DNA of 64,000 nt from Ariolimax columbianus. Its lineage: Eukaryota; Mollusca; Gastropoda; Stylommatophora; Arionidae. Below the pieces are notes generated by a model. It had not been told where the DNA came from, ran no database searches, and saw nothing but the letters and a program-made list of their open reading frames with translations. The position numbers and the translations under genes were made by a program. Below, in pieces: positions 1 to 64,000 of this stretch (positions within the stretch are counted from its first letter, which is position 1; the number at the start of each line of letters is the position of its first letter). Location: NCBI GenBank assembly GCA_036924085.1, contig JAVGWX010000013.1, forward strand, positions 60,790,390 through 60,854,389, in the 5' to 3' direction.

Positions 1-46
1 CCTTCTATGCTGCTGGTCTCATCTCTAAATTTGACATTCGCCTGTG

Positions 47-212
47 AATTGTAAATAAGAGATAACGAAATTGGAGAAAATTCAAATTGTAAATGAGAGA
101 TAACGAAATTGGAGAAAATTATAATTGTAAATGAGAGAATGAAATTGGAGATAATTCAAATTGTAAATGAGAGATAACGAAATTGGAGATAATTCAAATT
201 GTAAATACAGCC
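47..212. repeat. minisatellite, 38 bp unit, about 4.5 copies
   Basis: The phrase AATTGTAAATGAGAGATAAC recurs at roughly 38 bp spacing (starts near 47, 85, 123, 159 and 197), with one 2 bp shorter unit. AT-rich, no coding capacity. It lies in the intron downstream of exon S. Confidence 0.85.
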
Positions 213-251
213 AAGAGAGATAAACTGCTACACTAATATAAAAAAACATAG

Positions 252-328
252 GTCTCACTTAGATTCGAACCCATGTCTCCAGACTAAGAAACCATTACCC
301 TAACTGCTCAACCACCGCATTCTCACAG
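252..328 (-). mobile_element. tRNA-like SINE head remnant
   Basis: On the minus strand a B-box-like GGGTTCGAATCT and an A-box-like GGTGGTTGAGCAGTTAGGG are spaced as in a tRNA-derived SINE head. No cloverleaf can be drawn convincingly and no matching body was recognised, so it is a remnant and not a tRNA gene. Confidence 0.5.
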
Positions 329-560
329 CCAATATTCACAAATATTTAAAAGAAATATACTGTCACTAATTGGAGCTTTGTTATTTAGGTCATTCTTGAA
401 TTATGATCTTATTAGAGCACAGGTCCTAGATCATAGTTGGCCTTCATGAAGGAATTCTGTGTCAAAGAATGTCAGTGCTTTTGAGGATGTGGTATCTGTA
501 GCACTTTGTTGCCTATGATGACCTTTCCAGCTTAACACACAATCATCTTCTAAAGGAGTC
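329..560. other. intronic sequence, unassigned
   Basis: No ORF, repeat unit or RNA signature recognised on either strand. Confidence 0.4.
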
Positions 561-850
561 CTAAATATTTCCATGAGAGGCCACATTCATAATGCTGACA
601 CCCACCAACAAACAGAGTTCTGGGATGTTGTTGAAAATACAGATAGTTCACATGGCTGGCGATAGATGAACGAGAAGGGTGTCTTTCTGGTGGACATTCA
701 ACTACAACCAAACGCACGTTCACCTGCCAATGATATGGAAGGATGATCTATATCAACCCTTGGGCCATCATGGTACTCCAGTGCGAAGTACAGATACAAA
801 TTCAAACAGCCACCTTGCCTAATTAAAAACCAGGATTCAACTAAGTATTT
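561..850 (+). mobile_element. non-LTR retrotransposon 3' coding fragment
   Basis: Broken frames resemble the C-terminal tail seen again at 57540-57850 and 36220-36480: 'QIVHMAGDR' then a WPF/WTFNYN-like block and 'LGHHGTPVRSTDTN'. Shared order and spacing with those copies identify a dispersed LINE family. All copies here are heavily decayed. Confidence 0.6.
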
Positions 851-949
851 AAGAACATTCCGCAGACATCTCATTTAAAACGTATAAATTTGTACTCCTT
901 CAAGCTAAAGGTCAGTCTCACGGCAACAATTGCTGTTGGGATGAAGATA

Positions 950-1110
950 ACTATTCATACGTAGCCTATGTGAAGTGTGGTGACCAGTTCCCTTCCTTGC
1001 TGTTTATACCTTCCCTAACTCATATGCCAGGTACCCATTTACAGCTGGGTCAACTGGAGGAGCGGTCATACCAGGAACGAACCACAGTCTGATTTATTTG
1101 TCCATTCATG
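950..1110 (-). mobile_element. SINE-C-like fragment
   Basis: Contains the complement of the SINE-C body phrase: 'AACTCATATGCCAGGTACCC' and 'ATTTACAGCTGGGTCAACTG' correspond to the segment found at 36840-36900, 34470-34510 and 20440-20470. Partial; no head or tail. Confidence 0.6.
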
Positions 1111-1268
1111 ATTTCAAACCCTGGCATGCTGTAATTCGAACCTTAATAAACCGGCTCACTGTCGACTAGGATACACTCTCAAACCTTGAATAAAGGCCTT
1201 GCAAGACAAGGTAGCCAAAATATGTTAATTATGATCATCATAACTGGAAATAGCAACTTTTTGTGTAC

Positions 1269-1441
1269 CTGCATTATATTAGAACACAAAAGAAAGGAGA
1301 AAATCAGTTCATGATGAGAGAAGAGCCCCACTGAGACAATCCTGTATATCGTGTATGTCAGTAGTTCAATCATCTTCTGCAGATGTTTCTTAAGATCATG
1401 TGTGCTCTCATCTTCCTTTGGTGTCGCTTCCTTCGTGGACC
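1269..1441 (-). CDS. DNAH14: DNAH14 exon S: AAA6
   Basis: 173 nt, residues 864-921. A charged linker ([19 protein letters not shown]) is followed by [20 protein letters not shown] and [14 protein letters not shown], the dynein AAA6 motif 'F---VY--V-RGLF--HKLIFSF-LC--IM'. Phase 0 end, donor GTACAC. The following exon should lie to the left of position 1. Confidence 0.95.
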
Positions 1442-4146
1442 CTGTTTGTTAAAGGCAAAATATAAAAAATAAGGAGTAACTTGAACAACAAAACTTGGCT
1501 TTTGTAACATATTTATCACCATTGAGTAGCGAGTGGCCTAGGGGTTATAATAGATCATACAGGTAAGGTGAGTGAGCAAGTTCAGGTAGAAGTGAAAAAG
1601 GCAAATACAATGTTAGGTATGATAAAAAGAAATATTAAACATAAGAGCAAGGAAGTGATCGTCAAACTGTATAAAGCATTAGTTAGACCTAGATTGAAGT
1701 ACTGCATACAGGTGTGGAGTCCTTATCATAGAGGAGATATAAACATGCTGGAAAGAATAAAAAATAAGAGCGACAAAGCTGATAGTGGGATTCCAGAATT
1801 ACAGTTATGAGGAAAGATTCAGAAAAACCGGCCTACAGTGTCTAGAAAAGAGAAGAATTCGAGGTGACTTAATACAGGTTTATAAGATGATCAGAGGAAC
1901 GGATAAATTAGACTAAAACAAGTTTTTCAAAATACAACCACCCACAAGAACAAGAGGGCATAGCTACAAATTAACTAATGAAAAGTTCAGATTAGATATT
2001 TCAAAATATTATTTTAGTCAGAGAATGGTGAATGCATTGCCACAGGAAGTAGTAGAGGCAGGGACAATAAATGCATTTAAGAATAAATTGCATGCGCATA
2101 ACTGCTAGAGCAAGGTAATGTAAATGAAACTGGTTGTGTACAGACTCTGCAGAATCTGGGGTAGTTGTCTCGCCGCCGCGATTCAATCTCAACCAGTGTT
2201 CGTAAAGCGATCTCAGTCCCGTCAGACAGAGCGATAGAGCGGGCTTGCCGAAAACGCTCGCCCGCCTTTCTCCGTATAGGTATCAGGATGCGGTTTGTTG
2301 TGTCGTCGCCTCCGCTGAGGTGCGCTGCTCTGGTCTGTATCGAGAGACTTCAGTGATTTTTCTAAGGCTTATAGCAGAGCTCGACAGTTCGTCTCGCTGG
2401 TGGTCAGACTCTCGCAAAGAGCTTGTGACCGGCAAATGGAAAGCAGGAATACAGCCTGAAGGCCCTGTCCCAGCCCGACCAACCCTCGGGAGAAGGGCAG
2501 GCCGGCAGGCGAAAATTGTCTCCAGTCCCAGTGAAATTCATCGTCGGGGCCGTTTCGATCCGTTCTGCACAGAGCGCTGCCATCCCTCCCCGAGCGAGCC
2601 CGGTCGGTCGGTCGTCTGGTGTGTGTAGAGGCCCCTGTCAGGCGGTCCTAGGTCGACGGACTGAGGCACGGGGGGAAAAACCGTCCGTCAGTTGGTCCCT
2701 GCGGCCGTCCCAGTGAGGCTTTTTACACAACCGTCCTCCGCCGACCGGTGTGTGTGCTTCGTACGTCTCCGACAGATATCTGGTTGATCCTGCCAGTAGT
2801 CATATGCTTGTCTCAAAGATTAAGCCATGCATATCTAAGTTCACACTGTCTCACGGTGAAACCGCGAATGGCTCATTAAATCAGTCGAGGTTCCTTAGAT
2901 GACACGATCCTACTTGGATAACTGTGGCAATTCTAGAGCTAATACATGCTTACCAAGCTCTGACCCTCGCGGAAAGAGCGCTTTTATTAGTTCAAAACCA
3001 ATCGTCGTTTCCCTTCGCGGGGTTGCGGCGTCCCCACTGGTGACTCTGGATAACTTTGTGCTGATCGCATGGCCTCATGTGCCGGCGACGTATCTTTCAA
3101 ATGTCTGCCCTATCAAATGTCGATGGTACGTGACATGCCTACCATGTTTGTAACGGGTAACGGGGAATCAGGGTTCGATTCCGGAGAGGGAGCATGAGAA
3201 ACGGCTACCACATCTAAGGAAGGCAGCAGGCGCGCAACTTACCCACTCCCGGCACGGGGAGGTAGTGACGAAAAATAACAATACGGGACTCTTTCGAGGC
3301 CCCGTAATTGGAATGAGTACACTTTAAACCCTTTAACGAGGATCTATTGGAGGGCAAGTCTGGTGCCAGCAGCCGCGGTCATTCCAGCTCCAATAGCGTA
3401 TATTAAAGTTGTTGCAGTTAAAAAGCTCGTAGTTGGATCTCAGGCGCAGGCGGGCGGTCCGGCTCGCACTGGTTCACTGCCCGTTGTCTCCTGCCCTACC
3501 GTCTGCCGGCTCTCTCCCCCTTCGCTGAGCGTCCTGGGTGGCCGGCGCGTTTACTTTGAAAAAATTAGAGTATTCAAAGCAGGCCTCGGCTGCTTGAATA
3601 ATGGTGCATGGAATAATGGAATAGGACCTCGGTTCTATTCTGTTGGTTTTCGGAACTGGAGGTAATGATGAACAGGGACAAACGGGGGCATTCGTATTGC
3701 GGCATTAGAGGTGAAATTCTTGGATCGCCGAAAGACGAGCTACTGCGAAAGCATTTGTCAATAATGTTTTCATTAATCAAGAACGAAAGTCAGAGGCGCG
3801 AAGACGATCAGATATCGTCGTAGTTCTGACCATAAACGATGCCGACTAGCGATCCGCAGGAGTTGCTTCGATGACTCTGCGGGCAGTTTCCGGGAAACCA
3901 AAGTGTTTAGGTTCCGGGGGAAGTAGGTTGCAAAGCTGAAACTTGAAGGAATTGACAGAAGGGCACCACCAGGAGTGGAGCCTGCGGCTTAATTTGACTC
4001 AACACGGCCAAACACTGAAATGATTGACATGCCGAGAGCACTTTCGTTGGGTCTAATATGGAACGGGTGCTGGAATTTAGACCCTCGAAAATCTGGGGCT
4101 ATCCTCTCGGTAGCTTGACTGTCTCGCATCAAGTGTTCGCTAAAGA

Positions 4147-4177
<31 letters not shown>

Positions 4178-7100
4178 TCTGCGGCTTAATTTGACTCAAC
4201 TCGCCAATACTGTAGAACGACTGACAAATCGAGAGCACTTTCGTTGGGTCTAATAGTGAACGTGTGCTGGTATTAGACTCACGGAAGACAAGTCAGCTCT
4301 TTAACCTTCTAATGAAAGAACGCTACGGAAATCATGTTTAACCCCGCAGAAACCGCAGATTTCAGATACCTGGTCATTGACAAACAAAAGCCCTCTATTA
4401 ATTCGTCTGGTCTAATAGTGAACGGGTGCTGGTAATAGACCATCGGAGGACAGGTCAGTTTTACCCTACTAATGACAGGGCGTTGCTACGGTAATTCTGC
4501 TCAATTCGAGAGAAGCCGCAGACATTTTGGTTCACGTACCAGGCTGATAAGCCAATGGCGCGAGGCTACCATGTGAGGGATTACGGCCGAACGCCTGTAA
4601 GCCGGAATCCCGCCCAAAATATCAGCACCACTGCAATGGGAGGCTTCGACATGGTCGGGACCTGGGGCTCGCGCCTCAGCCCTATCCGGTCGAGCCGCAG
4701 AAAGAGGTCTCTGCCGTCCGCCAGTCAAAGCGGGCGGATAGCTGCTTGATATTCACCCTATACGGCGATGGGGTGCGAAACCACCAACATAAGACTTAGT
4801 TCTTGGTCAGGGTGTCGAAAACAGTAGAGCAGCCACCTCACTGTGAACTGTCGAGACTCAACCAATGACCATGAGATTTGTCCGCACACTAGGCGAACAG
4901 CATCTCCGTGACATTACCAGGCTTGTCCCCTGGTTAAATGCACTTCTGCCTCGATCTGCAGAGTCTTCTAAACCAGTATAAAGACGTTAAGTTATGTTAA
5001 GACAAGTATATATCTGACAACAATCACAAGACAAGTATATATCTGACAACAATCACAAGACAAGTATATATCTGACAACAATCACAAGACAAGTATATAT
5101 CTGACAACAATCACAAGACAAGTATATATCTGACAACAATCACAAGACAAGTATTTATCTGCAAATCCTTGCTTGCAACTTGCTGCCTCAAAGTTTACTT
5201 ATGTTTCCTTCCTTTCAAAGTTCCTTAATTGAAACGGGACTTTACAACAGTGACATCTGGAGAATGTCATAAGTCAAAGACATTCACAACATCGATAGGC
5301 TGGTCATACCAAAAGAAGAAATGACTAGTGGTGGAGTTCCAGAAGTGATTTATAGTAAGTTAGTTATCGGTCCACTTGTACCCTGATCGGTGTTGTGGGG
5401 AGTCTTAGTTGCCTCCCCTGGGTCAGATGTGTTGCGTATGCCGTCACCCGTCACCGGAAAATCGCCTTTACATCGTATATCCACCTTCCCTTCAACTCGC
5501 CCTCTTGTTTGGAAGCCGGATCATTGCACATTGTAAGCTCACAGTGGAAGCTGATCAAGGGACATTCTCATTAACATAACTAAGCCAGCACACCTTCTGT
5601 CTGGACATGTATTCAGCACATTGGATGGTCCGACCCTTTCGCAAATATCCTCGTTCCTCAATCTGTCTTTCCTATATAGTATAGTAGCCCCTTTCAGTCA
5701 TGACTGACTATAAGATGATGTGACTTGGAGTGATAAACAAACAAAAAATATACTTAGCTTTTGTTTTCTTTCTCCCTGCGGAGTTGTCTTTTCACTTCTC
5801 TGTGCTGCAAAAGCTTCTCTTCACCAAGCATGAGATGGCTCTTCAGGGTACATCTCCACTTGGATCGGTCTGCAGCTTCATCCTCCCAGAATGTCAGACT
5901 CATGTCCATGGCCTTCATATCACACTTACACATATCTTTGAACCACAACTGTGGTCGGCTGACTGCTCTTTTGCCATTTGCCAACTGTTCATAGATGATA
6001 TCTTTGGGAATGCAACCAGCTTCAATGTGACAAACATGACCAAGTCATTGTAGTCTTTACTGTCTAAGGAGAGTGTTCATGCTTGGGAGACCGGTGCGAG
6101 AGTGTGACTCTGAATTTTTCACTTTATCTTTCCATGTAATTCCAAGAATGGATCACAGACGCTGTAGATGAAAGGTGTTAAGTCTGTACTCTTGTTTGGC
6201 ATAAGTTGTCCAAGTATCACTGCCATACAGAAGTCTGCTGACGACACATACATTGTACATCATGACCTTGGTTTTAATTGTAAGTTTCTGGTTTTTCGAA
6301 ACACATATTGTGAGGCTTTCCTATAGCACCCAAGCAAAAAAGAAAGGCCTCCCACCCGATGGCAGGACTCACTAGGCATGAACAACAATATTCATGACCT
6401 TATATCGAACATGCTGTTCGTCCACTTGTCAACTCATTTCCGCGACTGTATAGATTGGAAACCCCCTTGTTAAAGAACAAGCCAATTAAGATTAATATTA
6501 TACATACCTTCATCACGAACATCATTGTGCATCAGCTTGATATAATTAGCACCTGCAGGCCTCAAGACACCACTAGCATGACCTTTACCAGAAGACAGGG
6601 AGTCAATACCAGCACCGCTCTCACTGATACAGGTTGAGAAGATGGACTGGAACCATGTCAATGAGTACTGGTACATCACACCCAGATTTGCCAGTTCCGC
6701 AACCACAAAATAAATCACAGAACCTCGCGTCGCCACCTATATTTAAAGTGAAATTGATATGGAAATTTAAAGTGAAATTGATATGGAAATTTAAAGTGAA
6801 ATTGATATGGAAATTTAAAGTGAAATTGATATGGAAATTTAAAGTGAAATTGACATGGAAATTTAAAGTGAAATATATATGGAAATTTAAAGTGAAATTG
6901 ATTTGGAAATTTAAAGTGAAATTGATATGGAAATTTAAAGTGAAATTGATATGGAAATTTAAAGTGAAATTGATATGGAAATTTAAAGTGAAATTGATAT
7001 GGAAATTTAAACCTCATTTTTTTTTTGCAGTTTTCACTGGACAGATACATCTTCCCCCTCCCCTGTTGTTGCATCATATACGAGAATTATAACACAGAAA

Positions 7101-9235
7101 ATAGACATCACAACTACAATTCTACAAACATCATGATAAATGGCCTAAAACTTGACGAGGTTAACTTCTTTAAATATTTAGAGTCCTGCACATTCAGCAA
7201 CGGAAGATCTAATAAAGTAATTAAGGCAAGACTCGTGAGAACTGCAGCTGCCATGTCAAGACTGGATGTGATATGGAAAAGCAACATCAGCACCGCAGTG
7301 AAAGTCAAGTTATATAAATCATTAGTGATGTCTATTCTTGTGTACGGATGTGAGAGCTGGACATTAACTGCTGAAATGGAAAGAAGGATACAGGCTTTTG
7401 AATATAAATGCTACAGGCTAATTTTGCACATCTTTTATGAAGAACCGAAAACAAATGATTATGTGAGAGATAAAATAACTTCCCTGGCAGGTCAACATGA
7501 AATACTTTTGTCAGAAGTAAAACATCGAAAACTTATATGGTTTTGGCATGTAATGAGATATGACTCCATCTAACAAAATAATATTGCAGGAAACAGTTGA
7601 CGGTGGAAGAAACCAAGGAGGACAAATAAAGTTTGGGAGCGATAACATCAAAGAATGGAAAGGACATGATTTGTCCACAATCGTTCATAGGACTGAGGAA
7701 AGAGGACTAAGGTGGACTTTGTGGTTTGATGTTTCCACCATGGCACCCCTGTGACCTTAACGAGTTAAGGGATTATTGTTTATTGTTTTTAGAGTTTCCA
7801 AACTTAGCAGGCTTTTTGGCTTGTGTGAATAGTGGGGTGTGCAATAGATAACCAATGGCATATTATAATAATATCTGGAGGTTTTTCAACAACACAGGCT
7901 CAAAATAATAATACATTTTGGCTCCAGCGTTATGATTCCCGAAGTACGTTATTGATGTGGAAAGAATAGGACTACCACAATCTACTATGTGTGTGACAAA
8001 AGGTGACTAAAGAGAGTTGTGTGTGCGGCTGGCTGCCTCAGCATGTAAAACAAAGTGCTACAGAAAACATGACTACAAGAACATATGTTGGCATGATAAT
8101 GCTAACGTCATTTAAGTGATGTTCTGCTGGCTACACAAAAAATGATGCCTACTACCAGCTGAACAGAAGAGAGTAGGTCGTGGTCTTCAGACTCCGCACA
8201 GGCCACAACAGACTGTAAAGTAAAGTATCCCATAGCATTACTGCAGTAAGGGTGTGAGGTGTTAGCGATCTCGCATTTCAAAGGCTCGGCTATATGAGGG
8301 CGGTAGCCATCTCCTCTGCCTCGCCGCTTTTACTTCCCGGACTGAACCAGTACCCATTTAAGGCTGGGTCGACCCGGGAGCCATTGCGGTCTGAAAAAAA
8401 CATTACTGCCTCAACTGGGGAATGAACCCAGGACCACTCAGATGCGAAGCCAGTGCGCTAACCACTGCGCTACGCGGCTACACAACAGACTGAGGTACCA
8501 TCTATTCAATAAATTGAAGATAGGTGGTACTGACGAATGCACCTGTGGCACAGGGAAAATAACCACTGAACATCTGCTGCAAAATTGCCCGACATACGAG
8601 GACCAAAGAAAGCACATGTGGCCATCACCAGTGGCAACACTAGACAAGCTCTATGGCAGTGTTGACAGCCTCAGGATGACAGCTGCTTTCTTCAAACAAA
8701 TTCAAGTTGACGTCTGACAGCGTACGAAGAAAAAGAAGAAGAAGTGATGGTCGTCCATCACATGTGATGATGACCACTCTCTTTGTTCAGCCGTATGAAT
8801 AGTCTTTTCCCTTGCTGTGTCCACTGAAATGGGTGACATGCTTGGTGATTTTGATTACAGTGAGAAAGAAACTGCACCTTTTGTCAACCTCACTCTCTAA
8901 TCCTCAGTTACCTTTGGTCAGTGGCAAGATTTCATTGAGACGTGTTTCTGTGAACACAAGTGTAAGTCGTTGACTAGTGGCAAGATTTCATTGAGACGTG
9001 TTTCTGTGAACACAAGTGTAAGTCGTTGACTAGTGGCAAGATTTCATTGAGACGTGTTTCTGTGAACACAAGTGTAAGTCGTTGACTAGTGTGAATTCCA
9101 GGAAAATCCGTAGTCTGGCGACATCCATAATAAACTAAAACACCAGAGCAATGCAGACCCGCAGCCAGTACAGCGTCATCTTTGCTGCTCTACCCATTTA
9201 AGTATTACCCACATCACTGCACTCCAGGCAGGCCC

Positions 9236-9268
<33 letters not shown>

Positions 9269-12200
9269 AGATGTGTTCAAAAAGTATCCGACCTTAATTT
9301 TTTCTGTGGAACTGTTTTCAAGACCCTATTCTGCTTCCAAGTAATAGCCCTGGAAACAGGCTGCATCGATGCAGCCTGGTTGAGAGAATAGGGATTTTCT
9401 TCTTCTTCAACGTTCGTCCAGAAAAGGATGTGGTAATGTGTCGCAGTTAACAGGGAGGCTGTGATATCTGTGCCTTTCAGCTCAACACATCTGATTTCAG
9501 TATTGCATTTTTGTGACCAGGATTGTTTTCCCTCTTTGATTCCTAATCTCTTAGCCAGTTTGCATGGTTGAAGTCTGTCTTCAGAGCAGCCATTGGATCT
9601 CTTAGCCAGTTTGCATGGTTGAAGTCTGTCTTCAGAGCAGCCATTGGATCTCTTAGCCAGTTTGCATGGTTGAAGTCTGTCTTCAGAGCAGCCATTGGAT
9701 CTCTTAGCCAGTTTGCATGGTTGAAGTCTGTCTTCAGAGCAGCCAGTGGATCTCTTAGCCAGTTTGCATGGTTGAAGTCTGTCTTCAGAGCAGCCAGTGG
9801 ATCTCTTAGCCAGTTTGCATGGTTGAAGTCTGTCTTCAGAGCAGCCAGTGGATCTCTTAGCCAGTTTGCATGGTTGAAGTCTGTCTTCAGAGCAGCCATT
9901 GTTAGTGGAATAGGGTCTTGCTCAGTTATGGGTGACTGACTAACGCTAGCAGCCAACTGTGAGTTGATGGCTGCTGTCAGCTCCTTCACTGCTGCTTCTT
10001 TGACCACAAACACAAAAAATAGTAACACTGTAACCTGCCACAGTTGTAAGAGGCGACTAATAGAGTTGGGTATACTGTAGAATCTACATGCCACAAAAAC
10101 GTCAACAAAAGTGGAGATGTCAACTTCAAGTAAAAAGATATATCAACTATCCAAAACAGGAAAATGTTCTTTATCAAGAGTGCAGAGAAAGCCAAATTAA
10201 ATCTGAGAGGCAAAAATTCATAAATAAATGTGGAAGACGTGGATAAAGCTTAAACGGATGACCCAGAAATGGAGATGTTGGCACGTTTAAGTTGAAACAT
10301 GTTGCACATGGAGTTAAAAGATTTCCTTTCATTGATAAGGAACTTGAAAAGGATGTTACCGGCAAATATCGCTTCCTTGCTAGATTGAGGTTTTTTTCTG
10401 TTTCCTCTGACTCTGCTACTCTCTTGTGAATCTCCTGAGACATGGTTTTGCTTCGCTGGAGTGTCTCAACCAGGTCCTGGTCGTCAAGAAGATGTCCTGA
10501 AAGTTACACCAAAAATATTTTTAATGTCATGATAGCATGTGCAACAGAATTATACTATTAGTTCTCGTTTATCCAAAGTTTGTGGGGGTGATTTGACTGG
10601 CTGATTGAATAACGTGATTCTCGCTTACAGAGATGTCCAGGGTGAGAAGTCAAAGGTTCAAATCCAGGACAAACCCTAATATTTTTCTATTCGCGTTTAA
10701 AAAAAAATCTGATCATTACATTCCATTCTATTATGGTGACAATAAATAAATAGTTAAGAGAATGAAAAACAGCTGCGGTTTGTTTATTTTCCGCAACACC
10801 ACAGAGTCATCTGCAATTGATTTATTTTCTGACTGTAATGTAATAGCTGTCCATCGTTGTCGATGAGGACCACCGACATCATCCTTGTCACAGATTTCCC
10901 TGTTGGGTGTGGGTGCGCATGTGGCTGAACAGGCCAATGCGGGCACAAAAACATCTGCTACATATTGGGCACACAAGGTTTGTAGAAGGTGATGAAGTTC
11001 CCGCTATTCGGGATTTCCGGGTCTCGCGTGACATTCCCAGGTGTCGATGTCTATCTGGCAACTTTTAAGTGAGTCCTTCAGACCGTCTTTAAAACGTTTC
11101 TTTGGGCGCCCTCTCTTGCGCCATCCCTCTCTCAGCTCGCCGTAGAGAAGCTTCTTTGGGAGTCGCTCGTCTGACATACAGATGAGGTGCCCGGCTCATC
11201 CTAGTCATGCTTTTTCTAGCAGTGCATGGATGCTGGGCATGTTAGCCCTCAAGAGAACTTCGATGTCAGTGACACGATCTTGCCATCAGATGTGGAATAT
11301 TCGCCTTAGGCAACCTGTGTGGAAGTGGTTTAATCTCCTTGCATGTCCAGAGTATACAATCCAGCTTTCACAAGCGTATAGTAGGGTTGGAATGATGGTT
11401 GCACGGTAGACTTTGAGTTTGGTCTTGACGCTGATGCCACGACATGCCCAGACCATCGAGCGCATTCTACCAAAGGCTGTGCTGGCCTTTGCTATTCTGC
11501 TTGCCACCTCATCGTCTAGACTGACAGATCTCGACAGCGTGCTGCCCAGATATGTGAATTTGTCTACGACATTCAGCGTCTGCCCGCTGACTGTAGTCTC
11601 TGGTTTTGTGTACGGCATGCCTGGTGCTGCTTGGTACATGACCTCTGTTTTTTTGGCATTTATGGTCAGGCCAAAATTTTCTCATGCGGCAGAGAACCGG
11701 TCCATGTTCAGTTCTGAGTTGCTCATTAGAGCGCAGTCGTCAGCAAATACAAGTTCCCTGATTATGTTGCCAGCCACTTTGGCTTTGGCCGTCATTCTTC
11801 TGGGATTGAGTAACTTGCCATCTGTGCGGTACTTTATGGGTATTCCAAGCTCCAGTGATCTGAAGGCGTCGGCCATTGTGGACGTGAACATCATGCTGAA
11901 CAAAGTCGGGGCGAGTACACATCCTTGTTTTACTCCGTTTGATACTAGAAACTTTTAGAGATTGCACCGCTGTCCAGTACACGAGCACACATGCCTTCGT
12001 GTAACTGTTTCACCATGGTTATGAACTTGTTGGGGCAGCCAAACTTGGACATTATCATCCACAGCCCTCCTCTGTTTACTGTATCAAATGCCTTTGTCAA
12101 ATCAATAAATGTGGTGTACAAGGCCTGATTTTGTTCCTGACACTCCTCTTGTACTTGGCGAGCGGCAAAAATCATGTCCATTGTTCCTCTTCCAGCTCTG

Positions 12201-15200
12201 AATCCACACTGGCTTTCTGAGAGGTGGTGGCTTTGTTCAAGGTGTTTGTTGAGCCTGTTTAGCAGTAAGCGAGCTAGGATCTTGGCTGCTACAGAGAGTA
12301 GCGATATTCCATGATGATTGTCACATTCCTGACGGTTGCCTTTTCTTTTGTACAGGTGAACGATTGAGGTGTCCTTTAGCTCCTGCGGAATTTTTCCTTC
12401 AGCCCACATGTGGCAGAAGAATTCAGTAATCCTTCTGGTGAGGGATGGGCCAGCTGTCTTATATACCTCTGCTGGTATTGCATCAGCCCCTGGAGCTTTT
12501 CCTATAGATAGTGAACTGGTTGCCCTGTCGACTTCCTCCTCAGTGATGACGTCATCCAACGCCAGGTTCAGTTTCACCTGCGGCATTCGCCGGATGGTCT
12601 CTTCATTTATGGACGATGGGTGGTTTAGTATTTTGCAGAAGTGGTTTGCTCATCTGTCTAGAATCTGAACCTTATCTGTTAGCAATGCCCCATCCGCACT
12701 GTGAACTGGAGTATTACTAGAGGGCTGCGGGCCGTAGAGAGCTTTCAGTGCCTCGTAAAACCGTTCTAATCAAACCAGTCCTTATGCTTGCGCGTGAGTG
12801 GGCCAATGTGTTTAACAGCTGAATCATAGAGTGTGTTTCTCAATGATGCTCAGTTGTCTTCGATGTCGTTCTTTTCAAAACAAAGCTCAGATAGTCTGCC
12901 CTCAAGCTCTTCCTGGAAGCCTTCTCTCGTGGGTTTGTATTTCAGCTGAGAGACATTTAGCCTCCTCAGTGGTTTCTTTCCCTGGGGGCGCATTTTGGGC
13001 TGGATCTTGAAGTTTAGCTTACCAATGACAAGTCGATGGTCGGTCCAACATTCTGCACCACACATGCTCTTCATTACCATAGCATCAGCTCGATCCCTAC
13101 GTCTGATGATAATGTAGTCAATGAGGTGCCAGTGGCGGGATCTTGGGTGCATCCATGTGGTTCTATTTCGGACCGGAAGTCGGAAAGCTGTGTTTGTAAT
13201 GAGTAGTTCAGAAGGAGCAGTCCGTTACTATTGCATTTTCCGATACCATGTCTGCCAATGGCCCCCTCCCAGGCTGTATGGTCTGTGCCGACCCTAGCGT
13301 TAAAATCACAGAGGATGACCAATTTGTCAGATTTGGGGACTGCAGCGATGAGCGCCTCAAGGTCCTCATAAAACTTATCTTTTGTTTCCTGAGGATTTGT
13401 TATTGTGGGTGCGTATGCACTGATAGGTGTTGCATGGCGCCCTCCTATTAGGGGGAGACGCAGTGTAATCAGGCGGTCATTAATTCCTCTGGGCATGCTT
13501 GTGAGCTTGTCGACCATGTTGGTCTTGATGGCAAAGCCAACTCCAGCTTCACGGCATTCTTCTTTGCTGCGGCCGCTCCAGAAGAAAGTATAACCAGCAC
13601 CTTCTTCTGTGATCTGCCCTTCCTCTGCCAGTCGTGTCTCGCTCAGGGCAGCTATGCAGATGTTGTATCTAGCTAGTTCCCTGGCGATCAGAGCTGTCTG
13701 TCGTTCGGGGCTGTTTGCTTTGTCGTTGTCCAGTAGCGTGCGGACATTCCATGTTGCAAGCGTGATGGGTAGTTTTCGTGATCGTTTTCTGCCGTTGCAG
13801 TTTGGGGGCCCTGCCAGTAGCGAGTTGCTAGTCCGGGTATGATCTGTAAGCATCACTAAATTTACAGAGTCAAAGAGCGAGCTAGTTTTTTTAAAAATGA
13901 AGTGAGCTTTTTTTAATGAAACAAAATGTGTCTCTGTCTGGCTGCATAGTCAAAGCAAACCAACACTACATACTTCCTTCACAAAACTTTATTTTCATTC
14001 GGCACAGTGGTCTAAAGGTGTGATAGTTGCCCAGGGTACAATTTCAGTTAAAGTCTGTCACTCAATTTATTCACAGACATCATGAAACTGAAAATTATGT
14101 TAAAAAAAATTATGATTATTGACTGCATTTATTTCCATTGGTAGGGCTGTTGTGGTAGCCCCTTGTTAATTCAACTATTGATGATGTTACTTTGCTGTCA
14201 GGTTACAGTGGTTCCTCTTACATCACAAGGCATACTTGGAGAAGATGGATCAGGGTCCTCCTGGCTGTAGTGAAATGTGAGCCTTCTCAGTAAGCCAATC
14301 ACTATGGGAATCACCTGGCTGGCCAGACTTCTGTAACACAACCTGTTTTCAGGAAGCCTGACGCGGATGTAAGGTGGGGTTCCTGATCTGTATGTTTCAC
14401 CTGGTTGTGATGTCACTCTTCTCTCCCTTGATCAGCGGGTTTCACCGGACCCCGATGTTACTCTTCACTCCTCCTACAGGGGACGGCATGGGCTAGTGGT
14501 TAAGTGGCACTGCTCACAACCCAAAAGTGCTGGGTTCGATCCCCATCACAGCACCGGCCGTTACCCCGGGGAAGCAAACCCTTAGAAAATGCAGGAGGAA
14601 ACAGACCCTTACAAAAAAATGTTGGCTTCTGGGTTTTCTAGAAAAAACCGAAGCTGATGTATCGGCTCATGGGAGTGAATGAGTTAATAGAATAGCTCTA
14701 CTATAGGTAGACTGGTCCACGTTACCAGGATTCCTTAGACATATTACATTATTTTTTAAAAATCCTTGTTGACTTATCATTTTTTTTTTAAATTCTTGGT
14801 GACCTAACATCATTTGAGAAAAAAATTCTTGGTGACCTAACATCATTTGAGAAAAAATTCTTGGTGACCTAACATCATTTGAAAAAAAAAAAATTCTTGG
14901 TGACTTAACATCATTTGAAAATAAAATCATGGGTGTCTCAACTTTTTCTTCAAAAAATACTGAGCATGTCACTGGCAAAGATAATGCTAAAGAATGATAG
15001 GTATACATTTATGAATAATATATTGCTAAAGAATGATAGGTATACATTTATGCATGTATAATATTTTTCTTTCCTTGTATAGTTTCAATGCTCTTGGTGT
15101 ATGGGGGTTGCATTTGGTGAAGTTGAAAGGCACAGCCATTAATGCACTAACCTTCAGTTGTCTGAAGCATGGACAAAGTTTTGTCTTCCAAGTCTCTCAG

Positions 15201-18200
15201 GGTCTGTCTGTCACTGGCAATGCTTTCTAAAAGTGCTGTGCGCTGTTTCTCAAGCATAGGTCTTTCCTGGGAACACAAGAAGAATTCTCCAATATGCAAC
15301 ATCCAAGTACAGAGAGCTAAATAGTGTCCGTAACTTTAAATGTTTAGACCCCTATAATTTATAATAATAATAGCTGTCTATCGCAAGTGAAGATGGCAAC
15401 AGTATCAGACTTGTGCGGCAAGATGTGTTCTCATATGACTGTAAAGACCAAACCTGGCATGGCAGACTGCAGACTATGCCGTACATGGAGGAGTCCGCTG
15501 TGGAGTCATCGCATGCTCTGCTCTTTCGGACAGCACGCTTTCCTTGAGCCTCAGCAAAAAATTTCACAGTGTGATCTGAGCACCTTGCATGATGCTAGCA
15601 TCTCTGAGAAGCTGACAGCAATGTTGAAACTTATCAGAGATACTTTGAAGGACTCACTATAATTATAATTACATCTAAATGAGAGATGTCACACCAAAAT
15701 ATTGTATATACAAACCCAGGAAAATAAGAGTTCCAGAAAGACAATAAACCACTCATCCGTTTCATTCACTCTTTGTTTTTTGTAACCATATAATACGATG
15801 TGTTACAATTTACAGATGCCGTTATGTAATACCTCATCATGCAGCTCGATAAAGCAGGTATTAGAAATGCGGTGAAGGGCATCAATAAATAAGATGTAGA
15901 TGTGTTCCAAAGACAGCCTCCTATAAATATTTATGAATGCTTTCGTAACCTGGTTAACACTCTCGCCTCGACCAAAAGGAACATGAGTTTGTATTTTGTG
16001 ATTTAGTTTACCAATTTTAATTTTTGTTATGGCTCTATGCAACAGTTTTGTTCATGCATGCGCAATTGACATTTAACTGTGCGATTATTTCCAGCAGGTT
16101 GATTATAAATCGGTGAGACACACAGCAGGGTAAATACAAAAAACCCTTTCTATCCAATTTCCACCTCTGTATTAATATCATTTAACGTTTCATACTAATA
16201 TATAATCTTTATTATGGATACTTTATGTCATAGATAGTTTAATTATGTGTCTCACGATGTTTAAACCAAATTTCTAGCCAAATTTGCTCAATAAAATGAA
16301 TTTTATTTTGAATAAAACTTTAATGCATGAAATTCAGGCGTTTTCATTGGCTGAAAGACACAAATTGGCAAAATTAGCCCTGACTGGAAAGGGTAAAGGA
16401 TTCCAGACAGTTAAGTAAATACTAAATTATTACTTTACTGAACATCTATAGCAAATTACTAAAGAAAAAGTAGCCAGAAAATTTCTGTCCCATCTAGTGA
16501 ATGAGTACATACTACCCAATATCTGCTGTAACTACAGATCAAATAAGAAGACCTGGTGCTATTTATAGCATTTGCTTATGATGTTTACTAGGCCGCCTAG
16601 AGATTTCGTAGTCAGTTTTGAGGGTGACGTTTATCTCTTGGCCTAGGTAGATATAGGAGTTGACATCTGTGATGGTTTCAAAGTATGACCGCCTACAAGA
16701 ACAAGAGGGCACAGCTACAAATTGTTTAAAGACAGGTACAGATTAGATATCAGGAAATATTTTGTTAGTTAAAGAGTTGTGAATTCTTGGATTGCAGTGC
16801 CGCAGGATGTAGTGGAGGCAGAGTCAGTTAATGCATTCAAAAATAGGTTGGGTGCTCACAGTATTTTCAGTTTCGGTGGAGTGGAATAAGCTGGTTGTAT
16901 ACAGAATTTGTAGAGCCTTTTAAAGCGGTATAATGAAGTTAAGTTAAGTTATGTTAAGTTAAGTTTCCTATCTCAGTTGGATGTCCTGCTTTTGGCAGTA
17001 AGGGTTTCGGAGGCATTGTGTTTTCTATTTATTCATCTTCAGAACGGCAGCTCTGCTGACCCAATTTAGGTAGTTCAAGAATTGTTAAGCTTCAAACTGA
17101 TAAAACCATTGTCAGTCTAGTAACGATTTACGGATGCGAAGTGCGGAACAGATACTGAGAAACTATGAGTCACTCAGAGAGCAATGAAACATCTGATCAT
17201 CTCATAGTGGAATACACCGACCAAAAGAAGTAGAAGCAAGATGCGAGTCTCTGATTCCATAAAACCAAAATGCTCTTGGTAGATGAAGCTCATACCATAG
17301 ATGGTAACTCATCTAGGAGAAGGAAAACGCTAACTTCAATCCACCAGTCTAGTGACAGCTAAATACTAGGGAAACTGAACCCGATAAAAAGACTTGTCAA
17401 AAACAGATGTAGGTAAAGTAAAGTAAAGATCCTGTCACGTCATGCGGCATATAGGAAATATTGTGTTAGGCCAATAGAATTTTGTGACCCGCAGAACATA
17501 GTGGATGATGTCGTCAGCATCACACCGGCCAACTTTACTTCCCAGATTTTATCTGGTACCCAATTTCTGTGGCTGGGTCAACCACAAGAGCCGGCTTGCG
17601 ATCAGAAATAAATCCTGCACCAACTGGGGATTGAACTCTGATCACTTGAAGGGGAAGCCAGTGCACTAACCACTGCGCTACCGCAGTCCAAAACAGATGT
17701 ACCAGGCTGAAAAGAGCAGATATCACTGTACAAAATATGCAACAACTTATCTTAATTAAGCTTTTTAAAAATTAATAATAGCAGTAAGCAAAGAAGAAGT
17801 CATACCTGTTTTACTACCGCGGATAAAAGTTGTTCCTGAAGGCCATCAAAGGTGACAGTAAAATTAATAATGTTGACCTGTAGGTAAACACCTGGCAGGT
17901 AGTGGGGGTTGGCCAGGGAAGTTGTCAGATACAGTCTATAGAAAAAAATGATGTGAAAATGTCACAAATAAACAGCCAATGATTATACTTCATCCGATAA
18001 ATATATATTTATTTAAATACCTCTTTGGGGACGGCGTGGGCTAGTGGTTAAGTGACATGGCTCACAACTCGAAGGTGCTGGGTTCGATCCTCATCACAGC
18101 ACTGGCCTTTACCCAGGGGAAGCAAACCCTTAGAAAATGCAGAAGGAAGCAGACTCTTACATAAAATGAATGCTGAAATTGGATGCACTGGGCCGACAGG

Positions 18201-21200
18201 CGCAAAATAAAAACCACAGTGCAACGCACACCGCCTTGGGGATTAGAGAAATAAGGTGAACGGAAGAAAAAAAAAATATACACTTCTACATCCCAGGGTA
18301 GAATATATATATATTGTCCACTGGACAAACTGTGCCCAAGAGAGAACTGACTGGAAACTGTAGAATGTGCAGACAGACTAAGCCTATATACAGTTAAATT
18401 AAGTGCTGCATAACATCAAACAACATCAACTAAGGTAAAAGAAAAATTTTCAGGTAAAAAACAGAAAATGATGCCCTAAAAGAATTTTAGGAGAACTGAG
18501 AAAAAGAATAATCACTACTGATATATGGCCAATGGCACTATATGGGGCTGAAACATGGACTCTAGCAATGAAGGATGAAAAAAGCTTGAAGCATTTGAAA
18601 TGTGTTGCTATCATTCAAAGGAAAGTGTGATTTGGACAGAAAGAAGAACCAATGACAACGCCCACACTGAGGTAGGAACACAACGATAAATTTCATAGTG
18701 ATACAAAAATTAAAATTGAGTTAGTTAGGACACAATATGCAGCATGAAAGTCTTCTACAGAAGATACTAGAGGGCAAGATCTAGGAGGAAAGTAGAAATT
18801 GGTAGCCAAGACTCACCTTTACATCCCAGCCATGCAGGGAAATTAAAGTATGAACATATGCTGAAAAGAAGAGAGCTGCAGGGGATATTGTCAAATAGAG
18901 AGACATCATGTTCAGACAACCTTACAACCAGTCTTAGAACTAACCAATCAGAATATATGGTACAATGGATAGACATACTCAGACAACCTTACAACCAGTC
19001 TTAGAACTAACCAATCAGAATATATGGTACAATGGATAGACATACTCAGACAACCTTACAACCAGTCTTAGAACTAACCAATCAGAATATATGGTACAAT
19101 GGATAGACATACTCAGACAACCTTACAACCAGTCTTAGGACTGATCAACCAGAGGATAGGGTGAAATGGAACATGCTCAGACAACCTTACAACCAGTCTT
19201 AGAACTAACCAATCAGAATATATGGTACAATGGATAGACATACTCAGACAACCTTACAACCAGTCTTAGGACTGATCAACCAGAGGATAGGGTGAAATGG
19301 AACATGCTCAGACAACCTTACAACCAGTCTTAGAACTAACCAATCAGAATATATGGTACAATGGATAGACATACTCAGACAACCTTACAACCAGTCTTAG
19401 GACTGATCAACAAGAGGATATTGATGATGCTTGGAATACCTGAAATTTTTACTGTACTCCACTTCCACATCCCCAATTTTCATGATCTGCTGTCCACCTT
19501 TGATAAAGGTCTCCTGAATCAACACTGGCCTCAATGCTGGGTTCAGCTCCTCTCCTATATCCTGAAACACAAACAAGAGATTGTAGTTTGTCAGATAGCA
19601 TTGTGTGTGGTCTATGTTGAAAAGGAAATATTAGAATCAATAGTTTACAATGTGTAGCGTAACTTAACTTAACATCTTTATACCGGTTTAGAAGACTCTA
19701 CAGAGCCTGTATACAACCAGTTTCTTGGAGGGTGGTTTTTACAGAAGTGTGAGTCCATCTTAATAGTCTCAAACACTAGAGCTAAGTAGATCCGCAGCCA
19801 GTTAGGTACCATCTATAGGTACTCTTAACAAATCACCTGGGGAAAGGTACAAAATAACTTGAGTATATTTTTTTGTTTTTGTTTTGTTTGTTTTTGCGTT
19901 CGCCTTATTTTTCTATTTCCCAAGGCGGTGTACGTTGCACTGTGGTTTTTATTTTGCGCCTATCGGCCCAGTGCATCCGACTTCAGAACGCATTTTTATG
20001 TAAGGGTCTGCTTCCTCCTGCATTTTCTAAGGGTTTGCTTTCCCGGGGTAACGGCCGGTGCTGTGATGGGGATCGAACCCAGCACCTTCGAATTGTGAGC
20101 CGTGCCACTTAACCACTAAGCCACGCCGTCCCCTATTTTTTACATTTAAATTTTGTCCGGGCAGCGGCCGTTAAGCCTACTCTTTTCAATTTCCAACTAC
20201 TAAGGAATTTTTTATGTGCTCAACACTGAACACAGGGATCATGGGAATTTTTACCGTAAGATCCACGTAAAAATAAATTTCAGATCTCCACCGTGATTCG
20301 AAAACACGGCCTCCGGCACTCTAGACCACTGAGTCCCCCTAGTCAACAGTGAGCTGGCTTGCTAAGACTGGGATTATAGTACACTAGAGTTTGAAATCAC
20401 AGATGGATAGAAAAAAATACAGGATTGGTTCATTCCTGGTACGACAACTCCTCCTGTCAACCCAGCTGTAAATTGGTACTTGACATTTGAGTTGGCAAAG
20501 GTATAAACAGCAAAGAAGGAAACTGGCCACCCCATCTCACAAAGGCTGTGGCTAAGAACATGAAGAGTTATCTTAATCCTCGACAGCAATTGTTGACATC
20601 AGAATGACCTTTACTTTTACCTTTCAACAAGCCGCGGCTACACAGCTGAGCAATCTAGGTTCAATCTCCAGTTGACGCAGGATATTTTTTAAAATTGCAA
20701 ATGGTGCCAGGTTGGACTCAGTCAGAAATATTTGGTACTAGAGTTCTTCTTCTTCTTCTCCATTCGTTCTAAATTTGCCGCTACCAAGTCCTGAGCAGGG
20801 CTTTGCAAGTAGCAGGATGTAGTCCAGAGAATGGAATGCTTTGTGTCGCTAGTTTACAGCTTGACTGCGATAATTGCACCTTTCAGTCTAACACATCCGT
20901 CTTCGGCAGGGGTACTCGAGTAATTCTGGGAATGAAAAGGCGGCCTGTGTGATGCTGAGCCGTTGGTGAAATAAAAATATGGGCCTTACACAATATTCTT
21001 CAATGAGCCACATGGCGTGTAAATAGGATCCTTTGTAATTTTGCAAGCATGACTGGTTCTCTGTTAATAGTATTGAGTTTAAGAGCTTGGTTTTCTTCAT
21101 GTTGATATTCAGTGTCCTGCTGAAGTTGGATGTGTCGGACCGAAGGTGCAAATATCACAGTCAAGCTGTAAACTGTGACCCAACACATTCTATTCTCTGG

Positions 21201-24200
21201 ACAACATCGTGCTACTTGAAAAGCATTTTTCAGGGCTTTCTACAAATGAGATTCATAAGAAAATGATTCCTGTTTATGGTGAGAAGTGTTTGTCACAAAA
21301 AGTGATACATAAATGGGTCGAGAAATTTTCTCAAAGACACTCGAAAATTACTGACAAAGCCAGATCTCGTTGTCCTGTTCATATTGCAGGCGAGAAACAA
21401 TAGGGTGTTTGCATGGTTTAGCCTACAACATAATACATGTTCTACTGAATTTCTGGAAAGTGTGCTCACAGTGGGTACAAAGACAACTAACGGATGAACA
21501 CAAAATGAACCAAATGCGTTTGCACTGATAAAACGATGAGGTAAGTGTATCAACGTTGACAGAAACTATGTTGAGAAATAAGGGACAGTGTAAGTACAAT
21601 AATGGGGAAGAAAACTAACGCCTAGTCACGCAAAATATACTGATCAGACATGTTAGTCAGGGCCAGGCAAAACATACTGGCCAAGACCCTCACCTCAGTT
21701 TCCTAGTAGCCCTCCCTGGAAACGGGCTGTTTTCATGGTAGGCTGGCTAACAAGGTTAGGGATCGACATGATCCACGTAGCAGTGAGTGACACGCAGATG
21801 AAGCAAAGCATAGCACAACCGCCTGGAGGAGCTCGGTCCATCTTCAACAGCTTCCTCAGGATGTGAGCAAAGCTACTGCAAACCGCCACTTAATGTCCTT
21901 TCCAGGACGGAAAAAAGAGAAACCTACTCATTGTGGGCATTCGCAAACAACAAGTCCAATAATATATGGTTTCAAGGTGCTGAGCAGTGCATCAGCTGTA
22001 GTGGTTAGTGACCCAAAACTGATTGCTAGGGTCAGTTTGCTAGCCAGCAAACCAGAGCTACCAAGACCCTTCTCTACCTCCATGTAGTGATCCTGGATAA
22101 CAGGCTGTAATGGAGCAAACTGGCTGTGGAGAAGGGATCAAAGAGGGAAGGCGTGCCCAAAACTGCCTGCAGAAGTCAGATGTGTCAGACCAAAAGGTAC
22201 GAATATTGTAGTCAAGCTGTAAACTACAAAATAACACATTCAGTTTTTCTGACAATATCGTGCTACTTGCAAAGCCCTTTTCAGGACTTGGTAGCAGGAA
22301 TTTGAAAACAAACGACAAAGTACAAGGTGTGTTCAAATGAAACATGACCAAACTGCAACAAGTGAACATACGTATGATGCGCATGATGATGTCACTCCTG
22401 ATGTAAACAGCACATACCAACCATCAAGTTTGCAAAATTTAATTATCCTCCGACTCAAAGTTTCTTCAGCAGACCATTGAAAACATGGTGGGTGTGAGAC
22501 AGAATCCGTCCAGAGTTGATCAGCGAGAGGTGATTTCGTTTCTAACAGCTGAAGGATGTCAAACAGTTGACATTCATCGCAGAATACAGGCAGTGTATGG
22601 TGACAAAAGTGTGTTGAAGACAACAGTGAAAAACTGGACAATGATGTTTAAAGAAGGACGTGAGTTAACGAAAGATCTTCCGAGACCAGGATAGGCGCAT
22701 ATTGTTGCGTTAACTCACGTTCTTCTTTAAACATCGTTGTCTCATTTAATATTTTTTCAATAGCCATTTCTTTGTCTTCTTCTTTGGCATTCATTTTGAA
22801 ACGGGCGTAGTGATAGTTTACAGCGAGACTGTAATATCTGCACATTTTGCGGTGACACATCCGACTTCAATGGCTTTATTTGTGTCCCGGGTTTGCCTTC
22901 CCACCGTTATCCATATTCTCTTAGCCAGTTTACACAAGTCGTCCATGAGATCTATAAGGGCGGGAGAAGAATATTTGTAATCATATTTATTTATAACACA
23001 GTTCACATAACAACGCCAAACTTTACCATGAGAAGGCATGGAGCTCCGACTTTGATGGCTGTTTCAACTGTTCGCATCATGTTTGAATCAGTTCCAGCAA
23101 CAATCTTAAGTTGCATACCCTCCATTTCTCGAATCCATCTTTTGGACAGAAAAAAAAAACCCAATAACATTTTGAGAGTAAATCAGGCAGGTATAACTTC
23201 TTCAATGAACTAAAAAATATAAGGTTTGTAAGCCATTCACAGTTAAAATGTATATATTAAAAAAATTTCTTGATTGTGACAGATAAGAATTACTGATATG
23301 TTGTTATGTTGTTGTTGTTGTTGTTATGTTGTTGTTGTTGAATACCAACAATGAGTAAGTTTACTCTTTCGTGTGCATTGAAAAGGGCATTATGTGGCAG
23401 GTTGCAGTAGCTTTCCTCACATCTTGAGCGTGTTGATGAACGTGGATCTGGGTCCTCTAGGCAGTTGTACTATGCTTTGCTTCATCTATGTGTCGCTCAC
23501 TATTATGAGGATCACCTCGATCCCCCACCTCGTTAGCCAGAATGCTAGATAGAACTGTGTAGAAGTGAGGGGGCAGTATATTTTACCAGACCCTGACTAA
23601 CACGTCTGATCAGTAAGTTTTGCCTGGCCAGATGTTAGTCTCCTCTTCCCAATCTTGGAGTTAAAGACAGAATCTCTGGAAGTTTTTGTAATTGTTTGGA
23701 TTAATATCTTTTTTGGTATTATGGCTGTATCAAAGGCAGGATCTATTCTACCTCATTTTACAGAGAGAGGAGACTAACGTCTGGTCCGGCAAAACATACT
23801 GATTGAACAATGTTGGTCAGGCTCAGTTAATGTATACTGATCTAGACCAGTACTTCACTTCCATGCAGTTCTTTCTGAAAATAGGCTGTTTTCACGTCAG
23901 TCTGGCTAATGAGGTGGGGATCAACGTGATCCCTGTAGTAGTGTAGTAGTGAGAAACACGCAGGAAAAACACTACAGACTACAGTCTGGAGAACCCCAGC
24001 CCCCTTTCATCAGCACATTCAGGATGTGAGGAAAACTACTGCAACCCATCACTTAATGCCTTTTTTTAGGGTGCACAAAAGAGTAAAGTTTCTAATTGTT
24101 TACATTATTTTTCTTTGTCATCTTGAATTTGTTCAAAGAAAGCAGTGGTCGACCTGAGTCTGTCGATACTGCCATAAAGCTTGTCTAGTGTTAGCACTGC

Positions 24201-27200
24201 TGATGGCCACATGTGCTTTCTCTGATCCTCGTATGTCGGACAGATGATCAGGGGTAATTTTCCCAGTACCACAGGTGGATTCGTCAGTAGCACCTAGCTT
24301 GGGCATTCAACAATAACAAACATTATTTTACATCACAACAATACAGTTTGAAAACATCAATTTTCAATGCTGGAAAGGTATATACTGAATTCCTGTCAGT
24401 TCCTCAATACCAAAAAAAATTAATTCTTTTTAGCAGTGCAGTATGACTCCTACTATAAAAAAAACAAATACAACAAAAAACTGTCATACGACATTTTACC
24501 CATTGCTGGGGTAGTCGAGGGGTTTTGAAGGCTAAAGACTACAGACCATTTCGCCACTGCTGTCGCCACGTCGTGTACTGGCTATGTTTGTTTATTTTAC
24601 CCCCAACAGAAAAACAAAATATGCCATACAGGGGATTCGAGTCACTGCCCTCCTTGTCGGCAGGCAGGCCTCGAAACCATTCAGCCACAAGCTCCTCTGA
24701 CTCCTACTATACTGACTGAAAAATGTTACATTGCAATTATTTTAACGTTAACGGTGCATGAGCTACATATACTAAAGCACATTAATGTTAATGAATGATG
24801 TAAGGTTTTCTTCCTTCTTCTGAGGAGCAAAAAGTGAAATGAGTAGCCTGCCGATAGAGCGAACACACAAGTCAACCTCACCTCCAAGTGGTGCACACTG
24901 GGAAACTATGGCCGCGAGGCTGTAGGCAAACGAGGCAATGGCTCGCCTGGGGAGATGGGCTCCTCCAGGTCAGATGCAGATGTTGGCCCGCACCGGCTTG
25001 GAGAGGAGATGGGCTCCGCCAAGAGAAAAACCGCCCAAGATTCACACATGAGGACACAACCACAACCAAACATACCGGCTCGGTCGCAGCCTGGGTTAAC
25101 AATGACTGCGCCTGCCGTCCCACACCAGGTTTGAGGCGATAAGTGTGCTACTGGTGGAATCATCAAACTGAGGAAAGACAAGCTCACAATAGGTACGTGG
25201 AATGTTAGAACACTGAACCCATATGGCAAAATCAATGAGCTAACGCACGAGATGGAGAACTACCGGTGAAACATCCTTGGTATATGTGAGGCGCGATGGA
25301 AAAGCTTTGGAGAGTTTACCACGGAGGAGGGCCACAAGTTCTACTTCAGTGGCAGGGAGGACAAACATTTACACGGAGTGGGGATACTGGTGCATAAAGA
25401 CACAGCCAGATGCATATTGGGTTGCCGCCCAATATCTAGCCGCTTTATCATCTTACGGCTAAAGGCAGCATCGTTTAATATTACCATAATATAGTGCTAC
25501 GCACCCATTGCAAAATACGAAGTTTGTGAAATAGAGGCATTCTATGATCAACTTCAAAGTCTGATACACAAAACACCAAAAAAAGACATATTGATAGTCC
25601 AGGGTGATTGGAATGCACAATTTAGAGAAGATGCAGTCCATGACTGGAGGGGAACATGTGGGCCATACGGAAATAAAGAAACCAATGACCGGGGCGTCAG
25701 ACTCCTAGAATTTGCAAGATGCAACCAGCTGTTGGTGGCAAATACGTTTGGGTTAAACAAGCCGTCGAGACGCTGGACATGGCATAACCCAAGCAATGAA
25801 GTGCATAGCCAGATTGACTATATACTGGTCCAGAGGAGGTTGTGATCGAGCATCAACAACGACAAAACAAGAAGTTTTCCCGGAGCTGATATAGGAAGCG
25901 ACCACGATCTGGTTATGATGACCATGTGTCTGCGATTGAAGGGAGTCGCAAAGAAGGATGTGACCAGGCTAAAGTTTGACCTGGACAAACTAATGGACCC
26001 AAAAATCACCAAAGTGTTCCAAGCAAGGGTGGGAGGGAGATTTGCGCCACTACTGGCTCTCAGAGAGGGACTGGATACAGATACAGTTACAGAGTCTCTT
26101 AACGCAGCTCTCATAGATACTGCAACAGAGATCCTGGGGTGCCACCAAACAAAAAAGAAGCCATGGGTGACCAAAGACATTTTAGACCTTTGTGATAAAA
26201 GAAGGTTACTGAAAAAACACAATCACCCACCGGAGGAGGTCGGCAGTTACAAAGAAAAAGGTGCATGGCAGACAATGAAGAGGCCGGCCCAAAAAGAGAT
26301 GGGAGGACAACATAAAAGAATGGACCAGTCTCCGACCAGAAGAGTCACAGGCAGCGGCATCTGACAGAGAGGGATGGCTTGGAATTGTGAGGATGTCTTC
26401 ATGTTACGGTTACGGGATGACCTGATCTGACCTGAAGGTTTTCTGACATGTAAATAGGGGAAGTGAGACGCTAGTCCGGTCAGGCACAACATGCTGACCA
26501 GGATGTTGTGTCAGAGTCAGGCACAACATGCTGACCAGGACATTGTGTAAGAGTCAGGCACAACATGCTGACCAGGACATCGTGTCGGAGTCAGGCAAAA
26601 CATGCTGACCAGGACATCATGTCGGAGTCAGGCACAACATGCTGACCAGGACATTGTGTCGGAGTCAGGCACAACATGCTGACCAGGACGTCGTGTCGGA
26701 GTCAAGCACAACATGCTGACCAGGACATTGTGTCAGAGTCAGGCACAACATGCTGAAAAGGACGTCATGTCAGAGTCAGGCACAACATGCTGACCAGGAC
26801 GTCGTGTCGGAGTCAGGCACAACATGCTGACAGGACATCGAGTCGGAGTCAGGCAAAACATGCTGACCAGGACGTCGTGTCGGAGTCAGGCACAACATGC
26901 TGACCAGGACGTTTTATCAGAGTCAGGCACAACATGCTGACCAGGACGTTTTATCAGAGTCAGGCAAAACATGCTGACCAGGACATTGTGTCAGAGTCAG
27001 GCACAACATGCTGACTAAGATGTTGTGTTAGAGTCAGGCATAACATGGTGACAGGACATCTTGTCGGAGTCAGGCACAACATGCTGACCAGGACATCTTG
27101 TCGGAGTCAGGCACAACGTGCTGACAGGACGTCATGTGAGAGTCACTACCTCTCTTCCATGCAGCATACCCTTAACCTACTCATTGTTAACTTATTCATT

Positions 27201-30200
27201 GTGGGCATTTAACAACAACAACATGTAAATAAATATATTATTGGTTTATTATTCATTTATTATTCATTTAGTGTTAATTTATTGTTAATTTATTACTCAT
27301 TGATTGTTCATTTATTGTTCATTTATTATTCATTGATTGTTCATTTGTTGCTAATTTAGTTTTTATTTATTGTTCATTTATATATTAAGTCATGATACTT
27401 AATATTTTGAATCCCGTGCCATTTAAAGTAGGAAATGAAAAATTAGCTAAAACGAAAACATTAACATACCTCAAAAGCACAGTTACACCCGACTGTGAAA
27501 CAGACAGAGACATGAAAATCAGAATGAACAAAGCCAGAATAGCTTTCGCTAGCTTAAACAGTGATTGCATACTGCAGTGCAACACAAACACTCATCATCA
27601 TGTAGCATGTCCTTTGTAGAGCGTCGCTCTCATCATAGTCTGTCTGAAAGAAACTCGTTCCCTTGCCAAAACTCCAGCTTCCGCCACTGTCATACTCAGG
27701 CACTCCTGGATATATTGGTGCCATCGTCTTCTTGGTCTACCCCTTCTTCTTTTGCCTGGCACCATACCTTCCATCACCGTTCTCTCAAGAATATTGTGTC
27801 TCTTGATGTGACCAAAGTATTTACATTTTCTAGCCAAAATGGAATTGATAAACCAGTTCTCCTCTATGCTCAACTCTTGCCGAATGTCTACATTTGTTTT
27901 TTTCTCTGTCCAGGGTATTTTGAGGATCTTTCTGTAACATTTTGACTCAAAGGATTCGATTCTTTGTCTAGAAGTTTTGGTAATCGTCCATGATTCACAG
28001 CCATAGGCTGCCACAGGAAAAACACAGGCTCTCAAGACTTTTACTTTTATCATTTTGTTGATGTTCTGCCATAATTTCTTCAGGATGTTCAGTCTCTGCA
28101 TTGCCATAGCTAGTCTTCTTCTGATTTCTTTCGAGCAGTCGCCATTTTTGTCAATTCTGGAGCCCAGATATTCAAAATGTGTGACCTAATCTATTTCCTC
28201 ACCACCCACTGTAAATTTATGCTGACATTGTGTTTTATCGGTGGTCATTATCTTTGTTTTATTTATGTTTATGAACAGGTTTTGATCTTTACTATGTCCA
28301 AAAAAGGCAACCTGAAGCTGTGCACGAACACAAACACTAAACTAAGAACATGCAATAGTTGCAGGCTTTTTGTGCTTCTGTTTGGTGAAGAGTGATGGTG
28401 AGTAATGAAAAAAGAAACATCAAAATTGTCATCTTTTCATACAATCTGTCTTAGAAAGACTCATATAATTTTCTGGCCAAATGCCATCACCAACTGAGAA
28501 CTGCTTGCCAGGAGCAACCAAGAAGACAAGACCACCATCATAATCGGCCGTTGCTGGAATTGGAGAGAAGAACCAGACACCATCACCAGATTCGCTTTGT
28601 GGACCCCTAAAAGAAGGCAAAAGAGAGGCAGGCCTAAGACAAATTTGTGAAGAATTGTAGAGGCCAAATTGAAAATCATGAATCAGAGTTGGGGCACTGT
28701 ACAAAAGATGGCTGCAGACTGGCTGAAGTGGAGGAAGTTTGGTGCAGACCGTAATGACGCTTAGTCAGCCATTGGCCAAGAAACTAAGAAGATTTATTAA
28801 CCGAATGATAATGATGGCGGGTCAACTGGCAAACATTGATAATTAGATGCCAAGTAATGAATCAGCTCTGTAAGGTTTTTCTAGTTTTTTGTCCTGTGTA
28901 CAGGTTTTTCTAGTTTTTGTCCATTGTACAGGATTTTCTAGTTTTTGTCCAGTGTGCAGGTTTTTCTAGTTTTCATCCAATGTACAGGTTTTTCTAGTAT
29001 TTGTCCAATGTACAGGTTTTTCTAGTTTTTGTCCAGTGTACAGATTTTTCTTCTTAACAGGTTGACAGCTATGACAAAGTAATATTTAAACCGATTTTAC
29101 CTGACAGCTTGTCCCTGAGGATCGATAAAGAGAGGCCATTTTCTTGCTCTGGTGACAAATGTTGCGTTCTCCGTAGACAGCCTGTCTCTTGGTAAACCAT
29201 TATTGTACCATTTCATCACCTAAGGTACAGATCATATTAAGTTATCGCCAATATGAAATACCATTTATTGACTATGAAAGATATATCAATAACTAGCATA
29301 TTGGCCTGTCTATGATAGGCAATGCAGTACAGATTTTCAACCTCTTATTTGAAACCCTTGAACCAGTTCAGTTCGTGCCATCTCCACATTGAAATTCGGC
29401 TGCTATCAATCTCTTGCCGTATTGGTGCAATCTGAAATGGGTTTTTTCAGTACATCTCCTTAAGTTATCTACCTACATCATCCGGCAAAAACCGTTCAAA
29501 CGATGAAGCCGAGGCCGAGGCTGTAATAACAGCACTTGAGATCGTGCACCAACAGTTTGACTTGGGTGAATTGTTGCAGATGGATTTGGTAATTTTTAGT
29601 GACTCCAAGTCAGTCCTGGAGGCACTGAAGAACACCCCATACAAAGAAAAGGAGATATTCTTGGTGTGGAGGGCGATCAACAAGAGCTACTATGGGGATC
29701 AGATCGATCACTCACCTTGTTAGCTAGGCCGTCAAGAAAACAGCCTATTTTCAGGGTGGGCTACTAGGAAGTGGATGTGAGGTTGTTGACCAGTATATTT
29801 TGCCAGACCCTGACTAACATGTCTGATCAGTATATTTTGCCAGACCCTGACTAACATGTCTGATCAGTATATTTTGCCAGACCCTGACTAACATGTCTGA
29901 TCAGTATATTTTGCCAGACCCTGACTAACATGTCTGATCAGTATATTTTGCCAGACCCTGACTAACATGTCTGATCAGTATATTTTGCCAGACCCTGACT
30001 AACATGTCTGATCAGTATATTTTGCCTGACCAAATGTTGGTCTTCCTCCCCATCTCTAAAGATAATTTTAGTAAACTTCTAAAAATGTATATCATAAACT
30101 AACTTATAAGGGTTCCCAGATGCAGAAGTGAATGAGTAGACAGCAGTCAGCGACTCATAGCTGGCTGCTTGCATCAGGGTCAGTGACCCATAACTTACCA

Positions 30201-33200
30201 AGACCATATTCCGCTGCTATGTGGCAGCCCTGGAAACAGACTGCAACCATGCAAATTGGAGATCAAAGAGGGAGGGCAAAACCAGTCTAAAAAATACCAT
30301 ACTGAAATTGGATGTGTCGGACAGAAAGGTGCAGATATATCAGCCTCACTGTAAGCTTCACAATTCTGACATACAACGATTGTCCCTGGTGAATGATGTG
30401 GTAATCTGTGCAGACAAAGTAAAAGATAGATAGGAAGGTCACATGATGGGATGAAACGATGATCGATGGAGCACAGCGACAGCAATTGGCACCCCTGAGA
30501 CAAAAAGAGATCGCAGGGAAGATCTCCAATACGTTTATCTGACTCCCTTGCTGTACACAAAAACATCCGAGAAGTCTCTGAAGGAAGGCTTACAATGCAC
30601 TGGACTTCCATGGCCCATGACAGAGTCCACTGGAGACAAAGTTGGGATCCACAGCTACGCTGAGGAATGAGTCATCAAGATCAAGAACACGAAAGATCAA
30701 GACAAAACTGAAAACTATGACACAACGTCACAAATGTCCTTTTCAGGACGAACACCAAAGAACAAGAAATATTTATAATATTTTTGTATGGTAGCATCAT
30801 AAGAAAATAGCAAATCCCTTCCACAGAATGAAATAATATTCTAAACAAACTGACCTGATTTGCATCAACTAAGCTTCGAACCAGATCAAAGTCATTGGAA
30901 ATCGGCACATCAGTGTCTCTACACATGTTGACCCAGTTTTCCACAAGCTCGTTTCTGTAGGAAGCTGTAAAGGCCCCAAAGTACGCTACCGATGCTGCAG
31001 CCACCAGCGTGTCACCCACAATTCCCTCCAACTTCATGTTCAGAATTTTTACAGAATGAGACCAGCGAACCTGAAGGTGATTTTCAAAAACAGAATCAAG
31101 TGTCTAAAAAGTGAAAAATCTTTTCTTATGTTTGTACGTTTGCTAATGCTGGTCTGTTTCTATGAATACCATCTTCATCTTCTTCGACACTAAAACCAAC
31201 TTCAGGGTAATGTTGATGTGACAGGACAGGGAAGATTGGGCTGGCGACTCTAAGAAACAAAGGTTGTCTGAATGTGTTGGACAAAAACAGGTCATGCCAG
31301 GGTCAATCACCGTTTCGACACTATGTCAACAAAGAAACGAGGGGTTAGGAACACGTTAGGTGGAAGACTTTGTCTGGTACTGGGGTGGATGTTAGAGCTG
31401 ACCACTCTGGCATTCGACTTGACAGGGATGAGGGTTGTTGCAATCTAATACTTCTATGACAGGCTACCATATTTAGAATGACAGTGACTCGTGGATAGCC
31501 AGCCAAAAATATTTTAGTTGGGATATATACAAATTGGAATGATGGCTAAATCAGCCAACCCAGAGAAGACAATTGGACAACCATGTTGTTGCTTGACACT
31601 ATAAAAGACACTGCAGAGATAAACTTGGAAGACTGGCAGGAAGACGGAGTGAGTCTGGAAGTGAGAGTGTTTACAGGGTGGTTGTAGGATCATACACCTC
31701 GAGTTTGGCCAGTCACGCTCAATAGGTGCTTATGAAGGACACCCTGTGACCAGTAAGAGATTTGAATGTGTGTTGTATGTGCAGGACACCTTGTGAGCGA
31801 TGTATGTTCTGAATTGTTACACGAGTGTACAGATCGTCTAAGGAACGATGTATGCTCCAATTATGTCTGAGCGGACAAATGTGCCTCAGTATGTGAAGTG
31901 ATCTGATTATATGTGAATGCACAGTTGCCTGATTATATGTGAACTGATTATACGTGAACTGATTATGTGTGAGTGCACAGATTGACTGAGTACGTGATCC
32001 GATCGTGAAGATGAGTTTGTGATTGTGTGCTGAGTGTGCAGATAGGGGAGCTGCCAAATTTGATCAAGACTTCTCTTCAGGTCTACATTGTGCACTGGGA
32101 AACAAAATATTTCACATCAGCCTGGCCAAAGAAGTGGTAATCAGTTTTGTTGTTGTTTCAAATGCCCACAATGAGTAAGTTTACTCTTTTGTGTGCCCTG
32201 AAAAGGACGTCAAGTGGTGAGTTGCAGTAGCTTTCCTCACATCTCGAGCATGCTGATGAAGGTGGACAGGGGTCCTCCGGGTGGTTGTGCTATGCTTGGC
32301 TTCATCTGTGTGTTGCTCACAACCACAGCAACACATTGATCCCTCACCTTGTTAGCCAGGCTGCCATGACAACAGCTCGTTTCCAAGGAGGGCTACAAGG
32401 AAGCCAAGGTGAGGGTCTTTGGCCAGTATATTTTGCCTGACCCTGACTAACATGTCTGATCAGTGTGTTTTGCTTAACCAGACGTTGGTCTTCCTAACCA
32501 ATTCACTTTTGTGTTATTCCTATAGTGTTAAGCCTGTTTAGAAGTCGTGCATTGCACTACAATGAGGATAATCTAGATCCACCTTCATTTGTACACAATT
32601 CAAGAAAAGCCACTGCAAACCCACATAAGGTGGACAAAAATGTATTGCTATGGTTCAGATACTGCGGACAGACAAAAACGTTTATCACAAACAGACCTCT
32701 TCATCAGCCAGGGCAGAAATTAGGATGGATGCTCGGTCTAGTCTCAGACCTGTGACTTTCTGCCTTTCTTTAAGAGCCTCTCTTTGGTTGACACTGTCCT
32801 GGTACTGCTGTTGAATCATCCCTAGATGGGCCTCAATCTGAAACAGAAGAAGCCAATAGTGTCTCACAAATCTTTTCATTAATACAGCCAGCCACTGATA
32901 TTGTATTGCTTTTTTTGTGTGCGTTTGCCTTATTTCTCTAATCCCCAAGACGGTGTATGTTGCACTGTGGTTTTTTTGCGCCTGTTGGCCCAGTGCATCC
33001 AACTTCAGCATGCATTTTATGTAAGGGCCTGCTTCCTCCTGCATTTTCTAAGGGTTTGCTTCCCCGGGGTGACGGTAGGTGCTGTGATGGGGATCATAAA
33101 CAGCACCTTCTGGTTGTGAGCCATGTCACTTAACCACTAACCCACCCCATCCCCTGATATTGTATAAAGTAGAAGCACACCCAATATTGAGTATCACTTC

Positions 33201-36200
33201 AAACAACCGTCAACATATTTGGCTGTTTCTTGGCAGGTGTATGGTACGGTTAGTTAGTTAATTTTCTTTCCATTTATGCCATCTTGTGTCATTTCCACAG
33301 TGTCTTCTCCAGATGTTTATTGATCTACATCTCTTCCTCTTCCCCTGGGGATTCCATGTCAGGGGCTGCCTGAAAGCTTACCCTAGCATGTGTCCTATCC
33401 AACCCCATTTCCTACATTTCCACTGGCCAGTCTATACCCAATATTCAAAATACAAGCGTGAAATAGTATCATAAAAAAACTGACTGGCACAACATGGGGA
33501 GCAAAGTCCGATGTCCTCAGAACATTATTATTCGCTCTGTGTTTCTCTGTAGCTGAGTACGCTGCACCAGTCTAGAAGAACTCTGCACATGTCAAACATA
33601 TAGATACAGCAATAAATGAGACAGGCCGTATAGTTACTGGATGCCTAAAACCTACACCAACTGAAAGAATATAACCCATAATCGGCATAGCTCCCCCAGA
33701 GATATAAAGAACTGTCGCGTCAGAGATAGAAAGAGAAAAACAGGTAAATGACCCAAGACACTTTATGTTCGAACATCAGGTGCAATGCCCAAGACTAGAG
33801 TCAAGACAAAGTTTCATACAGTCAACCCAGCCACTACATCCTAGTCCAGGAAATTGATGCATTGAAAGTTGGAAACAGCTGACATAGGTCCCCTTGATCA
33901 AGTTACGGGAGGAACCTGCATCTGGACATCTCCTGTCCTACGCAACATAGAAGTCACTAAATAGACTTCAAACTGGTGTATCACGATGCAGGAAAAACCT
34001 GAAAAGATGGGAATACAGGGATGATAAAATATGCGAATGTGGTGTAACACAAATCAGGGACCATTTAATGATCTGCCCAAACCTCCTGGAGACTTGTAGC
34101 ATGGATGACCTGCTGAATGCCAGTGACAAGGCAATCCATGTGGCTGAATACTGGAAGAATGATGTGTGACATAGTGCCTAGGACACGGAAAGTCAAGTAA
34201 AGTACCCAATATCCTCCGTAGATATTTATTTACGATCGATTGAAGTTTCCTCTGTCTTTGTCATTCTCCATGTTTCTGTTCTGTACACAAGTACTCACTT
34301 GACATTAGAAATGCACAATCTTAACTTGGTAAAAAAAAGTAAAGTAAAGTGGAAATTCAGCACAATTAACCGCTGGTTGAAAATGGAGTTTTTGAAGACT
34401 CCATTGAACTAAGCCGCAGCCTGTGAGAGGTGAGGTGGCCAGTGCCCTTCCTTGTTTTTTTTACTTTCCCTAACTCATGTGTCAGGTACTCATTTTACAA
34501 CTGGGTTTACTGGAGAAGCGGTCGCCTATTAAACTCACAAATCTTTGTTTAGAAGACAGCAGAGTTTTCGAAACCAGTATAAAGACGTTAAGTTAAGTTA
34601 AATCATGAACCAGATTTTTTTAGTCTCTGGACGGGATTCGAACCGAGGCACACTATTACCACAGAATAGCTTGATACTAGTCTTTATTTCCTTGGATTTT
34701 CATACATTATTCAGTAATGGGGAGCGCATGGCCGAATGGTTTCAAGGCCTGCCTGTCGACAAGGAGGGCAGCAGTTCAAATACCCGGTATGGTATATGTT
34801 GTTTTTCTGTTGGGGTTGAAATAAACAAACATAGCCAGCACACGACGCGGCGACAGCAGTGGCGAAGCGGTCTGTAGTCCTCAGCCTTCAAAACCCCTTG
34901 ACTACCCGAGCAATGGAAAAAATGTCGTAGGACAGAAAAGAGATTCAGTAATATAAATGATGTCCTTGCCTTTCCAATTCTATCCCTTACGTCTGCCTCT
35001 ATGTCCCCTGAAGTTTCAATGGTGCTCTCCAACTATGTGAAGTTGTCCACCTTTTCTAGTACCTCACTTTCAAACATGATTGGCTCTTTACTTAAGAGAA
35101 GGTGTATCAGCTATGTTACCAACTGCCTGCTGGTCATGCCAAATTCTGCAATGCTCTAAACATGTTATCATTGGAATAGAAAATCCAAGCCCTGGTGAAG
35201 AGGTGTTTCAGAAAGATCCTTGGAATATAACATGGAGATTACATCTCTAATGTCAGTGTATGCAATACTGTCCGACAGTTTATCAGACCTATCTGGACGT
35301 ACTTTCAATTGTCAAATCACGAAGGTTCTGCTGGAATGGCCATGTGATACGTTCTCATGGATCGCCCAATATGATACTCCGAGGCAGAGTTCCTGGCAAG
35401 AGAAGAGGTTTGCTCTAAGATGAACTGGACAGATGATATTTACACGTGGACGAGTGTGACATTAATTGAAACTGCAATGCTCGTAATGTATAGAGTATGA
35501 TGGAGACGGACAGTTCGTGATGTATTAAGTCGTCATGCTTCCAAGACCACCTAGGTTATAGAACAGATCTCTTTATTTTTTTGTCCATGTCCAAGCACCA
35601 TGTTATACGGCATCCATCTAGTATTCAGCGACATGAATTGCCTTGTCATTTGCCTCCAGCATCCCGCACCTATTGCATGTTTCCTGGAGGTTGAGGCAAG
35701 TCATCAGGTGGTCTGGGTACTATATTGCATCATCATCTGTATATACCCATCGTTTTATATTCCTATTGCACTGTGATTCACCAAGTCAGAGTTTATTCAG
35801 CAACTTCCATGTTGTCTATGGAAGATGATGTTTAGGGACAGGCTCCTCCTGAAGTTCCATCTTTGGGGCCTGCATCAATTCAGATGAGACGAGACGAGGC
35901 GAGGTTCAAAACAAAAGTACCATCATAGCAATCCTGTATAAATGTTCTGACAGCAAGATAGCAGCTGATGCTGGTTCTCTTCTATAGATCTGTTCAGAAT
36001 CATGCTGGCTTTCTCTCAACCACAGGAAGTGTATACCATCTAAGTGTTGTTATTCCAGCCAAGGCATATGTTATGAGGTGTGGAACCTACAGAACCTGAT
36101 GCAGATAGACTCTGTGTTGCCCAACGAGCGATGGAGTGAAGAACATAGAAAATCTTCATTCGCAATCAAATCCGCAATGCAGAAAACAGACATCGAACTT

Positions 36201-39200
36201 CCTTCACTGACATCATAGATGTCACAATGTTACGGAAATACAGATGGGCAGCCCATGTGGTGCGCATGCCGGATAATAGATGGACATGTAGAGTGACTTC
36301 ATGGTGGCCCTACAACTTTAGTCGCCCTCGCTGGAGACTGAGGTTGAGATGGAGAGATGGCCTGAAGGAGGCCCTGAGCTCAATATGGTACACCAAGGCA
36401 AAAGAGTGCAATGAGTTTACTCAACATTTGGCTACCTGGCAATAGACACGTTCCCGATTGAATACCAGGATTTTGATATTTTGAAATAGAGTGTCTCTAG
36501 ATCCATTGAGTTGAGCCTGAGGTCTGCACTCTCACTTACTAGAACCACTTTGAAGCTAATAATTGCTTATTTCATTAAAATATGACCATACTAAGTGTAG
36601 GGTAAATAAAGGAGGACTGACTTACAAGTGAATCATCTGTCGGCAGCATCATCACCTCACACCCACTGACTGTGTCTCAGATTGTCCCACGCCCCTGCAA
36701 TCTAGCTACATGTAACTTTATCAGCTTTACAATAAAATAGAGGGGTGCGTTAGCTCAGTTCATAGAGAGCAATTAAATATTTTCTGTGGTAAAAAAAAAA
36801 TACGGGTTGTGATTTTAATCGGAGACCGCTTCTCCAGTCAACCCAGCTGTAAATGGGTACCTGATGCATGAGTTAGGGAAAGTAATGACAGCAAGGAAGG
36901 ACACTGGCCACCCCACCTCTCACAGGCTGCGGCTTAGTACAATGGAGTCTTAAAAAACTCCATTTCCAACCAGCGGTCAATTCTGCTGAATTTCCACTTT
37001 ACACTTTTTACAATAAAATATGTCATGCACAGGTGGGGATGGGCTGCATAGCAGAGTAGTTGGTGGGTGACATGACTCACAACTTGAACATATCCATGTT
37101 CAGATTCAGTAAGTGCATTGCCTCTATGGGAAGTAAACCTATTTTTAAAATGTGTGCTGAAGTGAAGCTAAACTGTATAAATCATTGGTGAGACCTAAAT
37201 TGAAGAGGGGAAATAAACATGCTAGATACAGAGAAGAGATACAAAATTTATTCTAGTATTCCAGAATGAGATGAAGGAAAGAAAAACCGGTCTTAAGTGT
37301 CTAAAACAGAGAAGAATTAATCAAAGGAAAGGTTCATCATCATCAAGTAGCATGTCCTTTGCAGAACATTGATCTCATGACAGCATGTCTGTTGGAAACT
37401 ATCTTTTGCCAGTCTTCCGGCCTGCAGCATGGTCAAATCCAGCATCTCCTTGATGTCCTGAGTCTATCATCTTCTTGGCGAACCCCTGCCTCACTTTCCA
37501 GTGACCATGCCCTTCATAACCACTCTCTCCAGTCTGTTGTGTCGTTTGACGTGACCAAAAAACCACAGTTTTTGTGTCATTACGTTATTTATGAACAAAT
37601 TCTCCTCTACATTCAGGTTATGCTGGATGGATTTGTTAGTTTCTTACTTTGTCCACGGGATTTTCATAACTCTTTTGTGGCACTATGTTTTAAAAGCACC
37701 GATCTTCACTCTTATTGCTTTTGTAATAGTCCCTGTTTCACATCCATAAGTTGCCATAGGAAAAATGCATGTTCATAGGATCTTTAGTTTTAGTTCCCTG
37801 TTAATACTATGCCATAGGTTCTGCATACTCCATAGCTTCTGCTATGGAAAGGATAAATTAAACTATACCACCAAGTTTTTCAATGCACAACTGGCTACAA
37901 GAACAAGAGGGTACAGTTTTAAATTGTTTAAAGAAAGATCTACATTAGATATTTGGAAATTTGTTTTAGTCAGAGAGTGGTGAATTTCTGGAATGCATTG
38001 CCACAGGATGTGGTGGAGACAGTCAGTTAATGCATTACAAAATATATTGGATGCTCAGTTAATTTAATATCAGTGGAGTGGAATAAACTTGTTGTACACA
38101 GACTCTGTAGAGCCTTCTAAACCAGTATAATGAAGTAGAGATGCACGGGGGGACATAAGGCCCACAAAAACATAGCACAATACTCCCTCTTAGGAAACAA
38201 GGCAAACAAAAACACATTTTAAAAATATTTGCCATGCTAACCTTCTTCAGGCTGCTTTGCTTCTTTGCCAGACTGTCTTGTGCTAGTGTTAGTGCCTCTC
38301 TTGCCTCCTGTACTCTTTTTTGTTTTGGCTTGACCATCTATTATTTAACAAGTCACAACAGGGTAAATGATAGTTGCTGTGCATATACGAGGTGTGTTCA
38401 AATGAGACCTACCCATGCTACACCACATTTACATACACATGAGGAGCATGATGATGTCACATCTGACTTAATAAGCACATACAAATGTACGAGTGTGCAC
38501 ATGTTCAGTATCCTCATATTCACAGGTTCTGCTGCAGACTGTTAAGAAAATGGCAGGTGTGATACAGAATCCATCCAGGGTTGATCAGCAAGCCGTAATT
38601 CAGTTCCTAACAGCTGAAGGATGTCAACCAGTAGACATTCATTGCAGAATACAAGCAGTGGATGGTGACAAAAGTATGTTGAAGACAACAGTGAAGGATG
38701 GGGCACGGATGTTTCGGGAAGAACGCAAGTTAATGAAAGATCTTCCGCGACCAGGTCAGGCACATATTGTTGCGACAGAAGAAGTCATTGGCGATATTGA
38801 TGCAGTAATTCGAGTGGACCGTAGTTGAAGCTTTCATTCTTTAGCAGAGTAATAGGCTGTGTCGCTTTGGACAGTTCAAATGGTAGTTCAGAAGAAACTG
38901 AAGTATCGGAAGATGTCTTCACAATGGGTCTGACGGAAGCTGACCGATTATCATAAGGAAGAGGGAATGGGGTGGAGTTTGAACCACTTGTTGCGTTTTG
39001 TAAGGTGATGAATTTCTGTTGTGCATAGTGAACATGAATGCCATACGCTACAAAGACACACTAGACATCCTACAAACAGCCATCAAGAATAAATGACCCA
39101 GCATGCTTTCGTGTGGTGTGATTCTATTGCACGACAATGCTTGTTCACATGTCGTGAACATTGTAGAGGAAGCTTTAGCATGGAAAAGTTGGGAAGTTCT

Positions 39201-42200
39201 GCCACACCCAGCTTATAGTCTCAATCTGTCACCATGTGACTTTCATTTGTTCGGACCCTTACAAAAATTTCTAAAAGGACAACAATTCAACTCCGATGCA
39301 GAAGTCTTGGCTTCGGTGAGGTAACCAATTGGTTCAATGAGCAACTAAAGTCATTTTTCTCGAACGGCATCCAACTTCTAGACAAAGAATCAAATCCTTC
39401 GAGTCAAAATGTTACAGAAAGGTCCTCAGAATACCCTGGACAGAGAAAAAGACAAATGTAGACATTCTGCAAGAGTTGAGCATAGAGGAGAACTGGTTTA
39501 TCAATTCCATTTTGGCTAGAAAATGCAAATACTTTGGTCACATCGAGAGACACAAAGGTCTTGAGAGAACAATGATGGAAGGTATGGTGCCAGGCAAAAG
39601 AGGAAGGGGTAGACCAAGAAGACGATGGCACCAAGATATCCAGGAATATCCTGGGTATGACTGTAGCGGAGGCTGGAGTTTCGGCAAGGGAAAGAGTTTT
39701 TTTCCAGACAGGCTGTGATGGGAGCAACGTTATATAAAGGACATGCTACATGATGATGGTTTCCAACATCTACTCAAGCAGTGTGATGCGTGTCTAAATA
39801 CCTATGGCAACTTTTTATAACAAACCCCAGTGCATGCTTGCTTCATATCAATTGCTTTATTTAATTCTGCCCAACCTGCTAGTGTTCCTTTCATATGTTT
39901 GTAATAAATCCACCAGATGGGTTTCATTTGAACGCGCCTCATAGGTTACACGTTTAAAGTAGTTTCCAATGTAAACATAAAATAAAAGTTGAATATCATA
40001 CATTTCACTAGCAAAGATAAACACATTTTCATACATTTCACTAGCAAAGATAAACACATTTTCATACATTTCACTAGCAAAGATAAACACATTTTCATAC
40101 ATTTCACTAGCAAAGATAAACACATTTTCATACATTTCACTAGCAAAGATAAACACATTTTCATACATTTCACTAGCAAAGATAAACACATTTTCATACA
40201 TTTCACTAGCAAAGATAAACACATTTTCATACATGACAAAGGCATGAAGATCAGAATACACAAAGCTAGAGCAGCCTTTGTTAGTTTAAATAGCATTTAG
40301 ATCCTTCATTGTACAGTAAGAATGAGAATGCAACCTGACAAACTACCCCTGTGCACCTGTAACGCATGCCGTTCTGGTGGCAGACCAAGAACTAGATGGA
40401 TAGGAAAACTTGCGGATATTCTAAATCATTATGGGATGATGACTAGACTACTTCAACGTCGCGAATGGCCCTGAACAGAAAACTACGGCTCCGCATGACG
40501 CCTCACGGCAGAAGTGGATAAGACAAGACATCGTAAAGTACGAACACCGTTAAAAATCAACACCTTAAGCAAAATGCCAGTCATGCTTGGAGGTGAGGCA
40601 CTGGAAGAAATTGACACCTTCAAATATTTGGAAGTGAGGCACTGGAAGAGGTGGACACCTTCACATATTTGGAGATGAGGCACTGAAAGAGGTGGACATC
40701 TTCACATACTTAGAGGTGAGAAACTGGAAGAGGTGGACACCTTCACATATTTGGAGGTGAGGCACTGGTAGATGTGGACACCTTCACATATTTGGAGGTG
40801 AGGCACTGGAAGAAGTGGACACCTTCACATATTTGGAGGTGAGGCACTGGAAGAGGTGGACACCTTCACATATTTGGAGATGAGGCACTGAAAGAGGTGG
40901 ACATCTTCACATACTTAGAGGTGAGAAACTGGAAGAGGTGGACACCTTCACATATTTGGAGGTGAGGCACTGGTAGATGTGGACACCTTCACATATTTGG
41001 AGGTGAGGCACTGGAAGAAGTGGACACCTTCACATATTTGGAGGTGAGGCACTGGAAGAGGTGGACACCTTCACATATTTGGAGATGAGGCACTGAAAGA
41101 GGTGGACATCTTCACATACTTAGAGGTGAGAAACTGGAAGAGGTGGACACCTTCACATATTTGGAGGTGAGGCACTGGAAGAAGTGGACACCTTCACATA
41201 TTTGGAGTTAAGGCACTAGGAGAGATGGACACCTTCACATATTTGGGCAGTATCATTAATACTTTAGGGGGCATAGAGACAAATGTAAGGTATAGGATTG
41301 GAAAGACAAGAACATATTTCTTGTTACTGAATAATATAAGGAAATACAAGGACATGAAGATTAAGGCAAAGTTAAGGTTGTATTATTCCAATGTCAAGTC
41401 AGTTCTACTGTACAGAGGAGAAACTTGGAGAACTACAAAGGCAATACAGAGGAAACTCCGGTCGTTCGGTAATAAGTGGGTATAATGGGTACTGGCTGAC
41501 AAGACATGGTGAAGAATGAAGACCTACGGGGAAGGAACCAACAACAACCAGTGGAGCAGCCCCTGCTGAAGACGGATGTGTCGGACCGAAAGGTGAAAAT
41601 ATTGCAGTCAAGCTGGAAACTAGCGACACAACGTATCCCGTTCTCCGGACTGCATCATGCTACTTGCAAAGTCCTGTTCAGGGCTTGGTATTGGGAGATT
41701 GAGAACAAACGCGAAAGAAGAAGAAGTGGAGCAACCAATCAAATGTAGGAAATGGGATTGGATAGGACACATGCTAAGGAAAGCACCAAATGTGGCCAGA
41801 CAGCCTCTGACATGGAATCACAGGGAAAAAGGAAAAGAGGTAGACCAAAAAACACCTAGAAAAGAGACTGTAAAAATGAACTTCAGTCCCTGGACCTTAA
41901 CTGGAGAGACGCTGAAAGAGCAGATTAAGATTTCAATTGCTGGAGAACTGTTGCCAATGGTCTGTGCCCTTTACCTTTAATCTGCCATGCATGTCACTAG
42001 AGGTGGCTAAGGAAGGTTGGGCATGGGGCTGGCTAACCAAAGCTGTAGAAACTTGTATCAAATACTTCTTCAACAGATATACACAGGTTAATGCATGATG
42101 ATCTTGCAATGTATTTGTTGTACACCTATACTCCACAGGGAGCTAAACATGTTTTGATTGATTTAAAAAACACTGGCAACCTTTTTTCAAACAATATTTC

Positions 42201-45200
42201 AGAACGTGTGAACAAAACATGTCTGTTTTTACCTTATAGACTGTATTGTAATTATCTATTGCAAGTACCCAGCTGCAGATACACTTGCAGGCTAATGATA
42301 CTTTGCCTACAGACTCTGGGTTGAAGTTTGGATTTTTTGTATATTTCTTGAGTTTGATGTAGACCTGGAAAATAGTGATGGACACAATCAGAAATGAATG
42401 TATACTGCAATTAAGAAATTAGTCATCAACATTTTTCCAGTAGGAGTATGGGACCAGTTGGTCTGCTTGAAGTAAAAATAGTTTCCCACTGCAAGCGAAG
42501 ATGGTGGCAGCATCACACAAGTTGTGTGTCTAGGGGTGTGGCATGCGCTGTACTTGAATTTGAGTGAGGAATAGTTGTGCTGGTCATCAACCTCACTCTC
42601 TCATCCTGAGCTACCTTGGTCCGGTGGCAAGACATAGTCAAGACAACTGGAGATAGCATAGGATGCAGCTTTTACTTCAGGGTTTGGGAAGGAAGACTAA
42701 TGTCTGGTCATACATACACCTCTCTTTTTATGGCAGTCTGGCTAACAAGGTGAGGGGACGTGATCCTCATAGTAGTGAGCAATATGCAGATGAAGCCAAG
42801 CATAGCGCAACCACCTGGAGGACCCCGGTTCACCTTCATCAGTTTACTTGGGATGTCAGGAAAGGTGCAACAAACTGCCACTAAACATCTTTTTTAGGAC
42901 ACACAATGGGTAAATCTACCTATTGGGGGCATTTCTTCAACAAAAAACGACCTCAGGGCTTTCTCCTGAAGTCTTTCCCATGAACAGATAACCGACAAGA
43001 CAGCAAGTCTGTGCCAAAGCATGTCTGTGCTATTTTATTGATGGCTTTAGTAACATTAGTTTGGGCCTGAAGATACTATTCAGTGAATGAGATGACAGAA
43101 ACTCATGGCTGGATGATTCCATCATGGTCAGTGATCCAGAGCTGACCAAGACCCTATTCCGCCTCTAAGCAACGGCCCTGAATTCAGGTTGCCCTAATGT
43201 AGTATGGCTAAGAGAATAGAGATCGCACTGAGAAACCAAACTTGGTACCCACAAAAAATCAGCAAAATCGGATGTGTTGGACAGAAAGGCGCAGATATCA
43301 CAGCTTCAATGTAAATTATGACACAACATTCTTTTCAGTACGAACACAAAAGAAGAAGAATCAAATGCAGGACAAGCCAAGTGGATTGGCTAAGGGTGTC
43401 TATAGCTATTAAACTGCAGGAACCATCAGCATAGTATAACTCCCCTTACGTTGAAAGAGATCAAGCATCATTAGATCTGACTCAGTGTGCAGTAATATCA
43501 GTGCCTATTAGGTAGATAGCTAGACAGCTTAGGCAACAAAGACTTGTCACGCTAACTGTCCATGATCGCAATGAATGGCTGCAACTCTGTGTCTTCATGC
43601 AGTGAGGATGATGTCATTATGAATTGAGTCAGGAGTTGTGGGGACAGCCATAAGGGCGGAACTATGATAGAGAGAGCCATTTGTCATCCTTCAGTCTAAG
43701 ACCTGCATTAAGAGCTGATGGAAAAGGATGTTTAGGCAAGCCCCATGCCTAAATACGGTCAGACAGCTACAGTTTGGCAGGGTGAATAAGCTGTTCAGGC
43801 CTGTCTATCGGGGGATTTGGTAGTTTGAGACCTAGTCGTATCAGTCAATTGCAACAATGCATCTCAGGCAGAGCATGGGGAAGACTCTAATGTGCTTATG
43901 ATTCTTTTGCAGAATAGTTCAAGTTTGGGACTGACACAAGTTCTATACTTACTATCTTAACTAAACTGAATTTGAGCTTACTTTGTCTGGTTGTCTGTTC
44001 TTGTCATAGTTGAGTAATAGCTTCAGGAACTGTGGATCACCCAGGAACAACTTGCCTGTTGCCCAGTCTGTCTTCTTTTGAAAGAGCACACACACAGCAG
44101 CAACCACAGTAGCCACTAACTGAGGTGGGTTTGTATACACTCTTAAACAAACAAAGAAACGAAATAATGTTTACAGGAAATGACACTTAATAGTCCCACA
44201 CTAGAGATTTTTAATAAAATTCATTTTCTTTGTGTTGACGATAAGGTCAAAGTTAGTGCATAGAATTGAAAACTCATCCATGTCCAGCTCTAAGCATGTG
44301 TTAATGATGTAGTCATCAGCAAAGAGGTGATCTAAGGTGGTTGCTTTTTTCACCTTTGTGAGGGACTTTAGGTACCTCAGATTGAACAGCTGCACATCCA
44401 CCTTGTATCTGATATACATGTCAGTGTTACAACAATGTATATCATCAGAAAGCATGGCAGTAAATACCAAGAGGGCATAGCTACAAATTAACTAAAGAGA
44501 GGTTCAGATGAGATATTAGGAAATATTTTTTAGTCAGAGAATGCATTGCCACAGGAAGTAGCGGAGGCAAGGACAATTAATGCATTTAAAAATACATTTG
44601 ATTTGCATAGCTTTTAGAGCAAGGAAATGTAAATGAAACTGGTTGTATACAGACTCTGCAGTCTTCTAAACCAGTGTAAAGACGTTAAGTTAAGTTAAGT
44701 TAAGTCAATGAAACTGCTTGTATACAGATACCGCAGTCTTCTAAACCAGTACAAAGACGTTAAGTTAAGTTATGATAAAGTATGTTGGGGCCAGCACACA
44801 GCCCTGTTTCTTCATCGATGTTGCTTCCTGAGAGCTGTTTGATCTCAACAGCCTGGCATACAGCATCACACAACGTGCTCACATTGCTGAGAGGAGAATC
44901 ATTACTGAGGTGCAGAAACAGCGAGCTGTACGAAAGGGCAGAAGGCAAGACAGCACAATTACTAGCGCTGTCTATGGGTGGCCCAGGTGCGGTAGAGTTT
45001 TGTCATGCTCAGATAAGCCTGCACATTCATAGGCAATCATTTCTGAATGTACATGCCTGGCACTGTCATAACTTTCGCTTGTGATGTGCAACTGTTCATA
45101 TTATTATCATTATTATTATCAAAAGGCACAGATATCCCAGCGTCCTTTACAAAACAAACACAGAAGAAGAGGAAGACAAAGAAAAATAAGAAAAAGAAGA

Positions 45201-48200
45201 AGAAGAAGAAGAAAGACGACAGAGCAACAGTAATGATAACGATGATGATGGAGGAGGAAGGGGTAGTAGGAGAAGGAGGAGGAGAAAGAAGAGGTGTTGG
45301 AGAAAAAGAAAGAGAAGAAGAAAATTAATCAACATCGACAATTGAAAAGAAACCAACCTAAGCTCAGATATAGATGCTTTGTCCAGTGTTTCCAAGGAAG
45401 AAATGGCATCTTGAAGCACTGGTAGTACTGACGTTAGGTCCGATTCACATTCCTAAATTCAATAAAAATATTTGTGTCAGCTTCTGTAAGATCAACAATA
45501 TAAGGCACTAGAGTTTTAACTTAACTTAACGTCCTTATATATATAACAGACCCAGCCGTAAATGGGTATCAGTTCAGTCCGGGAAGTAAAGCGGCGAGGG
45601 AGAGGAGATGGCTACCGCCCTCATATAGCTGAGCCTTTGAAATGTAAGATCGCTAACACCACACACCCCTACAGCAGTAATGCTATGGGTTACTTTACTT
45701 TACTTTTTACTGGTTTAGAAGACTCTACAGAGTCTGTACACAGCCAGTGTTTTGTAGCTTGGTTTTTACCGATGTGCGAGTTCATCTTAATAAACTCAAA
45801 CACTAAACTAAGTAAACCCGCAGCCAGTTAGGAGCCATCTATAGCTGCTCTTAACAAACCACCTGGGGGAAGGTACAGATAACTTAGTATAACAATTTAT
45901 TGTGCTTTATTTGAGAATATTGTTCATGGCAAGATTACAATGCACCATTTGGTTGTGGTGTTTAAGTTCTAGAGATGGTTCTTATGATAAAGACAGTTTA
46001 TTGCCTGTTCAATTATACAGAAACACACAATATCTTACTACCTCCCCTATTCAGCAAACTCGGTGTGATGAAGGCGTGGTCTTGTGGTAAAGTGGCACGG
46101 CTCCCAATCTGTAGATGCTGGGTTCGCTCCCCAATCACAGCACCGACCATTACCCCGGGGAAGCAAACCCATAGAATATGCAGGGGGAAGCAGACCATTA
46201 CATAAAATGTGTACAGAAGTCAGATGCACTGGGCCGACATCGCAAAACAAAAACAAAGGGCAACGCTTACCATCTTGTGAATAAAGAAATAAGGCGAGCG
46301 CCAAAAACAAACAAAAAAACTGTGATGAAAAACTTTGGTTATGATGACAGAGAGAAAGAGAGAGAGAGAGAAAGAAATGCTACATCAATTAATTTTATAA
46401 CATTAATTTACAAGGCTGTCTCACATGTTGGTATCCAGGCCTTTGACCACAAGGATTTGCGTTCAAATCCTCGGTAAGGCACAGATTTATTTTTCTATGC
46501 GAGGCAAAATCAAAACCAAGTCTGTACAGTGCATGCTGACTGCCTGACCAGGCAGCCTTTATTCCTCAGCCCCAGAAATCCTCCCAGTAGACCTCAGTGA
46601 CAGAAATAAACACCTCAGTGATAGGAATAGACACCTCAGCAATAGGAGTAGACACCTCAGCAATAGGAATAAACACCTCAGTGACAGGAATAGCCTCTAC
46701 ACCTCATGGTAGAAGAGGAGCAACTAAGTAAGTAGGTGATAGGAATAGACACCTCAGTGATAGGAATAGACACCTCAGTGATAAGAATAGACACCTCAGT
46801 GATAGAAATAGACACCTCAGTGACAGGAATAGACACCTCGGTGATATGAATAGACACTTCAGAGATATGAATAGATACCTCAGTGATAAGAATAGACACC
46901 CAACGACAGGAATAGACACCCAGCGACAGGAATAGACACCCAGCGACAGGAATAGACACCCAGCGACAGGAATAGACACCCAACGACAGGAATAGACACC
47001 CAGCGACAGGAATAGACACCCGACGACAGGAATAGACACCCGACGACAGGAATAGACACCCAACGACAGGAATAGACACCCAGAGACAGGAATAGACACC
47101 CAGCGACAGGAATAGACACCCAGCGACAGGAATAGACACCCAACGACAGGAATAGACACCCAGCGACAGGAATAGACACCCGACGACAGGAATAGACACC
47201 CGACGACAGGAATAGACACCCAACGACAGGAATAGACACCCAGAGACAGGAATAGACACCCATCAACAGGAATAGACACCCAACGACAGGAATAGACACC
47301 CAGAGACAGGAATAGACACCCAACGACAGGAATAGACACCCAGAGACAGGAATAGACACCCAACGACAGGAATAGACACCCAATGACAGGAATAGACACC
47401 CAACGACAGGAATAGACACCCAACGACAGGAATAGACACCCAACGACAGGAATAGACACCCAACGACAGGAATAGACACCCGGTGACAGGAATAGACACC
47501 CGGTGACAGGAATAGACACCCGGTGACAAGAATAGACACCCAGCGACAGGAATAGACCCGTCTTAATGCCCGGGTGCAGGTACAAGCTCTAGTGTGAGTT
47601 GATGAAGCTGGAAAGAGAATTTCCTGCTCAGTGGTCTAGGCTCGAGCTGCTTATTACTTGACTGCGTTGAGACAAGTGCCACAAGGATGGTTAACTGATG
47701 TGTGAGTCCATCTTAATAGACTGAAATACTATAGCATAATAGACCCACAGCCTGTTAAGTGTTATCTATGCTGCTCTTATCAAACCACCTTACCATGGCC
47801 GGTGTTATGCCATGTGAAAGAGTTAATCGCCTCTTATGACATGTTCTCTGTGGGCCAGTGGTGCTATTCTTGCCTTTGCCATACACAAAGACCCCCAACA
47901 GACCACTTCGGTCATCTCTGTGACAGCCATAGACATCATATCAATAGGAATAGACACCTCGGCGACAGAAATAGTCACCTCAATGACAGGAATAGACACC
48001 TCAGTGACAGGTTTAGGTTGAAAGATGTGTTAATGACACTTCAATAGGAACAAAAACTCGTACATCAGCATATTCCTGCACAATCTGAGTCTCCCTTGCC
48101 ATGATGTTCTCTTCCTGAGACACAATGCTCTCTACTTCCTTCACCGCCTGCTGGTCCTCCTCTAACTGCTTCAGCAACTCCTCCGTCTCCTGAGGAGTGA

Positions 48201-51200
48201 AAGCAAAATGCGTGAGCTAATAATATAGGCTGATAGTAATTTCTACAATACTGGCAGATCTGGCTACAGAGATAGAGGGAAGCCATGAGGTAGGTGGACA
48301 TTAAAGTGATTGTGCAATGACATGGACTCACAATGACCGATGCAACACACTTGTCGCAAGACAGAGGATTGAATCTCCCCATGTCGCGCAATGGCTTAAG
48401 TGGAAAGAAAACTAACTAACTACATAATACAGTGGATTCCTACTTTATAATGGTAATCTTCACCAACCCAGGCAGTACCCTCACCAGAGCAGCTAATATT
48501 GATTCTGAGATCAATAACAGGATTCCCGAGACAAGTGTTGCATTTGGAATGGACAAGGATTAAGAATCGCCACCAAGTTAAAAGTATATCATGCTGTAGT
48601 ACTAATCACTCTTTTGTATGCCTTACAAAATACGGACAGAGTAAAGCAGACATTAGATGCAACTCCCTCCTTTCCATATGGGCTGTCTCCGCAGGCTATT
48701 CAGAATTAGCTGTTGCAGGACAAATTACCTGCCTCTGAAATCAAACATGTTAGACATCCATATGTTTTTTAGGGGGAACAGATACAGTAGACTGGACATA
48801 TCCACATGTCCGACAGGTGCATTCTGAAGCAGCTGTGGTACAGTGAGCTAAGAACAGGCAGTTGCTGATAGGGGATGGGAGGTAGGGTGGGGTGGGGAGT
48901 GTGTTGTGGGGAAAGGGGGGGGGGGGGGCGTAACAGAAGAAACGTTATAAGGACTCTTTTAAAATGTATCTGAAAAATGTATACATCAATGTCATCATCT
49001 TGTGAGATGCTTGCAAAGAACCATCCTGTCTGGTGTGTGCGCGAACATAACACAAGGTTCTCAGTTCAGTGAGTGGATTTTCATTGCAAATGCTCAAAGA
49101 AAGGAAGCTGCTGAAATAATAGAACTCACAACAACCCTATGGATGACTTCTTGCATGCGTACGCTAGATGGAAGAGATTGCAGAACCTGGTGCAGTGAGA
49201 AAGAGAACCACTTAAACAATTTATAAATAAAAATGTTCACGATTGCGATGCTGTCGTATATACCGATGGAAGAGGAGTAAGACTAACATCTGGTCAAGCA
49301 AAATATACTGATCAGACATGTTAGGGCAGGCAAAATATACTGGCCAAGACCCTCACCTCGGCTTCCTAGTAGCTTTCCCTGGAAACTGACTGTTTTCATG
49401 GCAGCCTGGCTAACAAGGTGAGGGATCGACGTGATCCCTATAGTAGTGAGCAACACGCAGATGAAGCCAAGCATAGCACAACCGCCTGGAGGACCACCTT
49501 CTTCGGCATTCTTGGAATGTGAGGAAAGCTACTGCAACCTGTCACTTAACGTCCTTTTCAGGGCGTACAAAAGAATTAACATACTCATTGTGGGCATTCG
49601 AAACAACAACAACATACCAATGGATCTGAGCTACGAAAGTCAGTAGGGGCTTCTCTGCTAGAGTGAGAGGCAGGGTTGTTGCTGAGAGAAGAGGTGCATA
49701 TATTGACAATAACCTCCAGCATCAGAATGGAGTTCAAGACTGTGACTTTGGCTCTGAGGTGGTTATCTGGAACATTTTTGATGAGAGCCATAATCGTCTC
49801 TGACTCCCAATCCTGGACAAAGAGGCCCCAAACCTCTGGGAGCTTATGTGGATCTACTTTCCTAGCAATGCTAGGGTTTGTGGAAATGAAAGAGCTGACA
49901 TCCTGGCCTTGGGGCATCTGCAGTGGGGACATTGGCAATGAAACAATGTGACATATTAAAGTTAATCATCAACTGCGGGGGCCGGCGTGGCCTAGTGGTT
50001 AAGTGGCACGGCTCACAACCAGAAGGTGCTGGGTTCGATCCCCATCACAGCACCGGCCGTTACCCCAGGGAAGCAAACCCTTAGAAAATGCAGGAGGAAG
50101 CAGACCCTTACATAAAATGCATGCTGAAGTCGGATGCACTGGGCCGACAGGCGCAAAATAAAAACCACAGTGCAACGCACACCGCCTTGGGGATAAGAAA
50201 AATAAGGCGAACGCAAAAAAAAAAAAAAAAAATCATCAACTGCCATTTGGATGAAGACAATGCAGCCGATAATTTAGCAAGGCAGATTGCAAGATCATGA
50301 AATTACAAGCGAGTCCAGCAGAGAGAACAGAGGAGTGTTTACAATCAGGAAGCAACAGGAACCATCAATATCTATTCTCTTAATCATTTGCTGAGAGGGA
50401 CTGAGTACCTATGAGTCTGCCCAAAGTTCAATGAGGTCAATTTTTAACATACCAGAGCAGAACAATGTCTCACGTGTGCCAGAGTCTGGCATGCTGAGAT
50501 ATGACTCTTCAGTCATGCGAGATCACTTCTAGAAGCACAAGTCTGATACTGCTGCCATCTTCACTTGTGATGGCAACTATTATTATTGATAATCTATTCT
50601 TGGAAGTGCATTCTCTAGTGCAAATATATCTTCTTCTTCTTCTGTTTTGTGTTCAGAATCCTTTGGTCATGCTATATGTGTAGGTAGTCTGTTGTTTCAC
50701 CATATTAGACTACCGCATGACCATATCCTGTTGATGCATGTGTACCTTGATTTTTCCCAGTTTCCACGTCATGGCTGAACCACTCCATCTTCGGCAGGAT
50801 GGGTTGAATTTTATGTTTTGGGTTGTCTCTCATAGCCTTTCCACCTCCCAATGGTAGTTAGTTGTCCATCGCAAACGATGATGGCAAAATCTTCAGACAG
50901 TTTTGTCTTGATGATGTAACTTGCGCTGTATTTTGATTATAATGAGGCAAATACTGGACTGGCCATCAACTTCACTCTCTGGTCCCAAGCTACCTTGGAT
51001 CAGTAGCAAGATATATGAGTAAGTCAAGATGACTGGAGGTAACTTAGGATGCAGGCACTCTGGTCCCACCTCCCTTGCGACCAGGGGTTGCTTCAAACTT
51101 GCGGGATTCGATCACCCTCTGCTTCTGTTCATTGCTTTGAAATGAAAGTGCCTTACCTCTCTCTACCACAGTGACCCAATGCCACCTGCCGATGGTACCT

Positions 51201-54200
51201 GTAAGGCAGTAGGTTGATTTGTTTACCGTGGTGTCCTTTCCGTGGCTAGAGCTTATAGTGGCTCTTACCCGTTTGATGTACCTATCACAGGACAGGTGGC
51301 ATAGAGCATTTCAGTGGAGACAGCAGTGCCATCTGTTGTCCCGCCCCATCCAGCTGGAATACACCTCTGTTTTGTTGACGACTGCTTATTCGTCCAGTTA
51401 TTCAAACTGGCTTATTTTGTAGCTGACGTTCAATTGAGCTATATTTGTGCATGCACCTGGATGAGGTTTTTGAAAATACAAATTTGCGGTACATGAAGAG
51501 ATGACATCTGAGGAGTTTACATTGCAAGCAAGTGATATTTTAATCTCAACAGCAAATAAAATGATTACCAGGATGTCGCACAAGAATCAGAGCTATATAT
51601 CAGATGAAACACTGAAACTAAATGAAGAAATGAAACAATTAAAACAAATACGAAGTCAGGGGACCATCACAGCATATAAAAACTGCGCAAGAAACGTTAG
51701 AAGAGAAGTAAGAAAAGATAAAAGAAGATAGATAGTGGACACTTGTAAGGACATAGAAAATCTACAGCAACAAGGCAGGGAGAGAAATGCCTTTAAGACG
51801 ATAAGAACACAGACAAGGGAATTCCGTCCAGTTCCACATGTCATCAATGACAAAGAGGATAAATCAATAAACAGAAACCAAAGACATACTGAATGGATGG
51901 AGAGAGTACTGCAGAACCATGTATGAAGATAGCACAAAGTGCTCAGTTACAATCCTACCAAAAGATGAGAAAGAACCTGAACCAACATTGGAGGAAATAT
52001 GCTCAGCAATCAAAAGCCTGAAAAATGGAAAGTCCCCAGGATGTGATGATATCCAAGCAGAGCTAATACAAGCAGGAGGGGAGGCAAGTGCTCGAGTTTA
52101 TCACAAGCTGTGTAAACAGAACCACACCGCGTAGAGTGACCAGAAGCATGGAAGATATCAATTTATATTCCCCTCCCCAAAAAAAGGTAATCATCAGCTG
52201 TGCTTAAACTACCGAACTATCGCGCTAATCAGCCACACTAGCACGATACTCTTGCGGATCCAATTAAGAAGGATAGAGAAAAGGTTTGAACATGAAATTC
52301 ACGAAATCCAAGCAGGGTTTAGGACCGACAGAGGGACCAAGGACCACATATTCAATATGAGGAACATCTACAAAAAATGTAGAGAGTTTAATGTAGACAT
52401 GTACACATATTTCATTGATTACATCAAGGCCTTCGATACGGTAAAACATCAAAATCTGTAAAACATCAAGAAGGAAATGGGGTTTCCTGTGCACATTATC
52501 CATCTCATTGAAACATTATACCAAGATCAATGAGCCGCTGTCCGAGTATCTGGGAAAATAACAGATTGGTTCGCAGTACAAAAGGGAGTAAGACAGGGAT
52601 GTATCCTCTCACCTTATTTCTCACCAACATATATCAGGTTAGGTTAGGTCATCCCGTAACCAGTGAGGTCGTTGAGGCACACATGAAGACATCCTCACAA
52701 TCTCATGCCACCCTTCTCTGTCAGCAGCCGCTGCCTCTTCTGACCGGAGATTGGTTCATTCTTTTATGTTGTCCTCCCACCTCTTTTTGGGCCGACCTCT
52801 TCGTCATCTTCCTTGCACCTTTCTGCGGAGGATCATATTTGCAAGACCATTTGATCTCGATATGTGACCATACCAAGCGAGTTTCCTTCTTTTAACAGTT
52901 GCCAAGAGGTCTTCAAAAGGCCCTAATGCTGTTGTAATTCTATTTCGCATTTCCTCATTTGTAACTCGATGTGACGTTTAAAAGTCTTCAGAAACAACAT
53001 CTCCAAGGCCTGTATCCTTTGCTGAAGGTCAGCTGTAATTGTCCATGTCTCACAAGCATAGAGAAATATTGACAGGACCAGTGTACGCATTAATCTGATT
53101 ATCATGCATAGTGCTAACATAAATGCGGAATATATAATGAGAAAATGTGCTTATGGCTGTAAATCATGAACGATTACCAAAACTTCTAGACACAAAATCG
53201 AATCCTTCAAGACAAAATGTTACAGAAAGATCCTCAGAATACCCTGGACAGAGATTGAGACAAATGTAGACATTCGACAAGAGTTGAGCATAGAGGAGAA
53301 CTGGTTTATCAATTCCATTTTTGTCAGAAAATGCAACTACTTTGGTCACATCAAGAAATACAACGGTCTTGAGAGATCAGTGATCAAAGGTATGGTGCCA
53401 GGCAAAAGAGGCAAAGGTAGTCCAAGAAGACGATGGCACCAAGATATCCAGGAATGCCTAGGTATGACTGTGGCAGAGGCTGGAGTTTTGGCAAGGGAAA
53501 GACTTTCTTTCAGATAGACTGTGATAGGATCGACTTTCTATAAAGGACATGCTACATGATGATGCGCTCTCTTACCTTAGCCTTAGCAATAATCACAGGG
53601 CCTAGGGACACCAACTCCTCCTGCATGACACCAACCATTGAATAAGCATTTGAGAGTGATGACAAACCATTCTGAAGACGATTCCTGTTTCAGAATTCAA
53701 ATCAGTAAATTCTTTCATTTCTAACTATTGTCCTCACATTTTTGTGAACTTAAAGGTAGAAAACCCCTCTGGGACCCTAAAATTGAAAATCTTGCATTTA
53801 GGTTAATTTTAACCACATAGGTGGACACTAGGGAGTTGAAAATTATTACTTGTGAATAAATTTTAACATTGTATGCAAATTAGTTTCCAATATAGACGCC
53901 CCGATACTAAAAATAGCTTATATTTTTTAAACATAATAACTCATCAACCAATTCATTGTTAACCTTCATATTTACAGCCCATATTCATTATTGTCATTTC
54001 TAAATTGAACAGTTTTTTTGTGTGCGAATTTTTAAAATTAAGTATTCAGAAAACGCAAAATTTGCCTAAATATATATTCTTAAAAGCTAACAAAATAAGG
54101 TTACATTCATTGTACTTCATTTGTTCTACGTCATAATCTGTGTAATATGACTAGGAATGTCCATGCTAAATTTCATGCATATAAAATATATGTCAGGATA

Positions 54201-57200
54201 GAAAGGAGAAAACGAATAATCACTACTGATATATGACCAATTGCACTGTATGGGGCTGAAACATGGACTCTGGTAAAGAAGGATGAAAAACAGCTTGGAA
54301 GCGTTTGAAATGTGGTGCTACCGCAGAATGGAAAGAATTAGTTGAACAGAAAGAAGATCTAATGACAATTTACTCACTGAAGTGGTCGCACAAAGACAAA
54401 AATTTTTGAATATGATACAAAAACGTCAGTTGAGTTGGCTGGGTCATAATATGAGACATGAAAGTCTTCTACAGAAGATACTATAGGGCAGGATTCAAAG
54501 GAAAAGAGGAACTGGGCAACCAAGACTTACCTTTACATTCCAGGCATGCAGGGGCATTAAAGTACAAACCTATGCTGAAACGAAGAGAACTGCAGAGAAT
54601 AGAGCCAAATTAGAGGGCAAATGTGCAACATGGAGACACCTCTATAAATAAGATGAAAAACTTCATGACATGGGCTTGGAAAAGCATGTCAGATTTCATG
54701 TATCATCAAGGCAAAAGGTAGAAGAAATTCATTGTACTGGCTTAGCCTGCAATATGGAGACGGCAAGTGATTTGATGTGGTCTGAGTGTATATCTCTTAA
54801 AGGCAAGTTAATATTATGTATGTTGGGATCAAGATGCTGTGCAGCGCATGAGCTGCAGTGGTCAGCGACCCATAGCTGACTGCTAGCATCAGTGCCAGCG
54901 AACAAAAGCTGCCAAGACCCTTCTACACCTCCACGCGGTGATCCTGGATAACAGGCTGCAGCAGGGCAGACTGGCTAAGGAGAAGGGATCGAAGAGGGAA
55001 TGCTAACCCGGTACTCAAAAAATGCTTGCTGAAGTCAGATGTGTTGGACCGAAAGGTGCAAATATCGCAGTCAAGCTGTAAACTACGACACAACGCATTC
55101 CGTTCTCTGGACTACATTCTACTACTAAAGCCCTTTCAGGGTTTGGTAGTAGGAGATTGAGAACGAACGCAGAAGAAGAAGAAACAGTATATCTATTAAA
55201 AAAACTTTGGGCTACCAATACCAAACTTGGATCTTATCTCATGCACAAGAAAGGAAAATTACATGTGAAATAAAATGCCTAAGAAAAGTCATTGTTGTCA
55301 GCAGGAGTAATAAAATGAGAAATGATGACATTAGTTTAGTTTAGTTTAGTTGAAGAATCAATGCATTCCGTTCTCTGGACTACATTCTGCTACTTACGCC
55401 CTTTCAGGGCTTGGTAGCGGGAGATTGAGAACGAACGAAGCCAAGCCAGCAGCCAATATTATGTAAAATTGCAGCACTTCCAAATTATTAACATAATCTC
55501 CATCTGTTCTTATTCTGTGCTGGCTTCTCAAATTCCACCCACAAGACTCCGAATGAGCTTCACATGCTTTGTGTCAGATGGCCAGAGGTAATGGCAGACA
55601 CAGATCTGTAAGAAAGAACATAGCAACAGCTTGTGCAGTTGGAGATTTGGGGATTGGGAAGTCAGGGCAGAATGGACACACTCTCAGAGAGAGGCTGTCA
55701 GTATGCCCAGATATGCACTGGATTGGAACGCACAGGGAAAAAGATGAGTGGGAAAGCCAAGAAACACCATGATGAATGGTCAAAGCAGAAGCAAGCTCAT
55801 TCTCAGTCTTGTGGGTGGAATTTCCACATAGTTGCCTAATTCTGCAGTTTGAATTTTTAAATACGTTATTTATGGACTAGTCATTTGAAAATTCGAAAAA
55901 ATTTGAAAGATTAACAGGTCAAACTACTAGAGGCTGAGTACAAAATTTCAGCTCTGTGGGATATGGGAAAGTGGGTTAAAATAGAAGAAAAATAAGACCA
56001 CGCAAATGGACAAATGTAATTTCATGTCAAGTTAATAAAAAGTGTACCAAATATAGCAACAAAAACACGGCAATAACACATACACAAATACAGAACCTGT
56101 TATTCATGAATTCTTGCTTGTTGTCTCCGAGCATGCGTGAGTACAAGCGGATCAGCTCCATGTACAGGCTTGGTGTTGAGTAGTAACTGCGTCGAGTTTC
56201 CTCCCAAAATCTCTGACTCATGACAGATATGCTCTTGTGAATTGTCACACATACTCCAGCCGTATGCTCCTTCAGTTCCTGCACCGGATTCAAAGATAAA
56301 CTAAATGACTTATTCTTTCTAGTTTCCTTTGGAGCATAGGATAAACTAAATGACTTATTCTTTCTAAGTTTCCTTTGGAGCATAGGATAAACTAAATGAC
56401 TTATTCTTTCTAGTTTCCTTTGGAGCATAGGATAAACTAAATGACTTATTCTTTCTAGTTTCCTTTGGAGCATAGGATAAACTAAATGACTTATTCTTTC
56501 TAGTTTCCTTTGGAGCATAGGATAAACTAAATGGCTTATTCTTTCTAGTTTCCTTTGGAGCATAGAGCTTTCATGAATTTTCTTCACTGATTCCTATTTT
56601 GAGATGTTTTCTTGAGTTCCACCCTTGAAGCTTGAGTCCGGCCAAAGATACAGCACACTGAATGAACATACGGCAGCCAGGGACTCATAATAGCTCTCTG
56701 CTTGCATCAGGGACAGCAAACCATAGCTGACAAAGACCCTATTCTGCTTCCTAGCGGTGGACCTGGAAAGTGACTGCACCTATGCAGCCTGGCTGAGAGG
56801 ATAGGGATCGAGGAGCGAAGGCAGACCTGGTCCCAAAAATGAGATACCACAAAGTATGTGATGGAGACATCTGATCGCAAAAGTCTACAGTTGACTGTGA
56901 TACATCTAGTCATATGCCACAAAGTATGTGACGGAGACATCTGATCACAAAAGTCTACAGTCCGACTGTGATATATCTAGTCATATGCCATGTTTCCATT
57001 CCTTTTATTAACAAGACCTGATTTTATATTTGTGTTAATCAGCTTATTCTTATTTACTGAAGTTTTGCAGACGACATTGTTATCTTTAGTTCAGCATCAG
57101 CATCACAGAAGCCACCAACCAAGCCTATACAAACTGAAAGAATCAGGCAAGGCAAGTGACCTTAACAAAGAAAGAAGATCCAGTTTTTATTCAACACTTT

Positions 57201-60200
57201 CTGGCCCTCCAAAGATGCTGCGACTGGAAAATAAGCTCATCGAAAATGTCAATGCGTATATCTACTTAGGCCAGGAAATAAAAAACAACCCTTAAATTGA
57301 CCAGGGTTAGTTCAGCTTCAACTGGATTAAACCGATACTCTAGAAGATGACTTCCATCAAGGCCAGGGCTGACACCGTCAATAGCATGATATTTCCAGCA
57401 ATGGTATATGGGTGTGAAATTTTGTGTCTATGCAAATAGATCACAAATAATTTAGTTTATCCTAAATTCTCTGTATTACCAAAATAGCAATGGAGTGAAT
57501 AGTCCTAAATATCTAATTGACAGACCACATCCAAAAAATGTTGATGTACACCACCAAACAGAGTTCCGAGATGTCATAGACTTTGCATCAATACAAAAGT
57601 ACCAATGAGCCGGCAATGTGGTCTGCATGACTGACGACAAATAGATGAGGAGGGTATCTTTCTAGTGGCCACACAACAACAACTGCCTGTCCGACCGTCC
57701 GCAAATGAGATTGAGAGATGATCTGCATTACACCCTTGGACCATCATGGTACCCCAGTGTGAAGGACAGACATGGATTCAAGCAGCTTCTTGTCACCTGG
57801 CATCAGGCAGTCATGCCTGATTGGATACCAGGACTCAAGTATTCTGGTAGAATGCTGTTGAGTTTCTTATTGGCTGTAGAGATCTGAAAACAAATCTGGC
57901 TATGTTGATCCTGGCATTTACATCAAGGTTTGTAATTTTTGTTGATGTTACTTACCAAATAAGTAAAACTGCAAATTTCTTCAATTATCTAGCTATCAAT
58001 TTTTAGTACTTGGGCAGTGTTTTCACACAAAATGGAGGTCTAGACAGAGAAATTGAGATGATGTGCCAAAAAGTAAATACAATTGCATATCAGCTGTCAT
58101 TATTGAAACACCCTAACATAAACATGTCTTCACAAATAACGCTGATCAACAGTATATTTACACCAACTTTCTGCTACCAGTGTCAAACGCGCACTTTTTA
58201 AAAAAATCTGTAGAGAAAGATCACGACTTGTGGGATGAGATGCCTCGGGAAAGGGAAAACTATCAACGTAACTAGGAGCGACAAAATGCGCAATGAAGAG
58301 ATGCGAAAAAAAAGGTGAAGAAAGACCCTGCCCTGAATATATTGATGAGGAAAGAATCAAGTGGTTCGGCCACCTAATGAGAATGGAACCTGACCAACTA
58401 TAACTATGCTCCTATAACGCACAGTGATCAGGTTTTCACAACTGTGTTAGACCAAAAACTAGCTGGATAGGAAATGTTGCAGATATTCTAAATTGTCATG
58501 GAATGACGACTACTTCAGCGATGAGTCTGGCCCTGAACAGAAAAATTCAGTTCCTCATGATGCCTAAGGGCACAAGTGGATAGGATAAGACAAGACAAGA
58601 CAAAACAAGATAAAACAAAACAAGACAAAACAAGACAAGACAAAACAAGACAAGACAAAACAAGACAAGACAAGACAAAACAAGACAAGACAAAACAAAA
58701 CAAGACAAGACAAAACAAGACAAGACAAGACAAAACAAGACAAGACAAGACAAAACAAGACAAGACAAAACAAGACAAGACAAGACAAAACAAGACAAGA
58801 CAAGACAAAACAAGACAAGACAAAACAAGACAAGACAAAACAAGACAAGACAAGACAAGACAAAACAAGACAAGACAAAACAAGACAAGACAAAACAAGA
58901 CAAGACAAAACAGGACAAGACAAAACAATCCTTACAGGACAGTTTTGGTCATTTATTCTAAATTCTTTTGTTTTGTTCACATTGAAATATAATCCCATAT
59001 TATATGACATCCCTCATTAACTACCAAACACCTGCAAATTCATAAACTTGGCATCGACAGCAAAACAGAAAACGGCTGATCTCAATAATGAACAACAACA
59101 ACAACAGCAAATCATGATATAAATGTTGCTTAATCAACATTCTGACCTCCAATTGATAGCGAGACTCATCAGCAATAAACTCAGTGTTGGCAAAGAATAC
59201 CCTAGCAACTCTGAGCATGGCCTCATCAGTCCATTCGTCAAACCAGTCAATGGTACAACAGTTAATGAGAGCTGGATTCATGCGGCATCGCTGCCGGAAC
59301 CGGTCACCTAATTTTGAAGATAAAACATAAAATTTAAAAATATTGAATTCTTTCTATGATGTGAAAAAATAGAGAGTTTTCATTTTTAAGTAGTGGCTGA
59401 AATACGAGGCTAATAAAAAAGTATTTGACCTTAATCTGAAACCAAAAATTTAGTTCTTCTTCTTCTTTTTCTTCGTTCGTTCTCAATCTCCCACTACCAA
59501 ACCCTGAAGGGGCTTAAGTAGCAGAATGTAATCCAGAGAACGGAATGCATTGTGTCGTAGTTTACAGCTTGGCTGCGATATTTGCACCTTTCGGTCCAAC
59601 ACATCCGACTTCAGCAAGCATTTTTTGAGTACCGGGTTAGCATTCCCTCTTCGATCCCTTCTCCTTAGCCAGTCTGCCCTGCTGCAGCCTGTTATCCAGG
59701 ATCACTGCGTGGATGTGTAGAAGGGTCTTGGCAACTCTGGTTCGCTGGCCCTGACGCTAGCAGTCAGCTATGGGTCACTGACCATTGCAGCTCATGCGCT
59801 GCTCAGCATCTTGATCCCAAAAATTTAGTTCAAAACCTAATACTCTTCTAAATGGGCCCCTATTCAGTTTAGAGACTTCTGTCAGTGGTACTCCCACTGC
59901 TCAGAGTATTTCTGAAAGTCCTTTTTGAGGATCTCCATCAGGGGCTTTGTGAGATTTGTCTTGATTTCTTCTATGTCCTGAAGTCTTGTCCCTTTGAGTG
60001 GTACCTTGAGTCTTGGAAAGAGATTGGTCCTTCGGTCAACATATCACACCTCATCCACACATTTCTTTTCTGAAACAAGACATTGGACAGGTTTAGTCCT
60101 CCCCATACAGTCTAGAGATGATTACCTATGACTTTTGTAGTTCTTTCCAAGACTGAAAGGGCCACTCCACTGGAAAATGATCAAGGCAAATGTGACAAAG

Positions 60201-62060: not shown

Positions 62061-62224
62061 CTATAATTAAAACAAGAAGAATGAGAGGAGTCAGCAGGAA
62101 ATGTTATTTAGATACAATGGATTCAAGGCCAAAGGCAAACCATGATAAAAAAAATATCTGAGATGTGCATGGGGTACACAGTCTGGCTCGCTCTAGAGAT
62201 CTCTTCATGACCTGACGCTAAAAG

Positions 62225-62300
62225 GTATAACAGAAAAAAACAACAAGAAAGAAAGAAAAGAAAGAAGAAGAATAAGAATGTAAAGAAAGTCATGAATATT
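62225..62300. repeat. A/AAG-rich low-complexity tract
   Basis: AACAACAAGAAAGAAAGAAA and AGAAGAAGAATAAGAATG. Possibly the decayed tail of the LINE on its right. Confidence 0.7.
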
Positions 62301-62329
62301 GAAGATGTGAACATGACCCTCGCACGATG

Positions 62330-62720
62330 TAAATAAATACGCTATTTCTCTATTTGTCACTATCTTTATCAGTTCATTCTGTGACCTCTCAAATTCGTTG
62401 GGACACCCCTGCTGATATCGCCCCAATCCTGTGCCCCTCCCCCTAATGCCATATGTGTCTGTGGATGCTTTTTTGTGCCTCCTCGGATCGTAAGTTAGTC
62501 CATTCATAGATGTTGTCTTCCCATCGTTTTCTCGAACGTCTCTGCTCTCGCTTGCCTTATACTGTGCCCTGCAGTATGCTATTTGCAAGGCCCTTGTGCC
62601 TTGAGACATGGCCATACCAAATCAATTTTCATCTTTAAATCGCTGAGGAGGCCATCGTTTTGTGATGCCCATCTCCCCTCCAAGTCGTGGGCCTAAATCG
62701 TACCTGGAGGAGCCTATCCC
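62330..62720 (-). mobile_element. RTE-like LINE C-terminal fragment
   Basis: Minus: GHVSRHKGLANSI-like start, QIAYCRAQYKASESRDVREN, DGKTTSMNGLTYDPRRHKKA and STDTYGIRGRGTGLGRYQQG. Fits 'R--E-W-DNI-EWT-L---EA---A-DR--W' in broken frames. Confidence 0.68.
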
Positions 62721-63160
62721 TGCCAGGTTAGCCATATCCTCGTTATCCTATGACCGCATATTCGTCCAGTCTGCACCCCCGTGGAGGTGAAGTTGACATA
62801 TGTGCCCACTTTACCGGCAGCCTTTCCTTTTCACCCCTTCAAAGAGGCGCTAGTCGACCCCAACACCAGTTTGTAGTTAGGTATCAGTTAGATATAATTC
62901 TATATTTTTACTTGAGTTTTTCTTTGTCTTTGATTGCAATGAAATCTTTGTTGTCTTAACTTAAGTAGTTTTTGTACTGTGCTCTTCTATAAACAGACTC
63001 ATACTTATTTATACTATTATGTGTGCGTTTAAATGCAGCATAATATACAAGGACAAGTCAATAAATAGATCACAAAAGGGAATTTTTAAAAATTTAATGA
63101 GATATGAACTTGAAAGCCATTTATTATTACATTACATCATTACATTGTACCGACATGCTT
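62721..63160. other. intronic sequence, unassigned
   Basis: No repeat or exon recognised. I looked here for the missing upstream AAA4 exon and did not find it. Confidence 0.4.
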
Positions 63161-63162
63161 TC

Positions 63163-63190
63163 CCCCCCCCCCCCCTCCCCAAAAAAAAAA
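63163..63190. repeat. poly-C / poly-A run
   Basis: A run of 14 C, then TCCCC and 10 A. Simple sequence immediately before a SINE-B head. Confidence 0.9.
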
Positions 63191-63599
63191 TCAACAGGGG
63201 AAATCAGTGGTCTAGAGGTAAGGTGTCCGCCTCGGGTGCCGGATGTCGCGGGTTAGAATCACATGGATCTTCTGGTAAAAATTCCCCTGATCTTTGGGTA
63301 GTGAGATTGGACTCTCATGTTCAGTGTTGTAAAAAAATGTCTTCGCAGTTGGAAATCGAAAAGAGTGGGCTTAACGACAAAATTCAAGTTAAAAATGTAC
63401 CCAAGTTATGTGTACCTTTCTCCAGGTGGATTGTTAAGAACAGCTATAGATGGTGTCTAACTAGATGCAGGTCTACTTAGCTCTAGTGTTTGAGTCTATT
63501 AAGATAGACTTACACATTGGTTAAACCACCCTCCAATGAACTGGTTGTATACAGACCCTGCAGTCTTCTAAACCAGTATAAACATTAACTTAAGTTAAA
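63190..63599 (+). mobile_element. SINE-B, full length
   Basis: tRNA-like head GTGGTCTAGAGGTAAGGTGT with B box CGGGTTAGAATCAC; body GATCTTTGGGTAGTGAGATT, AAGAGTGGGCTTAACGACAA, AACAGCTATAGATGGTGTCT and GTTTGAGTCTATTAAGATAG; 3' end AACTGGTTGTATACAGACCC, CAGTCTTCTAAACCAGTATA and a short TTAAG tail. The last 65 bp are the CR1-T 3' terminus. Confidence 0.92.
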
Positions 63600-64000
63600 C
63601 ATGCTGTTCTTTGATTGTACACTCTGTGAGCACGCATGCCATTTTACTTCTGAGCTGTGTATGTGCGTGCAACACTTAGCGTTTTTCTGCCTATGGCAAT
63701 CATACAGATTGATGTTGTTGTCACCTAATGACACCTTTGGAAACTGCAAACTATATTTTTCAGCAATCCCATATCAGTTTGTGACCTACTAACTGACTTG
63801 CCCCTATATTGTACAGAGAACTGTAATGCAAATGTATAATTATTACAGGTATGAAAATAAGAAGAAGAAATATTGGACAAAAAAACTAAATTAAAACAAA
63901 AAAGAAGAGACCATGTATGGGCATTTATAAATGGTTTTCAAGTTTCTCATAATTTTCTTTAAATTTGCCATTTGTGACCTATTTACTGACTTGCCCTTAT
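63600..64000. other. intronic sequence with one spaced direct repeat
   Basis: TTTGTGACCTACTAACTGAC at 63778 recurs as TTTGTGACCTATTTACTGAC at 63971, each followed by TTGCCC. Otherwise unassigned; the upstream AAA4 exon is not visible. Confidence 0.5.

Follow-up and report, generated by a model that had tools for sequence, protein, structure and literature searches.

A 64,000-nucleotide stretch of the Ariolimax columbianus genome, called the window here, contains a block of ribosomal-like sequence inside the tail of a LINE, within an intron of a dynein gene, and the question it raises is how such a block came to be there. The interrupted gene is DNAH6-like and lies on the minus strand, in keeping with the sequence-only reading, which had recognized a dynein gene; the exon at ~6473-6736 matches DNAH6 among other dyneins, and another exon was read by eye at ~1182-1448. 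That reading also described two fitting halves of a LINE tail around the block, and these are confirmed. The left half (1501..2145, plus strand) is the 3' part of a different LINE, comprising its ORF end and tail, and the right half (4963..5164, plus strand) is the remainder of that tail with a 29 bp tandem repeat. The tail can be taken as continuous before insertion because two paralogs elsewhere in the window extend over the point where the halves meet, one at 60497-61015 on the minus strand (84% over 531 bp) and a second at 44468-44699 (85% over 240 bp). A direct repeat at both junctions was correctly noticed, but its length was given as 7 bp; it is the 8 bp TCTGCAGA, present identically as the left (2146..2153) and right (4955..4962) target-site duplication on the plus strand, since other copies place the 5' end of the element, ATCTGGGG, at 2154. 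The target had further been described as a perfect palindrome, AGACTCTGCAGAGTCT, which has no intact occurrence anywhere in the window; the tail paralogs contain only near-palindromes.

Window positions 2154-4954 belong to a LINE family interspersed in the genome, as a copy truncated at its 3' end, and are not a one-off capture of ribosomal DNA. The sequence-only reading had proposed looking for further copies in the same assembly, and rather than none, at least 39 others were found, 90-96% identical, among the 40 that were scored of 10,940 candidates (the window being one of these). Sequence was fetched for 39 other copies, which sit on contigs of 62-180 Mb and have differing flanks. In 31 of them the BLAST match starts at the same base, window 2154, and all except L045, which has ETS-like and 18S sequence only, carry 18S-like sequence together with later parts of the element (38 of 39). 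Two copies read end to end put the full length at ~7.1-7.2 kb, with a 2.8 kb rDNA-like 5' region, a linker, a single endonuclease-RT-RNase H frame and a (GAA)n tail. Profile matches in L017/L048 were to Exo_endo_phos_2 (9.5e-19), RVT_1 (5.5e-39) and, behind the RT, RNase_H (6.3e-8). A relative of 1282 aa matches at 69%, the names of some relatives point to Arion, Batillaria and Littorina as sources, and P0001 can be aligned over the length of both complete copies. These names fit a gastropod or other mollusc as host; octopus was rejected, as the 18S primers quoted in PMC9115989 do not agree with the majority sequence of the copies. In neither complete copy is the frame intact, and in the copies read the sequence that separates the ORF from the rDNA-like part shows short frames only.

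Target duplications were tested in the 20 copies whose tail end lay within the fetched DNA, and 18 have one of at least 10 bp (observed 12-24 bp, one mismatch allowed), compared with 1 of 380 mismatched pairs in the control. The other two, L029 and L046, have none, and the duplications of L042 and L043 are ambiguous because of local repeats around them. Read by eye, the duplication of L017 is ~55 bp; L012, read after the 20-copy test, has none. With an endonuclease, an RT, target duplications and a fixed 3' tail, the family is an APE-type LINE (non-LTR retrotransposon). It also includes a short class that retains the 5' region and tail and has no ORF, equivalent to L017 1-3317 plus 7177-7209 with an additional 28S-like repeat. 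Our assignment gives 18 long copies, counting the window copy (no ORF) and L026 (most of the ORF missing), and 18 short ones, counting L020 and L043, which carry other deletions; L045 falls in neither class.

The window copy, on the plus strand, begins with the family 5' end ATCTGGGGTAGTTGTCTCGCC and a part (2154..2779) that we call ETS-like from its place before the 18S. The near-canonical 18S-like part (2780..4009) gives a eukaryotic SSU rRNA match in cmscan at 2780-3916, plus strand (model 4-1116 of 1831, 920 bits), and can be followed by eye to ~4009 in a 40-row alignment. Diverged 18S/28S-like modules (4010..4476; repeats 3946-4077/4143-4274 and 4043/4240/4402) recur 197 and 162 bp apart, followed by a diverged 28S 3'-end-like part (4477..4879) with an LSU rRNA match over the same interval and strand (model 3005-3399 of 3401, 105.7 bits, rounded to 106). 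The LSU match is likewise weak (70-118 bits) in the six other copies scanned, of the 39, and in these the rRNA matches are confined to the element. The last part (4880..4954) is post-28S sequence that corresponds to the first linker bases before the ORF of longer copies, matching L017 to ~2832, and the copy ends at 4954 with neither tail nor ORF. The SSU and LSU matches are the only Rfam matches in the window; an R2-like HDV ribozyme at the 5' end was considered and rejected, as Rfam yields nothing at E 5 or below for 2100-2790 in the window copy. Of the chimera described earlier, the 18S and 28S 3'-end components hold, and the ETS label depends on position; the statement that everything between 18S and 28S is omitted does not, as there is no clean join and the repeated modules lie between. 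The LINE 5' region is a cut-down rRNA transcription unit, with a putative ETS, 18S to ~base 1180, the modules and the 28S 3' end.

We consider it probable that the block is a 3'-truncated LINE copy inserted by target-primed reverse transcription, with a 5' rRNA-derived region renewed from the host. A LINE RNA would have been inserted into the tail of a different LINE in the dynein intron, and priming inside the RNA probably left this copy without ORF and tail, since TCT is common to target and RNA. Insertion by this route and a new non-autonomous rDNA-derived element were among the origins proposed earlier; insertion of an rDNA-derived mobile element is supported by the common 5' end, the target duplications and the dispersed copies, whereas the block is no stand-alone rDNA element but the retained front of a LINE that encodes endonuclease, RT and RNase H. 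The weak link of the whole explanation is the repeated renewal of the ETS-like and 18S segment. At many retrotranspositions the RT might jump to host pre-rRNA within the 18S, copying what lies between the Pol I start and 18S ~1180, a route that we favor tentatively. With a similar reserve, the family may be seen as a dispersed LINE that has no lasting 5' end of its own and takes its first 1.8 kb, from Pol I start to 18S ~1180, anew from pre-rRNA, in which case the fixed 5' end would be the pre-rRNA start.

The case for renewal comes from how variants are distributed among 37 copies (36 of the 39 fetched copies and the window, leaving out the 5'-truncated L025, L029 and L046). Alleles common to at least four copies occur at 3 of 965 18S sites versus 61 of 640 ETS-like sites, with the kinship of copies ignored in this and the next two counts. 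At 114 18S sites the copies differ from L049, an 18S of animal type carried by a bacterial MAG, which came from the contig scan and served as a distant reference that is presumably functional. None of these sites has an allele common to at least four copies, where the ETS-like rate predicts ~11 (p 4.7e-5), and at a threshold of three copies the counts are 3/114 versus 88/640 (p 0.00025). Private mutations are nearly equal in frequency, at 11-12 per kb per copy in the 18S and 14-17 in the ETS-like part, and we read the near-absence of shared 18S alleles despite these common private mutations as a sign of renewal from host rRNA or rDNA. Inherited variants set in directly after 18S ~1180 (by eye, in the 40-row alignment), which also counts for renewal, as do ETS-like types that cross the classes, one group with support 1.000 containing seven long-class and five short-class copies; a repeated origin of the short class, a possibility here, would make this last point weaker.

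Pairwise distances were compared in the nine long copies that are colinear throughout the sequence read, only L017 and L012 being read past the endonuclease. Those of the 28S-like part, linker and ORF agree strongly (r 0.82-0.95) and the ETS-like and 28S-like distances only weakly (r 0.31, p 0.083), again as renewal would have it. The uncoupling is only partial, because ETS-like distances still correlate with the ORF (r 0.51, p 0.007), as do 18S distances (r 0.51, p 0.047), and this counts against renewal; ETS-like and linker distances correlate as well (r 0.52, p 0.008). Apart from the window's own match, identity does not rise above 96% in the 40 that were scored of 10,940 candidates, and these therefore include no clear host donor and no evident source copy residing in rDNA. 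The missing duplication of L012 and the lack of an intact frame in either complete copy also weigh against the preferred explanation.

The main rival to renewal is purifying selection. The rDNA-like 5' region would have been captured once and inherited vertically, with the 18S maintained as a functional part, for instance as a promoter or as a ribosome-binding or nucleolar-targeting RNA. The joint inheritance of 28S-like part, linker and ORF fits this, as do the correlations of ETS-like and 18S distances with the ORF. The 18S sites that are conserved in an animal-type 18S carry somewhat fewer private mutations (0.52 versus 0.77 per site), and where a 62 nt stretch of 18S recurs further inside the element it is fairly conserved too, which renewal alone does not predict; both count against renewal. 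This inner control is not decisive, with a second allele in at least four copies at 5/62 columns (31 copies) versus 2/62 in the first copy of the stretch (38 copies). Selection is harder to reconcile with the complete lack of shared alleles at the 114 sites, with a 28S-like part that drifts freely and with ETS types that cross the classes, and we regard it as rather unlikely.

Renewal could also take place without template switching, if source LINEs lay inside 18S genes, at an R-element-like site near ~1180, and the dispersed copies were read-through transcripts initiated at the rRNA promoter. This version of the preferred explanation would account for the common 5' end and for the abrupt change, at a single position, between frozen sequence and sequence that drifts; no rDNA-resident copy is present among the 40 candidates scored, and we judge it unlikely. 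As origins of the block's make-up, a single capture of extrachromosomal or other rDNA at a break in a hairpin-prone LINE tail, as the sequence-only reading had suggested from the rDNA composition and a target that is in fact near-palindromic, and a chimera of the assembly are both very unlikely, the former given at least 39 copies elsewhere with a common 5' end and target duplications, the latter given a family on contigs of such length, with differing flanks and duplications in 18/20.

The 5' regions of LINEs turn over fast, and their source is an old question. Here such a region is built from an rRNA transcription unit, with an 18S part frozen amid drifting surroundings. If renewal is true, the family would document template switching onto rRNA as it happens in nature, dispersed elements would have a means to retain a fixed 5' start, and individual copies would be snapshots of the host ETS; under template switching, part of a selfish element would evolve in step with host ribosomal RNA. 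In such genomes, 18S primers and rRNA masks may catch mobile elements.

The single frame for endonuclease, RT and RNase H suggests a likeness to I-superfamily LINEs such as Nimb/Nimbus and Ingi; the family here differs in its rDNA-like 2.8 kb 5' region and, in the copies read, shows no ORF1. Nimb and Ingi are reported in molluscs in the parts seen of PMC10294476 and PMC11203168. Keeping the LINE 5' end and 3' tail, lacking the coding part and having its own target duplications, the short class is a set of SIDEs, like the short internally deleted R2 and R2/R1 elements in the portion consulted of PMC3414825, although it is far longer than those, contains 18S and 28S sequence and, judging by the differing flanks of the copies fetched, has no single rDNA site. 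It is not a SINE, as its copies are mostly 3.2-3.6 kb and have an 18S/28S-like head rather than a Pol III small-RNA head. R7 and R8 are rDNA-specific LINEs, alongside R1 and R2. Those elements sit at one rDNA site, whereas the flanks of the 39 fetched copies differ; a likeness would hold with source copies located inside 18S genes.

SINE28 is derived from 28S. As far as the excerpts of PMC3576234 and PMC10886601 go, SINE28 and the 5S-derived SINE3 likewise combine a retroelement with rRNA-derived sequence, and both are short and noncoding, unlike a LINE of ~7 kb. The sections seen of PMC13174262, which also name a 28S SINE, describe 18 loci of LINE-1/28S rRNA chimeras, in which segments 50-482 nt long were joined by ligation or template switch. 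There too the rRNA lies 5' of the LINE and mostly shares its orientation, but the family found here differs in that it propagates and has a fixed 5' end. An rRNA pseudogene moved by a LINE was rejected, since 38 of the 39 other copies join 18S-like sequence to later element parts and the longer ones have an endonuclease. In the literature searched, mostly without subscription papers, no LINE with a 5' region built from 18S/28S was found. Viral contigs gave no match in pattern scans, nor a relative in a protein search with nine stretches, and phages gave no match; among plasmids, two rRNA-like records matched. The window itself also holds two further pieces of the same or a close LINE, a separate 3' end on the plus strand at 8127..8744 (8127-8215 and 8481-8744; 86-88% to L017 6865-7204) and a 3'-part fragment on the minus strand at 24127..24300 (82% to L017 6978-7161).

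The block in the window is a member of a dispersed repeat family. An rRNA model scan matched the small-subunit rRNA at window positions 2780-3916 and the 3′ end of the large-subunit rRNA at 4477-4879, both on the plus strand, bearing out the 18S and 28S-end make-up given for the block (2146-4961) by the sequence-only reading, and the block's GC and CpG content is far higher than that of the flanking DNA. The left and right flanks are one LINE tail, and the earlier claim that its halves fit together agrees with paralogs in the same window, which are contiguous across the junction. The placement of the block in a dynein intron also held, the host gene being DNAH6-like and on the minus strand, and a direct repeat does lie at both junctions, with a length of 8 bp (TCTGCAGA) rather than the 7 bp first described.

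Searching the 2.29 Gb A. columbianus assembly with the block, as had been suggested, and scoring the best 40 of 10,940 first-look candidates, we recovered the window itself and at least 39 other copies, 90-96% identical, whose flanking DNA differs from copy to copy by eye. The match starts at window base 2154, the family's 5′ end, in 31 of the 39, a biased sample because the match ranking prefers full-length copies. Later element parts follow the 18S-like part in 38 of the 39; the exception, L045 (C20:58223386), ends at about 18S base 1130 with no LINE part, another 3′-truncated copy like that of the window. Its insertion site is repetitive and TG-rich. Four copies (L037, L038, L039, and L047) lack one 18S/28S module, the join falling in or near a 62 nt 18S stretch that is itself repeated; this points to jumps or slippage from one module to another.

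The family is a LINE. In longer copies, an endonuclease follows the block after roughly 500 bp, with reverse transcriptase and RNase H further downstream in L017/L048. Taken together, L017 and L048 make up a complete copy of some 7.2 kb that ends in a (GAA)n tail and, by eye, has a target duplication of about 55 bp. L012 together with L050 also spans the 5′ end to the tail, with no target duplication seen, and the reading frames of both complete copies are broken. A 69% match was found to a 1282 aa database protein with endonuclease, reverse transcriptase, and RNase H domains, and weaker relatives are named from Arion, Batillaria, and Littorina. A second, short class keeps 3.3 kb from the 5′ end and 33 bp from the 3′ end; it lacks the whole ORF and carries an extra 28S-like repeat. 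Duplications of at least 10 bp, one mismatch allowed, lie beside the tail in 18 of 20 tailed copies, against 1 of 380 mismatched control pairs.

The window copy corresponds to bases 1 to about 2832 of the complete element and goes no further; it has no tail, and its 8 bp duplication is shorter than the 12-24 bp of others. At the stop point, the related copy L010 reads CGATCTC, so TCT is common to element and target, and for this reason internal priming on the RNA would be the simplest account of how the window copy ended.

Rates of change vary by part. On average, pairs drawn from nine long copies differ by 2.4-3.6% across the 18S part (601-1800), compared with 5.5-11% for the ETS-like part, 7-12% for 1801-2800, and 4-6% for the ORF. 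Each copy has 12.5 singletons per kb in 18S and 13-27 elsewhere, while variants common to at least two copies number 7.1 per kb in 18S versus 48-127 elsewhere. Across 37 copies, alleles present in at least four occur at 3 of 965 18S sites versus 61 of 640 ETS-like sites, and those in at least three at 17 versus 88. Over a longer 18S stretch (1.16 kb), six sites have alleles in at least four copies, four of them CpG transitions. None of the 114 18S sites unlike L049, an animal-type 18S, has an allele in at least four copies, and three have one in at least three. The 18S of each copy thus decays after insertion, while its source has stayed nearly unchanged, even at positions that are variable among 18S genes. 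On visual inspection, the frozen part stops sharply after CTCAACACG, at about 18S base 1180. In the ORF, 23 of 40 variants common to copies fall at third codon positions, with singletons doing so less (44 of 104), a pattern expected of a selected lineage that leaves dead copies.

Coupling between the parts of the element is incomplete. Distances in the 28S-like part, linker, and ORF closely agree (r 0.82-0.95); those in the ETS-like part correlate with the 28S-like part at r 0.31 (p 0.083), the linker at 0.52, and the ORF at 0.51, and 18S with the ORF at 0.51 (p 0.047). A single ETS group (support 1.000) holds seven long-class and five short-class copies. From one class to the other, ETS distances average 0.088, intermediate to the within-class means (0.082 and 0.093). 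The short class may have arisen repeatedly, which would weaken the mixing of ETS types across classes. Part-by-part trees conflict for copies L012 and L013.

Renewal from the host would account jointly for the 18S freeze, the mixing, and the fixed 5′ end. Template switching onto pre-rRNA within 18S is a serious candidate for such renewal, if somewhat short of probable. Vertical descent with selection on 18S is doubtful, accounting for the freeze only if almost every 18S site matters, variable helices too. Source copies residing inside 18S genes would be a second, less likely route to renewal. Among the 40 scored matches, only the window exceeds 96% identity, mild evidence against the assembly containing an obvious donor. 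As an internal control, the second, inner copy of the 62 nt 18S stretch has a second allele in at least four copies at 5 of 62 columns (31 copies), versus 2 of 62 (38 copies) for the first copy; the inner stretch is fairly conserved too, which renewal on its own would not predict.

In the parts of the literature searched, including portions of PMC9115989, PMC10886601, PMC13174262, PMC3576234, PMC10294476, PMC3414825, and PMC11203168, we found no LINE with a 5′ region built from 18S and 28S. A 5.8S model exceeded the family cut-off at all 40 scored places (the best 40 of 53,434 first-look candidates), and these at least 40 places are spread over 19 large contigs of the assembly; the same model matched in nine of 14 control genomes, five above the cut-off. 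It gave no match in the six element copies scanned (of 39), so the genome may hold further rDNA-derived repeats or many rRNA pseudogenes. Although binned in a Rhodospirillales MAG, the contig L049 (PIVK01000085.1) consists of animal-type rDNA, with a 4.3 kb spacer and the first half of 18S, and is therefore probably contamination.

Elsewhere in the window, the target LINE's tail lies behind sequence unlike its coding part at 19660-19697, 34556-34601, 45513-45724, and 63535-63601; these may be SINEs with the same 3′ end. At 44632-44772, a LINE tail stands directly before another, diverged copy of itself. Tandem repeats in the window fill 41 overlapping rows, with many minisatellites in the DNAH6-like gene, such as those at 61016-61768 and 40587-41246.
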